The notes below the pieces were generated by a model. The model worked only from the letters and a program-made list of their open reading frames with translations, was not told the DNA's origin and did no database searches. From the NCBI RefSeq assembly GCF_900221005.1, contig NZ_OBQI01000001.1, positions 992,001 through 1,056,000 on the forward strand: a stretch of DNA of 64,000 bases, written 5' to 3'. The first letter of the stretch is position 1; each line of letters opens with the position of its first letter. This document shows positions 1 through 64,000 of the stretch, one piece after another. Origin of the DNA: Blastococcus aggregatus. Lineage in GTDB: Bacteria; Actinomycetota; Actinomycetes; Mycobacteriales; Geodermatophilaceae. The position numbers were made by a program, and so were the translations under genes.

Positions 1-196
1 CACCGCCGGGGGTGCCCCAGGTCCCGCCGTGGTGCGACCACAGGGCGCGGTGCTGGAGCAGCACCTCGGGCCCGGCCGCGCCGTCGCGGTGCAGGAACAG
101 CCCGGCGGCCCCCGCCCGGCCCCAGTGATCGTGGCCGAGCGCGCAGGAGGTCCAGCCGTCGGTGGAGGCGAACACACGAACAGTGAACCCCACCAC
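1..196 (-). CDS. NUDIX hydrolase, N-terminal part only
   Basis: The minus strand at the window edge encodes the start of a NUDIX-family pyrophosphohydrolase, which cleaves nucleoside diphosphates linked to another group. The visible ~65 residues include LGHDHWGRAGAAGLFL and then VLLQHRALWSHHGGTWGTPG, the strand pattern that precedes the NUDIX box in actinobacterial MutT-like proteins. The catalytic box itself lies beyond the window. The start is uncertain: a GTG at 196 is the first candidate, and other GTGs lie shortly downstream. It is divergent from the MaoC gene. Family call is fairly secure, substrate unknown. Confidence 0.7.
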   Translation of the reverse strand, partial: MVGFTVRVFASTDGWTSCALGHDHWGRAGAAGLFLHRDGAAGPEVLLQHRALWSHHGGTWGTPGG

Positions 197-267
197 TCCG
201 GGGCCGTCGGGGTCAGCACGTAGGTTCCAGAGGACAACGTCCGCGCTTCCCGACGGAGGATCTCCCA

Positions 268-726
268 ATGAGCACCACCACGACCATGGCCGAGCTGCCC
301 GGGCTCGTCGGCACCGAGCTGGGCACCAGCGAGTGGTACGAGGTGACGCAGGAGCACGTGAACCTCTTCGCCGACGCGACCGGTGACCACCAGTGGATCC
401 ACGTCGACCCGGAGCGCGCAACCAAGGAGAGCCCGTTCGGCGGCCCCATCGCGCACGGTTACCTGACCCTGTCGCTGCTGGTCCCGCTGTTCGGCAGCGT
501 CCTCCGCGTCACCGACACGGTGATGGGCGTGAACTACGGCCTCAACAAGGTCCGCTTCCCCTCCCCCGTGCCCGTGGGCGCCAAGGTGCGGCTGACCGCG
601 ACGCTGGCCGGCATCGAGGACATCGCCGGCGGCAAGCAGCTCACCTTCTCCTGCGTGATCGAGCGCGAGGGCGGCGACAAGCCGGTCTGCATCGCGGAGC
701 CGGTGTACCGCTACTACGGCGGCTGA
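268..726 (+). CDS. MaoC-like enoyl-CoA hydratase
   Basis: A 152-residue single hot-dog-fold protein of the MaoC/(R)-specific enoyl-CoA hydratase family, which hydrates trans-2-enoyl-CoA or dehydrates the 3-hydroxyacyl form. The hydratase-2 signature is clear: ATGDHQWIHVDPERA around residue 38, with the catalytic Asp and His, followed by FGGPIAHGYLTLSLL. The length fits a one-domain NodN/MaoC enzyme. The ATG at 268 follows a GGAGG-type ribosome site. The LOG-family gene begins 4 bases after the stop, so the two are probably co-transcribed. The exact acyl substrate cannot be read from sequence. Confidence 0.9.
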   Translation: MSTTTTMAELPGLVGTELGTSEWYEVTQEHVNLFADATGDHQWIHVDPERATKESPFGGPIAHGYLTLSLLVPLFGSVLRVTDTVMGVNYGLNKVRFPSPVPVGAKVRLTATLAGIEDIAGGKQLTFSCVIEREGGDKPVCIAEPVYRYYGG

Positions 727-730
727 GCGC

Positions 731-1303
731 GTGCGCGTCGCCGTCTTCACGGGGTCGCACGCCGGGCCGGCGTCGCACGCCGAGGCGGCGGCCGCCTTCG
801 CCGGTGACCTGGCGCGGGCCGGCGTCGGCATCGTCTACGGCGGCGGGAACGTCGGGCTGATGGGCGTCGTCGCCGATGCCGCGCTGGCGGCCGGCGGCGA
901 GGTCATCGGCGTGATCCCGCAGCACCTGGTGGACGACGAGGTCGCGCACACCGGCCTGCCGCGCCTGGAGATCGTGCAGACGATGCACGAGCGCAAGGCG
1001 GTCATGGCCGAGCTGTCCGACGCCTTCGTCGCGCTGCCCGGGGCCGCGGGCACCCTCGAGGAGCTGTTCGAGGCCTGGACCTGGGGCATGCTCGGGCTGC
1101 ACGCGAAGCCGACGGCGCTGGTCGACGTCGACGGGTTCTGGCAGCCGCTGGTGGGCCAGCTGCGCCGCATGGTCGACGACGGCTACCTCGACGCCGGGCG
1201 GCTGGACGCGCTCGGCGTGGTGCAGGACGTCGCGGCGCTGCTGCGCTTCGTCGAGGCCTACGAGCACCCGGCACGCAAGTGGACGGCCCCCTCGTCCTCC
1301 TGA
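731..1303 (+). CDS. LOG-family protein (TIGR00730, cytokinin-type nucleoside 5'-monophosphate phosphoribohydrolase)
   Basis: A 190-residue Rossmann-type protein of the Lonely Guy family. These enzymes hydrolyse the N-glycosidic bond of (modified) AMP, releasing the base and ribose 5-phosphate. The glycine-rich YGGGNVGLMGVVADAAL motif lies near residue 37. The family's PGGxGTxxE active-site motif appears here as PGAAGTLEELFEAWTWG, so the second Gly is Ala. The GTG start at 731 gives VRVAVFTGS, the normal first strand. It lies 4 bases downstream of the MaoC gene. Bacterial LOG proteins are often mislabelled lysine decarboxylases. Confidence 0.9.
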   Translation: MRVAVFTGSHAGPASHAEAAAAFAGDLARAGVGIVYGGGNVGLMGVVADAALAAGGEVIGVIPQHLVDDEVAHTGLPRLEIVQTMHERKAVMAELSDAFVALPGAAGTLEELFEAWTWGMLGLHAKPTALVDVDGFWQPLVGQLRRMVDDGYLDAGRLDALGVVQDVAALLRFVEAYEHPARKWTAPSSS

Positions 1304-1317
1304 CCGCCGCCCGCTGC

Positions 1318-1362
1318 GGACCTTCTGCACCGAAAGTCCCGAACTTCCGGTGCAGAAGGTCC
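1318..1362. repeat. Paired inverted copies of a dispersed 22-bp repeat, possible terminator
   Basis: A perfect 14-bp inverted repeat (1318-1331 with 1349-1362) and 17-base loop lies just after the LOG gene. It can be read as two inverted 22-bp units, 1318-1339 and 1341-1362. Each unit resembles the palindromes at 42416-42437 and 53756-53831 (consensus GGACYTTC, 6 bases, GRAAGTCC). It could terminate transcription from the MaoC/LOG pair, but no T-run follows. Confidence 0.6.
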
Positions 1363-1415
1363 GGGAACGGGTTGCCGTAACCCCTCGGCAACACCGAACG
1401 TGCTCCACTGGGGTG

Positions 1416-2351
1416 ATGCCGACGACGCCGCTGCCCCGCGAGTCCCGGATCGTGCACGGCCACCGGCGGGCGTTCGTCCGCGCCGGCGAGGGCCCCCCGC
1501 TGCTGCTCCTGCACGGGATCGGCAACAGCGCCCAGACCTGGGCCGGCGTCGTCGACCGGCTGGCGGCGTCGCACACCGTGATCGCGCCCGACCTGCTGGG
1601 CCACGGCTCCTCCGACAAGCCCCGCGGCGACTACTCGGTCGCCGGCTACGCCAACGGGATGCGGGACCTGCTCTCGGTGCTCGACATCGAGCAGGCCACC
1701 GTCGTCGGGCACTCGCTCGGCGGCGGGATCGCGCTGCAGTTCGCCTACCAGTTCCCCGAGCGCTGCGAGCGGCTCGTGCTGGTGAGCAGCGGCGGGCTGG
1801 GCCCGGAGCTCTCGCTGGGCCTGCGCGCGGCCGCGCTGCCGGGCAGCGAGGCGGTGCTGACCGCGCTCACCCACCTGCCGCTGCCCCTGAACGCCGGGCT
1901 GCGGGGCGTGGACGCGCTGAGCCGGGCCATGGGCTGGATCCGGGTCCAGGACCTCGCCGAGGCCGGCGAGGCGCTGCTCGCGCTCTCCGACGCCGAGGCC
2001 CGCCGGGCGTTCCTGCGGACGCTGCGCAGCGTCGTCGACGTCCACGGGCAGTCGGTCACGGCCATCGACCGGCTCTACCTGGCCGAGGCCATCCCGATGC
2101 TGGTCATCTGGGGCGCTCGCGACCCGATCGTCCCCGTGGCGCACGCCGAGACCGTGCGCCGGCTGGTGCCGTCGGCGCGGGTCGAGATCTTCCCGGACTC
2201 CGGGCACTGGCCGCACCTGGCGCAGCCCGACCGGTTCGCCGAGGTGCTGCTGGAGTTCATCGCCGAGACGCAGCCGGTCGAGCACGACCGCGACGGCTGG
2301 CGGGCCCTGCTGGCCCAGCAGCGGGCGGAGCGCGCCCTGGCCGAGCGGTGA
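1416..2351 (+). CDS. alpha/beta-fold hydrolase
   Basis: A 311-residue alpha/beta hydrolase. The oxyanion-hole region LLLLHGIGNSAQTW is near residue 30. The nucleophile elbow is VVGHSLGGGIALQFA (Ser near 95), the acid is in WGARDPIVP, and the catalytic His is in FPDSGHWPHLAQPDRF. The lid region (about residues 130-200) is typical of small esterases, haloperoxidase-like and C-C bond hydrolases. ATG 1416 follows GTG 1413 in frame and either could start. The flavoprotein gene at 2379 follows on the same strand 27 bases later. Substrate unknown. Confidence 0.85.
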   Translation: MPTTPLPRESRIVHGHRRAFVRAGEGPPLLLLHGIGNSAQTWAGVVDRLAASHTVIAPDLLGHGSSDKPRGDYSVAGYANGMRDLLSVLDIEQATVVGHSLGGGIALQFAYQFPERCERLVLVSSGGLGPELSLGLRAAALPGSEAVLTALTHLPLPLNAGLRGVDALSRAMGWIRVQDLAEAGEALLALSDAEARRAFLRTLRSVVDVHGQSVTAIDRLYLAEAIPMLVIWGARDPIVPVAHAETVRRLVPSARVEIFPDSGHWPHLAQPDRFAEVLLEFIAETQPVEHDRDGWRALLAQQRAERALAER

Positions 2352-2378
2352 ACCCGCCGACTGCCTAGCGTCGGCGCC

Positions 2379-3494
2379 GTGGAGCACTGGGACGTCGTCG
2401 TCGTCGGGGCCGGACCGGCCGGTGCGGCCGCGGCGCTGGCCGCGCGGCGGGCCGCGCCGTCGACCCGCGTGCTGCTGCTGGACCGCGCCGACTTCCCGCG
2501 CGACAAGGTCTGCGGCGACGGCATCGCCCCCGAGGCGCTCGACGTGCTGCAGCGGCTCGGCGTCGACCCGGCCGCGCTGACCGAGGGCTTCGCCCCCGTG
2601 CCGCGGCTGCGGCTGCGCTCCCCCGGCGGCGCCGCGGTCGAGCGGGCGATGCGCCGGCCCGCGCACGTCGTGCCGCGGCAGGTGCTCGACGCCCGGATCC
2701 TCGACGCCGCGCTGGCCGGAGGCGCGGAGCTGCGGCGGCACCAGGTGCGCCGGCTGACCGTGCACGATGACCGGGTCGAGATCGACGGGGCGCTGACCGC
2801 GGACGTGGTGATCGGCGCCGACGGCGCGGAGTCCGTCGTCCGCAGGGCGCTGGGGCTGGCGCCCAACCGGCCGGACCGGATGGCCGTGGCGCTGCGCGGC
2901 TACGCGCCCGAGCCGCCCGGCCAGCGGGGCGTGCAGGTCATCGCCACCACCGAGCAGCGCTGGCCGGCCTACGCGTGGTCGTTCCCGCTGGGCGACGGCC
3001 GGGCCAACGTCGGCTACGGCGAGCTGGTCTCCGGGGGCGCCAGCCGGACGGCGCTGGTCGAGGGCCTGCACCGGCTGCTGCCCGGCGTGGAGCCCGACGG
3101 GCTGCGGGCGCACCGGCTGCCGCTGTCCACCCAGCGGCCGCGCCAGCCCGACGGCCGGGTGCTGCTGGCCGGCGATGCGGCGTCGCTGATCAACCCGATG
3201 ACCGGCGAGGGCATCTTCTACGCGGTGCTCTCCGGAGCGCTCGCCGGCGCGGCGGCCGCGTCGGGCGACCGGGCGGGCCGGGACCACCGGCGGGCGCTGC
3301 ACCGGCGGCTCGGCCGGCACCTGCGGCACTCGTCGGCGGCCTCGCTGCTGAGCCGGTGGCCGCGGATCATGGACGCCGCCTTCCGCGCCGCCGCCGCCGA
3401 CCAGCGCGTCTTCGACGACGTCGTCGATCTGGGGCTGGCCGACGGTCGGCTCACGCTGCGCACCCTCGCCGCGGCCGCCCGCCGGCTGCCCTGA
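2379..3494 (+). CDS. Geranylgeranyl reductase family FAD-dependent oxidoreductase
   Basis: A 371-residue flavoprotein. The N-terminal FAD-binding motif VVVGAGPAGAAAALAAR covers residues ~6-22, followed by the acidic end of strand 2 (LLLDRADFPRDKVCGDGIAPEAL). The DKVCGDG motif marks the geranylgeranyl reductase group, which saturates isoprenoid double bonds. The second FAD motif is LLAGDAASLINPMTGEGIFYA near residue 265. The GTG start at 2379 places the first strand right after the start. In actinobacteria such enzymes often act on menaquinone or polyprenyl chains; that specific role is inference. Confidence 0.85.
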   Translation: MEHWDVVVVGAGPAGAAAALAARRAAPSTRVLLLDRADFPRDKVCGDGIAPEALDVLQRLGVDPAALTEGFAPVPRLRLRSPGGAAVERAMRRPAHVVPRQVLDARILDAALAGGAELRRHQVRRLTVHDDRVEIDGALTADVVIGADGAESVVRRALGLAPNRPDRMAVALRGYAPEPPGQRGVQVIATTEQRWPAYAWSFPLGDGRANVGYGELVSGGASRTALVEGLHRLLPGVEPDGLRAHRLPLSTQRPRQPDGRVLLAGDAASLINPMTGEGIFYAVLSGALAGAAAASGDRAGRDHRRALHRRLGRHLRHSSAASLLSRWPRIMDAAFRAAAADQRVFDDVVDLGLADGRLTLRTLAAAARRLP

Positions 3495-3503
3495 CCTCCG
3501 AGG

Positions 3504-4190
3504 TCAGGACGGCGGAGCGGGGCCTTCCTCGACCGGCGGCGGGCCGGCCGGCGGCTCGGGCTGCGCCGTCTCGACCGCGACCGTCGGCGCGGGTGTCGTG
3601 AAGGACAGGTAGTCCCGTGCGGTCAGCGGGCTGGCCGTGAGCTCGCCCGACGGCAGCGGCGCCTCGACCGGCTCGCCGGCCAGCTGGAGCAGCACCGACT
3701 GCACGCCCGGGACGCTGGTCGCGGTGAGCACGATCTGCGCGACCGAGCGGCGGGTGGCGACCCCGGCCGGCGCCTGGCCCAGAGCGTCGAGGTCGATCGT
3801 GGCGGTGCCGTCGTCCAGCCGGGTCACGCTCAGCTCCACCTCGGGCGGTAGCGCGGTGGACAGCTGCTCGTCCCGCTCGCCGCGGCTCGGCCCGGCCGCC
3901 AGCTGCTCCAACAGGTAGGCGAGCCGCTCGCGGCGCGACGCCCCGCTCACCTCGCGCGTCCGCGGCACGAGGGTGTCCTCGGCGGAGATCCAGTGCACCC
4001 GGGAGGTGTCGCCCACCGCATCCGGCGGCGCGGTCGGGCTCGCCGTCGGGCTCGGGGAGGCCAGCCCGTAGGGGACATCGGACGGTGCGATGGTCGACGG
4101 CGCCCCGCCGGTCGGCACCCCGCAGCCGGTCAGCACGACGGCCAGCGCGACGGCGGACCAGGCGGCGCGCCCGAGCCTGATGCCCCTCAC
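3504..4190 (-). CDS. GerMN-domain lipoprotein of a two-component operon
   Basis: A 228-residue secreted lipoprotein. A short basic and hydrophobic N-terminus ends in the lipobox LTGC, so the mature protein should be anchored at the outer face of the membrane. A Pro/Thr/Ser-rich linker leads to a GerMN-like domain (about residues 75-175: LLEQLAAGPS, then ATIDLDALGQ, then QIVLTATSVPGVQSVLLQLAGEPV), ending in a Pro-rich tail. GTG 4190 overlaps the kinase stop by 4 bases, so translation is coupled. The order regulator-kinase-lipoprotein recalls MtrA-MtrB-LpqB, but this protein lacks the long C-terminal beta-propeller of LpqB. Confidence 0.8.
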   Translation of the reverse strand: MRGIRLGRAAWSAVALAVVLTGCGVPTGGAPSTIAPSDVPYGLASPSPTASPTAPPDAVGDTSRVHWISAEDTLVPRTREVSGASRRERLAYLLEQLAAGPSRGERDEQLSTALPPEVELSVTRLDDGTATIDLDALGQAPAGVATRRSVAQIVLTATSVPGVQSVLLQLAGEPVEAPLPSGELTASPLTARDYLSFTTPAPTVAVETAQPEPPAGPPPVEEGPAPPS

Positions 4191-5560
4191 GACGCCACCC
4201 TCGGCAACGACAGGCTGAAGCGGGCGCCGCCGTCCGGTGCCTCCGCGACCCACGCCGCACCGCCGTGCCGGGTCGCGGTCTCCGAGACGATCGCCAGCCC
4301 CAGCCCCGCGCCGGGCAGGGAGCGGCGGGCCGCCCCCGCGCCGCGGGCGAAGCGTTCGAAGATCCGCTCGCGGTCCTCCACCGGCACCCCCGGACCCGCG
4401 TCGTCGACGGTCAGGACGACGGCGTCGTCCCGGCGCCGGACCTCCACCCGCTGCGCCCCGCCGGCGTGCCGGTCGGCGTTCTCGAGCAGGTTGCGCACGG
4501 CTCGCTCCAGACCGGTCTTGTCGCCGAGCACGATCGTCTCCTCGTCCGGGTCCCCGGCGAGCATCTCGGCCGGGCGACCGGTCACGGCCAGCACCTCGCG
4601 GGTGAGCGCGGTCAGCGACACCGGCCCGCCGGCCGCCGTCGCCGGGTCCCCGTCGACGCGGGCCAGCTGCAGCAGGTCGTCGAGCATCCGCCGGAACCGG
4701 CCGAGCTCGCCCTCGACCAGCGCGAGCGCCTGCCCCGCACGGGGCGAGAGCTCCTCGCGACGCGCGCCCAGCACCTCGACGCTGGTGACCAGGCTGGTCA
4801 GCGGGCTGCGCAGTTCGTGGCTGACGTCGCCGACGAACCGGGCGTCGCGCTCGATCCGCGCGGCGAGGGCGTCGACCATGCTGTTGAAGCCGGCGACGAT
4901 GGCGACCAGGTCGGGATCGTCGGTCGGCGGCAGGCGGGTGGTCAGCTCGCCACCGGCGATGCGGGTGGCGGCCCCGGCCACCTGCTCCAGCGGCTGGACC
5001 GCGCGGCGCCCCGCCCACATCCCGAAGCCGGCACCCGCCGCGGTGGCCGCGACCGCCGCGGCCGCCAGCACCACCGACAGCGTGGTGAGCACCTGCCGGA
5101 GCTCGGTCAGCGGAGCGACCTCGAAGTAGTCGACGCCGGCGGCCCGCAGCGGCACGCCGACCATCAGCGCCGGCCCGTCGGCGGTGTCGATGCGCGCCGT
5201 CCCCGCCGAGCCGGCGGTGACGAGCTCCGCCAGCGACCCCGGCACGTCGCGGGCACCGACGTCCAGACTCGAGGAGTACCAGGACTCGCCGCTGCGGACG
5301 ACGACGTCGGCACCGCCGGAGGGCACCAGCTCGGTGAGCAGGTCACCGACGTCGGAGCCCGCCGTCGCCAGGCGGCTGTTGAACACGTTGGCGTCGGCGA
5401 AGGCCTGCCGGGTGAGCGAGGCCTCACGCTGGTCGAGCAGGTAGCTGCGGGACAGCAGGAACGTGGCGCTCACCAGCACGACCGACACCAGCAGGGTGAC
5501 CGCGGCGAACCCGAGGACGATGCGCGCCCGGAGCCCGCGCGGCCCGAGCGCCAGCCTCAT
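4187..5560 (-). CDS. Sensor histidine kinase
   Basis: A 457-residue membrane kinase. One N-terminal transmembrane helix (about residues 13-35) precedes an extracellular sensor of ~115 residues. A second helix near 160-180 leads into a HAMP domain (GRRAVQPLEQVAGAATRI). The HisKA box is FVGDVSHELRSPLTSLV, with the phospho-accepting His. The HATPase domain has the N box NLLENADRHAGG and the G boxes DAGPGVP and GAGLGLAIV. It should autophosphorylate on a periplasmic cue and pass phosphate to the regulator at 5574-6287, whose stop lies 13 bases upstream. The signal is unknown. Confidence 0.93.
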   Translation of the reverse strand: MRLALGPRGLRARIVLGFAAVTLLVSVVLVSATFLLSRSYLLDQREASLTRQAFADANVFNSRLATAGSDVGDLLTELVPSGGADVVVRSGESWYSSSLDVGARDVPGSLAELVTAGSAGTARIDTADGPALMVGVPLRAAGVDYFEVAPLTELRQVLTTLSVVLAAAAVAATAAGAGFGMWAGRRAVQPLEQVAGAATRIAGGELTTRLPPTDDPDLVAIVAGFNSMVDALAARIERDARFVGDVSHELRSPLTSLVTSVEVLGARREELSPRAGQALALVEGELGRFRRMLDDLLQLARVDGDPATAAGGPVSLTALTREVLAVTGRPAEMLAGDPDEETIVLGDKTGLERAVRNLLENADRHAGGAQRVEVRRRDDAVVLTVDDAGPGVPVEDRERIFERFARGAGAARRSLPGAGLGLAIVSETATRHGGAAWVAEAPDGGARFSLSLPRVAS

Positions 5561-5573
5561 CCCGTAGCCGCCC

Positions 5574-6287
5574 TCACCGGGGGTCCAGCCGGTAGCCCAG
5601 CCCCCGCACGGTGACCACCAGCCGCGGGGCGCCCGGATCGGTCTCCACCTTGGTCCTCAGCCGCCGGACGTGGACGTCGACGATCCGCTCGTCCCCGAAG
5701 AACCCGTGCTCCCAGACCCGCTCGAGCAGCGCCTGCCGGCTGAAGACCCGCCCCGGTGAGCCGGCGAGCTCGCACAGCAGACGGAACTCCGTCAGCGTCA
5801 GCGGCAGCTGCTCCTCACCGCGGTGCACCGTGCCGCGGCCCTCGTTGAGCACCAGCGGGCCGGCCGGATCGGAGTCGAGCACGACCGCCTCGGGCGGCCG
5901 CTCGGCGGTGCCGCTGCCGGCCCGCCGTCGCAGCGCGCGCAGCCGCGCGGTGATCTCCTTGACCTCGAACGGTTTCGTCACGTAGTCGTCGGCGCCGGCC
6001 TCCAGCGCGGCGACGATGTCGTGGGTGTCGGCCCGGGCGCTCACCACGATGATCGGCAGGTCGTGCGCGCGCCGGACCTCGCGGATGACGGCGTACCCGT
6101 CCATGGAGCCCAGCATCAGGTCGACGACCATCAGGTCGGGCGTGGCCATCGCGACGGAGCGCACGGCGTCCTCGCCGGACGCGGCCTCGGCGACGTCGTA
6201 GCCCTCGTCCTCCAGCGCCCAGCGCAGGGCGGTGCGGATGGAGTCGTCGTCCTCGACGACCAGCAGACGGAGCGCCACGCCCGCCAT
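5574..6287 (-). CDS. OmpR/PhoB-family response regulator
   Basis: A 237-residue two-domain regulator. The receiver has the acidic pair VVEDDDSIR, the phospho-acceptor Asp in LMVVDLMLGSMDGY, the switch Ser in IIVVSARAD and the conserved Lys in DDYVTKPFEVKE. The C-terminal winged helix (about 140-237) has LTLTEFRLLCELAGSPGRVFSRQALLERVWEHGF and DVHVRRLRTKVE, typical of PhoB-type DNA binding. ATG 6287 (MAGVALRLLVVEDD) gives normal N-terminal spacing. It heads the regulator-kinase-lipoprotein operon and is divergent from the STAS genes. Confidence 0.94.
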   Translation of the reverse strand: MAGVALRLLVVEDDDSIRTALRWALEDEGYDVAEAASGEDAVRSVAMATPDLMVVDLMLGSMDGYAVIREVRRAHDLPIIVVSARADTHDIVAALEAGADDYVTKPFEVKEITARLRALRRRAGSGTAERPPEAVVLDSDPAGPLVLNEGRGTVHRGEEQLPLTLTEFRLLCELAGSPGRVFSRQALLERVWEHGFFGDERIVDVHVRRLRTKVETDPGAPRLVVTVRGLGYRLDPR

Positions 6288-6420
6288 GCTGCCACCGCGG
6301 CCGGTCCGGTCCTCCGTCGGTCGCGGAGCGTCACGTGATCGCAAAGGAGCGCCCCGGGGAATCGCAACCTGCCCGGGCGACGCTGGAGGCGTCCGGTTCC
6401 GGGATCGAGGGAGATGCTGC

Positions 6421-6777
6421 ATGGCCACCACCGCTGCGGTCCGCGCCGCCGCCTCCAGCCGCGTCGACGCCACCGGGGACGAGGTCACGATCCATCTGGA
6501 CGACTCCCTCTTCGCCGACGGCCTCGCCGACGTCCGGTGGCTGCTGCACGACGCCCTGCTGGCCGGGGCCCGGCGGCTGGTCGTCGACCTGAGCCGGGTG
6601 CAGCACCTGTCGAGCACGGCGGTGGCCAGCTTCCTGTGGGCGCACCGCATCTGCCGGGCCCGCGGCGGCACCGTCGTCCTCCGCGGCGCCAACCGGCGCA
6701 CCCTCGACCTGCTCCGGCGGACCGGGTTGTGGCGGGTCCTGCGGCTGGACAGCGAGCGCGGCCGGGACGTGGCGTGA
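6421..6777 (+). CDS. STAS-domain protein (anti-sigma factor antagonist-like)
   Basis: A 118-residue STAS-domain protein of the anti-anti-sigma type. The core is DEVTIHLDDSLFADGLADVRWLLHDALLAGARRLVVDLSRVQHLSSTAVASFLWAHRIC split over the usual strand-helix order. The segment VQHLSSTAVASF matches the phosphorylatable-serine loop of SpoIIAA-like proteins (LSSTA). The ATG at 6421 follows GGGAGA. The next STAS gene starts inside its stop codon (TGATG), so the pair is probably made together. The partner kinase or anti-sigma factor is not in this window. Confidence 0.82.
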   Translation: MATTAAVRAAASSRVDATGDEVTIHLDDSLFADGLADVRWLLHDALLAGARRLVVDLSRVQHLSSTAVASFLWAHRICRARGGTVVLRGANRRTLDLLRRTGLWRVLRLDSERGRDVA

Positions 6778-7040
6778 TGCTGTCCGAGACCGTCGATCTG
6801 CGGATCGGCGTCATCCGGGCCAGCGGTCACCTCACCGTCCAGGGCGCGGACCTGCTGCGCGGCACCGCCGACTCGCTGCGCGAGGGCGGGCACCGGCGCG
6901 TCGTCGTCGACCTCGGCGGGGTGCTGGGTGCCGACGACGCCGGGCTGGACGTGCTGCGCAGCCTCCGGGTCAGCTACGCCCAGGACGGCGGGGAGCTCGT
7001 CCTGCAGCACACCGGCCAGCTGGGCACCGACGCGGTCTGA
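6777..7040 (+). CDS. Short STAS-domain protein
   Basis: An 87-residue protein with a second STAS-like fold: VDLRIGVIRASGHLTVQGADLLRGTADSL, then RRVVVDLGGVLGADDAGLDVLRSLR. The loop that carries the regulatory Ser or Thr in SpoIIAA relatives reads LGADDAG here, so the usual phospho-site is replaced by Asp. This may make the protein constitutive (inference). Its ATG overlaps the upstream stop by one base. It probably works with the 6421 gene in a partner-switching pathway. Confidence 0.7.
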   Translation: MLSETVDLRIGVIRASGHLTVQGADLLRGTADSLREGGHRRVVVDLGGVLGADDAGLDVLRSLRVSYAQDGGELVLQHTGQLGTDAV

Positions 7041-7094
7041 CCCTCCGCGGCAGGGGAGAATCGAGGCTCCACCGCCGATCAGGGAGTCGCGAGC

Positions 7095-7559
7095 ATGGGG
7101 TTGTTCGACCGGCGGGCCACACCGTCGTCGTCCGGGGAGGCGCCCTCGATCGGTGCCGCGGAACTGGCCGACGTCACGACGCTCATGGACCGCTGGGACG
7201 CGGCCCTGGGCGACAGCGACGCCATGTTCGCCTGCATGGCGCAGATCGCACGGCGCCCGTGGGAGTGGTGGGCTGCGGCGAGCCGGGCCGCCGGGGCGGC
7301 CGGTGAGCCCGCGCTGGTGGGCCGGATCTTCCTCTTCGCCCACCTGTTCGCCACCCGGCTGGTGGACCGGATCAGCCCCGAGAAGCAGCGGGAGACCGGG
7401 CTCGGCCGGCCGGAGCCGGACGCCTACCGCGCGATCGCCGAGCAGGCGGTGTCCTCGCTGGTCCAGCTCCCACCGGAGCTGATGATCCACGACACGGCGA
7501 CCGGGAAGGTCGACGTCGCCGCGGCGTGGACCATGGCGCAGGCCGTCGTCTCCGCCTGA
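7095..7559 (+). CDS. Conserved-looking hypothetical protein
   Basis: A 154-residue soluble protein that I do not recognise. It is predicted mostly helical, with a Trp-rich segment RPWEWWAAASRAA near residue 57 and a hydrophobic stretch VGRIFLFAHLFATRLVDRI near 75-93 that is amphipathic rather than a clear membrane helix. There is no signal peptide and no catalytic motif. ATG 7095 follows a weak GGGAG-like site. It lies 54 bases after the STAS pair on the same strand and may be co-transcribed with it. Confidence 0.65.
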   Translation: MGLFDRRATPSSSGEAPSIGAAELADVTTLMDRWDAALGDSDAMFACMAQIARRPWEWWAAASRAAGAAGEPALVGRIFLFAHLFATRLVDRISPEKQRETGLGRPEPDAYRAIAEQAVSSLVQLPPELMIHDTATGKVDVAAAWTMAQAVVSA

Positions 7560-7583
7560 CGCCCAGCCGCTGACGATGCCCGG

Positions 7584-8420
7584 TCAGCGCAGCGCCGTCA
7601 CCAGGGCGCAGGCCGTGGCGCCGGCCGGCTCCACCACGAAGCCCAGTTGCTCGAGCACCTCGAGGATGGTGGCGTTCATGAGCCGCTGCACGGCCTCGTC
7701 GGCGGTGGCGCCGCGCGACTGCTGCAGGCTCATCCGGTCGTGCGGGCGCCAGCTGACCAGCAGCCCGCCGGCCTCCTGGTCGGGCACCAGGCAGACGCCG
7801 CCACCGGACTGCGTCGCGCCGGCGTCGTGCAGCGGGAGCCCCGCCTCGACCAGCGCCGCGGCGACCTCGACGACGAGCGTGGTGAGCGGGTCGGTGTCGG
7901 TGAGCAGGTCGTCCCACTCGGCCGGCAGCCGGTCCAGGTGCCGGCCCAGCTCGCCGAGCCAGGCGCGCTCCTCCGGTGAGGGCTTGGGCTTGACCGTGCC
8001 GTCGGTGCGGCGGGTGCCGAAGACGGCGACGGCGGAGAGGTCGTCGGCGAAGGCGGCCCAGTCGGCGTCGACCCGGTCGGCGAACGGACCGGCGACCACC
8101 TGCGCGGCCTCGCCCACCAGCCACCAGGAGGGACCGCCCTCGGCGACCGCGGCCGGCGCGGTGCGGACGGCGAGGCTGCCGGACTGCCCGTCGCGCGACG
8201 GGGCCGCGGCTGCCGCCTCACCGGACCGCGCGGGGGCACGACGCCCCGCGGGGTGGTTCGCGGACCGCGGCGCGGCGGCCCGCGCGGGCTGCTGCGCCCC
8301 GTTGCGCTCGAACTCGTACCGGGCCGTGGAGCTGGCCCCGAGGGCCACCACCAGTCCGGTGAACACCAGGAAGCCCAGCACCACTACTGCCGGCCAGACC
8401 AGCGTCGCGCCCATGGTCAC
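7584..8420 (-). CDS. Single-pass membrane protein of unknown function
   Basis: A 278-residue protein. An N-terminal membrane helix (TLVWPAVVVLGFLVFTGLVVAL, about residues 5-27) is followed by a low-complexity Ala/Arg/Pro linker and a soluble domain (residues ~90-278) without a recognised motif. The domain has acidic helices and a Cys in GGGVCLVPD. GTG 8420 is preferred because GAGGAG lies 7 bases upstream; an ATG two codons further in is an alternative. It converges on the 7095 gene with a 24-bp gap. Function unknown. Confidence 0.65.
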   Translation of the reverse strand: MTMGATLVWPAVVVLGFLVFTGLVVALGASSTARYEFERNGAQQPARAAAPRSANHPAGRRAPARSGEAAAAAPSRDGQSGSLAVRTAPAAVAEGGPSWWLVGEAAQVVAGPFADRVDADWAAFADDLSAVAVFGTRRTDGTVKPKPSPEERAWLGELGRHLDRLPAEWDDLLTDTDPLTTLVVEVAAALVEAGLPLHDAGATQSGGGVCLVPDQEAGGLLVSWRPHDRMSLQQSRGATADEAVQRLMNATILEVLEQLGFVVEPAGATACALVTALR

Positions 8421-8700
8421 GCGGGTACTCCTCAGCGCCAATGCCGCGGCGGGGAAGTACCGCGGACAGGGCAGACGCTAGGGCTCTCCGGTCTCCGCAT
8501 CGGCAGTCCGCGGCACGCATGTGACCGCCCCGTCACCGGATCGTTGCGGGAGCCCCCGGAGAGGGCTGGTGACCCCCCTCCCCACCCGGCGTCTTGTCGA
8601 CAAACAGCCCCCTGACCAGCGTGAAAAGGCCGTTCCGGGCCGCGGTGACCTGGGACGGCGTCCCGCGCATGGCGTGTCGGACATCGCACCGGGAGACAGC
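8421..8700. other. Intergenic stretch without a supported gene
   Basis: No reading frame here shows actinobacterial codon bias together with a ribosome site. The segment carries the upstream region of the 8420 membrane-protein gene and leads to the hairpin at 8701-8747. Confidence 0.5.
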
Positions 8701-8747
8701 GTGCGCTGATGCGCAGTTCTCCCGGCCGGAACTGCGCATCAGCGCAC
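8701..8747 (-). terminator. Long perfect hairpin, likely tRNA-Ser terminator
   Basis: A perfect 19-bp inverted repeat (8701-8719 with 8729-8747) with a 9-base loop lies 28 bases beyond the 3' end of tRNA-Ser on the minus strand. Position and strength suggest a transcription terminator for the tRNA. There is no T-run, which is common in actinobacteria. Confidence 0.65.
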
Positions 8748-8774
8748 ACCGTCGGCCGGGGCTGGGAGCTGGAG

Positions 8775-8861
8775 CGGAGGGCGTGGGATTCGAACCCACG
8801 ATGGGTGTTACCCCATAGCGGTTTTCAAGACCGCCGCCATCGGCCACTAGGCGAGCCCTCC
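8775..8861 (-). tRNA. tRNA-Ser (anticodon UGA)
   Basis: The minus strand folds as an 87-base class II tRNA. The acceptor strands are GGAGGGC (8855-8861) and GCCCTCC (8776-8782), with discriminator G at 8775. The anticodon stem-loop is GCGGT-CTTGAAA-ACCGC, giving anticodon TGA, which reads UCA and UCG codons. A long variable arm (TATGGGGTAACACCCA region) follows, and the T arm is GTGGG-TTCGAAT-CCCAC. CCA is not encoded. The 5' half, 8816-8861, lies inside the island's left repeat, so the gene is rebuilt by the integrated element. Confidence 0.96.
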
Positions 8862-8862
8862 T
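8816..8862. repeat. attL, left copy of the 47-bp core repeat
   Basis: It is identical to 35166-35212. It covers the tRNA-Ser sequence from the anticodon stem's 3' side to the 5' end. Together with the host-side 3' half (8775-8815) it restores a complete tRNA gene. Confidence 0.92.
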
Positions 8863-9057
8863 CCGAGCTTCTGACCTGCGCTAACGCGCGCAGGACAGGA
8901 GCTTGGGATGTTGACGCTACCCGCGCCAGCCACGGGACAGCCACGGACCGGAAACGATGCGCCACGGTTCGCCACCGTCCGTGTGCTGTTCCCCAGTCCG
9001 AGGGAGCGGTTTCAGGACCCGACTGCCGTGCTCGCTGACGTCCACACGGTCCGCCGC

Positions 9058-9315
9058 ATGAGCAACAGCAAGGGCGCCGCAGCGCCCCTCCACAAGCCCC
9101 GTCACCTCGTGTGGCTGACCATCGCCGACGTCCTCAACGACCTCGGCATCGACCGCGGCTCGTTCGACAAGTGGCGCAAGCGCGGTGTCGGCCCGCGGAT
9201 GAAGCTGCTGCCGAACCGCACCTGGCGCATCCGCGGGGACTGGTACGACGCCTGGTTGGCGAACCTGCCCGGCGAGAACTCGGACTACGACGGCGGCGCG
9301 GCGGTGGCGGCGTGA
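9058..9315 (+). CDS. Excisionase-like helix-turn-helix protein
   Basis: An 85-residue DNA-binding protein. The segment LVWLTIADVLNDLGIDRGSFDKWRKRGVGPRMKLLPNRTWRIRGDWYDAWLAN has the order of an AlpA/MerR-type winged helix as found in excisionases and helix-turn-helix partners of actinobacterial integrases. ATG 9058 is chosen because upstream codons in the frame show no domain. The integrase GTG overlaps its stop (GTGA), so the two are translationally coupled. The expected role is directing excision and regulating the integrase. Confidence 0.78.
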   Translation: MSNSKGAAAPLHKPRHLVWLTIADVLNDLGIDRGSFDKWRKRGVGPRMKLLPNRTWRIRGDWYDAWLANLPGENSDYDGGAAVAA

Positions 9316-10898
9316 GCCGGCGGCGCGACTGGTCCCCGACCGGCGTGCTCGTCCCCTGCAGCCGGGTCAAGCTGTACCGGCGCACCGTGCCGTCCGACAG
9401 CAAGCCGGAGAAGGTCATCGTGCGCCTGGCCGGGCTGCCCGGTGAGCGCAAGGAGTCGTTCCCCACCAAGACCGCGGCGAAGGCCTACTACGCCAGGCTG
9501 ACCGCAGCCGTCGGCCTCGGCGAGGACTTCGACACCGGCAGCTTCGCCCCGACCAACTGGGGACAGCCGTCCGCGCCCGAGCCGGCCGACCAGCCGATGA
9601 CCTGGCTGGCCTGGGTCTGCCAGCACATCGACGACATGGCCGCGGCTGGTGACAAGGGGAAGACGAAGAAGAGCCGGCACGAGGCGCTGAAGGTCGCGGT
9701 GTGGACGCTGGTCGATGACGTCCCGGACCACCCTGGCCGGGACGCGCTGAAGGCTTACCTCGAGGTCGTGGGCGACCCCGTCTTCGTCGACCCCGCGCTG
9801 CCGCCGACCCCTCGTGACGCCGAGCGTGCGCGGCTGCGCGCCGAGCGGCTGGCTCAGCTGCCCGACCAGGTCTTCGCCCGTCGCGGCTTCGGCACCCCCC
9901 GCCGCGACGTGTACCTGCCCCGCGCGGAGGTGCTCACCGCCGGCGAGTGGCTGACCGAGCACAGCCGTCCGGTCGCCTCCACCACGCAGGCAGACGCGAA
10001 GGCGGTGCTGACCGCGTACACGTTCAAGCTCGACGGCACCTTCTCCGCGTCGACCACCCGCAACCGGCTCCGCAACGTGTTCCACAAGGCGCTCGTGGAC
10101 GCCGTCGTCGCCGACCTGCTACCCGCCAACCCGATGGACCACCTCAGCCTCCGCACCTACGCCTCGGCGACGGTGCGCACCATCGACCGGCGCATCGCGA
10201 TGGACCCGGTCATGGCCGAGGCGTTCCTTGACCACGTCGATGACCCGTACCGAGCGCTCGCCGCGCTGATGGTCCGTGAGGGACTCCGCCCCTCCGAGGC
10301 GGTCGCGGTGCGCGACTCGTGGCTGACCCTCCCGAAGCAGGGCTGGGGCGAGGTGGAGCTCCAGCACGCGGTGGTTGCCGCGGGCACGAGGTGGACGAAG
10401 GAGGAGACGCTCGCCTACGACGAGAACCCTCCGAAGTGGTCGGACCGCGCGGACAAGCCGACTACGCGGCTCGTGCCGCTGTCCCCGGAAACCGTCGATG
10501 ACCTCCGCGCGCACAAGAAGGCCTTCGGCTCCGACGGGGAGGGGCGCCTGTTCCGTGCCGCCCGCGGAGGCCCCGTCAACCCGACCGGGCTCGGCCGGGC
10601 CATCGCCGCGGCCCGCGACGCTACGTTCGCCACTGCGGACAGCCCGCACTTCATCGCGCGGGAGGATCACCCGCTTCGGACGATGACCGCCTACCTGCTC
10701 AGGCACACCGCCGCGAGTCACGCGCTGAACGCCGGGGTGCCACCGAAGGACGTAGCGGACCGAATGGGCCACGACGTGCCGGTCCTCCTCAAGGTCTACG
10801 CCTCGGTCATCGACGCCGACCGCGCCATCGGAAACCAGCGCATGGAGACCTACCGCGCCAACCACCGCGCGGCGGCCCTGCAGCCGCTGGCCAGCTGA
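9312..10898 (+). CDS. int: Tyrosine site-specific integrase of the island
   Basis: A 528-residue tyrosine recombinase that should integrate and excise the island at tRNA-Ser. The N-terminal arm-binding part (VKLYRRTVPSDSKPEKVIVRLAGLPGERK) and the SAM-like core-binding domain (about 210-270) precede the catalytic domain. Box I is EGLRPSEAVAV (Arg near 325). Box II is LLRHTAASHALNAG, followed by MGHDVPVLLKVYAS with the nucleophilic Tyr near residue 495. The GTG at 9312 overlaps the excisionase stop. Location 450 bp from attL, pointing inward, is standard. The strong hairpin at 10910-10947 follows. Confidence 0.94.
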   Translation: MSRRRDWSPTGVLVPCSRVKLYRRTVPSDSKPEKVIVRLAGLPGERKESFPTKTAAKAYYARLTAAVGLGEDFDTGSFAPTNWGQPSAPEPADQPMTWLAWVCQHIDDMAAAGDKGKTKKSRHEALKVAVWTLVDDVPDHPGRDALKAYLEVVGDPVFVDPALPPTPRDAERARLRAERLAQLPDQVFARRGFGTPRRDVYLPRAEVLTAGEWLTEHSRPVASTTQADAKAVLTAYTFKLDGTFSASTTRNRLRNVFHKALVDAVVADLLPANPMDHLSLRTYASATVRTIDRRIAMDPVMAEAFLDHVDDPYRALAALMVREGLRPSEAVAVRDSWLTLPKQGWGEVELQHAVVAAGTRWTKEETLAYDENPPKWSDRADKPTTRLVPLSPETVDDLRAHKKAFGSDGEGRLFRAARGGPVNPTGLGRAIAAARDATFATADSPHFIAREDHPLRTMTAYLLRHTAASHALNAGVPPKDVADRMGHDVPVLLKVYASVIDADRAIGNQRMETYRANHRAAALQPLAS

Positions 10899-10909
10899 GT
10901 ACCCACGGG

Positions 10910-10947
10910 ACGACGGCCCGCTCCTGTCGAGAAGAGCGGGCCGTCGT
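10910..10947 (+). terminator. Hairpin terminator after int
   Basis: A perfect 14-bp stem (10910-10923 with 10934-10947) and 10-base loop begins 11 bases after the integrase stop. Confidence 0.8.
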
Positions 10948-11098
10948 GGGTTCTAGCCCCGTCACCGTCTCGCGGGCTGTTGCCTGCCTCGTTCTGGTGA
11001 TGTCCACCGGGGGCACTCAGGCCCCTCGGGAAATCAGCCGAACACCTCCATGTCAGCGCACCAGATGTCAGTCGACGGGTGACTGTGCTGACCACAGG

Positions 11099-11184
11099 CT
11101 GCGGCGGGGTGGCGTTCCCACCCGGCCGCCGCACCCGCAAGGGTGCCGGCCCCGGGCCTCGTCCTCGCGACGAGGCCCGGGGCC
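11099..11184. terminator. Tandem strong hairpins in a gene-free stretch
   Basis: The ~500-bp gap 10899-11404 has no supported gene. Besides the int terminator it contains a GC-rich hairpin around 11099-11132 and a perfect 16-bp stem at 11148-11163 with 11169-11184 and a 5-base loop. These would insulate the defence cassette from int transcription in either direction. The cassette promoter should lie between 11185 and 11404, but I cannot point to clear -35/-10 boxes. Confidence 0.55.
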
Positions 11185-11404
11185 ACCGTGCGTCGTCGAC
11201 CCAGAGGGCGGTCCTACCCGCCGACCGCGCTAAGAGGGGCTACGCAGAGCCGGACCCGGACATTGCGGTTCGATCCTGGTCCGCGAAGCCGACCGCAAGC
11301 CGATCATCCGAGTGGCAAGCTGACCTCGTCCGCGGACGCGCATGGGGGGGTGAGGCGGCGGTGATGGGTGCAGACCTGACGTCCCCCGCCCCCGGCGTCG
11401 TCCG

Positions 11405-11950
11405 GTGACGGCCGACCGGACGGTCGGCGATGACGCCTTGAGGCAGCCGCTGGAACTGTCGGTGCCGACCGCAACTCTGCTCCCGAGCGCACGCAAGGCG
11501 CGATACGGCGTCGCGTACCTGCGGAACGTGTGCGCGCAGGCGGGAGTCGGCATGAACGAGACACCAGCCGACGAAGATGTCCTCGCCGTCGACTGCTCGG
11601 TCGAGTTCGCCGAGGCCCCGGTGCGCGTTCAGGTGAAGTGCACGAGCCAGTTCACGATCGCCGGGCGGAGCGCAAGCTGGCCGCTCGAAGAGGGCTGGGT
11701 CCGCGCGTGGTCGCACCACCTCGTACCCGTCTACTTCGTGCTGGTCATCGTCGGCAGTGACATCTCCTGCTGGCTCGACCACCACGCAAAGGGCACATCT
11801 CACCGCGCGGCCGCCTTCTGGCGGCGGCTCCCGCCCGCAGTGGGTGAGACGCGACTCGACGTCCCGAAGACCCAGCGGCTGACCGCCGACACCCTGGACA
11901 TCTGGCGGCGCGACCTGCTCGCGTCCTTCAGCGGCGGAGGCGCGTCGTGA
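11405..11950 (+). CDS. DUF4365-like putative nuclease
   Basis: A 181-residue protein resembling DUF4365, a PD-(D/E)xK-type nuclease fold common in defence islands. The pattern is RYGVAYLRNVCAQAG at the start of the helix, then DEDVLAVDCSVEFAEAPVRVQVKCTSQF, where the Asp of VDCSVEF and the QVK would be the metal-site residues. The C-terminal half (WVRAWSHHLVPVYFVLVIVGSDISCWLDHH) fits the family's second half. The GTG start is at 11405. It overlaps the next gene by 4 bases and is the first gene of a three-gene cassette ending with the restriction-modification protein. Confidence 0.68.
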   Translation: MTADRTVGDDALRQPLELSVPTATLLPSARKARYGVAYLRNVCAQAGVGMNETPADEDVLAVDCSVEFAEAPVRVQVKCTSQFTIAGRSASWPLEEGWVRAWSHHLVPVYFVLVIVGSDISCWLDHHAKGTSHRAAAFWRRLPPAVGETRLDVPKTQRLTADTLDIWRRDLLASFSGGGAS

Positions 11951-13173
11951 CAGACCAGAAGTGGCGGGCCCTGGTGCCTGGCCCCGCCATGGGAAGTGGC
12001 GCCTTTCTTGACGCCGCCGCTGGTCATCTACTGCAGCTGTACCTGCAGAGGAACGGCTGGACAGCAGATCCGCCCGGCCCGGCCGGCGCACTGTGGCGTC
12101 ACGGTCGCGGCGCCGCCATCGCCGTACCTCATGACCTGACCCCGACGGCGATGGAGTGGCGTGGCGTCCTCGAGCGCCTCGCTCGGTTCGAACAGCGTCC
12201 ATCACATGAGATCGCGACCAGCGTCGAGTTCCACCTCACGGATGTCACCCACCTGCGAGCTGCGAACGACATCGTGATCCGGGGGTCCATCCCGCTGGAG
12301 GCCGGGGTGAGCCTCGTCAGCTCCGCCTGGTCCATGCTGCGCGCTTCTGCAACGACCGCGGTGCGCCCTCGGGGGCACATCGCCGGCAGCTTCTCCCGGC
12401 AGGCAGACGAAATCGTGGAGCAGGCGCGGCTGGGTCACACGCAGGAGGGGTCCTACGTCATCCCCGTACTCATGCCCCTCACCCCTCCCGAAGCGGAGGC
12501 TGCGGAACGGCCCGCGGTTCCTGGCCTCGAGCTGCAACGGTTGGTGCATGAGCCCCCCGAGCGGCGCGTGATGCGGACGTTCGCGCAAGCCCTCGCCGCT
12601 GTCGACCGGGTGATCGTCGCCCCCGAGCGGACGCCGTCCGGCGGGGACCTGCAAGCTGCCGTCGTCGCCGGCGCCAGCCGGGAGATGGTCATGGCCTTGC
12701 ACCGGGTGCTCACGGACGAGGCGGTGGCGGAGTTCGAGGCGGCCTTCTCGTGGGCGGGCGGCGTCATGGCACCCGCGGGGATCCCGAGCAGCGTGCGGCT
12801 GCCGGCGGCTGCCGCACCGCGGCTGGAAAAGGCGGCGCAGCAGCTCAAGGCGTCCTCGTACAGCCCGGACGAGATCGTCACCGGGCCGATCGTGGAAGTA
12901 CGGCACGAGCCGGACAACCCGTTTGGCGAGATCTCGGTCCAGACGGTCCGCCGTGGGCGGCAGACGGAGGTGCGAGTACGACTCCGCGCTGGCCAACTGC
13001 TGGAGACCTTCGACTGGGCGCGCGACGGCCGCTCGGTCGTCTGCGAGGGCCGGGTCCGCCGGATCCCGGGCCGGCCGCTGATGATCGACGAACCGCGGCG
13101 GGTGCAACCTCTGGACGAGACGTACCTGCCGACAGCGGCTCCGCCACCGACGGCTTCTGACACCGACGGATAA
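11947..13173 (+). CDS. Unknown protein of the restriction-modification cassette
   Basis: A 408-residue protein I do not recognise. The N-terminal ~270 residues are mixed alpha/beta without catalytic motifs. A C-terminal segment (about 305-385: EISVQTVRRGRQTEVRVRL, then FDWARDGRSVVCEGRV) is rich in strands and looks like a small beta-barrel. There is no membrane segment. The GTG at 11947 overlaps the DUF4365 stop (GTGA), so expression is coupled. The restriction-modification gene follows after 206 bp. The context implies an accessory role in defence, perhaps nucleic-acid binding, which is inference. Confidence 0.6.
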   Translation: MTDQKWRALVPGPAMGSGAFLDAAAGHLLQLYLQRNGWTADPPGPAGALWRHGRGAAIAVPHDLTPTAMEWRGVLERLARFEQRPSHEIATSVEFHLTDVTHLRAANDIVIRGSIPLEAGVSLVSSAWSMLRASATTAVRPRGHIAGSFSRQADEIVEQARLGHTQEGSYVIPVLMPLTPPEAEAAERPAVPGLELQRLVHEPPERRVMRTFAQALAAVDRVIVAPERTPSGGDLQAAVVAGASREMVMALHRVLTDEAVAEFEAAFSWAGGVMAPAGIPSSVRLPAAAAPRLEKAAQQLKASSYSPDEIVTGPIVEVRHEPDNPFGEISVQTVRRGRQTEVRVRLRAGQLLETFDWARDGRSVVCEGRVRRIPGRPLMIDEPRRVQPLDETYLPTAAPPPTASDTDG

Positions 13174-13260
13174 CGAGCCGGGAGCTCGGGACCAGTCGCA
13201 CCACAGGCGAGAACTGGTCATCCCCGGCTGACCGGACGCGCGGGGCCATCGTCGGAGGTC

Positions 13261-13289
13261 CGGTACAGCCCGTGACCTGATCGGTACAG
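13261..13289. promoter_or_regulatory. Direct repeat upstream of the restriction-modification gene
   Basis: The octamer CGGTACAG occurs at 13261-13268 and again at 13282-13289, exactly 21 bp (two helical turns) apart, in the 206-bp gap before the restriction-modification gene. Spacing on one helix face suggests a regulator-binding site controlling that gene. No C-protein gene was seen. Confidence 0.4.
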
Positions 13290-13296
13290 TCCCGGA

Positions 13297-13383
13297 ATGC
13301 CTCTCAGCCGCCCACCGGCGCCTGCCCCGGCGGCCGCCGCGGTGCGCGGCGTCCCGGTGCGCCACGCAGTCAAGCGCGCATGA
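13297..13383 (+). CDS. 28-codon leader ORF overlapping the restriction-modification start
   Basis: A short frame from ATG 13297 encodes a 28-residue Ala/Pro/Arg-rich peptide. Its TGA overlaps the ATG of the downstream gene (ATGA). The downstream ATG has no clear ribosome site of its own, so translation of this leader could feed ribosomes into it. It is too short for a functional call, and it may be chance. Confidence 0.35.
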   Translation: MPLSRPPAPAPAAAAVRGVPVRHAVKRA

Positions 13384-16300
13384 CGGTCCCTGGTCGGCTG
13401 GCTGCCGATGTCGCCGCCGCGGTCTCCACCTTCGGCGCCGCTGTCGCCCCCCGGCTGGCGAGCGGAGCAGGCGAGCCCGAAGACCAGATCCGAGGGCCGC
13501 TCGAGAACCTGCTGGACACGGCGGCCGCTGCACTCGGCGTGCGCTTCTCCGCGGTGGGCGAGGCGTCGCTGGCTGACCTGCGCGTCCGCCCGGACTACGC
13601 CACCCTGGTCAACGACGCGATCACCGGCTACGTAGAGGTCAAGCGCCCCGGGCGGGGAGCCGACCCGACGCGGTGGCCGGCCGGCAGCCACGACGGGATC
13701 CAGTGGGCCAAGCTCAGGGCGCTACCCAACGTGCTCTACACCGACGGACAGCAGTGGGCGCTGTACCGCACCGGCGAACGCATCGGCGAGATCGCGACGC
13801 TCACCGGTGACATCCACACCGCAGGCGCCGCGCTTACCGCGTCGGACGAGGGCTTGGCCCGGCTGCTGTCGGAGTTCCTGCTGTGGCAGCCGGTGGCCCC
13901 GCGCTCGATCTCTCAGCTCGTCAACTCCGTCGCTCCGCTCACCAGGCTGCTGCGCGAAGAGGTCACCGACACCCTGACCCGTGAGCAGCGCGTCGGCGAC
14001 GGCCCATTCAGCCGGGTCGCCACAGACTGGCGCGCGCTGCTGTTCCCCGACGCCGACGACGCCGCTTTCGCTGACCAGTACGCGCAGGCGGTCACGTTCG
14101 CCCTGCTGCTGGCCCGAACCGAGGACATCGAGTTCGCTGGCAAGTCCGTCGACGCCATCGCCCGAGAGCTCGGTCGGACGCACTCGCTGTTGGGCAAGGC
14201 GCTGTCTGTGCTCACCGACGAGACGATCGGCGTCCTGACCGTCACCCTGGACACGCTGGTTCGGGTCATCGCCGTGGTGGACTTCGGGCGGTTCGCCCAC
14301 CACCGAGCCGACCCCTACCTGCACCTGTACGAGCACTTCCTGGCCGAGTACGACCCTGCGCTGCGCAGGCTGACCGGCTCCTACTACACCCCCGCGGCCG
14401 TGGTCTCCGGCATGACCCGCCTCACCGACGAGGTGCTGCGCACCCGCCTCGGCCGTTCGGCCGGGCTGGCCGACCCGACCGTCACCATCGTCGATCCGGC
14501 GATGGGCACCGGCGCATACGTCCTCGACGTGCTGGAGACCGTCGCCGACAACGCCCGCTCCGAGCAGGGCCCCGGCGCAGTACCCGCACAGCTGAAGGAC
14601 GCCGCCGCCCGAATCGTCGGGGTGGAAAAGCAGGCCGGGCCGTTCGCCGTCGCCGAGCTCCGCGTCGCCGAAGCTCTGCACCGGCACGGTGCGGTGGCGC
14701 CGGCCGGCGGCGTGCGCCTCTACGTCGCCGACACCCTGGACAACCCCTTCGCCGAGCAGGCCCGGCTCGCCGCGACCCTCGACCCGATCGCGATCTCCCG
14801 CCGCTACGCCAACAAGATGAAGGCCGAGGAGCCCGTCGTCGTGGTGCTGGGCAACCCCCCGTACCGGGAGCGGGCGAAGGGCCAGGGCGGCTTCATCGAG
14901 GACGGCGCTCCGAACACCGCGCAGTGGGCAACCCCACCGCTGGCCGCCTTTCGCGAACCCGGCAACGGCTTGGCCGAGTACGTCCTCAGCAACCTGTACG
15001 TCTACTTCTGGCGCTGGGCGACGTGGAAGGTGTTCGACGCCCACCCCGACAGCGGCGACGGGGTCATCTGCTTCATCACCACGTCCGGGTACCTCAAGGG
15101 ACCCGGGTTCGCCGGCATGCGGCGCTACCTGCGCGCTCACGCCTCCGAGGGCTGGATCATCGACGGCACACCGGAGGGCCACCAGCCCGACGTGAACACC
15201 CGCATCTTCGGGGGCGTGCAGCAACCCGTCGCGATCGGCCTCTTCGTCCGTCGCAGCGACAACGACCCCGAGGTGCCTGCCCCGGTGCACTACCGGGCGC
15301 TACACGGCCGGCAGTCGGAGAAGTTCGACGCGCTCAAGGCGATCAGCGTCGACGAGCCCGACGGTTGGGAGGACTGCCCCACCGGATGGACCGCCCCGTT
15401 CCTGCCGGCCGGCGGCGACGAGTGGGCAGCCAGTCCCGCACTGGAGGACCTCTTCCCGTGGCAGAGCCCGGGCGTCAAGCCGAACCGGACCTGGGTGTAC
15501 GCACCCCTGCCGAACACGCTCATCCAACGCTGGCGCACCCTGGTCACCGCACCGGACGACGAGAAGCCCGACCTGTTCCGAGAGTCTCGGGATGCCAGCC
15601 TGACGCGGAGCAAACCGGGACTGCCCGGATTCGAGCACCCCGCTGGTCCTGTCGCCAACGAGAGCGGCCCGTGCCTGCCGCCGGTGCAGGTCGCCTACCG
15701 GTCCTTCGACCTCCAGTACGTCATCCCGGACGACCGCGTGCTGTCGACGCCCCGAACAGACCTGTGGCGGGTCCGTGGTGAGCACCAGCTGTACGTCACA
15801 GAGCTGCACTCTGAGGCAATCCGGCCAGGTCCGGCGCTCACGTTCGCGGCCCACACTCCGGACATGCACCACTTCAAGGGCAGCGGGGGTGGTCGCGTCC
15901 TCCCGCTGCACGCCTCCGCCGACCGCAGCCGACCGAACGTCGCACCCGGCCTGCTCGACCTGCTCGCCGAGCACCTCGACGTGGAGGTCGGCCCGGAGGA
16001 CTTGATCGCCTACGTCGCCGCGGTGACCGCTCATCCCGGGTTCGCCGCCCGATTCGCCGAGGATCTGCGCACCCCGGGCATCCGTGTTCCGCTGACCGCA
16101 GACCCTGACGTGTGGTCCGCCGCCGTCACCCTCGGCCGGAGGATCCTGTGGCTACACACCCGCGGAGAACGAATGGCGGATCCTTCGGCCGGCCGTCCCG
16201 CCGGGCTTCCGCGGATCGCCGACGAGTCGGCCCGGCCGAAGGTGCTCACCGCCGTCCCGGACTCGCCCGATGGGATGCCGGACGAGCTCGGCTACGACCC

Positions 16301-16709
16301 TGCCACGCGTGTCCTGTCCGTTGGTGAGGGCCGGATCGGACCGGTCGCCCCGGAAGTCTGGGCCTACGAGGTGTCGGGGATGAACGTCCTCCGGAAGTGG
16401 TTCGGCTACCGGCGTGCGACGAGGCCCAGGACGCGCGGCGAACAGTCCCCGCTCGACGACATCAGACCGACCTCCTGGCCTGCGGCGTACACCTCCGACC
16501 TGCTCCAGCTGCTTGAGGTCCTCACCCTCGTGACGCAGGCAGAGCCCGAGCAAGCAGAGCTCCTCGAGCGCGTCATGAGCGGCGCAAGCATCACCGTGGC
16601 CGACTTGACCGATGCCGGCGTCCTCCCGGTGCCGTCCGACCGGCGCAACCTGCCGCGCCCCACGGCGGCATCGACAACGCCGGAGCAGATCCTCATGCCG
16701 GAGGCATGA
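13380..16709 (+). CDS. Single-chain restriction-modification enzyme (type IIG-like, type ISP-type C-terminus)
   Basis: A 1109-residue fusion. Residues ~1-170 look like a PD-(D/E)xK nuclease: RPDYATLVNDAITGYVEVKRPG gives the D...ExK triad, followed by WALYRTG. A helical linker leads to an N6-adenine methyltransferase core with SAM motif I VDPAMGTGAYVLDVLE near 372 and catalytic motif IV LGNPPYRER near 491. Residues ~740-930 (YRSFDLQYVIPDDRV, FAAHTPDMHHFKG, IAYVAAVTAHPGFAARF) match the C-terminal target-recognition part of type ISP enzymes. The helicase block of true type ISP proteins is missing. It should methylate and cut DNA in one polypeptide. No separate S or R gene is present. Confidence 0.82.
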   Translation: MTVPGRLAADVAAAVSTFGAAVAPRLASGAGEPEDQIRGPLENLLDTAAAALGVRFSAVGEASLADLRVRPDYATLVNDAITGYVEVKRPGRGADPTRWPAGSHDGIQWAKLRALPNVLYTDGQQWALYRTGERIGEIATLTGDIHTAGAALTASDEGLARLLSEFLLWQPVAPRSISQLVNSVAPLTRLLREEVTDTLTREQRVGDGPFSRVATDWRALLFPDADDAAFADQYAQAVTFALLLARTEDIEFAGKSVDAIARELGRTHSLLGKALSVLTDETIGVLTVTLDTLVRVIAVVDFGRFAHHRADPYLHLYEHFLAEYDPALRRLTGSYYTPAAVVSGMTRLTDEVLRTRLGRSAGLADPTVTIVDPAMGTGAYVLDVLETVADNARSEQGPGAVPAQLKDAAARIVGVEKQAGPFAVAELRVAEALHRHGAVAPAGGVRLYVADTLDNPFAEQARLAATLDPIAISRRYANKMKAEEPVVVVLGNPPYRERAKGQGGFIEDGAPNTAQWATPPLAAFREPGNGLAEYVLSNLYVYFWRWATWKVFDAHPDSGDGVICFITTSGYLKGPGFAGMRRYLRAHASEGWIIDGTPEGHQPDVNTRIFGGVQQPVAIGLFVRRSDNDPEVPAPVHYRALHGRQSEKFDALKAISVDEPDGWEDCPTGWTAPFLPAGGDEWAASPALEDLFPWQSPGVKPNRTWVYAPLPNTLIQRWRTLVTAPDDEKPDLFRESRDASLTRSKPGLPGFEHPAGPVANESGPCLPPVQVAYRSFDLQYVIPDDRVLSTPRTDLWRVRGEHQLYVTELHSEAIRPGPALTFAAHTPDMHHFKGSGGGRVLPLHASADRSRPNVAPGLLDLLAEHLDVEVGPEDLIAYVAAVTAHPGFAARFAEDLRTPGIRVPLTADPDVWSAAVTLGRRILWLHTRGERMADPSAGRPAGLPRIADESARPKVLTAVPDSPDGMPDELGYDPATRVLSVGEGRIGPVAPEVWAYEVSGMNVLRKWFGYRRATRPRTRGEQSPLDDIRPTSWPAAYTSDLLQLLEVLTLVTQAEPEQAELLERVMSGASITVADLTDAGVLPVPSDRRNLPRPTAASTTPEQILMPEA

Positions 16710-16758
16710 GCTCGGCTGCCGCAATGGTCCGGCAGCAGCGAGAGGAGCGGCGAGCGCG

Positions 16759-17358
16759 TCATCCGCGGGCGGGCCAGTGCACCAGCGCTGCCCCGAACGG
16801 CGCCACGCCTCCTGAGCTGAATGGTCCGTCGTAGCTGAGCCTTCCCCGCAAGAACTCCACCTCCGCTCCTGCGTCGGCCACCCACCGGACCCACCATCCG
16901 GTGCACGGCGAAGCCGGGATCAGCCCGGTCGTCCCGACTCCGCGGCGAGCGGTGTCAACACAGAGCTCCAGGAACTGCCCCAGCAGTGATGCCGGGTAGT
17001 ACGGGGCGTTGCAGTACACGACCTGCTCACCCTCAACGAGGTCCGCCCAGACGACGGTGCGGGCGTCCCTGCGGGCAGGATCCGAGTGGGTGGGTCCCAG
17101 CCAGTTGTCGACCAAGGCACTCTCGGCGCAGGCTGCGGCATCCAAGCCGATGTTCCAGGTGTCGAGCACGCGCTTGCGCAACGTCGACGGAGTCCACCAC
17201 TGCGACCGGTCGGCAACCGCCTGGCGCCGCTGCTCGGCACGGCTGCGCCGCGCCCACACCGCCTGTCGGCACCGCTGCCCGCAGTACTCCCGCGGGCGGC
17301 CCGTTCCCGCGTGCTCCAGCGGCATCCGACACCCCGCGCACACTCGCCGCCGCCCCAT
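16759..17358 (-). CDS. Phage-type DNA N-6-adenine methyltransferase with N-terminal zinc finger
   Basis: A 199-residue protein. Residues ~5-40 (VCAGCRMPLEHAGTGRPREYCGQRCRQAVW) form a CxxC...CxxxC zinc finger. The rest matches the phage Dam-like family: WWTPSTLRKRVLDTWNIGLDAAACAES, then VVYCNAPYYPASLLGQF, where the usual (D/N)PPY catalytic motif reads NAPY, and TGLIPASPCTGWW. ATG 17358 is preferred because it starts right at the finger; a longer frame opens upstream at 17472. A palindrome at 17372-17400 sits just upstream. It is solitary: no cognate nuclease adjoins, and it converges on the restriction-modification gene. Confidence 0.72.
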   Translation of the reverse strand: MGRRRVCAGCRMPLEHAGTGRPREYCGQRCRQAVWARRSRAEQRRQAVADRSQWWTPSTLRKRVLDTWNIGLDAAACAESALVDNWLGPTHSDPARRDARTVVWADLVEGEQVVYCNAPYYPASLLGQFLELCVDTARRGVGTTGLIPASPCTGWWVRWVADAGAEVEFLRGRLSYDGPFSSGGVAPFGAALVHWPARG

Positions 17359-17371
17359 GTCCGCAGTCTGC

Positions 17372-17400
17372 GTTTCGTCGACGCGCAGCATCGACGAAAC
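17372..17400. promoter_or_regulatory. Perfect inverted repeat upstream of the methyltransferase
   Basis: GTTTCGTCGA (17372-17381) is repeated in inverse at 17391-17400 with a 9-base spacer. It ends 14 bases before the preferred methyltransferase start, a position that fits a repressor operator. If the longer frame is used instead, it would be coding. Confidence 0.45.
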
Positions 17401-17452
17401 ACGCCCGTCCGGAACGTGCCGTGACCGGCCCGTGATCAGGCGGCCGAACGCG

Positions 17453-17492
17453 GCCGGCCCCGGGGCCGCCATGTGGCAGCCCCGGGGCCGGC
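17453..17492 (-). terminator. Hairpin terminator
   Basis: A perfect 14-bp GC stem (17453-17466 with 17479-17492) and 12-base loop lies 44 bases after the 17536 gene's stop, between it and the methyltransferase. Confidence 0.7.
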
Positions 17493-17535
17493 AACGGACA
17501 CCGCAGTAACACGCGACCTTCGGTCCGGCGGGCCG

Positions 17536-18060
17536 TCAGGCCGACTGCACGGCCGACGGGTGCGGCGGCATGACGAAGTCCTCGGGGCCGTGTTCCTCGA
17601 CCACGAAGCAGCAGACGGGGCAGCCGTCCACCTCGGCGGGCCAGGCCATCACCATCACCATCACCAGGCCCGCGACCGCCCGCAGGTGCTCCAGCGTGGG
17701 ACCGACGTGGTCGCACTGTCCGGCCGCGTAGCGGTACGGGTTGGACATCAGGGACGACAGCTCGTTCCACATCGTGGTGCTCTCCACGCCCGTGTCGCAG
17801 AAGCCGTGGAGTGCCACCTCGTGGTTGATCAGGAACGCCGCCAGTGCGTGCAGCTCAGTGAGGGCCTGTGGCAGGCACTCCGCCGGCCCGGCCACGATGT
17901 CGTCGATCAGCGCCTCGCGGAGCTCCAGAGCGCGGCTGGGCTCGGAGCTGATGGCGCACAGCGCGTCGTACACCCGCACCTGCGTCTCCTCGGTGGGGGA
18001 CGTCGCAGGGATGTCGGCGGTCGGGTGCAGGCGGGCGACGCGGGGCAGGAAGTCGTTCAC
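17536..18060 (-). CDS. Hypothetical protein
   Basis: A 174-residue protein I do not recognise. It is largely helical (ETQVRVYDALCAISSEPSRALELREALIDDIV), with several hydrophobic but short segments and a Cys pair in GCPVCCFVVEEHGPEDF near the C-terminus. A small in-frame repeat encodes VMVMVM (17649-17666). GTG 18060 follows AAGGA at a good distance, which fixes the start. It is isolated, with a terminator behind it and a long non-coding stretch ahead. Function unknown. Confidence 0.6.
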   Translation of the reverse strand: MNDFLPRVARLHPTADIPATSPTEETQVRVYDALCAISSEPSRALELREALIDDIVAGPAECLPQALTELHALAAFLINHEVALHGFCDTGVESTTMWNELSSLMSNPYRYAAGQCDHVGPTLEHLRAVAGLVMVMVMAWPAEVDGCPVCCFVVEEHGPEDFVMPPHPSAVQSA

Positions 18061-18780
18061 GGTCTCGTCCTTCTGTTGGGGTTGCCGCTTGCGCGGCCTG
18101 AGAACAGCGTGCGTGGAGCGAGGACCCGCTCGCGCCGGGAGATCGGGCGATTTCGATGTAGGGCCTACGGCCTACGCGGTCGCGCCCGCTGGCTCCCCGT
18201 CGTCGGCAGCTTCCGGCCTCCACCGGACGGACAGTGCCGACCTCGTCGCGCTGGTCACTCACCAGCGTCGCGTCCGATCGAGAGCGCGCCGGTGTGGACG
18301 CGGGCGCCGACGGACAGCGGGGCCGTCGCGGCATCCGTCGTCTCCGGAACGAGCGGCCACGGCCGGCGTCGGGGGCAGGCCGCCGCCGGGTAGTGACCAG
18401 GACGGTGGAGGACTGTGCGGCCGGCCCGTCGGGTGGTCCGCCGGGCTGCTCGGCCGGCGGCTGCGCCGAAACTGAGCCCCGACCAGGTGCGCGCTCCTCT
18501 CACAGCGACAGCGCGGACGAGATGGGTCTCTCGGCGTTCCGCTCGCCCTCCCGTCGGCTGCGATCGGCACGCCCGCCATCGACCCGTCAACCGATCACCG
18601 CACGGTCACGCTCGGAGGCCTGCCACACCGGGCCGGCCCCGGGCCAGCTGCTCCACGCCTTCCTTGGCGCCGCCGTAGGCGGCGAGCGGCGCGCAGCGCC
18701 GCCGCGTCAGCACGCCTACAACAGAGCGTAGAAGGGGCGACCGCAAACCCACAGCTGAGCGGGGGTGTCATGCCGCCGAA
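18061..18780. other. Gene-poor stretch upstream of the RepL-like gene
   Basis: About 720 bp with open frames on both strands but none with a start, ribosome site and plausible protein sequence. Its base composition is like the rest of the island. Together with the repeat at 18781-18822 it is the natural place for a replication origin if the RepL-like protein is active. Confidence 0.4.
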
Positions 18781-18822
18781 GTGTGGCCATCTGGCCCCAC
18801 ACGCGTGACCGAATGGCCACAC
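18781..18822. promoter_or_regulatory. Inverted repeat ahead of the replication gene (possible origin or operator)
   Basis: GTGTGGCCAT (18781-18790) is repeated exactly in inverse as ATGGCCACAC (18813-18822), and a third partial match (GGCCCCACAC) lies between them. The cluster ends 83 bp before the RepL-like start, where iterons or an autoregulatory operator would be expected. Confidence 0.5.
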
Positions 18823-18905
18823 CTCATTGCGCACCCATCGCCACCCCGGACCGGTGCTGTCCGGCGCGCCCGCGCCGTCACACCACCGACGAGAGGGTTC
18901 CCCCG

Positions 18906-19457
18906 ATGGCCAAGAAGACCAGTAGGGAGCGCGGCAGCACGACCCGCGAGCTCCGGGACATGCACACCGGTGAAGTCGTCCTCGCCATCACCCCGAAGGC
19001 CCAGCTCCACTACGAGCAGTTCACGTTGGTCTTCTGCCACCCGATGCAGACGTTGCTGCTCACCCAAGGACGCCGGCACGAGCGGGACTCGGCGCTGCGC
19101 CCGGTGCACTGGCGACTGCTGTGGTGGGTCATCGCCAGCATCAGCTACGAGAACCGGATCGACCGGTACGTGGCAGACATCGCACGCGACCTCGGCAACG
19201 ACCGCAGCACCGTCAGCAAGGCGCTGCGCGTGCTGCAGGACCGCGGCCTGATCCGAACCCACCGCGAGGGCCCCGGGCGACCGCTGACGATCCTCATCCA
19301 CCCCGCCCTGTGCTTCCGCGGAAAGGCGAAGCAGCGTGCCGCGGTCTTCAGGGAGCACTGGGGCAACACACCCCTCCCGCCCGCGCTCGGCGGGTGGACG
19401 CCGGCAGCTCAAACGACCGCCGAACCGGAATGGACCGCCCCGCACGGTGCCGGCTGA
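18906..19457 (+). CDS. RepL-like winged-helix protein (putative replication initiator)
   Basis: A 183-residue protein. The central part resembles RepL/RepA-type winged helices of small plasmids: FTLVFCHPMQTLLL, then HWRLLWWVIASISYENRIDRYVADIARDLGNDRSTVSKALRVLQDRGLIRTHREGPGRPLTILIHPALCFRG, i.e. helix-turn-helix (DRSTVSKALRVL) plus a wing ending in the conserved 'NP...F.G' type turn. ATG 18906 has GAGAGGG upstream. The inverted repeat at 18781-18822 lies upstream. A plain transcriptional regulator is the alternative. If it is a replication protein, the island may replicate after excision. Confidence 0.58.
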   Translation: MAKKTSRERGSTTRELRDMHTGEVVLAITPKAQLHYEQFTLVFCHPMQTLLLTQGRRHERDSALRPVHWRLLWWVIASISYENRIDRYVADIARDLGNDRSTVSKALRVLQDRGLIRTHREGPGRPLTILIHPALCFRGKAKQRAAVFREHWGNTPLPPALGGWTPAAQTTAEPEWTAPHGAG

Positions 19458-19503
19458 CTCCGGGATGGTGGCGCTACGTCCCCACATCCGCACGGTCAGC
19501 GCA

Positions 19504-19701
19504 ATGAACACTCGCTCGCTCCCGGCAGCGGCGGTCGGCCCGCCGCCGCTGCCAAAGGCCGATGTACTCGCCGCGGTCTCCACTGCGTTGCGCCATGACG
19601 GCCCTGACTGGGCCGTGCTGGAAGCCTGGGTGTTCGCCCTCACCGTTGTCACCTGGGCGGCTCTGCGGGCCGTTCCCGAGGAACTCCACGACTTTCTGTG
19701 A
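19504..19701 (+). CDS. Small hypothetical protein
   Basis: A 65-residue frame, 47 bp after the RepL-like gene: LPKADVLAAVSTALRHDGPDWAVLEAWVFALTVVTWAALRAVPEELHDFL. The composition is protein-like, with an amphipathic hydrophobic helix. An in-frame ATG at 19465 could extend it. There is no strong ribosome site at either start, so the gene is uncertain. It may be co-transcribed with the replication gene. Confidence 0.35.
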   Translation: MNTRSLPAAAVGPPPLPKADVLAAVSTALRHDGPDWAVLEAWVFALTVVTWAALRAVPEELHDFL

Positions 19702-19851
19702 CGCTGGCGCCCCATGAGGCCTACGCCTGCGGTGATGGCACCTACGGAGGCGAGGATCTTCTGCGCTGCCGCCACAGCGGCACCCTGCCGCCTGGTCCTC
19801 ACCGTGGTGACCTCGCGCAGGTCGGCCCCTGGCGGGCTACGACGTTCACCC

Positions 19852-20091
19852 GTGGCGAACGAACCCCGGTCGGAGCGAGGTGAGGTGTTGGCGTTGCTGC
19901 ATGCAGTCGGCCTCGGCGGCTGAGCCTCCTGGACCCGGCTGGCCTCACCCAGCAGCTACCTCTCCGGCAAGGTGCCTCACCAGGCCGCCGCCGACGCTGC
20001 GCGCGTTGCTCGCGCCGCCGCACGCTTTGCGGCGGCTAGCGCAGCGGCGCAGGTGCAGTCCGGATCCCGCTGGCGGAGTCGGCCCAGATAG
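19852..20091 (+). pseudogene. Remnant of an MbcA/ParS/Xre-type antitoxin
   Basis: The frame PRSERGEVLALLHAVGLGG-stop-ASWTRLASPSSYLSGKVPHQAAADAARVARAAARFAAA aligns with the C-terminus of the intact antitoxin at 30373-30759 (GWQLWSWLTASSSYLSGGVPQEV...ALRAAERFVA). A TGA at 19921 interrupts the frame where the intact copy has Trp-type sequence, and the N-terminal half is not recognisable. It is therefore a decayed second copy. It lies in an otherwise gene-free stretch, 19702-20284. Confidence 0.6.
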
Positions 20092-20284
20092 CACCTGGCG
20101 GTGCGTGCCCGTCGACGGGCGCTGCGGGCGTCGGCGCCGCAGCGGCTGCCGGATGATCGGGGGCGTCTCTCGTCGGTGACTGCCCGAAGGGCGGCGGCCG
20201 GAACTGGCGCCCAGGAGCTGGCGCACTACCAAGCATGCGACGGAAGCCCTTGTGGGCTTGGACGCAGCGCCGAGCGGTGTCGGC

Positions 20285-20635
20285 ATGAACGAGCCCCTGT
20301 CCGTCCGTCCTGTCCCCCGGTACCGACTCGTGGCCGGCAAGCACCGCGCCACCAGAACCAACGACCTGCCGACGCTGGCCGACGCCCTCGCTCAGCTCGG
20401 TCACGAGGCTCGAGGCGACGATGCGCTCGGCGCCGACTGGGCCTGCTGGGCCGACTGGTGCTGGCGAGCCGGAGTTCCCCCGCTGCCGGCTTCACCGGAG
20501 ACTGCCCAGGCCTTCGCGGCGGACGTCGCAGGCGACATGCCGGATGCCGACGCCCTCCTCGACATCATCGTCGTCGTCGGAGACCGGCACCGCGCCGCCG
20601 GTCATCGTGACCCGTTCGACGGGCGCATCCGGTGA
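20285..20635 (+). CDS. Stand-alone core-binding domain of a tyrosine recombinase
   Basis: A 116-residue protein that matches only the N-terminal SAM-like (core-binding) domain of tyrosine recombinases: ALGADWACWADWCWRAGVPPLPASPETAQAFAADVAG and DRHRAAGHRDPFDG are the classic helices, but no catalytic domain follows. Its TGA overlaps the GTG of a full recombinase (GTGA). It may be a separate subunit that assists the next two proteins, or the relic of a split gene. Conserved coupling and an intact frame favour a functional small protein, but this is inference. Confidence 0.62.
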   Translation: MNEPLSVRPVPRYRLVAGKHRATRTNDLPTLADALAQLGHEARGDDALGADWACWADWCWRAGVPPLPASPETAQAFAADVAGDMPDADALLDIIVVVGDRHRAAGHRDPFDGRIR

Positions 20636-22116
20636 CCCGCCGTGGGGCCGCACCACGGGCGCCACGAGTGGTGAAGGACATGAGTGCGCTGGACGCAGGC
20701 ATCAGCGCGCTGCTGGATCTGGCCCACCACGCGCCACGGACCCTGGGCCTGGCCGACGAGGAGCAGCGCAAGCTGGCGGAGTGGGCCGCTGCGCACGGCA
20801 ACGGTGTGACTGCGATGCCCGCGCTCCCGGTCGTCGTTGCGTCTTACCTGGCCTGGATGGCCGCAGGGGAGGTGGACGTGGACGGCCGTGTCCTGCGGAG
20901 GCCGTACGCGCGCAGCACGATCCGCATCGCCCGTGGCGGCATAGGGCTGGCTCACCGCCGCGCCGGGGCGTCGGACCCGACCGCCGACCCCTACGTGCGT
21001 GCAGTGATGCGTGGCATCGCCCGCTGCCTGTGGATTCGCCGCCCCCGCCAGCAGGATCCGCTCACCGACGACCTGCTGCTCAAGCTCGTCACCCTGCGCC
21101 CGCCGCTGCCGGCGGTCACCGCCGTTCGCGACCGCGCCGCGGTGCTGGTCGCTCGCGCCACCGGCATGACGCTCACCGAGGTGGCCGCCCTGCCCCGCTC
21201 CGCCCTGACCATCCTCGCCGCCCGGGCAGTCCTGCGCCTGCCCACAGGCCCGGTCACCCTGGCATGCCGGTGCACCGCGCCGGCCGGCGAACTGCTGTGT
21301 CCGGTCGCCGTACTGCGTGACCTGGACGCCGACCTGCCGGCCCGGGCTGAGCTCTTGTTCGGCGTCGTGCACGCCGACCGGAACCGGGGAGCCGGTCCGT
21401 TGACCTACCCGGAGTCTGCGGCGACCGAACGGGTCCTGCGCGCCGTCCAGGCCGCGGTCTGCGGGGCCGGCGTGCGCTGGCCGGCGCGTGCGCCGCTGCC
21501 GGTGCACGACGACGACGCCCTGGCGCTGCTGATGGCCCGGCTGGACCCGGAGACGACAACGTGGGTGCGCGACACCGCCGCCCTCTTGGTGGGCTGGCAC
21601 CTTGCGCTGCGTGGCGGGGAGGTGGGCGGGGCCCTGGCGATGGCCGACCTAACCCGCGATCCCCTGGGCTACACCGCGAGGCTGGGCCGCACCAAAGGCG
21701 ACCAGGTCGCGGCCGGCACTCCGTTGAGCCTGATGTCGACACGTGAGCCGCTGCTGAACCCGGTTGCCGCGCTAGATGCATGGCTGCTTCGCCGCGGCCG
21801 AGACTCCGGACCGGTGTTCACCTCGATGCACGGCGGCCGTCCCCGGCTCGACCGGCCGATGACGACCACCTCGGTGAGCAGGACAGTGCGCGCTCGCGCG
21901 GCCGCGGCGGGCCTGACCGGCCGCTACTCGAGCCACTCGCTGCGGATCGGCTTCGTCGTCACCGCGGTCAAGCTCGGTGCGTCCATCCCCGACCTCATGA
22001 CGGTCACGCGGCACCGTGATCCCGACATGGTGGGCTACTACGCCCGCGGGCTGCGCGGCCGGGCCGACCCGAAGGTCCTCGCCGAGGTGCTCGGCTGGAA
22101 GGAGCCGGCCGCGTGA
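20632..22116 (+). CDS. Long tyrosine recombinase, first of a coupled pair
   Basis: A 494-residue tyrosine recombinase. The core-binding region covers about 40-135 (SYLAWMAAGEVDVDGRVL...STIRIARGGIGLAHRRAG). A first box-I-like segment, RDRAAVLVARATGMTLTEVAALPRS, lacks the Arg (GMTL instead of GLR). A second, complete catalytic part has box I HLALRGGEVGGALAMADL (Arg near 327), box II SSHSLRIGFVVTAVKLGA, RHRD, and the nucleophile in MVGYYARG near 469. The protein thus looks like a recombinase with an inserted degenerate catalytic-like domain. It overlaps its neighbours on both sides by 4 bases. Confidence 0.82.
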   Translation: MTRRGAAPRAPRVVKDMSALDAGISALLDLAHHAPRTLGLADEEQRKLAEWAAAHGNGVTAMPALPVVVASYLAWMAAGEVDVDGRVLRRPYARSTIRIARGGIGLAHRRAGASDPTADPYVRAVMRGIARCLWIRRPRQQDPLTDDLLLKLVTLRPPLPAVTAVRDRAAVLVARATGMTLTEVAALPRSALTILAARAVLRLPTGPVTLACRCTAPAGELLCPVAVLRDLDADLPARAELLFGVVHADRNRGAGPLTYPESAATERVLRAVQAAVCGAGVRWPARAPLPVHDDDALALLMARLDPETTTWVRDTAALLVGWHLALRGGEVGGALAMADLTRDPLGYTARLGRTKGDQVAAGTPLSLMSTREPLLNPVAALDAWLLRRGRDSGPVFTSMHGGRPRLDRPMTTTSVSRTVRARAAAAGLTGRYSSHSLRIGFVVTAVKLGASIPDLMTVTRHRDPDMVGYYARGLRGRADPKVLAEVLGWKEPAA

Positions 22117-23570
22117 GCACCGCGATTCCGGCCTCCCGGCCGGCGGAAGTAGCCGCCGCCAACCGGATGGCGGCAGCCCACATCGGCGAGCGGACCCGCA
22201 GGCGGACAGCCAAGACCGCCGCCCGGTACGACAAGTGGGCAGTCGCGAACTTCCAGCCGCAGGTGCCCGCGGCCGATGCGGAGGCGATCACCCGCTGGCT
22301 GCACGCACACCTCGACCTGTGGGGGCACGGGACGATGGGGGTGTACGTCGACGACCTGCGCCGGGCGCAGCTTGCGGCCGGGGGCGCGGATCCAACCGGC
22401 GGCATGGTCCGGGACTACCTGTCGGCGGTCGGGCGCACGAAGGGGCGTCGGACGCTGCCCCGCGTCGTCGCCCTCGACCTAGCGGAGATGGCGCGGGCCG
22501 CGGAACGGGACCTGCACTCCGAGCAGCCCGGCGGGCGGCTGCTCGAGCTGCGCGGCGAGGTTGCGGTCCTGTTGACCCATGCACTGGACGTACCGCTGGG
22601 CCAAGTGGCCGGCATCGAGCTAGACACAGTCACGGCGACCGCCGCCGGGCTACATCTGACCGTGCCTCCCCACCGCGGCATCGGCCGCACCACGCCGGCA
22701 TCGGAGGCGCGCACCGTCATGCTGGCCCGGTCCGGTCGCGCACTCGACCCGGTGGCCGCCGTTGAGGAGTTGCTGGAACTGCTGCCGGCGGGCACGACCC
22801 GGCTGCTCGGCTTCGGCCTGCGTCGCGCCGGCGGGCGGCAGACGCCGGCGGCGACCGAGGCCGGGGTTCCTCAGCTGGTCTCCCGCATCCGCGCCCAGCT
22901 CGTCGCTGCCGCCGTCCGCGCCGGCCTGGACCCGGCGTCTCTCGGGGATGACGGGTGCGGGGCCGGCCTCAGCGACGCGGACACCGGATGGCTGCTCGCC
23001 CACCTGAACCCGAGCATGGTGCGGCAGCTGCGCGACCTCACCTACGGCCTGCTGGGGACCGCCACGGCCAGCCGCCACGCCGGCCTGGCCGATCTGGAAA
23101 TCCGCGACCTTGAGGCCACCGACACCGGGTGGGACGTGCGGTTCCGGCAGGAGAAGAACAACCCGGAGGGCGTCGAAGAGCTGGTCCGCGTCAGGCCGGT
23201 GGACCACGAGGCCGAGAGCCGCGCGGGATGCCTGGCGTGGTGCCCTGCCTGTGCCCTCGACCGGTGGTTGCTCGTCATGCGCCGCTGTTGGCTCGTCGAG
23301 CACGGCCTGCTCCTTCCGGCGATGCACGGCAACCGCGGTCCGAGCGGCCCGCTGGACGACTGGTACGGAACGCAGATCCTCCGGGGGCTGCTCGGCCGGG
23401 ACGACGTGAGCACCCGCTCGATGCGGGCGGGCACGATCACCGCACTACGCGCCGAAGGGGCAGACTTCCGCGCTATCGGGGATGTCAGCGGGCACCGGTC
23501 GATGCCGCAGCTCACCCGCTACCTGCGGATCGTCGACCCACACTCGGGCCAGTACCACCCCCCGCTCTGA
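22113..23570 (+). CDS. Long tyrosine recombinase, second of a coupled pair
   Basis: A 485-residue relative of the 20632 protein. The N-terminal core-binding region (RTAKTAARYDKWAVANFQPQVPAADAEAITRWLHAHLD) is followed by a degenerate catalytic-like segment (LTHALDVPLGQVAGIELDTV) and then the active-looking part: box I TASRHAGLADLEIRDLE (Arg near 320), box II STRSMRAGTITALRAEGAD (the usual HxxR is RSMR), GHRSM and the Tyr in LTRYLRIVDP near 469. A CPAC motif lies before box II. GTG 22113 overlaps the upstream stop (GTGA). It likely acts together with the 20632 protein in one recombination reaction. Confidence 0.8.
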   Translation: MSTAIPASRPAEVAAANRMAAAHIGERTRRRTAKTAARYDKWAVANFQPQVPAADAEAITRWLHAHLDLWGHGTMGVYVDDLRRAQLAAGGADPTGGMVRDYLSAVGRTKGRRTLPRVVALDLAEMARAAERDLHSEQPGGRLLELRGEVAVLLTHALDVPLGQVAGIELDTVTATAAGLHLTVPPHRGIGRTTPASEARTVMLARSGRALDPVAAVEELLELLPAGTTRLLGFGLRRAGGRQTPAATEAGVPQLVSRIRAQLVAAAVRAGLDPASLGDDGCGAGLSDADTGWLLAHLNPSMVRQLRDLTYGLLGTATASRHAGLADLEIRDLEATDTGWDVRFRQEKNNPEGVEELVRVRPVDHEAESRAGCLAWCPACALDRWLLVMRRCWLVEHGLLLPAMHGNRGPSGPLDDWYGTQILRGLLGRDDVSTRSMRAGTITALRAEGADFRAIGDVSGHRSMPQLTRYLRIVDPHSGQYHPPL

Positions 23571-23574
23571 CGCG

Positions 23575-23730
23575 GTGCTGGCATGCGTGGCGTTGGGCAG
23601 CTCGGGCATGCGGGTCACGAAGCGGTCGGCGTCGCCCTTCTCCGGTGACGTCTTCTTGCGCTGTCGGCCGTCCGGCTCGCGGAACGCGGACGTCGTAGAC
23701 CTTTACCTCCCGCCCCGTCCGCCGGGTCAT
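23575..23730 (-). pseudogene. Frameshifted N-terminal fragment of an integrase-like protein
   Basis: On the minus strand MTRRTGREVKVYDVRV continues, after a one-base frame change, as FREPDGRQRKKTSPEKGDADRF. The joined sequence resembles the arm-binding N-terminus of actinobacterial integrases (strand 'VYDVR..', then a basic loop and helix). The rest is missing because the frame runs into the end of the 22113 gene. It is probably a fossil of an earlier insertion. The 23571-23908 gap holds nothing else I can support. Confidence 0.38.
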
Positions 23731-23908
23731 GCGGGGCCCGACGCTAGCCACGGTCCACCCCGGGCGCGGCTGCGAGGGCGTCGAGCTGGGTGCGCACTCG
23801 GTCCAGGTCGACCCGGGCCTGCAGCATCAACGACGGCCTCACCGTCGAGGCGCTCGGGGCCTGAAGCTCGCGGGCTCCCCGCCGTCTGCTTCGCCGATCA
23901 TGGTTGGC

Positions 23909-24067
23909 ATGACTGTCTGGGAGTACAAGGTCGTCGAGCCCAACATGAAGATCCGCGACCGCATCGAGGTCATGGAGAGGGAATTCAACCATGTGGGAGA
24001 GGAAGGCTGGGAGCTCTGCAGTGACCACGCCGGCTCCTACACCTTCAAGAGGCCCCGACCGGCCTGA
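23909..24067 (+). CDS. DUF4177 small protein
   Basis: A 52-residue protein with the DUF4177 pattern: it begins MTVWEYKVVEP, has an amphipathic helix (RDRIEVMEREFNHVGEEGWELCSD) and ends with SYTFKRP. These small beta-alpha proteins occur widely, also in mobile elements, and their function is unknown. ATG 23909 is chosen because WEYKVV is normally at the N-terminus; an ATG three codons upstream also exists. A strong hairpin (24095-24129) follows. Confidence 0.72.
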   Translation: MTVWEYKVVEPNMKIRDRIEVMEREFNHVGEEGWELCSDHAGSYTFKRPRPA

Positions 24068-24094
24068 CCACCGCGGCGCCCGCCGCCTGAGCTC

Positions 24095-24129
24095 GCTGGG
24101 CCCGCCGGCGTGGGATCGGCGGGCCCAGC
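24095..24129. terminator. Bidirectional hairpin terminator
   Basis: A perfect 13-bp GC stem (24095-24107 with 24117-24129) and 9-base loop lies between the convergent DUF4177 gene and the 24139 gene, and can end both. Confidence 0.82.
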
Positions 24130-24138
24130 GCAGATCAG

Positions 24139-24534
24139 CTAGTCCTGCTCGGGCACGTCGGACCGCTCGACGATGCGGATCTCCCGGCCGACCAGCGCCC
24201 GGAGCCGCAGGCGGAGCTCGAACATGTGCGTCATCTGCTGGAGCACCTCGTACGGGTCCACGTCGTGGATCAGGAAGTCCGTCGCCCGGACCTCGCCCTG
24301 CCCGTGGATGTCCGTGCCCGCCGGGACGGCGACCACGTGCAAGCTGTGCCGGTGCTCGCCGCCGCCCAGGTCCAGGCCGACGATCATCCAGTCGTCCTGG
24401 TCCAGGCCGACCAGCTCGTACAGCGACCGGCCCGTCATGCGCTCGTCGAGCTGCGCGGTGCCTTTCCAGTCCGGGTAGGTGACTTCCGCGTCGCCCCACA
24501 GGTAGTCCTCATCGACAGTCACTAGCTGCTCCAT
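24139..24534 (-). CDS. Hypothetical acidic protein
   Basis: A 131-residue soluble, acidic protein I do not recognise. Strand-rich segments (DDWMIVGLDLGGGEHRHSLHVVAV, EVRATDFLIHDVDPYEVLQQM) lead into a helix (MFELRLRLRALVG) and end VERSDVPEQD. No catalytic residues stand out. ATG 24534 has no clear ribosome site, but codon use supports the full frame. Its low pI recalls DNA-mimic anti-defence proteins, which is speculation only. The upstream gap to 24825 carries no supported gene. Confidence 0.55.
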   Translation of the reverse strand: MEQLVTVDEDYLWGDAEVTYPDWKGTAQLDERMTGRSLYELVGLDQDDWMIVGLDLGGGEHRHSLHVVAVPAGTDIHGQGEVRATDFLIHDVDPYEVLQQMTHMFELRLRLRALVGREIRIVERSDVPEQD

Positions 24535-24825
24535 TCGAGTCGCGGGTGCTTGTCTCCGTCGGGCGACGGGGACGGATCTTGCCGAGGTCGTGCGTGATCG
24601 GCTCAGGACCGCGGGGGCGCCCGCCGGCCCTCCCGACTGGAGGACCGGCGGGGCCTTCTTCCGCGCCGAGCTACGTGGGGCACACCGGCATCGACCGTCT
24701 CAGACTCATCACAAGGCGCAGGGGCGGCTTGGGCGGACTACAACGGTTGGTGCAGAGTGTGCAGTCCTAGACACCGACGCTCGACGGCTTCTGCTGGCAG
24801 GCTTCCGGCCGCCGAGATGTCAGGC

Positions 24826-25038
24826 CTAGGGGAACAGAGGTCGGGGGGCGCTCACGAAGGTCCAGAACGCGCACTCACCAGACCGCCCGATGCAGGGCGG
24901 GAGGGTCGAGTGCTGGCGGATGAACGCCCGCTGGCCGTACTGGTCTCGCCAGTAGCCAGCCTTCGGGCACCGCTGTCCTGTCTTCCAAGCGCCTCCCGGA
25001 CCGAGCGGGGCACCGAGACGTCGCGTGTAGCGGGCCAC
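24826..25038 (-). CDS. YjzC-like small cysteine-rich protein
   Basis: A 70-residue protein with the pattern of small YjzC-type zinc-ribbon proteins: KTGQRCPKAGYWRD, then a short loop with LPPC, and a C-terminal ECAFWTFV. In the family the Cys before Pro-x-Gly-x-Trp is typical. GTG 25038 has GGGAGAGG upstream at a suitable distance. It is divergent from the 25069 gene with only 30 bp between them, so the promoters must overlap. Function of the family is unknown. Confidence 0.55.
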   Translation of the reverse strand: MARYTRRLGAPLGPGGAWKTGQRCPKAGYWRDQYGQRAFIRQHSTLPPCIGRSGECAFWTFVSAPRPLFP

Positions 25039-25068
25039 GGATCACCGCCTCTCCCGTGGAAGGAGTGG

Positions 25069-25266
25069 ATGACCTTGCAGACGAACTTGTGCCGGGGGAC
25101 CGCGACACCGCTGCTGTCGTGCTCGTGCGGAAGTCAGTGGTGGACCCTGGATGGTCCCGACGCCACGACGCCGCCGCAGGTCACGCTGGGGCGCGACGGC
25201 ACGATCGGCGGGTACGTGGGCGTCGTTCGATGTGGGGACTGCGGCCGGCCAGCTCCGGTGGGCTGA
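25069..25266 (+). CDS. Small zinc-ribbon-like protein
   Basis: A 65-residue protein with two CxCG/CxxCG-type knuckles: LSCSCGSQWWTLDGP and VVRCGDCGRPAPVG, about 38 residues apart, with strands between them (QVTLGRDGTIGGYVGVV). This is the layout of a zinc ribbon. ATG 25069 is well supported by AAGGAG 4 bases upstream. It is divergent from the YjzC-like gene. A regulatory or anti-defence role is possible but nothing in the sequence shows it. Confidence 0.6.
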   Translation: MTLQTNLCRGTATPLLSCSCGSQWWTLDGPDATTPPQVTLGRDGTIGGYVGVVRCGDCGRPAPVG

Positions 25267-25426
25267 CGACAGCGGTCGAGCATCGAGCCGCCCGGGGTGT
25301 CCGGGCATTCCGGGTCCTTGTGCGTTGGAGGCGTCAGGTCGGGGGGCGAGTCCAACCTCTGGGCCTCTCGACGGTAGCCGAACACGCGTGCGAACCAAGC
25401 GCGACGCGCCGACATGTCGACACGAA

Positions 25427-25498
25427 ATGCAACCAAGCGGGACCTCGGAGCTACCACGAGGTCCCGCTCAGTTGCATGGAGCGGGGGCCAACCCGCTC
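25427..25498. other. Structured region, possible small RNA or attenuator
   Basis: A long hairpin joins 25427-25433 with 25471-25477 and 25436-25447 with 25457-25468. It is followed at once by a second hairpin, 25479-25485 with 25492-25498. The arms CCCGCTC at 25463 and 25492 can both pair with the GAGCGGG at 25479, so two alternative folds exist. It lies in a gene-free stretch 160 bp after the zinc-ribbon gene; it may simply be its terminator. Confidence 0.45.
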
Positions 25499-25916
25499 AA
25501 GACGTCCTCCAACGGACGGATCCCAGCATGCCCGGTTCGGGTGACGTTGTCACGTGACAGGACGGTGTCGCGTACACCACTTTCCCCGCTTACGTCCACC
25601 GCTTGTGCACAACGTGATCCACAGGATGGCGGCTGGATGCGCCGCGGGCAGCCTGGGGTCAGCAGCGCCCGGGGGACGCCGTCATGCCCACCTCGTCGGT
25701 GCTCTCGAGCGCCGCGTCGCGCAGCAGCGGGAGCAGCGCCTCAGCCGCGGCCCACGTCAGGGTGATGGTCGCGGCCGCCGTCGTGAGGGCGATGACGGCG
25801 TCGGACCCCTCGGGGCGATCTGGGTGCGGTCACCGTCGTGCTCGGCGGTGGCGCTGCACCACGCCGGGTGTACGGGGGTGGCGATCTGCTGACGACCGCG
25901 CCTTGGGCACGGGTCC
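25499..25916. other. Gene-free stretch
   Basis: About 420 bp between the structured region and the end of the 25917 recombinase. Only a short start-less hydrophobic frame (DAVIALTTAAATITLTWAAAEALLPLL, minus strand around 25680-25800) looks protein-like, perhaps a gene fragment. I can support no gene. Confidence 0.4.
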
Positions 25917-27635
25917 TCATCCAGCCGCAGCGACCCGGCGGCTCAACAGGCGCCGTGCAGGGTCGTTGACCCGGCGGTCCTCGGCGCGTGCGTAGCCGAT
26001 CAGAACCTGCACGCTCTTGTGCTTGGTGATCTTCTGGATCTCCGGGATGGGGAAGCCCAGGCGGATCAGCTCGGTCACCAGTCCGATTCGGAGGCTGTGC
26101 GCGCCGTACTTGCCCGGGTCGAGGCCGATGCGTGAGACGTAGAGCTGCACGAGCGCGTTGATGGCCTCGCCGGAGAGCGACTGGAAGCGGTCGCGCCCTG
26201 GGACCCGGTCGATGCTGTCGTGCCGGTCGACGGGGGCGAACACCGGCCAGTCGGGGATGACCTCCTCGGGCGGCCCACCGACGATGCGAGCGACGGCGGT
26301 GCGCCAGGCGTGCAGCGCGCGGCCTGGGTTGAGCACGTCGGTGGGATCGGGAGAGACCGGAACCGACACCAGGGTGTCCTCCGCCTCCCCGTCCTGGTTG
26401 GTCTTGGACCACTTCAGGTCGATGACGAAGCCCTCCTCGTCGATCGAGTCGAAGTGCTCCCAGCGCAGGTAGCTCAGGTTCGACCGACGCATCGCGGTGA
26501 TCCACCCGGTCGTCAGCACAGCCTCATCGCGCACTTGACCGAGCGTCGGGGCGGCCAGCGCCAGCAGCACCTGGCGCAGCTCTCCGTCGCTGGCACCGGC
26601 CAGGGCCGTGCGTCCGGCGAGTCCGGCCAGCCGCCGGACCGCCTTCGCGACGCCCTGCTTGGTCAGCGGCCTGCGCTCGACCGACGTCGCCTCGGCCCCG
26701 TCCTCGGCGACCGTGGTCGCTGTCCGTGGCACCGCGAGCAGCGGCGTGTCCGGCGCGAGCACGCCGTTCTCCCCGGCCAGTTGCCGCAGCTGGACGGCGA
26801 GCAGCTCCACCGGGCAGGTCGCCGGGTCGCCGGTCGCGGCGAACACCACCTCGACCTCGCCGGAGGCGCCCTTGTGCGGGCTGGGCAGCCGGACGATGGC
26901 CTCGCGGCGCGTGAGTTCGACTCGCCCGCAGGTCAGCCGAGCGAGGACCCCGGCCCCGGCCGCCGGCCGGGACGCCAGCAGGGCCAGCGCCCGATCACGG
27001 GCGACACCGGGCTCGACGGTGCGGACCTCCCGGACGATGCGCTCGAGCTTGGCCCGGTCGATGGCCGCCTTGCGGCAGTCCTTGTGCACACCGAAGGTGC
27101 GCCGGATGCCGCGGACGACGTTGCTGACGTACCGGTCGTCGGAGGGCCGAGGGAACCGGTTCGACGCGTGGTAGCGGTTGATGGCCGTCAGATGGACACC
27201 CATCGACTGCGGTCGCAGCTTGCCGCGCTGCGGCTTGCCCTCGTCGGTGAACAGCACCTCGCCCGCCTCGTTGTAGGCCAGCGCCAGCGAGGTCAGGTAG
27301 GCGCCGACGACGACCGGTTCGGCTGGGAGGGCGGCCACGCCCCGCTCCTCGCACCAGTCGCAGAACGCCTGCCAGGCCGCGTCGTAGTTGCGCTGGGTGT
27401 TGGAGGCCAGCGCCCTCTGGCTCAGCTCGACACTGTGGAGGGCGTGGACGCCGAGCTTCGTTAGCGTCTCCGCGTCGACCTCCGGCAGCGGCATCATCGG
27501 CGCCATCCGCGGTGACACGATCCCGCGGCCCGCGAGCAGCGACGCCATCGTCTCGTCGACGAGCTCGCCGACGACGATCTCGCCCAAGTCGTCGGTGACG
27601 GCGGTCGAGAGGGGCACGGGCAGGGTGGTCGTCAC
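25917..27635 (-). CDS. Long tyrosine recombinase, third of the same layout
   Basis: A 572-residue recombinase with the same order as the 20632 and 22113 proteins. The core-binding domain is SNTQRNYDAAWQAFCDWCEERGVAALPAEPVVVGAYLTSLA, about 100-140. A degenerate catalytic-like segment (ARDRALALLASRPAAGAGVLARLTC) follows. The complete catalytic part then has ITAMRRSNLSYLRWEHF (Arg near 381), GAHSLRIGLVTELIRLGF near 513, KHKSV and the Tyr in LIGYARAED near 547. GTG 27635 is chosen because AAGGAG lies 5 bases upstream and the longer frame adds unlikely sequence. It faces the recombinase trio and may be its partner. Confidence 0.82.
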   Translation of the reverse strand: MTTTLPVPLSTAVTDDLGEIVVGELVDETMASLLAGRGIVSPRMAPMMPLPEVDAETLTKLGVHALHSVELSQRALASNTQRNYDAAWQAFCDWCEERGVAALPAEPVVVGAYLTSLALAYNEAGEVLFTDEGKPQRGKLRPQSMGVHLTAINRYHASNRFPRPSDDRYVSNVVRGIRRTFGVHKDCRKAAIDRAKLERIVREVRTVEPGVARDRALALLASRPAAGAGVLARLTCGRVELTRREAIVRLPSPHKGASGEVEVVFAATGDPATCPVELLAVQLRQLAGENGVLAPDTPLLAVPRTATTVAEDGAEATSVERRPLTKQGVAKAVRRLAGLAGRTALAGASDGELRQVLLALAAPTLGQVRDEAVLTTGWITAMRRSNLSYLRWEHFDSIDEEGFVIDLKWSKTNQDGEAEDTLVSVPVSPDPTDVLNPGRALHAWRTAVARIVGGPPEEVIPDWPVFAPVDRHDSIDRVPGRDRFQSLSGEAINALVQLYVSRIGLDPGKYGAHSLRIGLVTELIRLGFPIPEIQKITKHKSVQVLIGYARAEDRRVNDPARRLLSRRVAAAG

Positions 27636-27998
27636 CGGGTCTCCTTCAGGTCGGACGCTGCGCGCCGCGAGGCGACAACCGTGCGCCGGTGCCTGGGTGC
27701 GGCATTCGTCGCCGGTTGTCGCCCTCACTGGGCGTGGACAGCAACGACCGTCCGGCTGACCTGGGCAAATGCACGGAACCGACCACTTTGGGACCGGCAC
27801 TTTTCTCCGAAGCAGAGGCCAGGGTTGTCCCAACCAGGGCCGCCACTTCTGGGGTCATCCGCGGTCACCGGGCGCCCGTCATGGGCCGGCAGTAGCTCCG
27901 CGGCGGTCGGTGCGCCCTACGTCACACACGGTCGACTGCCGTACCGCACACGCTCCGCACCGTCCGGGTCGTCATCACCGACGACCCCAGGAGACACC
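27636..27998. promoter_or_regulatory. Divergent promoter region
   Basis: A 363-bp non-coding gap between the divergent 25917 recombinase and the 27999 gene must hold both promoters. It contains less GC-rich stretches around 27765-27815, but I could not fix -35/-10 boxes. No gene is supported here. Confidence 0.4.
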
Positions 27999-28520
27999 GT
28001 GAACGACCGCATCACCATGATCGAGTCCATCCACGCTCGGCTTACCGAGCTCAGCCCGGAGGGCACGAACGTCATCGACGACCCCGCGTGCATCAGCGTG
28101 CTGATGAGCATGACGCCCGATTCCGAGGTCACCCGCAACGGCGACCGCTGGGTGGAGAGCCGCAGCGAGCGCCTGAGCGCCGGCCACACCGTCTATGCCG
28201 TCATCTCCCGGCAGGCGGACGGCGAGCTCCGCGTCGCCGCCCACACCGACGTCTGGGCGGCGAACGCCGAGCGGTCTCGCCTCAACGAGGTCGTCCTCGG
28301 CCGGGCGCGTGGCGTCCGGATCCGCAACATGAACGCCCTCCAGCTTCTGCACCGCATCGTCGTCAACGAACACGGCGCCGTCTTCCATGTCGGCGGGCTC
28401 TACCTCGACGCTCACAGCGGTCGCATCGTCATCGATCTGCTGGACCTCGACGAGGACGACAACCCCATCCCCGGAACCGAGTGCGGCGTTTACAGCCTCG
28501 ACGGCTGGGAGGTGCACTGA
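27999..28520 (+). CDS. Hypothetical protein
   Basis: A 173-residue soluble protein I do not recognise. It has an N-terminal helix (ITMIESIHARLTELS), a strand-rich middle (HTVYAVISRQADGELRVAAHTDVWAA), and an acidic C-terminus (IVIDLLDLDEDDNPIPGTE). No catalytic motif. GTG 27999 has AGGAG 5 bases upstream, and a strong terminator at 28539-28569 ends the unit, so the gene is well delimited. It stands alone between the recombinase and the NurA gene. Confidence 0.62.
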   Translation: MNDRITMIESIHARLTELSPEGTNVIDDPACISVLMSMTPDSEVTRNGDRWVESRSERLSAGHTVYAVISRQADGELRVAAHTDVWAANAERSRLNEVVLGRARGVRIRNMNALQLLHRIVVNEHGAVFHVGGLYLDAHSGRIVIDLLDLDEDDNPIPGTECGVYSLDGWEVH

Positions 28521-28538
28521 CCCGCACAACCGCTGCGG

Positions 28539-28569
28539 ACAGCCCCCACAGGCGCCCTGTGGGGGCTGT
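28539..28569 (+). terminator. Hairpin terminator with T-rich tail
   Basis: A perfect 14-bp stem (28539-28552 with 28556-28569) with a 3-base loop, then TTGTCT. It lies 18 bases after the stop of the 27999 gene. Confidence 0.88.
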
Positions 28570-28715
28570 TTGTCTGCGCGTCCAGGCGGTCCACGTCGGC
28601 GTCAGCCGGGCCCCGCCCGGCTCCTGAACCCGAATGCGGTCCGCCGGCCAAGCGGCACGTTGTCGCCGCCCGCGGGTCACCGCGGCGCCGCTCAATCGAG
28701 CCGATGGAGGCACCC

Positions 28716-29666
28716 ATGCCCGAGATCCCGACGACGACCCGGACCACCGGAACCGCCGCCACTTCCTCGCCGAGACACCGCAGCAGGCTCCACGGCCTCG
28801 GCTACAACCTGCCCGATGTGTTCAAGGCGGGCTGGAACGGCGGAGGAGCCGCGACGAGCACCGGGCACCGACGGGTGGTCCGCACGGTGGACCCAGTCGC
28901 TCGCGACATCAGCCGAGTGCTGCCGTTGCCTGTGATCGGCTTCGCCGACGGTGTCCAGACAAGGTCCTTGCTCCGGCACGTGGAGCACCGGCCCGTTTCG
29001 CTGGTCTGGGTGGCAGCCGGCGCCGTTCACGCACCAAGCGCGACCCTGTTGGAGTTCCGCCAGCGGCTCGAACTGGTCGGCTCCGCCGCGGACGGCGCGG
29101 TCCTCGCCGGGCTGAGCAGGGCGGGCCGGGGACTGCCGTTCCACCTGCTTGAGGAGCTCACCCCGTGGGGCGTCGCCGTCGCCACACAAGCCCTCGTCGA
29201 CGAATGGCGGCAGGGGCTCGAGCGGGATGTCATTGCGAGCACGGCGATCCCCGAGGGCAAGTACCTCATCGTGGATGGATCGATCCGGCGGTACGCCTGC
29301 GACGGGTTGGTCGGCGTCGTCAAGGCTGTGGAAGATACGCAGTACCTCGGAGATGAGTCCGCACTGCCAGACAAAGCCGGCTGGCGCAGCCCAGTCTTCA
29401 GTCTGCCCGCCAGAACCACCTCGGAGCGCGCCGTCGTCTCCACGTACCTCCGGCTGCACAGCTCGCCCGGTACCGAGAGCTGGTCGCACGGCCTGATCCG
29501 GCTTGAGGCCCATGACCCGGAGACGCTGGACGCGGCGTGCGCGCTGGCGCTGCGGCACCGGCAGTCACGGGGGTCGGGTGATCCACGGTGGGCGACCCAC
29601 CTCGAGGGCATGCACCGGGCCGAGGAGGTTCTCAAGGCCTTCCGGCACCCCTTCCTGGAGTGGTGA
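28716..29666 (+). CDS. NurA-domain nuclease
   Basis: A 316-residue protein whose middle matches the NurA nuclease fold. The first acidic motif is VIGFADGVQTR (Asp near 78), followed by the strand RPVSLVWVAAGAV. The second is YLIVDGSIRR (Asp near 187), followed by DGLVGVVKAVEDTQYLG (Lys near 203). In NurA the two Asp residues bind the catalytic metal for 5'-3' DNA degradation. ATG 28716 is chosen because GGAGG lies 5 bases upstream; an earlier ATG at 28704 contains that site. NurA normally works with the HerA translocase, which is absent here. A bidirectional terminator follows. Confidence 0.68.
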   Translation: MPEIPTTTRTTGTAATSSPRHRSRLHGLGYNLPDVFKAGWNGGGAATSTGHRRVVRTVDPVARDISRVLPLPVIGFADGVQTRSLLRHVEHRPVSLVWVAAGAVHAPSATLLEFRQRLELVGSAADGAVLAGLSRAGRGLPFHLLEELTPWGVAVATQALVDEWRQGLERDVIASTAIPEGKYLIVDGSIRRYACDGLVGVVKAVEDTQYLGDESALPDKAGWRSPVFSLPARTTSERAVVSTYLRLHSSPGTESWSHGLIRLEAHDPETLDAACALALRHRQSRGSGDPRWATHLEGMHRAEEVLKAFRHPFLEW

Positions 29667-29697
29667 CCGGCGGCCCGCCCCACTGACGACGATCAGG

Positions 29698-29728
29698 AAT
29701 GGCCCCCGCCAGGTCGACGGGGGCCATT
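29698..29728. terminator. Bidirectional hairpin terminator
   Basis: A perfect 11-bp stem (29698-29708 with 29718-29728) lies between the convergent NurA gene and the 29739 gene. Confidence 0.8.
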
Positions 29729-29738
29729 CGGTCTTGCG

Positions 29739-30140
29739 CTACGCCGAGACGCGGTGGGGCCGGATCACGTCGATCCGCTCTGATGCGATCCCGTTCTGCA
29801 GCTGGCAGGACCGGCAGCTGAGCAGATCGTCATCGTGTTCCTCGGCCCACCATGTGGCTTCTTCCAGCAGGAGCTGAGGATGCAGAAGAGGCCAACGGGT
29901 GGGGAAGTCGTGCTCCAACTCCGCCTCGATGAGGACGGCCTGGCGTGCCAGGGCGTCCGCGTCGTCGGGAAGGCGGTGCTTGGTGCGCTCCACCACCAGC
30001 CGTGACAAGAGCCTCAGCGTGCCAACCAGAGCCTGCCAGTCCTGCTCTCGCACCTGCCGGGGAGAAGGAAACTGGCGGGCACTGCGTTGGCGAGCCACCG
30101 GGGCTTGCGCCGGGCGGCCGGTCTGAATCGGTTGAGGCAT
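29739..30140 (-). CDS. Hypothetical protein
   Basis: A 133-residue protein I do not recognise. A basic Pro/Arg-rich N-terminus is followed by helices (WQALVGTLRLLSRLVVERTKHRL, DADALARQAVLIEAELEHDFPTRWPLLHPQLLLEEATWWAEEHDDD) and a CxxC near the end (LLSCRSCQLQNG). ATG 30140 has GGAGGG about 7 bases upstream. The all-helical character with a terminal CxxC could suit a small DNA- or metal-binding protein. It is convergent with the NurA gene. Confidence 0.58.
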   Translation of the reverse strand: MPQPIQTGRPAQAPVARQRSARQFPSPRQVREQDWQALVGTLRLLSRLVVERTKHRLPDDADALARQAVLIEAELEHDFPTRWPLLHPQLLLEEATWWAEEHDDDLLSCRSCQLQNGIASERIDVIRPHRVSA

Positions 30141-30372
30141 GTGGTGCCCTCCGAAGAGGAGGCGCGTGCCGGAACGCTGATGCCCCGGCGATCCGCGCGG
30201 GACATGTTGGTGTCCACGGCGGACCGTCGCGGCGCCCCGCCTGCGCGCAACCAGGAGAGTCAGATCGCGCCAGATCAGTGGTCACTCGAGAACGCGGTGA
30301 CGCTGCGGTGGCCCGCTGCCGACGGCGGCTGCCACGGTCGCTGCAAAGCTGCTCCTGGGGCACACTGCAGAT

Positions 30373-30759
30373 GTGGAGACGGCGGCGAGCACGCAGGCGC
30401 GGCGTCTCGCCGACCACAGGACCCGCCTGCTCAACGACGGAGCGCTCATCGTGCCGGACAGCGGGGAGAAGAGGGACTCCGGCCGCAGTCCTGCGGGCAC
30501 GGCGCTGTTCACGGTGCAGGACGCCGGGCAGACCCTTGCGCCCGCATTCCAGTTCGCTGCGGACGGCTCCCCGCGCCCAGAGCTGCGACCGCTCGTCTCA
30601 ACCCTGACTGCCGGCGGCGTCGACGGCTGGCAGCTGTGGAGCTGGTTGACCGCCAGCAGCAGCTACCTGTCCGGAGGTGTCCCACAGGAAGTGGCGTGTA
30701 CGCAGCCGGAGCGTGCCCTCCGCGCCGCCGAGCGGTTCGTCGCAACGAGCGCGCCCTAG
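30373..30759 (+). CDS. MbcA/ParS/Xre-type antitoxin-like protein
   Basis: A 128-residue protein whose C-terminal half resembles the toxin-binding domain of MbcA/ParS/Xre antitoxins (DUF2384 type): LAPAFQFAADGSPRPELRPLVSTL, then GWQLWSWLTASSSYLSGGVPQEV and a final helix. The N-terminal part (TQARRLADHRTRLL) would hold the DNA-binding helices. GTG 30373 is the first good start. The cognate RES-domain toxin is not found on either side; the next gene encodes only 66 residues. A decayed second copy lies at 19852-20091. The 30141-30372 gap has no supported gene. Confidence 0.6.
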   Translation: METAASTQARRLADHRTRLLNDGALIVPDSGEKRDSGRSPAGTALFTVQDAGQTLAPAFQFAADGSPRPELRPLVSTLTAGGVDGWQLWSWLTASSSYLSGGVPQEVACTQPERALRAAERFVATSAP

Positions 30760-30813
30760 GTACGGCTGGTCGGGCGATGGTTCGACCTGAACGACCCGTC
30801 AGAGGAGCCGCTG

Positions 30814-31014
30814 GTGCCACACATCGACCTACCGGCTGACCTGAACCTCGTCGACGACGACGGCCTGAACCTGGCTCGAGTATTCCTGACAGATGCGCCC
30901 ACCGCTGGCGCTGTCGTCGTCGCCGGCACCGCAACGGCGTGGTCCTGGGTCGTCGTCGAAGACGTCGGCGACGGATGGGTGCGCTTCCGGCCCACCGCTG
31001 CTCCCGGCGGCTAG
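30814..31014 (+). CDS. Small hypothetical protein
   Basis: A 66-residue acidic protein: VPHIDLPADLNLVDDDGLNLARVFLTDAP, then AGAVVVAGTATAWSWVVVEDVGDGWVRFRP. The alternating strands suggest a small beta-barrel. GTG 30814 has AGAGGAG 6 bases upstream, a strong reason to accept it. It follows the antitoxin-like gene by 54 bp and is probably co-transcribed. It does not resemble a known toxin. The following 230 bp to 31245 hold no supported gene. Confidence 0.5.
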   Translation: MPHIDLPADLNLVDDDGLNLARVFLTDAPTAGAVVVAGTATAWSWVVVEDVGDGWVRFRPTAAPGG

Positions 31015-31245
31015 GTGAGGACGGTGGCGTAGCGCGGGACTCGTGTCGACCGGGCCAGCGTCGAGCAGCTCGGGCTCAAGCGGCAGCCGCACGTCGCTGG
31101 GCGCTGTCGTGCAAGTCCTCGATCCATGCCGCCGTGAGGCCGGGCAGCAGCCCACGGGCACGACCAAATCGTCGGGCACGAGCGGGGCGGTGGGTTCGAT
31201 GCGGGACGGATGCGCGGCAGTCGTCCACTTCGTCTGTGCAGCCAA

Positions 31246-31627
31246 TCAGGTGGCGGCTGGGGTGAGGCTGAAGGCGGCGCGCTCAAGGTAGGCCCACAAC
31301 TGCGCCTCGTGGGTCGGCGCTCAGTCGCAGGTCCTTGACCGCGGCCCGCATGTGCCTGACCCACCGGTCGCGGGTGTCTTCGTCCATGCGGAAGGTGGCG
31401 TGCCGCATCCGCAGCCGAGGGTGTCCGCGCAGTTCGCTGTACCTACGGGGTCCGCCCCAGTACTGGGCCAGGAAGGCGGTCATCCGCTCGCGAGCCGGGC
31501 CCAGGTCGGCGGGGTACATGGCGCGCAGGACGGGGTCGGTGGCGACGCCGTCGTAGAAGCGGTCGACGAGCCGGACGAAGGTGTCCTGCCCGCCGACCGC
31601 TTCGTAGAACGAGGGGGCGTCGATCAC
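31246..31627 (-). pseudogene. Truncated haemoglobin (group II type), frameshifted near the C-terminus
   Basis: The first ~100 residues are a clear group II truncated globin: [23 protein letters not shown], then [32 protein letters not shown] with the proximal-His helix, and [20 protein letters not shown]. The frame then ends early at 31283. One base fewer in the GGG run at 31311-31313 restores the family C-terminus ([20 protein letters not shown]) and a stop at 31246. It is therefore either a fresh frameshift mutation or a sequencing error. The GTG start overlaps the sulfurtransferase stop (GTGA). The protein would bind O2 or NO. Confidence 0.85.
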
Positions 31628-32457
31628 TTCTCGATCGGGACGCCGACCAGGGAGCCGTACTCGACCCAGGAGCCGTCGTAGTTCTTCACCTGCGGCTGGT
31701 CCAGGAGCTCGCGCAGCACGAACCAGGTGTGCGCGCTGCGCTCACCGACGCGGCAGTAGACGATCGTGTCCTGCTGTCCGGACAGGTCCACACCGGCGCC
31801 GGTGTAGAGCGCGCGCAGCTCCTCATCGGAGCGGAAGGTGCCGTCCTCGGCGGCAGCCTTCGACCACGGCACGTTGACCGAGGTAGGGACGTGGCCGCCG
31901 ACCTGCGGCTGCTCCTGGGGGAAGGAGGCCGGCGCGAGGATCTCGCCGGAGAACTCCTGCGGGGAGCGGACGTCCACGATGGTCTTGGAGCCGATGGAGG
32001 CGACCACCTCGTCCCGGAAGGCGCGGATGGCGGGGTCGGCGTCCTGAGCGACGTAGGTGGTCGTCGGCCGGGAGACCGGCTCGGTGTCCAGTGGGCGACC
32101 GTCGAGCTCCCAGCGCTTGCGGCCGCCGTCGAGCAGACGGACGTCACGGTGGCCGTAGACCTTGAAATACCAGTATGCGTAGGCGGCGAACCAGTTGTTG
32201 TTGCCGCCGTACAGGATGACGGTGTCCTCGGCGGTGACGCCCTTGGCCGACAGCAGGGCCTCGAAGGCGGCCCGGTCGACGAAGTCCCGACGCAGCGGGT
32301 CCTGCAGGTCGGTGCGCCAGTCCAGCGCGACGGCCCCGGGGATGTGGTTGGCGTAGTAGGCGGCGCTGTCCTCGTCAACCTCGACGATGACCACGGCCGG
32401 ATCGGCCAGATGCTTCTCGAGCCAGTCGCCGTCGACGAGCACGTCAGTTCGAGCCAC
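31624..32457 (-). CDS. Thiosulfate sulfurtransferase (CysA2/rhodanese type)
   Basis: A 277-residue two-domain rhodanese closely resembling the mycobacterial CysA2/CysA3 sulfurtransferases: [76 protein letters not shown]. The C-terminal catalytic domain has the active-site loop [14 protein letters not shown] with the persulfide-forming Cys, and ends [19 protein letters not shown]. It transfers sulfane sulfur from thiosulfate to acceptors. GTG 32457 follows AAGGAG. It is coupled to the globin gene downstream. It is metabolic cargo inside the island. Confidence 0.93.
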
Positions 32458-32577
32458 GATCTCTCCTTCAGATGGGTGGTGCCGGTTGGGTGTGCAGCGC
32501 CGCGTGACGAGCCGGATCGGTGCCGCACGGTTCAGGGGCCACCGAAGGCAGCTGTTGGTACCGCCCGGGCAGCCGGG

Positions 32578-33036
32578 TCAGCGGTCGGTGCGCTTCTGGT
32601 AGCGGGCGGCGCGCTTGGCCGCGGCGGCGTGCTTGCGCTCGGTCTCCCGCCGCTGACGCACGAGGCCGGCCTGGTCCCGGTGCGCCAGGGCGGTGCCCAC
32701 GGGGTAGCCGGCCTTCTTGACGCGGTTCTCGGTGGTCTCGGCGATGTAGGCGGTGCTGTAGATCAGCGCGAGGAAGATGCCCAGGAGGCACATGCCGACG
32801 CGGAGCCCGAAGCTGCCGGGCACGAAGATCATGATCAACGCGATCGGGACGGCGAGCTGCACCATGCTGCGGGCGACGTGGCGCATCCACCAGGTGTCGG
32901 TCGTGGTGTCGAAGAGCACCCACGTGCGGTGGCGTCGGGGCAGCCGGCCGCCGAGGGCGTACCAGAGCCAGCGGTGCGGGGCCGGACGGACGATGGGCTC
33001 GGCCGATTCGCCCGGCTCAGCGGCGGGGGTGGTCAT
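32578..33036 (-). CDS. DUF5313-type membrane protein
   Basis: A 152-residue membrane protein of the actinobacterial DUF5313 type: RPAPHRWLWYALGGRLPRRHRTWVLFDTT near the N-terminus, two central helices (SMVQLAVPIALIMIFVPGS and LRVGMCLLGIFLALIYSTAYIAE), then a basic cytoplasmic tail. ATG 33036 is used; an upstream GTG at 33069 is possible because GGAG sits rather far from the ATG. Palindromes at 33108-33136 lie upstream and may link it to the MarR gene. Function unknown. Confidence 0.72.
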   Translation of the reverse strand: MTTPAAEPGESAEPIVRPAPHRWLWYALGGRLPRRHRTWVLFDTTTDTWWMRHVARSMVQLAVPIALIMIFVPGSFGLRVGMCLLGIFLALIYSTAYIAETTENRVKKAGYPVGTALAHRDQAGLVRQRRETERKHAAAAKRAARYQKRTDR

Positions 33037-33107
33037 CGCGGTGGTGTGCTCCTGCTCAGTCGCGGTCACACCCCAATGATGCGCTCGAATAGTAAGTACG
33101 CAAAGAG

Positions 33108-33136
33108 TTGGTGCACCAAGTGTTAGCAGGCTAACA
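33108..33136. promoter_or_regulatory. Palindromes between DUF5313 and MarR genes, likely operator
   Basis: A 12-bp perfect palindrome TTGGTGCACCAA (33108-33119) is followed by TGTTAG-N4-CTAACA (33121-33136). Both are AT-richer than their surroundings and sit upstream of the 33036 gene. A related ACCATTGGT sequence precedes the MarR gene near 33700. They fit binding sites for the OhrR-like regulator. Confidence 0.55.
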
Positions 33137-33161
33137 GTCCTCGGGTCGACGCCGCGTGAGG

Positions 33162-33677
33162 TCAGGCGGGCGTTGCCGACTTGGCGGCCTCGCCGCCGGG
33201 CGCGGAGAGTGCCTGCTGCGAGGCGGCGATCACATGGGTGAGGACCCCGTGCAGGTTCACCAGCTCCTCGATCGGCATGCCGAGGCGCTCGACGATGCCG
33301 GCCGGGATCTTCTCCGCCTCCGCGCGGAGCGCCTGCCCCTTGTCGGTGAGCGCCAGGGCGAGGTTCCGCTGGTCGTCGGTATCCCGCTCCCGGCGCAGCA
33401 GCCCGGCGGCCTCCAGCCGCTTCAGGAGCGGCGACAGCGTGCCGGGGTCCAGCTGGAGCAGGCCGGAGAGCTTCTTCACCGACAAGGTCCCGTACTGCCA
33501 CAGCGCCAGCATCACCAGGTACTGCGGGTGGGTGAGGCCGAGCGGCTCGAGGACCGGCCGGTAGACCGCGACCACGTTGCGCGCCGCCACGGACAGGGCG
33601 AAGCAGACCTGTCGATCGAGGGCGAGGACGTCATCGGAGGCGACAGCGGCGTCCGTGCGGGCTTCAGTGGTCGTCAC
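33162..33677 (-). CDS. OhrR-like MarR-family redox regulator
   Basis: A 171-residue MarR protein of the OhrR branch. The N-terminal helix DRQVCFALSVAARNVVAVYRPVLEPLGLTHPQYLVMLALW carries the reactive Cys (QVCFAL) used by OhrR to sense organic peroxides. The winged helix is LSVKKLSGLLQLDPGTLSPLLKRLEAAGLLRRERDTDDQRNLALALT. GTG 33677 is chosen because the family N-terminus is short; no ribosome site is evident, so the mRNA may be leaderless. No Ohr/OsmC gene is adjacent. Likely targets are itself and the DUF5313 gene. Confidence 0.88.
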   Translation of the reverse strand: MTTTEARTDAAVASDDVLALDRQVCFALSVAARNVVAVYRPVLEPLGLTHPQYLVMLALWQYGTLSVKKLSGLLQLDPGTLSPLLKRLEAAGLLRRERDTDDQRNLALALTDKGQALRAEAEKIPAGIVERLGMPIEELVNLHGVLTHVIAASQQALSAPGGEAAKSATPA

Positions 33678-33710
33678 CCGCACATCGTAGATTGCGTGGC
33701 GGACCAATGG

Positions 33711-34682
33711 TTAGCTCTCCAACGGTTGAGCGTCCCCGGCGGGCAGGTGTGCGGCGATCTCCGCCAGCCGGATGAAGTACCGGTGGCTGGTCATGAAGGT
33801 CAGTGCTGCAGCGTGCTCGGTGAAGTGGTGCTCGAGGTCCGCTGAGACCCGACCGCGCGGGTGTAGCCCGTAGTTGCGCAGGTCTCGCAGGTACGTGGCG
33901 TGGGAGCGGAGCTCCTCGAGCGCCTCCCGCCGTACTCCGCCCAGCTTCTGCTGGACGAGGGTCTCGTGGACCAGGCGGATGACCGCGGCCGTGGCGGTGT
34001 CCTCGTCGAGCTTGCGCGCCAGCTGAGCGGAGCGACCACGGAGCCGCTCGCCGAGGGCGTACCAGGCGGCCTCGCTGGCCGAGCCCAGCATGTTCACCGC
34101 GGCCAGGTGCATGCCTCGGCGGTGCGCGCGCAAGGCTTCGTCGACGCAGCGCACGCCGCGCTCGCCGAGCAGCCCGGCGATGTCGGCGGTGTACAGGTCG
34201 GTGTCGAGCAGCGCGGTCCCGCCAAGCGCTGGCGGTGAGGTCAGCGCGTAGGAGGACGCGACCTCCTCCACGACGTCGGGGGCGTAGTAGCCGCCGGTGG
34301 TGTTGCCGCTGCGCACGTTGTGGATCGACACCTCGCCGTCGGGGTTGCGCACCGGCAGGACGACTCCGGAGGCGGCCAGCTCGGCCAGTGCGCGGCGGAC
34401 CGCCCGGGCAATCCGCACCCGAGCCAACTGCGGCACGTCGCGGCGGGCCAGGGGGGCCGGGTCGGCGTCGGCCTGCAGGTCCAGCGTCTCCCCGTGCGTC
34501 AGGGCGGGCACGCCTTCGCGCTCCCGCACAGCGGCCTCGAGCGCGTCGGTGGTTACCGCGCCACGGGCGGCGAGCGTGTCGAGGACCAACTGCTTGGCGG
34601 CGAGGACGTCGGCTCTGGTCGGGGTAAGAGCCTCGTCCAGGGCGGCATGGAACTGCGGCGGCACGTGGGTGTTGCGGACCAC
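33711..34682 (-). CDS. HEPN-domain protein with Rx4H motif
   Basis: A 323-residue protein. The N-terminal ~110 residues are helical with a winged-helix look (LAAKQLVLDTLAARGAVTTDALEAAV). The C-terminal half is a HEPN-like helical bundle: HRRGMHLAAVNMLGSASEAAWYALGERL, then ATYLRDLRNYGLHPRG, where RNYGLH is the Rx4H motif of HEPN ribonucleases, and a last helix (LTFMTSHRYFIRLAEIAAHL). Such proteins often act as defence or toxin RNases. GTG 34682 follows GGAGG at 6 bases. It is the last gene before attR and is alone, without an MNT-type antitoxin next to it. Confidence 0.62.
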   Translation of the reverse strand: MVRNTHVPPQFHAALDEALTPTRADVLAAKQLVLDTLAARGAVTTDALEAAVREREGVPALTHGETLDLQADADPAPLARRDVPQLARVRIARAVRRALAELAASGVVLPVRNPDGEVSIHNVRSGNTTGGYYAPDVVEEVASSYALTSPPALGGTALLDTDLYTADIAGLLGERGVRCVDEALRAHRRGMHLAAVNMLGSASEAAWYALGERLRGRSAQLARKLDEDTATAAVIRLVHETLVQQKLGGVRREALEELRSHATYLRDLRNYGLHPRGRVSADLEHHFTEHAAALTFMTSHRYFIRLAEIAAHLPAGDAQPLES

Positions 34683-35165
34683 GTTATGCCTCCCTCCGCT
34701 TCCTGGCCGACTGTGCCAGACGCCGACGTGCCGCCAATCGCTCGCCACGGCGCTCGGTGCGGGCTGCAACTGCGGCCGACCTAGCCGGCGACCGGCCGTC
34801 GTCCACCTACGCGACCACCGACCCGCGCATGGGTTCCTGGGTAACACCCGCCCATCGGAGAACTGCCTACGGCTGGTTCAGGCCGACAACGTCGCGCGGA
34901 TGCGCATAGCCCTGAGCGGAGGGCGGAAGACCGCCGGCCGACAGCACGCCTACTGTCGCCGTCGCCCGGCGACTCCGCGACCGCCTCCTCAGCCACGCCC
35001 CAGCCACAAACCCCCCGGAATGCTGGCGAACGCTGTACCGAGAGTGATGAACGGTGGAGAATGCCCGAACGGGGATCCCACCGGTGAATCCGCAGGTCAC
35101 AACACGATAGCCAGACGAACCCGCAGGTCAGAGCAGCGCTGAAGGATGTCACGCCGGGTGATGGG
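34683..35165. other. Right end of the island, no supported gene
   Basis: About 480 bp between the HEPN gene and attR. Frames on both strands are open in part but show no ribosome site or recognisable protein. One crosses the att repeat and is a tRNA artefact. Integrase arm sites would be expected here, but I could not pick them out. Confidence 0.45.
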
Positions 35166-35212
35166 TAGCGGTTTTCAAGACCGCCGCCATCGGCCACTAG
35201 GCGAGCCCTCCT
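35166..35212. repeat. attR, right copy of the 47-bp core repeat (5' half of tRNA-Ser)
   Basis: It is identical to 8816-8862. Only the 5' half of the tRNA is present, followed to the right by what should be the native upstream region of tRNA-Ser. On the minus strand a TAGAGT, resembling a -10 box, lies about 12 bases upstream of the tRNA 5' end. Confidence 0.92.
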
Positions 35213-35247
35213 GGCCCCCGCACTCTAGGCGGCGTGCGACGCGCGGC

Positions 35248-36279
35248 TCAGGACGCCCAGTTCTTCACCTTCTCGAGCGTCGTGACCGTGTCGGGCCCGT
35301 CGACCGACACGTTGAGCACGGTCACCCCGGCGTCGCGGTAGGCCTCGATGCGCTCGCGCACGAAGCTCTCGGGCCCGACGAGCGAGGTGGCGTCGAGGAA
35401 GGCCTGCGGCACGGCGGCCGCGGCCTCCTCCTTCCTGCCGGCGAGGTAGAGGTCCTGGATGAGCTCGGCCTCGGCCTCGAACCCGTAGCGGCGGAAGAGC
35501 TGGTTGTAGAAGTTGCGCTCGCGGGCGCCCATGCCGCCGACGTAGAGCGCGATGCCGGGCCGGGCGCGGTCGCGCAGGTGCTCGAGGCCCTCGCCGATGG
35601 CCACGGCGCCGCCGGCGACGACCTCCAGCGGGCCCAGGTCGGCCGGCCGCTCGGCCCTGCCTTCGGCGAGGGACTCGCCCCACACCTCGGCGGCCCGCTC
35701 GGGCCAGAACAGCGTCGGCATCCATCCGTCGGCGAGCTCCGCGGTCAGCTCGACGTTCTTGGGGCCGAGGGCGGCCAGGTAGATCGGGATGCGGTCGCGC
35801 ACCGGGTGCGTGATGAGCTTGAGCGGCTTGCCGAGGCCCGTGCCCTGCCCCTCGGCCAGCGGCAGGGAGTAGTAGCGGCCGTCGTGCTCGACGGGCTCGC
35901 GCCGCCACACCTTGCGGCAGATCTCGATGACCTCCCGCGTGCGTCCGAGGGGAGCGTCGTACGGGACCCCGTGGAAGCCCTCGATCACCTGCGGCCCGGA
36001 GGCACCGAGCCCGAGGATGCAGCGGCCGTCGCTCAGCAGGTCGACGCCCGCGGCGGTCATGGCCAGCAGGCTGGGGGTGCGGGTGTAGATCGGCAGGATC
36101 GACGAGCCGATCTGGATCCGCTCGGTGACGGCGGCCAGGTACCCCATCAGCGAGACGGCGTCGACGCCGTAGGCCTCGGCGACCCAGACGATGTCGATGC
36201 CGGCCGACTCCAGCGTGGCGACCCGCTCGGCCGCCTCCTTCATCCCGTTCGCGTACCCGACACCGGTGGCGATGCGCAT
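35248..36279 (-). CDS. LLM-class F420-dependent oxidoreductase
   Basis: A 343-residue luciferase-like (LLM) protein. It has the start MRIATGVGYANGMKEAAERVATLESAGIDIVWVAEAYGVDAV, the barrel segments TERIQIGSSILPIYTRTPSLLAMTAAGVDLLSDGRCILGLGASGPQVIEGFHGVPYD, and VRDRIPIYLAALGPKNVELTAELADGWMP. These match the group that uses the deazaflavin F420 as hydride carrier in actinobacteria. ATG 36279 is the natural start. Natively it lies just upstream of tRNA-Ser on the same strand; the island now separates them. It follows the thioesterase gene by 11 bp. Substrate unknown. Confidence 0.9.
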   Translation of the reverse strand: MRIATGVGYANGMKEAAERVATLESAGIDIVWVAEAYGVDAVSLMGYLAAVTERIQIGSSILPIYTRTPSLLAMTAAGVDLLSDGRCILGLGASGPQVIEGFHGVPYDAPLGRTREVIEICRKVWRREPVEHDGRYYSLPLAEGQGTGLGKPLKLITHPVRDRIPIYLAALGPKNVELTAELADGWMPTLFWPERAAEVWGESLAEGRAERPADLGPLEVVAGGAVAIGEGLEHLRDRARPGIALYVGGMGARERNFYNQLFRRYGFEAEAELIQDLYLAGRKEEAAAAVPQAFLDATSLVGPESFVRERIEAYRDAGVTVLNVSVDGPDTVTTLEKVKNWAS

Positions 36280-36290
36280 GCGTCCGTCCT

Positions 36291-37136
36291 CTACGTCTCT
36301 CGGATCGTGAGTGGCGCGCCGCTCGGCCCCCGCACCAGCACGCTCTGCGCGCTGAAGCCGAGCGGCCCGTCGGCGTCGAACAGGTGGGCGCCACTGGTGC
36401 CGGCGCCGAGGGAACCGATGTGGGCGGTCGTCCTGAGGCCCACCCAGTCCCCGGACAGGGGGCGGAAGGTGTTGATCGTCGTGTCGGCGTTGATCGCCTG
36501 GACGGCAGGAGCGGCCGGCCGGGCGGCTCCCCGGGTGCCGCGGAGGAGGTGCGGCACCGCGTAGGTCCAGTCGGCGATGGCGGCGACGGTGACGGTGCTC
36601 GAGTTCGCTTCCCCCTCGACGACCGGCACGGCGAGCCGGAACCACACGACGTCGGTGTCGACGTCGACGGAGACGTCGATCGCGTGGTGGAAGGCGGGCC
36701 GATCGGAGCCGGGCCGGGTGAAGGGCGAGGCCCCCGTGGGGTCGCCCGCGGGAGGCCGCGGCGGCGGCGCGTCCTCGGTCTCGTCGACGACGAGGTCGGC
36801 CACCCGGACCCGCAGCGCGGTAGCCCGGACGCACAGCTCGTCGCCGGCGTACATGGCGACGTCGACGAGATCGATGCTCTTGCCGGACCGGGCGGCCGTC
36901 GTCTCGACCCGGAGGGGCACCATCGGCGCCGCCCGCATCATGTCGACGGTCAGCCGGACGACCTGGCGCTGCACCTCGCTGGGATGGCGCTCCGCGGCGC
37001 GGCCCATGGCGGCGAGCATGGCGCTGCCGTGCAGGGTGCCCTCGTACCAGGGCCCCCGCGTGAGCGGCCCGGGAACGAGCAGGTCGCCGTCCCGGCGGAA
37101 CAGCGCCTCGTCGCGCTTCGGCGTCCAACCCGTCAT
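36291..37136 (-). CDS. Thioesterase-family (double hot-dog, TesB-like) protein
   Basis: A 281-residue protein of the TesB-like/4HBT_3 group with two hot-dog folds. The N-terminal half has RGPWYEGTLHGSAMLAAMGRAAERH and VVRLTVDMMRAAPMVPLRVETTAARSGKSIDLVDVAMYAG. The C-terminal half has FRLAVPVVEGEANSSTVTVAAIADWTYAVPHLL and the typical NADTTINTFRPLSGDWVGLRTTAHIG. It should hydrolyse acyl-CoA thioesters. ATG 37136 is used; an in-frame GTG six codons upstream is possible. It is co-directional with the F420 oxidoreductase, 11 bp apart, so the two are probably one unit. Confidence 0.85.
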   Translation of the reverse strand: MTGWTPKRDEALFRRDGDLLVPGPLTRGPWYEGTLHGSAMLAAMGRAAERHPSEVQRQVVRLTVDMMRAAPMVPLRVETTAARSGKSIDLVDVAMYAGDELCVRATALRVRVADLVVDETEDAPPPRPPAGDPTGASPFTRPGSDRPAFHHAIDVSVDVDTDVVWFRLAVPVVEGEANSSTVTVAAIADWTYAVPHLLRGTRGAARPAAPAVQAINADTTINTFRPLSGDWVGLRTTAHIGSLGAGTSGAHLFDADGPLGFSAQSVLVRGPSGAPLTIRET

Positions 37137-37251
37137 CCGGTGACGTCCCGGGACCGTTGCGCTCGCACGATGAGGCTCCTCAGCAGGCCAGGGACGACCG
37201 CTGGGGCCGTGCACTCCCGGTGCAGTGTGCCATCGCACACCTGGACCGCCC

Positions 37252-39894
37252 TCAGGACGCCGGGAGCAGGGCCGCGCGCCAGGCGGCCGCGGCGGCCTCG
37301 GCCGGCAGCGGGCGGGAGAGCAGGTAGCCCTGCGCGAAGTCGCACGCCTGCCCCTGGAGCCAGGCGAGCTGGGCCTCCTCCTCGACGCCCTCGGCCACGA
37401 CGCTCAGCCCGAAGGTGTGCGCGGCGCGGATCATCAGCGCGACCAGCTCCGCGTGGCCCGAGTCGGCCGAGGAGATGAAGCTGCGGTCGATCTTCAGCGT
37501 GTCCACGGGCATGCCGGCCAGCTGGCCGATCGAGGTGTAGCCGGTGCCGAAGTCGTCGATCGCGACCGCGACGCCCAGCTCGCGCAGCGCGACGAGGTGC
37601 CCGAAGGCGGCCGGCTCGCTGACCAGCACGGTCTCGGTGACCTCGACGATCAGCAGCTCGGCGGGAAGTCCGGAGGCGGCGAGGGCGTCGGTGACGTCCT
37701 GGACGACGCGCGGGTCGGAGAGGTGGCGGCCCGAGACGTTGACCGCGACGGTGAGCTCCGCCGCGACCGGGTCCTCGGCGCGCCAGGCAGCGATCTGCCG
37801 GGTGGCCTCGTGCAGGACCCAGCGGTCGAGGTCGCAGATCAGCTTGCTGCTCTCGGCCACGGGGATGAAGTCGTTGGGCGGCACCATGCCGACGCCGGGA
37901 CGGTTCCACCGCACCAGCGCCTCGTAGCCCTCGAGCCGGCCGGCGGCCAGCCCGACGACCGGCTGGTAGTGGACCTCCAGCTCGCCGGCAGCCAGCCCCG
38001 CGGTCAGCGCCGTCTCCATCTCGGAGTGGGCGGCCAGCTGGGCGCGCAGGGACTCGTCGAACAGCTCGGCCCGCCCTCGTCCGCGCGCCTTGGCGCGGTA
38101 GGCGGCGGCGTCGGCCTCGGCGAACAGGGCGTCGGCGTCCACGGCGGCGTCCTGGGCGACGGCGATGCCGATGCTGGCGCCGACCCGCATGTCCTGGCCG
38201 CCCTCGTGGATCGGCCGGCTGAGGGTGTCGATGAGCCGCTCGGCCAGCTCGGCCAGCTCGCGCTCCGCGGAGACCTGCTCGACGAGCACGACGAACTCGT
38301 CGCCGCCCAGCCGGCAGACGACGTCCCCGGGGCGCAGGGCCGAGCGCAGCCGGCCGGCCACGGTGCGCAGCACCGTGTCGCCGGTCGCGTGACCGAAGCG
38401 GTCGTTGACCCCCTTGAAGCCGTCGAGGTCGACGAAGAGCAGCCCGGTCATGGTCCCGGCGCGGCGGCCGCGGTGCAGCGCGGCCGCGGTCAGCGTGCGC
38501 GCCTGGGTGCGGTTGGGCAGGTCGGTGAGGGGATCGTGCGCGGCCTGGTGGGCCAGCGCGGTCCGCAGCGCCTCGCGCTCGCGGACCGAGGCCACGAGCT
38601 GCTCCACGGAGGCGTGCAGCAGCTCGCCCAGCGGGCCGGGGAGCGGATCGGCGAGGACCGGGTCGGAGAGGTCGCCGCGGGTCACGGCGGCGGCCTGGGT
38701 CTGGATGTGGCTCAGCCCGGCCACCGTGGTGGCCAGCGCTGCGGAGACGGTGCGCGCCTCGCGGGGGCCGCTGCTGGTGATGTCCACGAGCTGCCCGTGG
38801 CTGATCTGCTCGGCCTGGTCGGCGAGCCGGCGGAGGACGCGCGAGACGTTGCGCCCGACCAGCACGGCGCCGGCCAGCGAGGCCAGCACCAGCCCCAGCC
38901 CGATCGCCAGCACCGCGTTCCGCCGCCCGATGGCCGCCGCGCGGTCCGCGGCGGAGAGCTCCTGGGCCTCGGCGACGGCCTGGTCGAGGAACCCGGTGAG
39001 CACGACGTCCCGCTCCACGGTCTGCTGCACGAGGGTGACCAGCTGGGCGATGGGCAGCGCGGCGGCCGTCCGGCCGTCGGCGTACGCCGCCAGGACGTCG
39101 TCCACGGCGGTGAGCTCGGGGGAGTCGGTCAGCTCGTCCCAGCGGTCGCGCAGCGAGGCCTGCGACAGGTCGTCCAGGTGCGCCCGCTCGTCGAGGTAGA
39201 GCTCCCAGCTGACGCCCCACGCGGTGGGGTCGACCTGGTCGGGGATCAGCTGCCGGCCGATGAACTCGGGCAGCAGGCGGCTCGCGGCCGCCGCGACGTC
39301 GGCGATGTCCTGCACGTCGTGGGTCGCGGCCGTGGTCGGCACGGGCGCCTCGGCGGAGCCGGCGGCGCGGACCGCCTGGTCCTGCGCGTCGGCCACCTCG
39401 TCGGCCAGGGCCAGGTACCGCTGGAAGATCTCGCGGACGTCGGCAGCCCCGGTGTCCGCCGCGACGCGCAGGGCGGCGAGCCGCCGGGTCGCGGTCCGGG
39501 CGGTGGGCTCGTCGATCGAGCCGGGGCGGATCCGCCCGAGCGCCTCGTCGGTGGCCGAGCGGCTGGAGCGGACCAGGTCCGTGACCAGCTCGCCCAGCCC
39601 GGGCACGCCCTCGGCGATGCCGAACTCGCTGAGGTTGTCGGGGTTCCCGACGACGGTGAGGGACAGGGTGGGCACGATCTCGTGGACGATCGCGCTGCGG
39701 ACGGCGTTCAGCCGCGCCAGGGCGCCGACGGATGCCTCCGACCGGGTCGCCTGCTCGGCGTCCTGGATCGCCACCCGCGTGATCGTTCCGGTGAGAGCCA
39801 CCACGCCGACCAGCGGCACGAGGACGAGAGCGGTCAGGTACGCCCACAGGGGCGTGCCCCGGCGGCGCTGTGCCGCCCGTTCCTGGATCCGCAT
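37252..39894 (-). CDS. GGDEF-EAL bifunctional c-di-GMP protein with HAMP sensor
   Basis: An 880-residue membrane protein. The first helix (LWAYLTALVLVPLVGVVALTG) and a second near 345-365 (NAVLAIGLGLVLASLAGAVLVG) frame a ~310-residue extracellular helical sensor. A HAMP region leads to GGDEF: RLGGDEFVVLVE is intact, and RPGD five residues upstream is the inhibitory I-site. The EAL domain keeps YEALVRW, NVSGRHL, VEVTETV, AIDDFGTGYTS, LKIDRSF and VAEGVE, so both synthesis and hydrolysis of c-di-GMP look possible. ATG 39894 begins at the cytoplasmic basic stretch. It is divergent from the MFS gene. Confidence 0.94.
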   Translation of the reverse strand: MRIQERAAQRRRGTPLWAYLTALVLVPLVGVVALTGTITRVAIQDAEQATRSEASVGALARLNAVRSAIVHEIVPTLSLTVVGNPDNLSEFGIAEGVPGLGELVTDLVRSSRSATDEALGRIRPGSIDEPTARTATRRLAALRVAADTGAADVREIFQRYLALADEVADAQDQAVRAAGSAEAPVPTTAATHDVQDIADVAAAASRLLPEFIGRQLIPDQVDPTAWGVSWELYLDERAHLDDLSQASLRDRWDELTDSPELTAVDDVLAAYADGRTAAALPIAQLVTLVQQTVERDVVLTGFLDQAVAEAQELSAADRAAAIGRRNAVLAIGLGLVLASLAGAVLVGRNVSRVLRRLADQAEQISHGQLVDITSSGPREARTVSAALATTVAGLSHIQTQAAAVTRGDLSDPVLADPLPGPLGELLHASVEQLVASVREREALRTALAHQAAHDPLTDLPNRTQARTLTAAALHRGRRAGTMTGLLFVDLDGFKGVNDRFGHATGDTVLRTVAGRLRSALRPGDVVCRLGGDEFVVLVEQVSAERELAELAERLIDTLSRPIHEGGQDMRVGASIGIAVAQDAAVDADALFAEADAAAYRAKARGRGRAELFDESLRAQLAAHSEMETALTAGLAAGELEVHYQPVVGLAAGRLEGYEALVRWNRPGVGMVPPNDFIPVAESSKLICDLDRWVLHEATRQIAAWRAEDPVAAELTVAVNVSGRHLSDPRVVQDVTDALAASGLPAELLIVEVTETVLVSEPAAFGHLVALRELGVAVAIDDFGTGYTSIGQLAGMPVDTLKIDRSFISSADSGHAELVALMIRAAHTFGLSVVAEGVEEEAQLAWLQGQACDFAQGYLLSRPLPAEAAAAAWRAALLPAS

Positions 39895-40042
39895 GGTGCT
39901 GCCTTCGGCGTTCGGGGTCGCCTGCTTGAGCGGCCTCCCCCGCCGGGGGCAGGTTCCGGCCGTTCCGGAGCCGACTGCCGGCGCCCTCCGGGGCGCGCCG
40001 ACAATGGCTGCGCCGTGCGCCGCGCGGCGGAACGGAGGGCAC

Positions 40043-41266
40043 GTGTCGCAGCAGGCCTCCGCGGACGCCGCCCGGGCGGGGACGACGCCGCGCTGGTGGT
40101 GGGTCGCCGCTCCGGCGGCCGTGCTGGTGCTCGTGGCGCTGTGCCTCCGGGCGCCGTTCGCCGCCGTCGGGCCGCTGCTCGGCGAGCTGGGCGACGATCT
40201 CGGGCTCTCGACCGGGGCGCTCGCCGTCGTCACCGCGCTGCCGCTGGTCTGCTTCGGGCTGGTGTCCCCCTTCGCCCCCGCGCTGGCCGCCCGGTTCGGG
40301 GTGCACGGCGCCGTCCTGGTCGGGGTGGCCCTGATCGCGGCGGGTGTGCTGCTGCGGGTGGCGGGGGCGCCGGGGCTCTTCATCGGAACCGTGCTGCTCA
40401 GCGGCGGGATCGCGGTGGGCAACGTGCTGCTGCCGGCCGCGGCGCGGGAGGAGTACGGCGCGCGGGCCGCCGTCGTGCTGGGGCTGATCACCGCGTCGAT
40501 GTCCGGCTCGGCGGCCCTCGGGGCGGGTCTGGCCCGGCCCCTGTCGTCGGCGGCCGGCGGCCCGGGCGCCGGGCTGCTGCTGTGGGGCGTGCTGGTGCTG
40601 GTCGCGCTGCTGGCGATGGGCGCGCTGGCCCGCGCCCGCCGCGGGGCTCCCCGGCCCGGGGCTGCACCCTCCGGGGGCCGCACCGCGATCCTGCGCGACC
40701 GGGTGGCCCTGGCGGTGACCCTGTACTTCGGATTCCAGTCGCTGTCCTTCTACGCGATGCTCACCTGGCTGGCCGACGTCCTGGAGTCCGAGTCCGGCGT
40801 CTCCCCCGTCGCCGCCGGCGGGCTGCTGGCCGTGGCCACCGGGCTGGCGGTGCCCCTGGCGCTGGTGATCCCCGGGCTGGCCGGCCGCCGCCCCGGGCAG
40901 CAGGGCTGGATCCTGCTGGGCGCTCTCCCGGCGATCGCGGCGATCACCGGGCTGCTCCTGGCGCCGGAGGCCGCGCCCCTGCTGTGGGCGGCCCTCTACG
41001 GGTTCGGCAGCGGCGTCGCGTTCCCGCTGTCGATTATGCTGATCGTGGCCCGCAGCCGGGACGTCGCCCAGACCGGCCGGCTCTCGGCCACCGCGCAGAG
41101 CGTCGGCTACCTGCTCGCGGCGACCGGACCGCTGGGGGTGGGGCTGCTGCACGACGCCACCGGCGCGTGGGCGCCCGGCCTGCTGCTCATGCTGACCGCC
41201 GTCGTCCTGCAGTTGGTGGTGGGCCTGGCCGCCGCCCGCCCCCGCCTGCTCTCCCCCGCCGCCTGA
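40043..41266 (+). CDS. MFS transporter, CynX/NimT type
   Basis: A 407-residue major facilitator with about 12 membrane helices. The start of the first helix (WWWVAAPAAVLVLVALCLRAPFAAVGPLLGELGDDLGLSTGALAVVTALPLVCFGLVSPFAP) is typical of the CynX/NimT group (cyanate- or nitroimidazole-related exporters). GTG 40043 with GGAGG upstream is preferred over longer frames, because only Arg-rich sequence precedes it. A convergent hairpin at 41311-41338 follows. Substrate not predictable. Confidence 0.86.
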   Translation: MSQQASADAARAGTTPRWWWVAAPAAVLVLVALCLRAPFAAVGPLLGELGDDLGLSTGALAVVTALPLVCFGLVSPFAPALAARFGVHGAVLVGVALIAAGVLLRVAGAPGLFIGTVLLSGGIAVGNVLLPAAAREEYGARAAVVLGLITASMSGSAALGAGLARPLSSAAGGPGAGLLLWGVLVLVALLAMGALARARRGAPRPGAAPSGGRTAILRDRVALAVTLYFGFQSLSFYAMLTWLADVLESESGVSPVAAGGLLAVATGLAVPLALVIPGLAGRRPGQQGWILLGALPAIAAITGLLLAPEAAPLLWAALYGFGSGVAFPLSIMLIVARSRDVAQTGRLSATAQSVGYLLAATGPLGVGLLHDATGAWAPGLLLMLTAVVLQLVVGLAAARPRLLSPAA

Positions 41267-41310
41267 GGGCAGCACCCGAGCGACGATCAGGTGACCTGAT
41301 CCCCGAGCGT

Positions 41311-41338
41311 CCTCCCTCACGGTGCGCGGTGAGGGAGG
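41311..41338. terminator. Hairpin terminator between convergent genes
   Basis: A perfect 10-bp stem (41311-41320 with 41329-41338) and 8-base loop lies 45 bp after the MFS stop and 28 bp before the ABC-transporter stop. Confidence 0.75.
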
Positions 41339-41365
41339 AGGCGCGGCGGTGAGGGAGGACGGCGA

Positions 41366-42400
41366 TCAGGGAGTGGTGGTGACGCCGTCGGGGGTGGTGG
41401 ACACCGGGGTGCCGACGACGCCGTGCAGGTGGCAGGCCGCCTGCTGACCGGGCGCCCCGACCGGCTGCAACGCGGGGTCGACGTCGTCGCAGGGTTCGAA
41501 GACGTACGGGCAGCGGGTGCGGAACCGGCAGCCGCTGGGGACGGCGGCCGGCGAGGGGACGTCGCCGGTGAGCACGATCCGCTTCCGTTCCCGCTCGAGC
41601 TTCGGGTGCGGCAGCGGCACCGCCGACAGCAGCGCCTGCGTGTAGGGCATCTGCGGATCGGTGCCGACCGCCTCGGCCGGGCCGATCTCGACCACCCGGC
41701 CCAGGTACATGACCGCGATCCGGTCGGAGATGTGCCGCACGGCCGAGAGGTCGTGCGAGATGAACAGCAGCGTGAGGCCGAGCTGGCGCTGCAGCCGGCG
41801 CAGCAGGTTGAGCACCTGCGCCTGCACGCTCACGTCCAGGGAGGCGATCGCCTCGTCGCAGACCAGGAAGTCCGGCTCGCCGGCCAGGGCCCGGGCGATG
41901 CCGACCCGCTGTCGCTGGCCACCCGAGAACTCGTGCGGATACCGGCCGGCGACGCCCGCATCGAGACCGACGAGCTCCAGCAGCTCGGCGACCCGGGCGG
42001 CCTTGTCGCGGCCCTTCCGCAGGCCGTGCACCTCCAGGGGCTCGCTCACCGTCTGCGCCACCGTGCGGCGGGGGTCCAGCGAGGCGAACGGGTCCTGGAA
42101 GACCATGCCGGCCCGGCGGCGCATCTCCTTCAGCCCGCGGCGGTCCAGGGAGGTGATGTCGGTGCCGTCGTACATGATGCTGCCGCCGGTGGTGGGCACC
42201 AGCCGCAGCAGCGCGTTGCCCAGCGTCGACTTCCCGCAGCCGGACTCCCCCACCAGCCCGAGCGTCTCGCCGCGGACGATGTCCAGGTCCACGCCGTCGA
42301 CGGCGCGCAGCACCCCGGCCGGCTTCCCCCGCAGGCCGCGCCCGCCGATCGGGAAGTGCACCTCCAGCCCCCGGGCGGAGACCAGCACGTCGCCGCTCAC
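41366..42400 (-). CDS. Peptide ABC transporter ATPase, DppF type
   Basis: A 344-residue ATPase of the oligopeptide/dipeptide importer. Walker A is GLVGESGCGKSTLGNALLRL, the Q-loop VFQDPFASLDPRRTV, the signature FSGGQRQRVGIARAL, Walker B FLVCDEAIASLDVS and the switch HDLSAVRH. The C-terminal Cys-containing region (SGCRFRTRCPYVFEPCDDVDPAL) is the oligopeptide-ATPase extension. GTG 42400 overlaps the DppD-type stop (GTGA). It is the last of five coupled genes (binding protein, two permeases, two ATPases). Confidence 0.94.
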   Translation of the reverse strand: MSGDVLVSARGLEVHFPIGGRGLRGKPAGVLRAVDGVDLDIVRGETLGLVGESGCGKSTLGNALLRLVPTTGGSIMYDGTDITSLDRRGLKEMRRRAGMVFQDPFASLDPRRTVAQTVSEPLEVHGLRKGRDKAARVAELLELVGLDAGVAGRYPHEFSGGQRQRVGIARALAGEPDFLVCDEAIASLDVSVQAQVLNLLRRLQRQLGLTLLFISHDLSAVRHISDRIAVMYLGRVVEIGPAEAVGTDPQMPYTQALLSAVPLPHPKLERERKRIVLTGDVPSPAAVPSGCRFRTRCPYVFEPCDDVDPALQPVGAPGQQAACHLHGVVGTPVSTTPDGVTTTP

Positions 42401-43443
42401 CGGAGACCCCCCTCCGGACTTCCTGCACCGGAAGTCCCCTCGAGGCACCAGGTCGCGGCGCGGTGCGGCAGCGCCACGTCGGCCGAGCCGATGACGGCCA
42501 GCGGTGGCTGCTCGGTCTCGCAGCGGGCGTCGCCGCGCACGGGGCAGCGCGGCCAGAACACGCAGCCCTTCGGCAGGTCCGTCGGCGCGGGCGGCACCCC
42601 GGGCACCGTGGCCAGGTCGGGGACGACGCCGTCCACGGCCGGCTGGGCCAGGTCGGGCAGGGCGCCCAGCAGGCCGCGCGTGTAGGGGTGGACCGGGTTC
42701 TCCAGGACGTCGTCGACCGTGCCGTCCTCCACGCACCGCCCGCCGTACATGACCAGCACCCGGTCGGCGATGCCCGCGACCACGCCCAGGTCGTGGGTGA
42801 TCCAGATGACCCCGGTACCGCGCTCGGCCTGGAGCTTCTCGACCAGGTCGATGATCTGCGCCTGCACGGTGACGTCGAGCGCCGTCGTCGCCTCGTCGGC
42901 GATGAGCAGCGCCGGGGAGTTCGACAGCGCGATCGCGATGATCACCCGCTGCCGCATGCCGCCGGAGAGCTCGTGCGGATAGCGGTCCAGCGTGCCCTCG
43001 GGATCGGGCAGGCCCACCTCGGCGAGCAGTTCTGCGGCCCGGCGCCGGGCCGCGGCCTTGTCGACGTCGCCGTGCGCGCGGATACCCTCGACCAGCTGCC
43101 GGCCGATGGTGAGCACCGGGTTCAGGGAGGTCATCGGGTCCTGGAACACCATGCCTGCGCCCGGGCCGCGCACCTGCCGCAGCCGCTCGGGCTTCATGGT
43201 GAGCAGGTCCTCGCCCTGCAGCACCGCCCGCCCGGTCACCGTCGCGACCCGTGCCGGCAGCAGGCCCAGCAGCGCGAGCACCGAGACGCTCTTGCCGCTC
43301 CCCGACTCCCCCACCACGGCGACGGTCTCCCCCGCGCCGACGGTGTAGGAGAGCCCGTTCACCACGTCCGCCGGGCCGCGCGGGGTGCGCAGCCGCACCC
43401 GCAGGTCCTCGACCTCCAGCACCGGCGGCGCGCCCGCGGTCAC
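42397..43443 (-). CDS. Peptide ABC transporter ATPase, DppD type
   Basis: A 348-residue ATPase: Walker A AVVGESGSGKSVSVLALLGL, Q-loop VFQDPMTSLNPVLTIGRQL, signature LSGGMRQRVIIAIAL, Walker B LLIADEATTALDVT, H-loop HDLGVVAG, and the C-terminal CVFWPRCPVRGDARCE extension with conserved Cys residues. GTG 43443 overlaps the permease stop. It pairs with the DppF-type ATPase to power the two permeases. A copy of the dispersed 22-bp repeat lies within its last codons (42416-42437). Confidence 0.94.
   Translation of the reverse strand: MTAGAPPVLEVEDLRVRLRTPRGPADVVNGLSYTVGAGETVAVVGESGSGKSVSVLALLGLLPARVATVTGRAVLQGEDLLTMKPERLRQVRGPGAGMVFQDPMTSLNPVLTIGRQLVEGIRAHGDVDKAAARRRAAELLAEVGLPDPEGTLDRYPHELSGGMRQRVIIAIALSNSPALLIADEATTALDVTVQAQIIDLVEKLQAERGTGVIWITHDLGVVAGIADRVLVMYGGRCVEDGTVDDVLENPVHPYTRGLLGALPDLAQPAVDGVVPDLATVPGVPPAPTDLPKGCVFWPRCPVRGDARCETEQPPLAVIGSADVALPHRAATWCLEGTSGAGSPEGGLR
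42416..42437. repeat. Copy of the dispersed 22-bp palindromic repeat
   Basis: GGACTTCC and GGAAGTCC flank a 6-base centre (TGCACC) shared with the units at 1318-1362. It lies inside the last codons of the DppD-type gene, just before the DppF-type start. Confidence 0.6.
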
Positions 43444-44396
43444 CGGCCACCCCCGGCCATCAGCGTCCGCTGCTTGGGATCCAGGACGTCGCGCAGCCCG
43501 TCGCCGAGCAGGTTGAAGCAGAGCACGGTCAGGAAGATCGCCATCCCCGGGAAGAAGGCCAGCCACCAGGCCAGGTCGATGAAGCCGCGGCCCTCGGCGA
43601 GCATCAGCCCCCACGACGGGCTGGGCGGCTGGGTGCCCAGGCCGAGGAAGGAGAGCGCCGCCTCGGCCAGCACCGCGAAGGCCAGGCTGATCGAGGTCTG
43701 CACGATGATCGGCGGCGCGGCGTTGGGCAGCACGTGCCGGGTGAGCAGCCGGAGGTCCGAGGCGCCCACCGAGCGCGAGGCCCGGACGTAGACCTCCTCG
43801 CGGACGCCGAGCACGCTGGCCCGCGTCACCCGGGCGAAGATCGGGATGTAGACGATGCCGATGGCCAGCGCGGTGTTGCCCGAGCCGGGCCCGCGGACGG
43901 CGAGGATCGCGATCGCCAGCAGCACCGCCGGGAACGCGAAGAACATGTCCATGATCCGCATGAGGACGTCGTCGACCCACCGGCCGTAGAAGCCGGCGAG
44001 CAGGCCGATGAGCGTGCCGATGACCAGCGCGATCCCGACGGCGAGGAACCCGACCCGCAGCGAGACGCCGGCGCCCAGGATGACGCGGCTGAGGATGTCG
44101 CGGCCGAGGTCGTCGGTGCCGAACGGGTGCGACCAGCTCGGCGACTGCAGCCGGTCGGCCACGTCGATCTCGTTGGGCCCCTGCGGCGCCAGCGTCTCGT
44201 CGAAGACCGACATCAGGATGATCCCGATCAGCACCAGGGTGGCGGTGGCGGCCGTCGGGTTGCGGGCCAGCAGGCCCAGCGTCTCGCGCCAGCGCGGGCG
44301 GACCGGGCGCAGCGTCGTCGGCCCCGGCGACGTGCCCTTCGCGTCGCCCTGACCGGCGACCGGCGCGTCCGGCGGGGGCAGCGGCTGGCCGGTCAT
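43440..44396 (-). CDS. Peptide ABC transporter permease, DppC type
   Basis: A 318-residue permease. One N-terminal helix (ATATLVLIGIILMSVF) precedes the family motif SHPFGTDDLGRDILSRVILGAGVSLRVGF. The core helices include the EAA loop (RASRSVGASDLRLLTRHVLPNAAPPIIVQ), which contacts the ATPases, and FLGLGTQPPSPSWGLML. ATG 44396 overlaps the DppB-type stop by 4 bases. It forms the membrane channel with the DppB-type protein. Confidence 0.94.
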   Translation of the reverse strand: MTGQPLPPPDAPVAGQGDAKGTSPGPTTLRPVRPRWRETLGLLARNPTAATATLVLIGIILMSVFDETLAPQGPNEIDVADRLQSPSWSHPFGTDDLGRDILSRVILGAGVSLRVGFLAVGIALVIGTLIGLLAGFYGRWVDDVLMRIMDMFFAFPAVLLAIAILAVRGPGSGNTALAIGIVYIPIFARVTRASVLGVREEVYVRASRSVGASDLRLLTRHVLPNAAPPIIVQTSISLAFAVLAEAALSFLGLGTQPPSPSWGLMLAEGRGFIDLAWWLAFFPGMAIFLTVLCFNLLGDGLRDVLDPKQRTLMAGGGR

Positions 44397-45334
44397 CGCC
44401 GGATCCGCGGGTCGATGGCCGTGTAGAGCAGGTCCACGATCAGGTTGATCACCAGGAAGACCACCGCGAACAGCAGGATCGCGCCCTGCAGCACCGGGTA
44501 GTCGCGGGACTGGACCGACTGCAGGGCCAGCTGGCCCAGGCCGGGCCAGGAGAAGACGATCTCCACGACGACGACGCCGGACAGCAGGTAGGCCAGCTGC
44601 ACGCCGGTGACCGTGACCAGGGGCAGCAGCGCGTTGCGCAGCACGTGCCAGGTGAACACCTGCCGCGCGGGCAGCCCCTTCGCCTGCGCCGTCCGGACGT
44701 GGTCGGCGCCCAGCGCCTCCAGGACGCTGGACCGGACGAAGCGCGTGATCACCGAGCCCGACACCGTGCCGGTGACCACCGCCGGCATGATCAGCCGCTG
44801 CAGCCAGCCGAGCGGGTCCTCGCTGAGCGGCACGTAGCCGCCCGAGGGGAGCCAGCCCAGCGTGCCGGCGAAGACCAGGATCAGCACGATCGCCACCCAG
44901 AAGTCCGGCACCGAGATGCCGAACTGGCTGATCACGGTGGCGAACCGGTCGACCAGCGACCGCGGCCGCAGGGCCGAGATCGTGCCCAGCGGGATGGCGA
45001 TCGCCAGCGCCACGAGGATCGAGGCGAAGGCCAGCGTGAGCGTGGCGGGCAGCCGCTCGGCGATCAGCGAGGTGACGGTGTCCCCGCTGCGGAAGCTGAC
45101 GCCCAGGTCTCCGGTCAGCGCCCCGCCGAGCCAGCTGAAGAACTGCTGGACCAGCGGCTGGTCCAGGCCGGACCGCTCCCGGAGGGCGTCGTAGGTCTCC
45201 TGCGAGAACCGGGTCCCCAGCGCGAGCCGCACCGGATCGCCCGGTACGAGGTGCACCAGGGCGAACACGATGACGCTGACCCCCGCCAGCACCACCACCG
45301 ACTGACCGGTGCGGCGGAGGAGGTACCCGGTCAG
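44393..45334 (-). CDS. Peptide ABC transporter permease, DppB type, probable CTG start
   Basis: A 313-residue permease with the normal family N-terminus YLLRRTGQSVVVLAGVSVIVFALVHLVPGDPV, the EAA loop (RTAQAKGLPARQVFTWHVLRNALLPLVTV) and about six membrane helices. The residue where the family has the initiating Met is a CTG at 45334, overlapping the binding-protein stop (CTGA). No ATG, GTG or TTG sits nearby; the next upstream in-frame start, GTG 45406, would overlap the previous gene by 76 bases and add non-family sequence. A rare CTG start with translational coupling is the simplest reading. Confidence 0.88.
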   Translation of the reverse strand: MTGYLLRRTGQSVVVLAGVSVIVFALVHLVPGDPVRLALGTRFSQETYDALRERSGLDQPLVQQFFSWLGGALTGDLGVSFRSGDTVTSLIAERLPATLTLAFASILVALAIAIPLGTISALRPRSLVDRFATVISQFGISVPDFWVAIVLILVFAGTLGWLPSGGYVPLSEDPLGWLQRLIMPAVVTGTVSGSVITRFVRSSVLEALGADHVRTAQAKGLPARQVFTWHVLRNALLPLVTVTGVQLAYLLSGVVVVEIVFSWPGLGQLALQSVQSRDYPVLQGAILLFAVVFLVINLIVDLLYTAIDPRIRR

Positions 45335-46854
45335 GGCAGCTCCACGTTCTCGAAGTTGATCGCCTTGTCCGCCCGGATCTGGTAGCCCGACAGCCCCGGC
45401 GCCCACGCCTGCACGACGTCGGGGTTGTAGAGGTACAGGTAGGAGACGTCGTCGACGATGATCTGGGCCGCCTGGTCGTAGATCTCCTTGCGGGCCTCGT
45501 CGTCGGTCTCCGTCGAGCCCTCCAGCAGCAGCTGGTCGACCTGCGGGTTGCTGTAGCCCTGGTAGTTGTTCGGCCCGTCGGTCTGGTGCTGCTCCTGGTA
45601 GAACGCCGCCGGGTCGAGGTTGCCCAGCCAGCCCAGGTAGAAGGCGTCGTAGTCACCGGCACCCTGGCGGTCCAGCCAGGTGGCGAAGTCCAGCGTCTCG
45701 ATCTCCACGGTGATCCCGACCTCCGCGAGCTGGCTGGCGATCACCTGGGCGGCCGTGACCGTCTCGGGGTACTCGTCGGTGACCATCAGGCCCATCGTCA
45801 GCGGCGTCGCGACGCCGGCCTGCGCGAGCAGCTGCCGCGCCTGCTCGGGGTCGCGCTCGAAGGGCGCGTAGTCGTAGTAGAAGAAGCTGTCCTCGGGGAT
45901 CGCCGTCTGGTTGGCCTCCGCCGCCCCGAACCAGGCCGCCTCGGCCACCTCCTCGCGGTCGATGGCGAAGGAGATCGCGCGCCGCACGTCGCGGTTGTCG
46001 AACGGCGGGCGGGCGTAGTTCATGGACATGTACCAGTAGTCGACGCTGGCCGTGGTCTCCAGCTCCACCGAGTCGTCGCCGTCGAGGGACTCGATCTGCT
46101 GCGGCGGCACGTTGTCGGTCCACTGCACCTCGCCGTTCTGCAGCGCGGTGAGCGCCGCGGCCGGCTCGGTGATGTAGCGGAACTCGACGCCGTCGATGCT
46201 CGGCGCCCCGTCCCAGTAGTCCTCGTAGGCGGTGAGCACGGTGCTGCTGGCGTCGGAGCTCTCCAGCTGGAAGGGGCCGGTCCCGTTCGCCTCGGTGGTC
46301 AGGTCGAGGTCCTCGGCGGCGTTCTCCGGGAGGATCGCCATCCCCTTGAACGAGCCGATCCGCTCCAGCAGGTTCGGCGTCGGCTGGGTCAGCCTGATGA
46401 CGACGGTGTCCGGCCCGTCGGCCTCCACGGACTCGACGTTCTGGAAGCGGAAGGAGTTGCTGAGCTCCTCGTCGATGATCCGGTTGTAGGAGTAGACGAC
46501 GTCGGCGGAGTCGAACTCGCTGCCGTCGTGGAACGTGACGTCGTCCCGGAGCGTGAAGCGCCACTCCAGGTCGTCCTCGCTGGTCTCCCACTCCGTCGCC
46601 AGGCTCGGCTGCATCGTGAGGTCTTCGGGGTCCGGGACGACGAGGGTGTCGTACACGTTCTCCAGGACCTGGAAGCTCGCGTACGCCGTGGTGACGTGCG
46701 GGTCGAGCTGGTCGGGCTGGGCGCTGACGGCGGCGACGAGGGTGTTGTCGCCACCGCCGTCCCCGCCGCCGGTGTCCACGGAATCCCCTCCCCCGCAGGC
46801 GGTCAGCGTGAGGGCGCCGGCAGCGGCGAGGGCGAGCGGTCGGGTGGCGCGCAC
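45331..46854 (-). CDS. Peptide-binding lipoprotein (SBP family 5)
   Basis: A 507-residue extracellular substrate-binding protein of the DppA/OppA family. The signal peptide ends in the lipobox LTACGGG and is followed by a Gly/Asp-rich linker. Family landmarks are LDPHVTTAYASFQVLENVYDTLV, EWRFTLRDDVTFHDGSEFDSADVVYSYNRI, NGTGPFQL, DVRRAISFAIDREEV, and LGWLGNLDP. It captures peptides or related solutes for the transporter encoded downstream. GTG 46854 is the start just before the signal peptide. It is the first gene of the five-gene operon. Confidence 0.94.
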   Translation of the reverse strand: MRATRPLALAAAGALTLTACGGGDSVDTGGGDGGGDNTLVAAVSAQPDQLDPHVTTAYASFQVLENVYDTLVVPDPEDLTMQPSLATEWETSEDDLEWRFTLRDDVTFHDGSEFDSADVVYSYNRIIDEELSNSFRFQNVESVEADGPDTVVIRLTQPTPNLLERIGSFKGMAILPENAAEDLDLTTEANGTGPFQLESSDASSTVLTAYEDYWDGAPSIDGVEFRYITEPAAALTALQNGEVQWTDNVPPQQIESLDGDDSVELETTASVDYWYMSMNYARPPFDNRDVRRAISFAIDREEVAEAAWFGAAEANQTAIPEDSFFYYDYAPFERDPEQARQLLAQAGVATPLTMGLMVTDEYPETVTAAQVIASQLAEVGITVEIETLDFATWLDRQGAGDYDAFYLGWLGNLDPAAFYQEQHQTDGPNNYQGYSNPQVDQLLLEGSTETDDEARKEIYDQAAQIIVDDVSYLYLYNPDVVQAWAPGLSGYQIRADKAINFENVELP

Positions 46855-46968
46855 GGGGGCCTCCGGATGCGTCGAGGGTCGTCGTCCACCGTCGACCTTT
46901 CCCCCGTCCGCGCAGGTCGGCCACCCGAAAGCGGCCCTTCCCGCGATCGTTGCGCGGTCTTTACCGGC

Positions 46969-47124
46969 TCAGTCGACGGTGACGTCGTTGAACGGGAGCC
47001 GCGGCTCCACCCACGGGAAGACGACGAACAGCAGCAGCGCGGCCACCGCGACGACCAGGATCAGTGCCTGCATCGTCTTGCTCGGCGTCCCCCCGGGCAG
47101 GTGCCGCCAGATCCAGCTGTACAT
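46969..47124 (-). CDS. Small membrane protein linked to the sortase gene
   Basis: A 51-residue protein: MYSWIWRHLPGGTPSKTMQALILVVAVAALLLFVVFPWVEPRLPFNDVTVD. It has one transmembrane helix (about 19-37) with a conserved-looking Trp-rich N-terminus. Proteins of this form are often encoded next to class E sortases in actinobacteria. ATG 47124 lies 35 bp after the sortase stop, so the two are probably co-transcribed. A role in sortase placement is inference. Confidence 0.75.
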   Translation of the reverse strand: MYSWIWRHLPGGTPSKTMQALILVVAVAALLLFVVFPWVEPRLPFNDVTVD

Positions 47125-47159
47125 GGTCAGGTCTCCCGTGGTCAGCGTTCGTACAGGGC

Positions 47160-48113
47160 TCAGCGTTCGAACAAGGCATCGGGCCCGTCGGGGAACTCTG
47201 CCTTGCTGATCGGGCCGCCGTCGAGACGTGCGTGGATGATCAGCCGCTGCCGTGCGGAGTAGCGCGGATGGCAGGTCGTCAGGGTCAGGTAGGCGCCGGA
47301 CGGCGCGGCGGTGACCGCCGCGTTGGGCGTCGGCGACACCACCTCGACCGCGGTGGGGCTGACGATGTGCATGCCGGGGATGCCACTGGGGTCGTCCTCC
47401 CCCAGCACGCGGTAGACGAACCAGCTGTCCCTGGTCTCGACCACGATCGGGTCGCCCGCCTGCATGGCGTCCAGCTCGAGGAACGGCGAGCCCTTGCCCA
47501 CCCGGTGCCCGGCGAGCGCGACGTTGCCCACCTCGCCGGGCAGCGCGGAGTCGACGTAGTGGCCCGGGCCCTGGGAGAGCTGCTTCTCCTCGGTGCCCTC
47601 GAGGATGACCCGCGTGTAGTCCTCGCCCAGCCGCGGGATGCGCAGCACCCCGAACGCGTCGCCGAGCTCGACCTGGGTGATCGATCCGCGGTCGGCCGGC
47701 TCGGCCGCCCACTGCTCGCGCAGCTCGGTGCTCAGCTCGTCCTGCCGCTGCCCGGTCAGGAAGTCGGTCACGTAGACCTCGTAGGCGACGAACAGCAGCA
47801 GCACCATGCCGGCGGTGACGAGCAGCTCCCCGGCGCCCAGGGCGGCGGAGCGCCAGAAGCCGCGGCCGCGCGGGGCGTCGTCCCAGTCGACGTCGTGGCC
47901 CTCGTCGTCGGCCCAGGCCTCGCCCCAGCTGTCCCAGCCGCGGGCCCGGTCGGCGGGCCGGTCGACGGCGGTCGGCTCGGGGGCGGGGGCGGGCTCGGAG
48001 GTCGGGGCGCCGGGCACCGGTGGCCGGCTCCGCGGCGGCGGGCCGCCGAGCGCGGGGACCCGGTCCCAGGGCTCGGTCCGGTCCTCGCGCCGAGCCCAGT
48101 CCGGGTCCGTCAT
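47160..48113 (-). CDS. Class E sortase
   Basis: A 317-residue sortase. A Pro-rich cytoplasmic N-terminus (~90 residues) precedes one membrane helix (AGELLVTAGMVLLLFVAYEVYV). The catalytic domain has FGVLRIPRLGEDY, the His motif GNVALAGHRVG, the Cys motif LTLTTCHPRYSARQRLI and the nearby Arg. Class E sortases join LAxTG-type proteins to the peptidoglycan cross-bridge. The protein encoded upstream at 48286-49962 ends in LASTG and is the obvious substrate. ATG 48113 follows AGCGGG. Confidence 0.93.
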   Translation of the reverse strand: MTDPDWARREDRTEPWDRVPALGGPPPRSRPPVPGAPTSEPAPAPEPTAVDRPADRARGWDSWGEAWADDEGHDVDWDDAPRGRGFWRSAALGAGELLVTAGMVLLLFVAYEVYVTDFLTGQRQDELSTELREQWAAEPADRGSITQVELGDAFGVLRIPRLGEDYTRVILEGTEEKQLSQGPGHYVDSALPGEVGNVALAGHRVGKGSPFLELDAMQAGDPIVVETRDSWFVYRVLGEDDPSGIPGMHIVSPTAVEVVSPTPNAAVTAAPSGAYLTLTTCHPRYSARQRLIIHARLDGGPISKAEFPDGPDALFER

Positions 48114-48209
48114 CCCGCTCCCCCGGTTCTCTCGGTTCCGGTCGGATCCGATCCGACCCTCGAATGCTAGGTGAGGCAGCGGGCGCGATCCGGTTCCCGC
48201 GCCAGACGG

Positions 48210-48248
48210 GCCCCGGCCCCGCCCCGCGGTGCGGGACGGGGCCGGGGC
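48210..48248 (-). terminator. Hairpin terminator after the surface-protein gene
   Basis: A perfect 12-bp GC stem (48210-48221 with 48237-48248) lies 38 bp after the stop of the surface protein, separating it from the sortase gene. Confidence 0.75.
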
Positions 48249-48285
48249 CGGGGCTCCGTGCAGGTGGTGCTGTGGTGCGGGTGGG

Positions 48286-49962
48286 TCAGGCGGCGTTGCG
48301 GCGGCGGGCCGCGACGAGCAGGCCACCACCGGCCAGCAGCGCCAGGGCGCCGGTGCCCAGGTAGGGCAGGGTCGAGAACCCGGTGCTGGCCAGGACCGCG
48401 GTGCCGCCGGAGACGGTCACCTCGACGACCAGGTTGCGGACGTTGCCGGCCGGGTCGACTCCGGTGGCCACCAGGTGGTGGACGCCGTTGGTCAGCGTGG
48501 CGGGCACGGTGACGGTGGCCGTGAAGGTGCCATCGGCCAGGACGACGGCCTCACCGAGCTTGACCGGGGTGGAGTAGGCGACCAGCTCGACGGTCGAGCC
48601 GGGTGCGAAGCCGGCGCCCGTGAGGGTGACCGGGGTGCCGGCGACGATCGTGCCGTCGGTGTCGCTGTTGCCGAGCGTGCCGTTGGACGTGGGCAGCGCG
48701 GGGGCGATGGCCGAGGCCGGGACGACCGCGGTCGGGTTCTCGCCCCAGGTGCGGTCACCCTCGTTGCCGAGTGCGTCGCGGCTGGCCACGCCGAAGCCGT
48801 AGGCCATGCCCGCCTTCACCTTCACGGTGCAGGACGTGCCCGACGAGATGCAGACGACGACGTCCTGGCTGCTCTGCGCACCGGCCGGGGCGACGATGGC
48901 GATGTAGTCCTTGATCCCGGCGGCGTCGGCCGGAGGCGTCCAGGAGACCCGCACCGAGGAGACACCCACCGAGGCCGCGACCGTGGCCGGAGCCGGCGTC
49001 GCAGCGAACGGCGTGAACTCCACCGGAGCACTCTCGGGGCTGGTCCCCGAGGCACTGACCGCGCGAAGGACGAGGCTGTACTTCTTCAGGTTGGTGAGGC
49101 CGGTGATCGTGCCGGTGAGCTGGTCGCTGCCGGTGAAGCCGGGCGTGAACGCCGTCCACTGGCCGTCGGTGACCTTGTACTCGTACGAGGAGGGCACGTA
49201 GCTCTCGAACTCGTCCAGCGCGTCCGAGCCCTCGTCGAACCAGAACTTCGCGGTGCCGTCGCCGGCGTCCACGTACCCATCGAGGGTGGGCGCACCCGGC
49301 GCGACGGCGTCGCCGCTCACGCAGGTGACCGTGCCGCTGATGACGCCGGCACCCGTGTTGGTGGCGATGCCGTCGACGCCGTCCACGTAGTTCAGGTTCT
49401 CGTTGTCGAGGCCGCCGGCGCCGGAGCCGCTGGCCTCGGCGACCGCGCCGTCACCGCCGTACGCGCCGAGGACGGGCGAGTCGTCGAAACGCGAGACGGT
49501 GGACGCGCCACCGCCGCCACCGCCCCAGAACGTGGTGCCGTCGGTGTTGCCCGCCGAGCCGTCGTACCCGTGGGCGTTCGTGCCGGCGGCACCCGCCGTG
49601 CCGTTCTCGCCCGTGCCGCCCACCGTGCCGGCGAAGAGGTCGAACGAGTCGCCGTCGATGGCGCTGATCTCGCCCGTGACCCGGCCACCCGGGGCGCCCG
49701 GTGTCGAGCCGTCCGCCTCCAGGCCGGCGCCACCGCCCGCGCCGTCGACGGTGAAGGAGACCGTGCAGTCCGCCGAGGCGGCGGCAGCGATCTCGAGCAG
49801 CGTCACGCTGGTCTGCTCGGCGCCGCTGGACGCGGTGGTGAAGGTCCACGACTCGGTCCCGGCCGAGGCCGTGCCGGTGACGCCGAGTACCGCGGTGGAC
49901 ATGCCGATCGTGCCCACGGCCAGGAGACCGAGTGCACGACGGGGTGAGGACGTGAGCTGCAC
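48286..49962 (-). CDS. LAxTG-anchored surface protein with Fn3/Ig-like domains
   Basis: A 558-residue secreted protein. The Sec signal peptide ends near GTASAGTES. A Gly-rich N-terminal domain (~40-190, e.g. DGAGGGAGLEADGSTPGAPG) is followed by two fibronectin-III-like units (about 195-285 and 290-385) and an IPT/Ig-like domain (VTLTGAGFAPGSTVELVAYS). The C-terminus has the sorting signal LASTGF, a hydrophobic helix and the tail RRRNAA, so it should be covalently attached by the class E sortase. GTG 49962 follows GAGGGAG. Its role may be adhesion or cell-surface architecture (inference). Confidence 0.9.
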   Translation of the reverse strand: MQLTSSPRRALGLLAVGTIGMSTAVLGVTGTASAGTESWTFTTASSGAEQTSVTLLEIAAAASADCTVSFTVDGAGGGAGLEADGSTPGAPGGRVTGEISAIDGDSFDLFAGTVGGTGENGTAGAAGTNAHGYDGSAGNTDGTTFWGGGGGGASTVSRFDDSPVLGAYGGDGAVAEASGSGAGGLDNENLNYVDGVDGIATNTGAGVISGTVTCVSGDAVAPGAPTLDGYVDAGDGTAKFWFDEGSDALDEFESYVPSSYEYKVTDGQWTAFTPGFTGSDQLTGTITGLTNLKKYSLVLRAVSASGTSPESAPVEFTPFAATPAPATVAASVGVSSVRVSWTPPADAAGIKDYIAIVAPAGAQSSQDVVVCISSGTSCTVKVKAGMAYGFGVASRDALGNEGDRTWGENPTAVVPASAIAPALPTSNGTLGNSDTDGTIVAGTPVTLTGAGFAPGSTVELVAYSTPVKLGEAVVLADGTFTATVTVPATLTNGVHHLVATGVDPAGNVRNLVVEVTVSGGTAVLASTGFSTLPYLGTGALALLAGGGLLVAARRRNAA

Positions 49963-50305
49963 GTTTCGCTCCCTCGAAAGGTCCCGGGACGCCGGGTCGC
50001 TGGCCCGGCCATCCGGACGGGCGCACCAGACCACGGAGCGAGCGGCCGGATCGGTGCCGCCACGCGCGCCTGAACCAGTGGTGCGCGCCGTGACCTGATC
50101 GAGACCTTTCGACGAATTCGCAGGTCAGCGGCCCGGCGATTCCAGCCGGAAAGCGCCTAGAACGGCCCTCGGTTGTTGTGTACAACCGTTGTTGAACCGG
50201 ACGGCGCAGTTCCGTCCCCGGGAACGGGCCACGCCGCGCAGTCGCCGTCCTCGCGGTCTGCGGCGGGGGCGGCGACCACGCGGCGTGGTCGGGAGGGCGA
50301 GTGGC
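49963..50305. other. Intergenic region upstream of the surface-protein gene
   Basis: About 340 bp without a supported gene. It must contain the surface-protein promoter and any terminator of the fatty-acid operon. A short AT-rich inverted stretch (TTGTGTACAACCGTTGTTGAACC split around 50174-50197) is the only notable element. Confidence 0.45.
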
Positions 50306-51520
50306 TCAGCGGATGTGCACGCCCGAGATCGTCCGGGCGATGACCAGCCGCTGGATCTCCGAGGTGCCCTCGAAGATCGTGTAGATCTTGGCGTCGCGGG
50401 CCATCCGCTCGACCGGGTAGTCGCGCGTGTAGCCGTTGCCGCCGAGGATCTGCATCGCCTGCTCGGTCACCCGGACGGCGGTCTCGCCGGCGACGAGCTT
50501 GGACATGGAGCCCTCGGCGGCGGTGAACTGCTGCCCGTTGGCCGCCATCCACGCCGCGCGCCACACCAGGAGCCGCGCGGCGTCGATCGAGGTCTTCATG
50601 TCGGCGAGCATGAAGGCGATCGACTGGTTCTCGATGATCGCGCGGCCGAACTGCTCGCGCTGCTTGGCGTACTCCAGCGCGTAGTCGTAGGCGGCCCGCG
50701 CCACCCCCACGGCCTGCGCGCCGACGGCGGGGCGGGTCCGCTCGAAGGTCGCCATCGACGGCTGCGTGCGGCCGCTCTTCACACCCTCACGGGCACGGGC
50801 GAGCCGCTCCTGCAGCTTCTCCCGCCCGCCGAGCACGCAGTCGCCCGGGATGCGGCACCCGTCGAGGACGACCTCGGCGGTGTGCGAGGCGCGGATGCCG
50901 TGCTTGAGGAACTTCTGCCCCTGGGAGATGCCGGGCGTGCCCGGCGGGACGATGAAGCTGGCCTGGCCGCGCGCCTTGAGCTCGGGCTCCACGACGGCGG
51001 TGACCACGTGGATGTCGGCGATGCCGCCGTTGGTCGCCCACGTCTTGGTGCCGGTGAGCACCCACTCGTCGGTCTTCTCGTCGTAGACCGCGCGGGTGCG
51101 CATGGCCCCGACGTCGGACCCGGCGTCGGGCTCGGAGGAGCAGAAGGCCGCGACCTTGGGCTCGGACTGCGTGCCGAACATCGCCGGCACCCACTGGCCG
51201 ACCTGCTCGGGCGTGCCGTTGGCGCTCACCGACGCGGCGGCCAGCGCGGTGCCCACGATGGCCAGGCCGATGCCGGCGTCACCCCAGAAGAGCTCCTCCA
51301 TCGTGATCGGGATGCCCAGGCCCGACTCGTCGAAGGACTGGGTGGCGAAGAAGTCGATCGAGTACAGCCCGATCTTGGCGGCCTCCTGGATGACCTCCCA
51401 CGGGGTCTCCTCCCGCTCGTCGTACTCGTGCGCCGCGGGGCGCACGACGTCCTCGGCGAACGTGTGCACCCACTTCTGCAGCTCGATCTGGTCCTCGGTG
51501 AGTCCGAACGACACGGCCAT
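50306..51520 (-). CDS. Acyl-CoA dehydrogenase
   Basis: A 404-residue flavoprotein that oxidises acyl-CoA to trans-2-enoyl-CoA. The FAD/substrate motifs are [19 protein letters not shown] and [14 protein letters not shown]. The C-terminal domain has [25 protein letters not shown], the [15 protein letters not shown] motif, and the signature [22 protein letters not shown], where the Glu of FEGT is the likely catalytic base. Its ATG at 51520 overlaps the dehydratase stop (ATGA). It ends an operon with MaoC-type dehydratase and FabG4-type reductase genes. Confidence 0.93.
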
Positions 51521-52383
51521 CAGTGCTTCTCCTCCAGGGTGCGGATCGTGCCGACCACGTGCTCGGTGCCGCTGCCGGCGTTGCGGACGGCGACGTCCCA
51601 GCCGCCGGCCACCTCGGCCGTGGACAGGGCCACGGTCGAGGGCAGGAACAGCGGCTTCTTGAACTGGACGTCGAACTCCAGCGCCTCGGGCAGCCGGCCG
51701 GCCAGCGCGCCCAGCACACGGGCCTTCACCCACATGCCGTGCGCGATCGCCCGCTTGAAGCCCAGCGCCTTCGCCGTCAGGCCGGACAGGTGGATCGGGT
51801 TCACGTCGCCGGAGACCTTGGCATAGCGGCGACCGGCGTCGTCGGGCACCCGCCAGGTGGCGGCCACCCGCTCCAGCGCCCCCACGGGCACCTCGACGTC
51901 GGCCTCCGGTGCGCCGTCGGGCGCCGTCGCCCCGCGGGAGAGGTAGGTCGACCGCGAGCGCCAGACCTCCGCGCCGCCGACCGTCGCGGTGGCGCACAGG
52001 TCGACCGTCGCCCCGCTGCGGTGGGTCGCGAAGCGCTCGGCCCACACCTCCAGGTCCAGCGCCTCCTCGGCGCGGACCGGGCGCAGCACCTCGATCCGGT
52101 TGCGCACGTGCACCAGCCCGACCAGCCCCAGCGGGAAGGCGCGGTCGGTCATCAGCGCCATCTGCAGCGGAAAGGTGAGCATGTGCGGATAGGTCGCCGG
52201 CAGGACGTCGTCCAGCGGCAGCCGGCACACCCGGGCGTAGGCGGCCAGGTGGTCGCGGTCGACGGTCACGCCGTGCCGGGCCAGGTGCGTGTCCGGCAGC
52301 GCGCCGCCCCGGCCGCGCGCGGTGAGCGCGGCCCGCGCGTAGAGCGCCGCCAGGTTCGGCGGGCCGTCCAGGACCGTGGCCAT
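51520..52383 (-). CDS. MaoC-type double hot-dog dehydratase (HtdX-like)
   Basis: A 287-residue hydratase/dehydratase. The N-terminal half is a degenerate hot-dog fold ([40 protein letters not shown]). The C-terminal half carries the active hydratase-2 motif [32 protein letters not shown], with the Asp-His pair. Such proteins handle 3-hydroxyacyl-thioesters of longer chains. It sits between acyl-CoA dehydrogenase and a FabG4-like reductase, with ATGA overlaps on both sides. The order recalls htdX-fabG4-fadA2 in mycobacteria. Confidence 0.9.
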
Positions 52384-53735
52384 CAGGCGCCCAGCAACGA
52401 CTGGCCGCACACCCGCACGGTCTGGCCGTTGACGCCGGCACTGGTCGGCTGGGACAGCCAGGCGATCGTCTCGGCGACGTCGACCGGCAGCCCACCCTGC
52501 TGCAGCGAGTTCAGCCGGGCCCCGATCTCGCGGGTGCCGAAGGGCATCTTCGCGGTCATCTCGGTGACGATGAAGCCCGGGGCGACGGCGTTGATCGTCG
52601 CGCCGCGCTCGGCGAACGTCGGCGCCCACGCGCGCACCATGCCGATGACACCGGCCTTCGACGCCGCGTAGTTGGTCTGGCCACGGTTGCCGGCGATGCC
52701 CGACTGCGAGGAGACGCAGACGACGCGGGCACCCGGGTTCAGCACGTCGCCGTCCAGCAGCGCCTCGGTGAGGTCCAGCTGCGCCTGCAGGTTCACCGCC
52801 ATGACCGAGTTCCAGCGGGCGGCGTCCATGTTGACCAGCAGCTTGTCGCGGGTGATCCCGGCGTTGTGGACGATCACGTCCACCCCGCCGTGGCGCTCCT
52901 TGAGGTGCTCCACCAGCCGCTGCGGGGCGTCCGCGGCGGTGATGTCCAGCTGCAGCGCCGTCCCGCCGATGCGGTTGGCGACCGCGGCCAGGCTGTCGCC
53001 GGCGGCGGGGATGTCGACGGCGACCACGTGCGCGCCGTCGCGGGCCATGACGTCGGCGATCGAGGCGCCGATCCCGCGCGCCGCCCCGGTGACGACGACG
53101 ACCTTGCCGGCCAGCGGCTTCGCGGCGTCCTGGGTCGCGGGTACGTCGGCGGCCGACAGCGTGACGCCCTGGCCGTCGACGTAGGCCGAGCGGCCGGAGA
53201 GGAAGAAGGTCAGCGGGCCGGCGACGCCGGACTCCGCGCCCTCCGGCACGTAGATCGCGTTCGCCGTCGAGCCGTCGCGCAGCTCCTTGCCGATCGAGCG
53301 GGTGAGCCCGTCGACTGCCTGGCGGGCCGCCGCCTGCGCCGGGGAGTCCGCCGCGGCCGGCGGGTCGGTCAGGATCACCACGCGGCCGTTGGCGCGCAGC
53401 CGCTTGATCGCCGGAGCGAGGAAGTCGTGCGCCGCGGCGAGGTCGGCCGGGCCGGTCACCCCGGTGGCGTCCAGCACGACCGCGCCCAGCTTCTCCCCGC
53501 TCGCGTCGCCGTCGGCCACGACCGGCGACACGACGGTCACCCCGGCGTCGCGCAGGACGGCGGTGACGGTGTCGCGCAGCCGGCCCGTGCCGGCGGAGCC
53601 GACGACCGCCGGCCCCTCCAGCAGCGGGCCGCCCGGCTCGTACCGGCGCAGCACGCCGGGACGGGGCAGGCCGAGCTGCTTGGTGACGGTCGTGCCGAAG
53701 CCCGAGTGGGCGAAGTTGCTGTACCAGTCAGCCAC
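52383..53735 (-). CDS. fabG4: High-molecular-weight 3-oxoacyl-(ACP/CoA) reductase, FabG4 type
   Basis: A 450-residue SDR of the long FabG4 class. Residues ~1-205 are a degenerate, flavodoxin-like SDR half ([26 protein letters not shown] start, shared with mycobacterial FabG4). The active half has the NAD(P) motif [22 protein letters not shown] in [13 protein letters not shown], the catalytic Ser and YxxxK in [25 protein letters not shown], and [12 protein letters not shown]. It reduces 3-oxoacyl thioesters. The neighbours dehydratase, thiolase and dehydrogenase make up a complete acyl-chain cycle. Confidence 0.93.
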
Positions 53736-53755
53736 GAGAGGAGGTCCTTCCGAGC

Positions 53756-53831
53756 GGACTTTCGGCGCCGAAAGTCCGGGGGCTGGGAGGGTGCGGTCGT
53801 CGAGGCCGGGGACTTTCGGCGCCGAAAGTCC
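53756..53831. repeat. Two identical 22-bp perfect palindromes
   Basis: The arm GGACTTTCGGC followed by its exact complement occurs at 53756-53777 and again at 53810-53831, 54 bp apart, in the gap between the thiolase and FabG4-type genes. The units are related to those at 1318-1362 and 42416-42437. They may act as terminator or processing hairpins, or be a mobile palindromic repeat. Confidence 0.75.
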
Positions 53832-53847
53832 CCGGGCTCGGATCAGG

Positions 53848-55143
53848 TCAGGACTCGAGGATGGCGACGACGCCCTGGCCGCCGGCGGCGCAGATGGAGA
53901 TCAGGCCGCGCTTGCCCGGGCCCGCCTCGTGCAGCATCTTCGCCAGCGAGGCCACGATCCGGCCGCCGGTCGCGGCGAACGGGTGGCCCGCGGCCAGGGA
54001 CGAGCCGTTGACGTTGAGCTTGGACCGGTCGATCGAGCCCAGCGGCGCGTCGAGGCCCAGCTTCTCCTTGCAGAACTCCGGGTCCTCCCAGGCCTTCATC
54101 GTCGACAGCACCGTCGAGGCGAAGGCCTCGTGGATCTCGTAGAAGTCGAAGTCCTGCAGGGTGAGGCCGTTGCGGGCCAGCATCACCGGCATCGCGTACG
54201 CCGGAGCCATGAGCAGGCCCTCGCCCCCGTGCACGTAGTCGACGGCGGCGGTCTGCGCGTCCACCAGGTGCGCCAGCACCGGCAGGCCCTTGGCAGCGGC
54301 CCACTCGTCGGAGGCGAGCAGGACGGCCGACGCGCCGTCGGTCAGCGGCGTGGAGTTGCCCGCCGTCATCGTGGCGCCCTCGCCCCTGCCGAAGACCGGC
54401 TTGAGCGTCGCGAGCTTCTCGGCGCTGGAGTCGGGTCGCAGGTTGTTGTCCCGGGCCAGGCCGAGGTACGGCGTCACCAGGTCGTCGAAGAAGCCGCGCT
54501 CGTAGGCGGCGGCCATGGCGTGGTGCGAGCGCACGGCGAGCTCGTCCTGCTCCTCGCGGCCGATCTCCCACTCCTTCGCGGTGATCGCCGCGTGGTCGCC
54601 CATCGCCAGGCCGGTGCGCGGCTCGGCGTTGCGCGGGATCTCGGGCACCAGCTGGCCGGGGCGGATCCGCGCCAGCGCCTTGAGCCGGTCGCCGACGGTC
54701 TTCGCGTTGTTGAGCGAGATGAGCACCCGGCGCAGGTCGTCGCCGACGGCGAGCGGGGCGTCGGAGGTGGTGTCGACGCCGCCGGCGATGCCGGACTCGA
54801 TCTGCCCGAGGGCGATCTTGTTGGCGACGAGGACGGCGGCCTCCAGGCCGGTGCCGCACGCCTGCTGGACGTCGTAGGCCGGCGTCGTGGCCGCCAGCGT
54901 CGAGCCGAGGACCGACTCGCGGGTCAGGTTGAAGTCGCGCGCGTGCTTGAGGACGGCGCCGGCGACGACCTCACCCACCTGCTCCCCCTGCAGCCCGAAC
55001 CGGGCGACGAGCCCGTCAAGGGTCGCGGTGAGCATGTCCTGGTTGGACGCCTGCGCGTAGGCGGTGTTCGACCGCGCGAACGGGATCCGGTTCCCGCCGA
55101 CGATCGCCGCCTTGCGGGTCGCCGGCTTCGAGTTGTCAGCCAT
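53848..55143 (-). CDS. fadA2: Acetyl-CoA acyltransferase (thiolase, FadA2 type)
   Basis: A 431-residue thiolase. The nucleophilic Cys is in YDVQQACGTGLEAAVL, and the other catalytic residues are in FYEIHEAFAS, the loop NVNGSSLAAGHPFAATGGR and ISICAAGGQGVVAIL. It joins or cleaves acyl-CoA and acetyl-CoA. The N-terminus MADNSKPATRKAAIVGGNRIPFARSNTAYAQ resembles mycobacterial FadA2. It is divergent from the TetR gene across a short region with a GGTACC inverted repeat, and probably controlled by that repressor. Confidence 0.93.
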   Translation of the reverse strand: MADNSKPATRKAAIVGGNRIPFARSNTAYAQASNQDMLTATLDGLVARFGLQGEQVGEVVAGAVLKHARDFNLTRESVLGSTLAATTPAYDVQQACGTGLEAAVLVANKIALGQIESGIAGGVDTTSDAPLAVGDDLRRVLISLNNAKTVGDRLKALARIRPGQLVPEIPRNAEPRTGLAMGDHAAITAKEWEIGREEQDELAVRSHHAMAAAYERGFFDDLVTPYLGLARDNNLRPDSSAEKLATLKPVFGRGEGATMTAGNSTPLTDGASAVLLASDEWAAAKGLPVLAHLVDAQTAAVDYVHGGEGLLMAPAYAMPVMLARNGLTLQDFDFYEIHEAFASTVLSTMKAWEDPEFCKEKLGLDAPLGSIDRSKLNVNGSSLAAGHPFAATGGRIVASLAKMLHEAGPGKRGLISICAAGGQGVVAILES

Positions 55144-55170
55144 GGGGACCTCCGAGGTCGGGTGAGTGGC

Positions 55171-55194
55171 CGGTACCCAGGGTACGCGGTACCG
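55171..55194. promoter_or_regulatory. Likely TetR operator between thiolase and TetR genes
   Basis: CGGTACC (55171-55177) and GGTACCG (55188-55194) form an inverted repeat with a 10-base spacer in the 59-bp gap between the divergent thiolase and TetR genes. Size and position fit a TetR-family operator. Confidence 0.62.
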
Positions 55195-55202
55195 TCGTTC
55201 AC

Positions 55203-55919
55203 ATGAAAGCTGAGGCGGTGAGACGCTCCTCGCAGCCGGGCCGCGAGCCCGGCGCGGCCGCCCTGCGCGCCCCAGGGAATGTGACCCAGCCGCGCGACCG
55301 CCGCGACTCGAGATGGGACGAGCACCGCCGCGCGCGGCGGGAACAACTCGTCCAGGCGACGCTCACCGCCGTCGGCCGGCACGGTGCCGGGGTCGGCATG
55401 GAGGAGATCGCCGCCGCGGCCGGCACCAGCAAGACCGTCGTCTACCGGCACTTCGCGGACCGGTCCCAGCTCTACGTCGCGGTGTGCAACGAGGTCGCCG
55501 GGCGGCTGCTCGCCCAGTTGCGGGCGGCGATGGCCAGCAGCGAGCACCCGCGCGCGATGACCGCCGCCGCGATCGGCAGCTACCTGGCCTTCCTCGAGGC
55601 CGAGCCCGAGGTCTACCGCTTCGTGGTCTCCCCGCACCCGGCCGCCGTCGCCGACCCGATCGCCAACCTCGCCGACCTCGTCGGCGACCAGGCCGCGGCG
55701 CTCATGGCGCTCGCGCTGGAGCAGGCCGGCCGCGATCCCGCCGCCGCCGGCGCCTGGGGGCACGGCCTGGTCGGCCTGGTCCGCTCGGCCGCCGACTGGT
55801 GGCTCCGCGCCGAGCGTCCGATGCTGCGCACGGAACTCGCCGCACACCTGACCGATCTCGCCTGGGCCGGGCTCTCCGGCGTCGTGGCACCCACACCGAA
55901 CACCATGGAGGAGTCGTGA
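55203..55919 (+). CDS. TetR-family regulator of the fatty-acid module
   Basis: A 238-residue TetR regulator. A ~35-residue basic, low-complexity N-terminus precedes the helix-turn-helix QLVQATLTAVGRHGAGVGMEEIAAAAGTSKTVVYRHFADRSQLYVAV. The ligand-binding part (about 100-230) includes YLAFLEAEPEVYRFVVSPHP, typical of regulators that sense acyl-CoA. ATG 55203 follows the operator-like repeat by 8 bases. Its stop overlaps the start of the acyl-CoA oxidase gene (GTGA). It probably controls both the oxidase and the divergent thiolase operon. Confidence 0.9.
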   Translation: MKAEAVRRSSQPGREPGAAALRAPGNVTQPRDRRDSRWDEHRRARREQLVQATLTAVGRHGAGVGMEEIAAAAGTSKTVVYRHFADRSQLYVAVCNEVAGRLLAQLRAAMASSEHPRAMTAAAIGSYLAFLEAEPEVYRFVVSPHPAAVADPIANLADLVGDQAAALMALALEQAGRDPAAAGAWGHGLVGLVRSAADWWLRAERPMLRTELAAHLTDLAWAGLSGVVAPTPNTMEES

Positions 55920-57964
55920 CGAAGTCCCTGCCCGCCCCGGTCGATCCGGCGGCGATCCGCGAGGTCCTCGACGGCCGGTGGGCACACGTCCGCCGCGACG
56001 CCCGGGCGAACCTGGACGACCCCGACTTCCTGCCGGTCTACGGCGAGACGACGGCCGACGCCCGAGAGCGGGTGACGCGCGCGACGCGCACGCTGGCCGA
56101 GTCCGGCCGGGTCCTGCTGGGCTTCCCGAAGGAGTACGGCGGCCAGGACGACTCCGGCGGCTCGGTCACCTCCATCGAGATGCTCGCGTTCAACGACCTG
56201 TCGATCATGGTCAAGACCGGCGTCCAGTGGGGCCTGTTCGGCGGCGCGCTGCAGCTGCTCGGCACCCGGCGGCACCACGACGCGTACCTGCGCGACGTCA
56301 TGAGCTTCGACCTGCCCGGCTGCTTCGCGATGACCGAGACCGGCCACGGCTCCGACGTCCAGCAGCTGCGCACGACCTGCGCCTACGACCCCGCGACGCA
56401 GACCTTCGACCTGCACACGCCGCACCAGGCCGCCCGCAAGGACTACATCGGCAACGCGGCCAAGGACGGCCGGATGGCCGTCGTCTTCGCCCAGCTGGTC
56501 AGCCAGGGGACAAACCACGGCGTGCACGCCTGGCTGGTGCCGATCCGCGACGAGCAGGGCACGGCGCTGCCCGGCGTCACCATCGAGGACGACGGCCCGA
56601 AGGCCGGCCTGCTCGGCGTCGACAACGGCCGGCTCTCGTTCGACCACGTGAGCGTGCCGCGCGACATGCTGCTGGACCGCTACGGCCAGGTCGCCGCGGA
56701 CGGCACGTACACCAGCTCCATCGAGAACGAGACCCGCCGCTTCTTCACCATGCTCGGCACGCTGGTGCGCGGCCGGGTGAGCGTCGGCGGCGCCGCGGGG
56801 TCGGCGACCAAGCTGGCCCTCGACATCGCCGTCCGGTACGGCGAGGTGCGCCGCCAGTTCGCCGCACCGGGCGAGGAGCGCGAGATCGTCATCAACGACT
56901 ACCTCGTGCACCAGCGCAAGCTGCTGCCGGCGCTGGCGAAGACCTACGCGCTGCACTTCGCGCAGGGCGAGCTGGTCTCGACGATGCACGACGTCCAGAC
57001 GGCGGTGCACGTGCACGGCCAGGAGATCGACGAGCAGGCGCAGCGCGAGCTGGAGTCCCGCGCCGCCGGGCTCAAGGTGGCCCAGACCGCGCACGCGACG
57101 CAGACCATCCAGATGTGCCGCGAGGCGTGCGGCGGGGCGGGCTACCTGCAGGAGAACCGGCTGCCGCACCTCAAGGCCGACACCGACGTGTTCACCACGT
57201 TCGAGGGCGACAACACCGTGCTGCTGCAGCTGGTCGCCAAGGGGCTGCTCACCGGGTACCGCGACAACTTCGGGTCCCTGGACGGCTGGGGGCGGGTCAG
57301 CTTCGTCGCCGACATGGTCCGGGAGACGGTGCTGGAGCGGACGGCGGCGCGCGCGCTGATCGCCCGCCTGGTCGACGCCGTCCCCGGTGTGGACGACGTG
57401 CCGATGCTCGACCGCGGCTGGCAGCTGAAGATGTTCGAGTTCCGCGAGAAGCACTCGCTCGAGGGCGCGACCCGCCGGCTGCGGAAGAACTCGACCACCG
57501 AGGGCATGGCGCCATTCGACATGTTCAACGACGTCCAGGACCACGTGCTCAAGTCGGCGCAGACGCACATCGAGCGGATCGTGCTGGAGGCCTTCGTCGC
57601 CGGCGTCGACCGCACCGAGGACCCGGCCACCCGCCACCTGCTCGACACGCTGTGCGACCTCTACGCGCTGTCGACCCTCGAGGCGGACAAGGCGTGGTTC
57701 CTCGAGCACGGCCAGCTCACCCCCGCGCGGGCCAAGACGCTGACCGCCACGGTGAACCAGCTGCTCAAGGAGCTCCGGCCGCACCTGATCACGCTGGTCG
57801 ACGGCTTCGCGATCCCGGAGTCGTGGAAGGCCGCCGCGATCCTGGCGGAGGAGCCCGGCCGGCAGGAGGCGATGGCCGCCCGTGACGCCGAGCTGCGGGC
57901 GCAGAACGGGGAGAGCACCCCGGAGGGGACGGCCACCGCCGTCGACGTCCCCCCGGGCCAGTAA
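55916..57964 (+). CDS. Acyl-CoA oxidase/dehydrogenase (ACOX-type)
   Basis: A 682-residue flavoprotein longer than ordinary acyl-CoA dehydrogenases and matching the acyl-CoA oxidase layout. It has the FAD/substrate loop GCFAMTETGHGSDVQQLRTTCAYD, a NGRLSFDHVSVPRDMLLDRYGQV segment, the conserved CGGAGYLQENRLPHLKADTDVFTTFEGDNTVLLQLVAKGLL stretch and a C-terminal helical ACOX domain (YALSTLEADKAWFLEHGQL). It introduces the 2,3 double bond into acyl-CoA. GTG 55916 is coupled to the TetR gene. It converges on the SpoIIE gene with a 7-bp gap. Confidence 0.9.
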   Translation: MTKSLPAPVDPAAIREVLDGRWAHVRRDARANLDDPDFLPVYGETTADARERVTRATRTLAESGRVLLGFPKEYGGQDDSGGSVTSIEMLAFNDLSIMVKTGVQWGLFGGALQLLGTRRHHDAYLRDVMSFDLPGCFAMTETGHGSDVQQLRTTCAYDPATQTFDLHTPHQAARKDYIGNAAKDGRMAVVFAQLVSQGTNHGVHAWLVPIRDEQGTALPGVTIEDDGPKAGLLGVDNGRLSFDHVSVPRDMLLDRYGQVAADGTYTSSIENETRRFFTMLGTLVRGRVSVGGAAGSATKLALDIAVRYGEVRRQFAAPGEEREIVINDYLVHQRKLLPALAKTYALHFAQGELVSTMHDVQTAVHVHGQEIDEQAQRELESRAAGLKVAQTAHATQTIQMCREACGGAGYLQENRLPHLKADTDVFTTFEGDNTVLLQLVAKGLLTGYRDNFGSLDGWGRVSFVADMVRETVLERTAARALIARLVDAVPGVDDVPMLDRGWQLKMFEFREKHSLEGATRRLRKNSTTEGMAPFDMFNDVQDHVLKSAQTHIERIVLEAFVAGVDRTEDPATRHLLDTLCDLYALSTLEADKAWFLEHGQLTPARAKTLTATVNQLLKELRPHLITLVDGFAIPESWKAAAILAEEPGRQEAMAARDAELRAQNGESTPEGTATAVDVPPGQ

Positions 57965-57971
57965 GCGGAGC

Positions 57972-60686
57972 TCAGCAGAGCCGGACGGCGAGGACGGCGA
58001 CGTCGTCCTCGGCGTCCGGCAGGAACATCCGGCGCAGCACCTCGTCGCACAGCGACTCCAGTGGGAGGGCGCCGCACTCGCGCAGCACCGCGAGCAGTTC
58101 CTCGGTGCCCGCGTCGATGTCGCGGTCGCGCCGCTCGACCAGCCCGTCGGTGTAGAGCAGCACGGTCGCGCCGCGCTCGAGCAGCGCCGTCCGGTCCTCG
58201 CGGAGGAAGCCCGGCTGCACGCCCAGCAGCAGGTCGGCCTCGGTGACGTCGAGCAGCCGCACCGTGCCGTCGGCCTCGACCAGGACCGGCGGCGGGTGCC
58301 CGGCGCTGGACCAGCGCAGCAGCATGCGCCCGGCGCCCTCCGGCTCGAGGTGGGCCACCAGCGCCGTCGCCATCGTGTGCAGCGCCAGCCCCTCGAGCGC
58401 CCGGTCGAGCTCGGTCAGCACCCAGGCCGGGGAGCCACCGCTGGAGTAGCTGATGCCCCGCAGCAGCCCCCGGACCTGTCCCATCGCGGCGGCGGCGCGG
58501 GTGTCGTGCCCGACGACGTCGCCGATGGCCAGCACCGTGGTGCCGGTGGACTGCTGGAAGGCGTCGTACCAGTCCCCGCCGATCTCCGCGCCCTCGGCGG
58601 CCGGCACGTAGCGGACGACGATCTGGCAGTTCTCGATGGCGGGCGGGGCAGTGAGCATGCTGCGCTGCAGGGCGTCGGCCAGGGCGCGCTGCTGCCCGTA
58701 GAGGCGCGCGTGGTGCAGCGCCATCCCGGCCCGGCGGCCGATCTCGACGGCGGTCTCCACGTCGGCCGGCGAGTGCGCACCCCGGTCGGCGCCGTTGAGC
58801 AGGCACAGGACGCCCACCGTCTGGCCGCGGATGGTCAGGGGCACCGCCGCGACCGACGACGGCGCCAGCTCCACCAGCGCGGCGCGCGCCTCCGGATCGG
58901 AGAGCACCGAGGCGATCCGCTCGGGCGAGAGGTTCCGCACGACCAGCGGCTGGCCGGTGCGGAAGACCCGGCGCGGCGCGCCCTCCGGGCTGACCGTCCG
59001 GACCATGCGCTCGACGTAGGCGGCGACGAAGTCCGAGCGGTCGGGGTCCCGGTGCGCGCTGGCCGACTCCTGCAGCCGGCCGTGGTCGTCGGTGCTCACG
59101 ATCCAGCACCAGTCGCCGAGCCGGGGGACGACGAGGGCGGCCAGCCGCTGCAGCTGCTCACCGATGTCGAGCGTGCTCGACAGCACCCGCCCGGCCTCGG
59201 CCAGCAGCTCGAGCCGCTGGTTGGCCTCCGTCACCGCCGCCACGGCGCGGTCGCGGGCGGCGTCGGCCTGCAGCCGCGAGGTGCTCAGCGAGATCTGCGC
59301 GGTCAGCCCCTCGAGGAGCCGCAGCTCCTCGGCGTCGAAAGGGTGGTCGGTGGCCCAGTAGACGACGAAGCTGCCCAGCAGCCGGCCCTCGACCACCAGC
59401 GGGAGGGACGCCAGGGCGCGCAGCCCGAGCCACTCGGTCACCTGGGCCATCGCCGGGAAGCGGGCGATGCACTCCTCGGCGCTGGTGAGCACCACCCGCT
59501 CACCGGTCCGCGCCGTGTACTGGGTGGGCAGCTCGTCGTCGAGGTCGACCAGCACGCCGTCCTCGGACAGCTCGGTCACCTCGTCGCGGAAGACCTCCAG
59601 GATCCGCCGGCCCAGGTACAGCCGGATCCGGTCCTCGGCCCCGGGTTCGCGCACGGCGACGCCGCCGGACACCGCCCCGAGCACCTCGGCGCCGCGCAGC
59701 GTGATGTCGGCGAGCTGGGCGATGCCGGTCGCGTTGGCCACCTCGGCGGCGACAGCGGAGATGGCGGCGGTCCGCTGCACCGCGACGAGCCGGGCCTCGG
59801 CCTGGTCCCGCGCGTCGGTGACGTCCAGGACGGTGCCGAGGATGCGCGCCGGCTCGCCGTCGGGGCCGGTCAGCACGCGCCCGCGGCAGACGATCCAGCG
59901 GACGCCCCCGCCCTGCCGGAGGACGCGCAGCTCCACCGTGTACTGCGCCCGCGCCGAGACGGCGTCGGCCATGGTCCGCTGCGAGACCTCCTGGTCGTCG
60001 GGGTGGACGTACTCGGCGAACAGGCGGTCCATCGGGATGCGGGTGGCCTGGTCGAACCCGAAGATCGCCGCGGTGCGCTCGTCCCAGTCGATGAAGTCGC
60101 CCCGCAGGTCGACCTCCCAGATACCGACGGAGCTGGCCTCCAGCGCCACGCCGAGGCGGCGCGCGGACCAGGCGACGTCGGCGTTCGCCGCGGCGAGCTC
60201 CAGCTCGGCCACGACCGAGCTCGCCAGCTGGCGCAACAGCTCGGCCTCGTCGCCGGTCCAGGGCCGGGGCGCGGCGTCGTAGAGGGCCAGGACACCGACC
60301 ACGTGCCCGGACGACGTCACCAGGGGCGAGCCCAGGTAGGCGCCCACCTGGCCCGAGGTCACCGCGGGCAGGTCGGCCACGCGGGGGGTCCGGCGCGCGT
60401 CGGGGACGACGAGCGGCGCCCCGCTGGAGACGACCATCGCCGAGAGGGCCCCGGTGAGCAGCGCCGGACCACCCACCACCCCCGGAGGCAGGCCGTGACC
60501 GCCGACGACGAGGTCCTGGTCGGTGAAGAGCGTGACCTTGGCGTGGCCGGCGCCGACGAGGCGGGCGGCCAGGCCGGAGAGCCGGTCGTAGGAGGCGGTG
60601 CCGGAGACCTCGGCGAGCAGCCGGCGGGCGACGGCGATGCGCGCCGGGTCGGCCAGGACGCCGTCGAGCGGCGGCGAGCCGGACAC
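57972..60686 (-). CDS. GAF-PAS-SpoIIE serine phosphatase
   Basis: A ~904-residue soluble multi-sensor PP2C-type phosphatase. Domains in order: GAF (about 20-165, YLGSPLVTSSGHVVGVLALYD), PAS (about 175-290, SSVGIWEVDLRGDFIDWDERTAAIFGFD and VHPDDQ), two further GAF domains (about 305-465 and 475-655), and C-terminal SpoIIE (about 680-900: GAEIGGDWYDAF, LAIGDVVGHDTRAAAAMGQVRG, LRWSSAGHPPPVLV, LLYTDGLVERRDRDID, EDDVAVLAVRL) with the metal-binding Asp residues. It should dephosphorylate anti-anti-sigma (STAS) proteins. GTG 60686 is chosen for its AGGGGG site; GTG 60692 is an alternative. Confidence 0.92.
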   Translation of the reverse strand: MSGSPPLDGVLADPARIAVARRLLAEVSGTASYDRLSGLAARLVGAGHAKVTLFTDQDLVVGGHGLPPGVVGGPALLTGALSAMVVSSGAPLVVPDARRTPRVADLPAVTSGQVGAYLGSPLVTSSGHVVGVLALYDAAPRPWTGDEAELLRQLASSVVAELELAAANADVAWSARRLGVALEASSVGIWEVDLRGDFIDWDERTAAIFGFDQATRIPMDRLFAEYVHPDDQEVSQRTMADAVSARAQYTVELRVLRQGGGVRWIVCRGRVLTGPDGEPARILGTVLDVTDARDQAEARLVAVQRTAAISAVAAEVANATGIAQLADITLRGAEVLGAVSGGVAVREPGAEDRIRLYLGRRILEVFRDEVTELSEDGVLVDLDDELPTQYTARTGERVVLTSAEECIARFPAMAQVTEWLGLRALASLPLVVEGRLLGSFVVYWATDHPFDAEELRLLEGLTAQISLSTSRLQADAARDRAVAAVTEANQRLELLAEAGRVLSSTLDIGEQLQRLAALVVPRLGDWCWIVSTDDHGRLQESASAHRDPDRSDFVAAYVERMVRTVSPEGAPRRVFRTGQPLVVRNLSPERIASVLSDPEARAALVELAPSSVAAVPLTIRGQTVGVLCLLNGADRGAHSPADVETAVEIGRRAGMALHHARLYGQQRALADALQRSMLTAPPAIENCQIVVRYVPAAEGAEIGGDWYDAFQQSTGTTVLAIGDVVGHDTRAAAAMGQVRGLLRGISYSSGGSPAWVLTELDRALEGLALHTMATALVAHLEPEGAGRMLLRWSSAGHPPPVLVEADGTVRLLDVTEADLLLGVQPGFLREDRTALLERGATVLLYTDGLVERRDRDIDAGTEELLAVLRECGALPLESLCDEVLRRMFLPDAEDDVAVLAVRLC

Positions 60687-60851
60687 GTGCACCCCCTGGC
60701 GGTAACGGGGCAGCGTCCGGGACGTGGCGCGGCCGGGTGTCATCGTGGCACGCCGGGTGGCGGGGATGGGGACGGCGACGCGGCTCCCCCTGCCGGGTGA
60801 CGCCCGCCACGGGCGGTCAAGGAGCGGCCCGGATCGTCCGATCCCCTCCTC

Positions 60852-61949
60852 ATGCCCGGCATCCGCACGGCCGGCCTGCCGGACTGCCGTCCGCTGCTGG
60901 CCGACCCCGACGACCTCACGCTGGCCTTCCAGCCGATCGTCGGCCTCGAGACCGGCACGGTCGCCGGTTACGAGGCGCTGGCCCGCTTCCCCGGCGCGGC
61001 CGGGCCCGACGTGTGGTTCGCCGCCGCCGCGGAGGCCGGCGTCGCCGCCGAGCTCGAGGCGCTGGCCATCCACAAGGCGCTGGCCGCCGTCCCGCTGCTG
61101 CCCGACGACACGTTCCTCACCGTCAACGTCAGCCCGCACCTCCTCGGCACCCGGCCGGTGCAGGACGCCCTGGCCACCCGCCCCGACCTGCACCGCGTCG
61201 TCGTCGAGCTGACCGAGCACACCCCCGTCGACGACCTGGGCGTCCTGCGCCGCCAGACCGACGCGCTGCACGCCCGCGGCGCCCTGATCGCCCTCGACGA
61301 CGCCGGCAGCGGCTACTCGGGGCTCCAGCAGATGGCCGCCCTGCGGCCGCAGCTGGTCAAGCTCGACCGCGCCCTGGTGGCCGACGCCGACGCCGACCCC
61401 GTGCGGATGGCCCTGGCCGAGATGGTCGGCGAGTTCGCCGGCCGGATCGATGCCTGGCTGCTCGCCGAGGGCGTGGAGACGGCGGCCGAGCTCGCCGCCT
61501 TCGCCCAGCTCGGCGTCCCGCTCGCGCAGGGGTGGCTGCTGGGCCGCCCCGGGCCCACGTTCGCCCCGCTGGCCCCCGAGGTGGTGCAGCTGGTGCGCGC
61601 CCAGGTGGCGCGCGCCCGGCTCACCGAGAGCGTGGCCAGCCTGCTGCGCCCCGTCCGCCAGTGCGCGCACGGCGAGGACGTCCTCGGCCTCCCCCCGGCG
61701 GTCCTGGTCGGGCCGCACGGCGAGCCGGCCGGACTGCTGCTCAGCGACCCGCGGACCGGTGAGGTCTACACCGCACCGGTCTCGCTCCGGGTGCACCCCT
61801 CGACCGACATCCAGCAGACCCTCCAGCGCGCCCTCACCCGCGCGCCTGCGCGCCGGTGGGAGCCCGTCGTCTGCACCGACCCGGCCGGCGAGGTCCTCGG
61901 GATCCTCCGCATCGAGGACCTGATCACCGCGGGCCGCGCCGCCCGCTGA
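60852..61949 (+). CDS. EAL-domain phosphodiesterase with CBS-type C-terminus
   Basis: A 365-residue cytoplasmic protein. The EAL domain (about 20-245) keeps all metal and substrate residues: YEALARF, TVNVSPHLL, VVELTEHTPV, ALDDAGSGYSG, LVKLDRAL and LLAEGVET, so it should hydrolyse c-di-GMP to pGpG. A C-terminal CBS-like part (about 265-365: LRPVRQCAHGEDVLG, TDIQQTLQRALTRAPARRWEPVVCTDPAGEVLGILRIEDLI) may bind nucleotides and tune activity. It is divergent from the SpoIIE gene. Together with the 37252 gene it gives two c-di-GMP enzymes in 25 kb. Confidence 0.92.
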   Translation: MPGIRTAGLPDCRPLLADPDDLTLAFQPIVGLETGTVAGYEALARFPGAAGPDVWFAAAAEAGVAAELEALAIHKALAAVPLLPDDTFLTVNVSPHLLGTRPVQDALATRPDLHRVVVELTEHTPVDDLGVLRRQTDALHARGALIALDDAGSGYSGLQQMAALRPQLVKLDRALVADADADPVRMALAEMVGEFAGRIDAWLLAEGVETAAELAAFAQLGVPLAQGWLLGRPGPTFAPLAPEVVQLVRAQVARARLTESVASLLRPVRQCAHGEDVLGLPPAVLVGPHGEPAGLLLSDPRTGEVYTAPVSLRVHPSTDIQQTLQRALTRAPARRWEPVVCTDPAGEVLGILRIEDLITAGRAAR

Positions 61950-62016
61950 CCCCTCCAGACCCCGGCCCCGCACGGAGCCGGCCGCCCGCACGCCCCACCG
62001 ACAAGGAGTCCCGACC

Positions 62017-62190
62017 ATGAAGCGATTCGCCTGCGGCGACGTCATTCCCGGCTGCAACGCCACGTTCACCGCCGCCGACGAGGCCGGCATCTTCGCCCAG
62101 GCGGTGCCGCACGCCGCCGCCGAGCACGGGATCGACGAGGTGACCCCGGAGCTCGAGGCGACGGTGCGCAGCCTCATCTCCACGGTCTGA
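62017..62190 (+). CDS. DUF1059 small protein
   Basis: A 57-residue protein with the DUF1059 pattern: MKRFACGDVIPGCNATFTAADEAGIFAQAVPHAAAEHGIDEVTPELEATVRSLI. The CGD...PGC Cys pair and the AAEHGI segment are the family marks; it may bind a metal. ATG 62017 follows AAGGAG. It sits 67 bp after the EAL gene and is followed by a strong hairpin. Function of the family is unknown. Confidence 0.88.
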   Translation: MKRFACGDVIPGCNATFTAADEAGIFAQAVPHAAAEHGIDEVTPELEATVRSLISTV

Positions 62191-62200
62191 CCCGCGGCCG

Positions 62201-62224
62201 GGGCCGGGCGCACGCGCCCGGCCC
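62201..62224. terminator. Bidirectional hairpin terminator
   Basis: A GC-rich perfect inverted repeat (62201-62210 with 62215-62224) and 4-base loop lies between the convergent DUF1059 and aldo/keto reductase genes. Confidence 0.7.
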
Positions 62225-62238
62225 GCCGTGCTGCCCGG

Positions 62239-63162
62239 CTACGGGGCGCTGGCCTCGTCGAGGGCCTTGCGCTGCGCGTCGGTGAGCACGAGGTCGCGCA
62301 TCGGCAGCAGGTCGGCCAGCTGCTCGACCGTCCGGCCCGAGGCGATCGGCGCCACCACGGTGGGCTGGTCGGCGAGCCAGCGCAGCGCCACCGCCGGCAC
62401 GGGCACCCCGTGCTCCCGGGCGACGTCGCCCAGGGCGGCGAGCACCCGGTCGCCCCGCTCCCCCACGTAGGCCGCCGCACCCTTCGCGCGCGGTGAGTCG
62501 ACCTGCTCGCCCGCCCGGTACTTGCCGGTGAGGAAGCCCTTCGCCAGCGCGAAGTAGGGCAGCGTGCCGAGGCCCTGCGCCTGGACGGCGTCGCGCAGCT
62601 CGTCCTCGAAGACGGCGCGCTCCATCAGGTTGTAGTGCATCTGCAGGGCCGCGTACCCGCTCGACCCCAGCCGCTGCGCGGTCTCTCGCGCCTCGGTCAG
62701 CCGCGCCGCCGAGTAGTTGGACGCCGCGACGTGGCGCACCTTGCCGGCCTGCACCAGCTCGTCGAAGGCGCTGAGCGTCTCGTCCAGCGGCGTCGTCGCG
62801 TCGTCGTAGTGGGCGTAGTAGAGGTCGATGTGGTCGGTCCGCAGGTTGCGCAGCGAGCGCTCGGCCGCGATCCGGATCTCCCCCGCGGCCAGCGGGTGCT
62901 CCTTCTTCCCGGGCGAGGCCTTGGTGGCCAGCACGATCCGGTCGCGGGCGCCGCGGGCGGCCATCCAGTCGCCGATGATCTGCTCGGAGGCGCCGTTGCC
63001 GTACATCTCGGCGGTGTCGACGAACGCCGGCTGCGGAGCCACCGCGTCGACGAAGCGGTCGAGGACGGCGAAGGACGTCGGCGCGTCCGCCGTCCAGCCG
63101 AAGACGTTCCCGCCGAGGCAGAGGTCGCTCACGATCAGATCGGTCCCGGGGAGCTGCGGCAT
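62239..63162 (-). CDS. Aldo/keto reductase
   Basis: A 307-residue NADPH-dependent reductase with the AKR (beta/alpha)8 layout. The catalytic tetrad is visible as Asp and Tyr in FVDTAEMYGNGASE, Lys in IVLATKASPG and His in DLYYAHYDDATTP. The C-terminal cofactor part has PTVVAPIASGRTVEQLADLL. It begins MPQLPGTDLIVSDLCLGGNVFGW, typical of the YajO/Tas-type bacterial group. ATG 63162 is the natural start. Substrate is likely an aldehyde or ketone, not identifiable here. Confidence 0.92.
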   Translation of the reverse strand: MPQLPGTDLIVSDLCLGGNVFGWTADAPTSFAVLDRFVDAVAPQPAFVDTAEMYGNGASEQIIGDWMAARGARDRIVLATKASPGKKEHPLAAGEIRIAAERSLRNLRTDHIDLYYAHYDDATTPLDETLSAFDELVQAGKVRHVAASNYSAARLTEARETAQRLGSSGYAALQMHYNLMERAVFEDELRDAVQAQGLGTLPYFALAKGFLTGKYRAGEQVDSPRAKGAAAYVGERGDRVLAALGDVAREHGVPVPAVALRWLADQPTVVAPIASGRTVEQLADLLPMRDLVLTDAQRKALDEASAP

Positions 63163-63436
63163 GCCCCCCACGCTAGGTGTGCCGTACGACACCCGCGCGC
63201 CGTCCCGGGGTGGTGCGGATGTGACCTGCGAGCCATCCGGCACCCGGAAAACGCCGTCCACTGGCGGATTGTCGGGGCGACGTGGCACCGTGCCCCGGGT
63301 CCGGCTGTCATCTGGCCGGGCACGGACTCCCGCGTCCCGTGGCGCGGATCCGGACACCCCGACGGCGCAAGTCGCGCCCGGGGCGCCGGTTCGGTGTCGA
63401 AACGAGGCACCTGCCACCCAACGGAAAGGAAACTCG

Positions 63437-63724
63437 ATGAACAAGGCTGAACTGGTCTCCGCCATCGCCAAGCGCGCCGACGTGCCCGCCTCGACCGTGG
63501 ACGCCGTCCTCGCCGGTCTCCAGGACGAGCTCGTCGACGCCATCACCCGCGGCGACAAGGTCGCCGTCTCCGGCCTGCTGACCGTCGAGCGCACGCAGCG
63601 CTCCGCTCGCACGGGCCGCAACCCGCAGACGGGCGAGGCGATCGAGATCGCGGCCGCGAACACCGTCAAGGTGACCGCGGGCTCGAACCTCAAGAAGGCC
63701 GCGAGCGCCGTTCCGGTCTCCTGA
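63437..63724 (+). CDS. hup: HU-family nucleoid protein
   Basis: A 95-residue HU protein: MNKAELVSAIAKRADVPASTVDAVLAGLQDELVDAITRGDKVAVSGLLTVER, then the arm RSARTGRNPQTGEAIEIAAANTVKVTAGSNLKKA. It bends and compacts DNA. It lacks the long Lys/Ala-rich tail found in mycobacterial HupB, so it is the short HupA/HupS-like form. ATG 63437 follows AAAGGA. The 274-bp region upstream (63163-63436) has no supported gene and carries its promoter. Confidence 0.95.
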   Translation: MNKAELVSAIAKRADVPASTVDAVLAGLQDELVDAITRGDKVAVSGLLTVERTQRSARTGRNPQTGEAIEIAAANTVKVTAGSNLKKAASAVPVS

Positions 63725-63854
63725 CCTGACCGCTCCGCCGTCGCCGTCGGGCGTCGCGCCGCACCCCGTGTGGTCCAGGCCACAGAGGCATGGGCCAGGA
63801 TGCGGGTGCAGGCGCCGCCCGACGGCGGACGGCGCACAGGGCACGGAGGTCCAC

Positions 63855-64000
63855 GTGGGCAGTGATCTGACCGTCAGCACCGACCCGGGCGAGGTCGGCT
63901 TCGACGCCGGCCGGCTGGAGCGGCTCGACCGGCGGCTGAGCCGCTGGGTGGACGACGGACAGCTGCCCGGCTTCCTGGTCACCGTCGCCCGGCACGGCAA
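63855..64000 (+). CDS. Serine hydrolase (beta-lactamase family), N-terminal part only
   Basis: The first ~48 residues, VGSDLTVSTDPGEVGFDAGRLERLDRRLSRWVDDGQLPGFLVTVARHG, match the start of the beta-lactamase-related serine hydrolase/EstB family (GFDAGRLERLDRRL...GQLPGFLVTVARHG). The SxxK active site lies beyond the window. GTG 63855 follows GGAGGTCC. Because it is cut at the edge, function as esterase, peptidase or other hydrolase cannot be told. Confidence 0.75.
   Translation, partial: MGSDLTVSTDPGEVGFDAGRLERLDRRLSRWVDDGQLPGFLVTVARHG

Follow-up and report, generated by a model that had tools for sequence, protein, structure and literature searches.

A recurrent set of three tyrosine recombinases and a core-binding-like small protein in Blastococcus and its relatives: what looks like an apparently new variant of known multi-enzyme DNA-moving systems

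It is an open question why three or four proteins of the recombinase family are needed by some elements. In a locus of Blastococcus aggregatus, three long recombinases lie together with one small protein: do these genes form a single machine, and on what DNA would it act? The window, that is, the whole stretch of 64,000 nucleotides analysed (contig NZ_OBQI01000001.1, positions 992,001 to 1,056,000), contains the four genes, here named P1 to P4, with the following coordinates; CB stands for the core-binding domain.

20285..20635, plus strand: P1, small protein of 116 aa (starts at ATG, the frame being open from a GTG at 20252 as well)
20632..22116, plus strand: P2, recombinase of 494 aa with CB, truncated extra catalytic copy and catalytic domain (PF00589, 3.6e-8)
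21046..21483, plus strand: truncated extra catalytic copy of P2, residues 139-284 (hhalign 97.1%, E 7.6e-11, catalytic columns 1-112)
22113..23570, plus strand: P3, recombinase of 485 aa with CB, a middle of ~166 aa and catalytic domain (PF00589, 0.027, below the cut-off)
25917..27635, minus strand: P4, recombinase of 572 aa with CB, truncated extra catalytic copy and complete catalytic domain (PF00589, 1.3e-11)
26607..27071, minus strand: truncated extra catalytic copy of P4, residues 189-343 (hhalign 97.6%, E 4e-12, catalytic columns 3-139 of 199)
25920..26606, minus strand: complete catalytic domain of P4, residues 344-572 (hhalign 100%, E 3e-50; R-K-H-R-H-Y)

These genes are real, and their arrangement agrees with that proposed in an earlier note on this DNA, which described a short-long-long trio with 4-base overlaps, two recombinases of ~490 residues and a third, of 572 residues, 2.3 kb away on the other strand. 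The P1/P2 and P2/P3 overlaps are both GTGA, P4 starts at a GTG in a frame still open up to a TTG at 27833, and the ends of P3 and P4 face each other across 2.35 kb. With the start codons chosen, six of the seven gene junctions examined have a 4-base overlap, and the seventh overlaps by 11 bases.

The catalytic residues, assigned from an hmmalign table (columns R, K, [H/R]xxR, [H/W] and Y), are R-K-H-R-H-Y in P4 and P2 and R-K-R-R-H-Y in P3; all six columns thus carry residues accepted for the tyrosine recombinase superfamily, and the intact R...[H/R]xxR...Y part claimed for the three long proteins is borne out. In P4 and P2, the extra copy sits between the CB and the catalytic domain and corresponds to the first part of the latter; since it stops short of box II (column 148), the catalytic fold is partly, not wholly, doubled, which narrows the earlier claim of a doubled fold to a partial duplication in these two proteins. 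The copy in P4 is also matched by hmmsearch (iE 6.4e-7) and agrees with a confident AlphaFold model (pLDDT 85.1), for which Cre is the best Foldseek match (E 3.2e-11, TMt 0.72). In profile searches for each catalytic half, both parts are matched in P4 and P2, and only the C-terminal one is clear in P3 (hhalign 99.6%, E 7e-24). The P3 middle segment matches the catalytic profile weakly (29.8%, E 5.6e-4) and scores 0.1% against its own catalytic domain, 0.2% against the P4 extra copy and 6.1% against that of P2, values that, as profile comparisons, speak against a shared origin or leave it open; the AlphaFold model of P3 (3 sequences), with a pLDDT of 40, was set aside. The common layout proposed for the three long proteins is therefore seen in P4 and P2 but not in P3. 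At the box I Arg position the extra copy has T in P2 and G in P4, and this Arg, which the earlier note reported as lost, is missing from all eight degenerate copies in which this column is aligned, the other six of the 14 copies being unaligned there.

P1 was compared with a CB profile made from 146 relatives with a single catalytic domain, which it matches with an E value of 1.6e-13 (columns 15-86 of 105); by hhalign, its residues 41-112 correspond to about two thirds of the CB domain (97.8%, E 8e-13, CB columns 20-86 of 105). Neither PF00589 nor hhalign finds a catalytic domain in it, so P1 is read as a partial CB domain, in agreement with the earlier view of a protein that is nothing but a core-binding domain, except that about a third of the domain is missing. 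Its homologue is a separate gene of 83-87 aa in Blastococcus mobilis and Geodermatophilus sabuli, and no P1-like frame was found in the stretches examined of a further genome, G101; fusion or absence of the 116-residue frame in homologues had been named as pointing to ordinary adjacent integrases, and of the four loci, one is of this kind as far as its stretches were examined.

These four loci (the window, B. mobilis, G. sabuli and G101) were identified among 112 genomes of the family: the four genomes with a full-size P3-like gene are also the four with a full-length P4-like gene, and P2 was found in all of them and P1 in three; a fifth genome, G017, was matched through an ordinary integrase. 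Because four genomes share P2, P3 and P4 although the proteins of the set are only ~26-41% identical between them, P1-P4 are not chance neighbours, and the recombinase facing the trio, P4, is no bystander but a fourth component that is conserved. The short-long-long order is kept in the window, G. sabuli and B. mobilis; P4 is convergent with P1-P2-P3 in the window and G. sabuli, G101 has the same order minus P1 and with P4 ~12.7 kb from P3, and B. mobilis has a same-strand array, P4-P1-P2-P3, with P4 first. The P4 and P3 trees have in common the split of the window and B. mobilis from G. sabuli and G101 (support 99 and 83, respectively), and the P2 tree is unresolved (support 42). The P4 active site is complete in all four loci and the R-K-RxxR-H-Y of P3 is kept in three, box II, box III and the Tyr being seen in the P3 of G101, where the box I and Lys columns are unaligned; in P2, R, K, R and Y are constant (4/4), and 3/4 members have lost a His, either that of box II or that of box III.

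Outside these loci, the long layout is rare. The span from the CB to the catalytic part is 265-345 aa in 146 of the 150 frames examined, 404 and 426 aa in an L055 frame and the B. mobilis P3, respectively, and 548-549 aa only in the two P4 homologues. When the two-copy alignment was searched against a sample of the order, 4/397 genomes matched both halves, and 45 genomes had matches starting no earlier than position 113 of 271. Across the phylum, at least 4 of 396 genomes were matched, a lower bound because G547 falls at the search threshold; among the matches listed, both halves are spanned only by the window genome. G547 itself spans positions 24-265 (E 1.0e-15), and in its own order 3/30 genomes were matched, both halves being spanned by G547 alone. 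This divergent relative encodes a fused CB-CAT-CB-CAT protein and a double one, and another, G167, has an intact/degenerate pair whose second protein is without the box I R, both His and the Tyr; both thus keep a multi-recombinase logic. No second P4 or P3 copy was found in the window's genome. Scans of viral contigs with P3, both as a query and as an alignment pattern, returned no relatives, and the P2 and P4 alignments matched 14 and at least 80 viral loci, respectively; among the matches listed, none of the 77 viral frames covering the CB to the catalytic domain exceeds 345 aa in that span. No plasmid record covering 80% of P3, P4 or the B. mobilis P2 was found.

The surroundings of the set bear on what it may move. 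Its host is a tRNA-Ser island of 26.35 kb whose ends are exact 47-bp repeats, 11.4 kb and 7.5 kb away from the set, and in the corresponding stretch of a relative (G016) the empty site has the 47-bp repeat once only, between matching flanks.

8816..8862, no strand: left 47-bp island repeat, overlapping the tRNA-Ser gene (8774-8861, minus strand) and identical to the right copy
9111..10898, plus strand: the island's own ordinary integrase, 595 aa (PF00589 3.8e-6, 27.2 bits, cut-off 27.1; phrog_1 9.6e-26), 248 bp from the left repeat
13380..16709, plus strand: type IIG restriction enzyme-methyltransferase, defence cargo (PF18135 1.5e-73; PADLOC PDLC03631, 1074 bits)
35166..35212, no strand: right 47-bp island repeat, identical to the left copy

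The G101 and G. sabuli sets are also in tRNA islands with separate tRNA-side integrases, which makes three of the four host islands; their tRNA-Leu ends have copies beyond the set, where ARAGORN finds no other tRNA genes, and three copies of the tRNA-Leu end have further sequence in common on one side. Since the window island ends at tRNA-Ser by its own integrase, and two other sets are alike in this, P1-P4 are probably not what moves the island. A smaller element nested inside it is possible, and its ends were sought in three loci by repeat searches (20-25 largest families per locus) and by aligning the last 500 flank bases with Smith-Waterman (nine pairs, 15 base shuffles per pair), none of which gave convincing ends. 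Eight of the nine flank pairs score at or below the shuffle maximum; the ninth, P4-upstream against P3-downstream in B. mobilis (15.0 vs 14.5), is not believed. A few weak pairs bracketing the window set, among them one inverted (24 nt, 79%, at 18675 and 27656) and one direct (38 nt, 71%, at 19183 and 27988), resemble many chance pairs, and an empty site that would correspond to the set alone was not found.

We regard it as about an even bet that P1-P4 form one multi-subunit tyrosine-recombinase machine, a compact module nested in tRNA-borne defence islands; of the multi-subunit, nested system proposed earlier, the conserved set, the separate CB-like small protein and the nesting stand, and ends of its own were not found. 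In such a machine, P4 would be the main strand-exchange enzyme and P3 the second, P2 would be mainly architectural, and P1 might be an accessory that fills part of the binding site or bridges subunits, in the place of GinD, Srap or TnpC. The extra catalytic copy would cut no DNA and may serve as a built-in partner, an added DNA clamp or a subunit-docking surface, fixing a hetero-oligomer on asymmetric ends; the natural substrate would be the module's own ends, with movement within or between islands. More specifically, the long subunits may each include, within the same chain, a catalytically inactive portion of a second protomer, the asymmetric synapse then consisting of pseudo-dimeric chains plus free P1 instead of four equal monomers, a model that we consider doubtful.

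The lack of ends found would also fit a set that is functional cargo, namely a defence, anti-mobile-element or DNA-switching system acting on targets besides its own ends. Defence-type genes lie 0.3-6 kb from all four sets: besides the type IIG enzyme of the window, PADLOC identifies PD-Lambda-3_B and Wadjet JetD beside the B. mobilis set and Lamassu LmuB beside that of G101, and the G. sabuli neighbour is an AAA_5/EVE protein, labelled McrB-like in this analysis on a putative basis, whose AAA part matches PADLOC restriction models (58 bits). The divergent G547 genes adjoin type I-G cas genes, and the tRNA-side integrases of three host islands point the same way. Nevertheless, tRNA islands are generally rich in defence genes anyway, P1-P4 match no PADLOC model at E 0.01, the four neighbours of the G167 genes that were tested give no PADLOC match, and the repeat searches reveal no clear invertible target near the set, so that this role appears somewhat unlikely. 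Alternatively, the set may serve, in the manner of GInt, as an older or second means of moving the large islands themselves, to which the tRNA-adjacent integrase was added later. GInts are described as islands in which an operon of four recombination genes accompanies variable cargo, often including restriction-modification (PMC5385486), and the G101 set brackets its ~12.7 kb of other genes; the exact window ends at tRNA-Ser with the adjacent integrase, outside the set, and the similar arrangement in G101 and G. sabuli, with tRNA end copies beyond the set, make this improbable. The losses of His from P2 and the degenerate second protein of G167 could be taken as signs of ordinary integrases that are chance neighbours or decaying relics, but the same partners recur at ~26-41% identity in uninterrupted frames, with mostly 4-base overlaps and a P4 active site complete in 4/4, and this explanation is the most improbable of those weighed.

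With an inactive partial catalytic domain within the chain and a CB-like piece as its own gene, the set offers a direct way to ask how subunits that are not equal are placed on the DNA; for GInt, with four essential genes, the separate roles appear unassigned (PMC5385486). The set suggests, too, that multi-recombinase systems occur in the defence islands of Actinomycetota. In titles and abstract starts, with subscription papers and preprints mostly outside the search, no tyrosine recombinase was found to be described with a catalytic domain that is duplicated, in tandem, degenerate or additional to the first, nor, in the literature on trios, Tn554 and GInt covered to the same extent, a paper on this set.

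The likeness to known systems is one of logic. GInt combines three recombinases and a small protein in four gin genes, all essential in the account given in PMC5385486, and ginABCD resembles P1-P4 in these components, in the coupling of the genes and in restriction-modification among the cargo. Compared by description and not by sequence, it differs in that its small gene is last in an operon on one strand, whereas P1 is ahead of P2 wherever found and P4 is on the opposite strand in three of four loci (window, G. sabuli and G101); in that its operon is at an island end bounded by direct repeats, whereas the window set (20285-27635) is internal to the ends at 8816-8862 and 35166-35212; and in the extra truncated catalytic copy of P4 and P2. 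Tn554 and the actinobacterial Tn554-like elements (tnpABC) are reported to have more than one recombinase, one abnormally long, and often a small third protein (PMC3414803), with a Tn554-like pair of ~350 and 611-828 aa against 494, 485 and 572 aa here. In the pNL1 trio (404, 710 and 159 aa), assigned as Tn554-like from Table 2 of PMC3414803 and gene lengths, no extra catalytic copy was seen, a comparison low in power, and one that a degenerate copy could escape, because the catalytic profile recognises true catalytic domains there poorly (95, 72, 13, 2 and 0.3% for the pNL1 proteins of 404, 710, 463, 741 and 595 aa, respectively). P1 scores 0.1% by hhalign against the 159-aa protein, a single-sequence representative, and so does not resemble TnpC in this comparison, and one stretch of the 741-aa protein is matched by the P2 profile at 9e-5. 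RIT elements are described as ~3.5 kb long, with overlapping genes (4-8 bp) for three proteins, each with a possible catalytic motif, and often within predicted genomic islands (PMC3414803); the two sequential CB domains reported for RitA (PMC8138268) recall P1 plus P2, P2 having one and P1 part of a second as a separate protein. Compared by description, the set differs from RIT in a P1 without catalytic domain, a P2 and P3 of ~490 aa and a fourth recombinase-family gene, and two plasmid stretches contained no complete annotated RIT trio. The strand-biased circularizing integrative elements (SEs), described from Gammaproteobacteria only, need intA, tfp, intB and srap for recombination (PMC10214605), that is, two recombinases, a recombinase-fold protein without catalytic motif and a small protein, in likeness to P1-P4; their imperfect terminal inverted repeats and 6-bp footprint are part of the same description, and no convincing repeats of this type surround the present set. 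The Gamma-mobile-trio (GMT) elements, rich in defensive and offensive tools, are similar in context, and P4 reaches 11.9 bits against a cut-off of 600 for the GmtZ model, with no GMT match for P1-P3. In summary, the RIT- or Tn554-type logic invoked in the earlier note stands as a likeness, its divergence from known members being consistent with the weak Tn554-like test; the best reading of these comparisons is that P1-P4 are like GInt, Tn554 and RIT elements in logic and yet a member of none of those tested, and the set looks like a variant, apparently new, of known multi-enzyme DNA-moving systems.

The recombinase genes P1–P4 form a conserved partnership, which in the window consists of an overlapping trio and, across a 2.35-kb gap, a convergent fourth gene:

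20285–20635, + strand, P1, 116 aa
20632–22116, + strand, P2, 494 aa
22113–23570, + strand, P3, 485 aa
25917–27635, − strand (convergent with P1–P3), P4, 572 aa

GTGA is the overlap at both the P1/P2 and P2/P3 junctions. The Pfam phage-integrase domain exceeds the cut-off in P2 (3.6e-8) and P4 (1.3e-11); the P3 match (0.027) lies under it, and P1 has no Pfam match. Directly ahead of the set, a winged-helix gene (18900–19457) with weak similarity to RepL may hint at a plasmid-like past of the window island.

Among 112 genomes of the family, P3 matches occur in five (E ≤ 1e-3) and full P3-like genes in four, the window genome, Blastococcus mobilis, Geodermatophilus sabuli and the genome G101; the fifth match, in G017, proved to be an ordinary integrase. 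The P4 profile, built from three of its four full-length genomes with G101 left out, matches eight of the 112 at E ≤ 1e-20, and P4 is full-length only in the same four (E ≤ 3.9e-131). P2 is present in all four and P1 in three, with P1 not found in the G101 stretches. The order is P1–P2–P3 with convergent P4 in the window and G. sabuli, P4–P1–P2–P3 on a single strand in B. mobilis, and P2–P3 followed about 12.7 kb further by convergent P4 in G101; four-base overlaps occur at six of the seven junctions examined, according to the start codons chosen. Pairwise identity among the sets is 31.7–41.0% for P4, 26.1–31.1% for P2 and 28.5–32.3% for P3, and the P4 and P3 trees are concordant (support 99 and 83), the P2 tree being weak at 42.

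The domain layout was assessed with relatives of P4 from genome contigs (at least 79 loci) and viral contigs (at least 80 loci). Among the matches listed, 150 of 163 frames cover the core-binding (CB) through the catalytic domain, and in 146 of these 150 the CB-to-catalytic span is 265–345 aa; it reaches 548 and 549 aa in the P4 homologues of B. mobilis and G. sabuli, respectively, the other two spans (404 and 426 aa) belonging to a frame of stretch L055 and to B. mobilis P3. The CB profile (105 columns) and the catalytic profile (199 columns) were derived from the 146 frames of 265–345 aa; profiles used in the analysis were partly built from the four sets, which all belong to one family, judged from the named relatives to be that of Blastococcus and Geodermatophilus. 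In hhalign comparisons, window P1 matches the CB profile at 97.8% (E 8e-13) and the catalytic profile at 0.2%, and its single sequence matches CB at 1.6e-13, as do those of G. sabuli (4.8e-5) and B. mobilis (3.2e-4), identifying P1, at the level of sequence, as the CB-like small partner of the set.

P4 and P2 carry a cut-down extra catalytic copy between the CB and catalytic domains. Residues 189–343 of P4 match columns 3–139 of the catalytic profile (97.6%, E 4e-12) and residues 139–284 of P2 match columns 1–112 (97.1%, E 7.6e-11), the match of P3 residues 112–277 to columns 26–144 being weak (29.8%, E 5.6e-4); as a control, the middle segments of all three reach at most 0.3% against the CB profile. 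Box II starts only at column 148; the extra copy therefore contains neither it nor the catalytic Tyr. The P4 and P2 copies match each other at 88.8% and their own catalytic domains at 80.6% and 75.1%, respectively, the P3 middle giving 0.1% with the P3 catalytic domain and 0.2% with the P4 copy (all hhalign). Single sequences reveal the copy in all four P4 proteins (iE 6.4e-7, 1.7e-4, 9.1e-5 and 1.7e-5), and in P2 at 6.4e-4 in the window and 0.011 in B. mobilis, with a non-significant 1.5 in G. sabuli and no match in G101; no P3 sequence shows it below 0.1. In the AlphaFold model of P4 (pLDDT 85.1, pTM 0.78, 41 sequences), helices and strands follow a similar order in two places, about 194–287 and 350–452, ahead of a single C-terminal catalytic part. 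Foldseek needs 495 columns to align 317 residues of this model and Cre (E 3.2e-11, TMt 0.72), which is what an insertion would lead one to expect.

Catalytic residues, read from an hmmalign alignment, show an active site that is complete in P4 and weakened in P2; that of P3 is complete over the columns that could be aligned. P4 has R, K, H, R, H and Y in all four loci. In P3, box II is R-x-x-R in all four, with H and Y, and the box I R and K are visible in three, the G101 copy being unaligned at those columns. P2 keeps R, K, R and Y throughout, with H/H/H/Y in box II and H/L/Q/H in box III (window, B. mobilis, G. sabuli and G101, respectively).

There are two divergent relatives. G167, from another family of the order, encodes two overlapping double-type recombinases (stretch L122, 7904–10923), both with a detectable extra copy in single sequences (about 2e-14 and 4e-9); the second protein retains neither the box I R nor the Tyr, nor either His. 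The box I Arg is absent from all eight extra copies that could be aligned there (G, T, T and T in P4, T and S in two P2, P and P in G167), six of the 14 copies being unalignable at this position. G547 has a CB-CAT-CB-CAT fusion (CAT, catalytic domain) followed by a double-type protein (L131, 6162–10648 and 12390–15124). In an order sample of 397 genomes, the P3 profile matches 115 (E ≤ 1e-3), near full length only in B. mobilis, G101, the window genome and G167; the alignment of P4 extra copy plus catalytic domain matches 49, and only these same four match across it, while in the other 45 no match starts before position 113 of 271. G. sabuli is absent from both lists, presumably not drawn. At least four of 396 genomes of a phylum sample match the two-copy alignment, and among the matches listed only the window genome spans both halves; G547 spans 24–265 with an E (1.0e-15) right at the threshold of that search.

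An identical 47-bp direct repeat occurs in the window at 8816–8862, overlapping a tRNA-Ser(TGA) gene, and at 35166–35212. In the relative G016 it is single in the stretch read, with the two outer flanks of the window on either side. G016 has the empty site, and window 8816–35212 is a complete tRNA-Ser(TGA) genomic island:

8863–35212, window island, 26,350 bp
9111–10898, the island's own integrase

An integrase-like gene adjoins tRNA-Leu(GAG) in G101 and G. sabuli. The G101 gene is under the PF00589 cut-off (22.0 vs 27.1 bits); that of G. sabuli is Pfam negative and is named from its similarity to the G101 gene (E 2.6e-125). The tRNA end recurs beyond the set, in G101 as a 22-bp copy at a distance of about 87 kb (L284, 14353) and in G. 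sabuli as 19-bp copies at about 69 and 76 kb (L286, 5911 and 12947). ARAGORN finds no tRNA gene at these copies, which have further neighbouring sequence in common and mark the distal ends of large islands, the two in G. sabuli suggesting tandem islands. The 49-kb B. mobilis contig contains no tRNA and no match to the G101 and G. sabuli integrases. Given tRNA islands with separate integrases, the set therefore looks like a passenger of its island in three of the four cases.

Defence-type genes lie near all four sets, an association only: type IIG restriction in the window, PD-Lambda-3_B and Wadjet JetD in B. mobilis, Lamassu LmuB in G101, and in G. sabuli an AAA_5/EVE protein whose AAA part matches PADLOC restriction models (58 bits). 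The G547 recombinases adjoin the type I-G cas genes Cas7g and Cas56g, and none of four G167 neighbours tested gave a defence match. In a comparison of the sets, the strongest match outside P1–P4 is a Dam-type methyltransferase of the window island and G101 (16759–17472 and L123, 6564–7259; 77% identical), which adjoins P4 in G101. A Lamassu-type module is common to the G088 and G101 islands (L220, 12046–17197, and L011, 1444–6342), the similarity breaking off in G101 shortly before P2. The window island also holds a rhodanese gene (31624–32457) that looks like an extra copy: elsewhere in the genome, contig C8 carries a 76% identical stretch, and many relatives in the genus have one as well.

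P1–P4 may act as a hetero-oligomeric recombinase on asymmetric ends, in which the extra catalytic copies would be inactive partners built into the chain, with P1 in the role of an accessory CB; repeat searches, among the families listed, and flank comparisons found no ends of the set. The general logic is that of GInt (PMC5385486), SE (PMC10214605), Tn554-like (PMC3414803) and RIT elements (PMC3414803, PMC8138268), as far as the descriptions consulted extend, and in GInts all four genes are reported as essential (PMC5385486). Two trios of plasmid pNL1 gave at most 0.4% against the P4 extra copy and 0.6% against P1 (hhalign), a low-power test, as the catalytic profile finds the true catalytic domains of the pNL1 proteins at only 95, 72, 13, 2 and 0.3%. 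One of these trios is taken for Tn554-like; the other, overlapping and of 463, 595 and 741 aa (L271, 2783–8180; NC_009426.1, 102783–108180), has a middle protein annotated as hypothetical and is, at a guess, a GInt- or SE-type module. Judged from the GInt description consulted, gene order and island position differ from those of the P1–P4 set, and relative to RIT, similarly judged, the set differs by its non-catalytic first gene and its fourth recombinase. The set is therefore best placed as a variant of the multi-recombinase kind, outside the families tested, with GInt and RIT judged by their descriptions.
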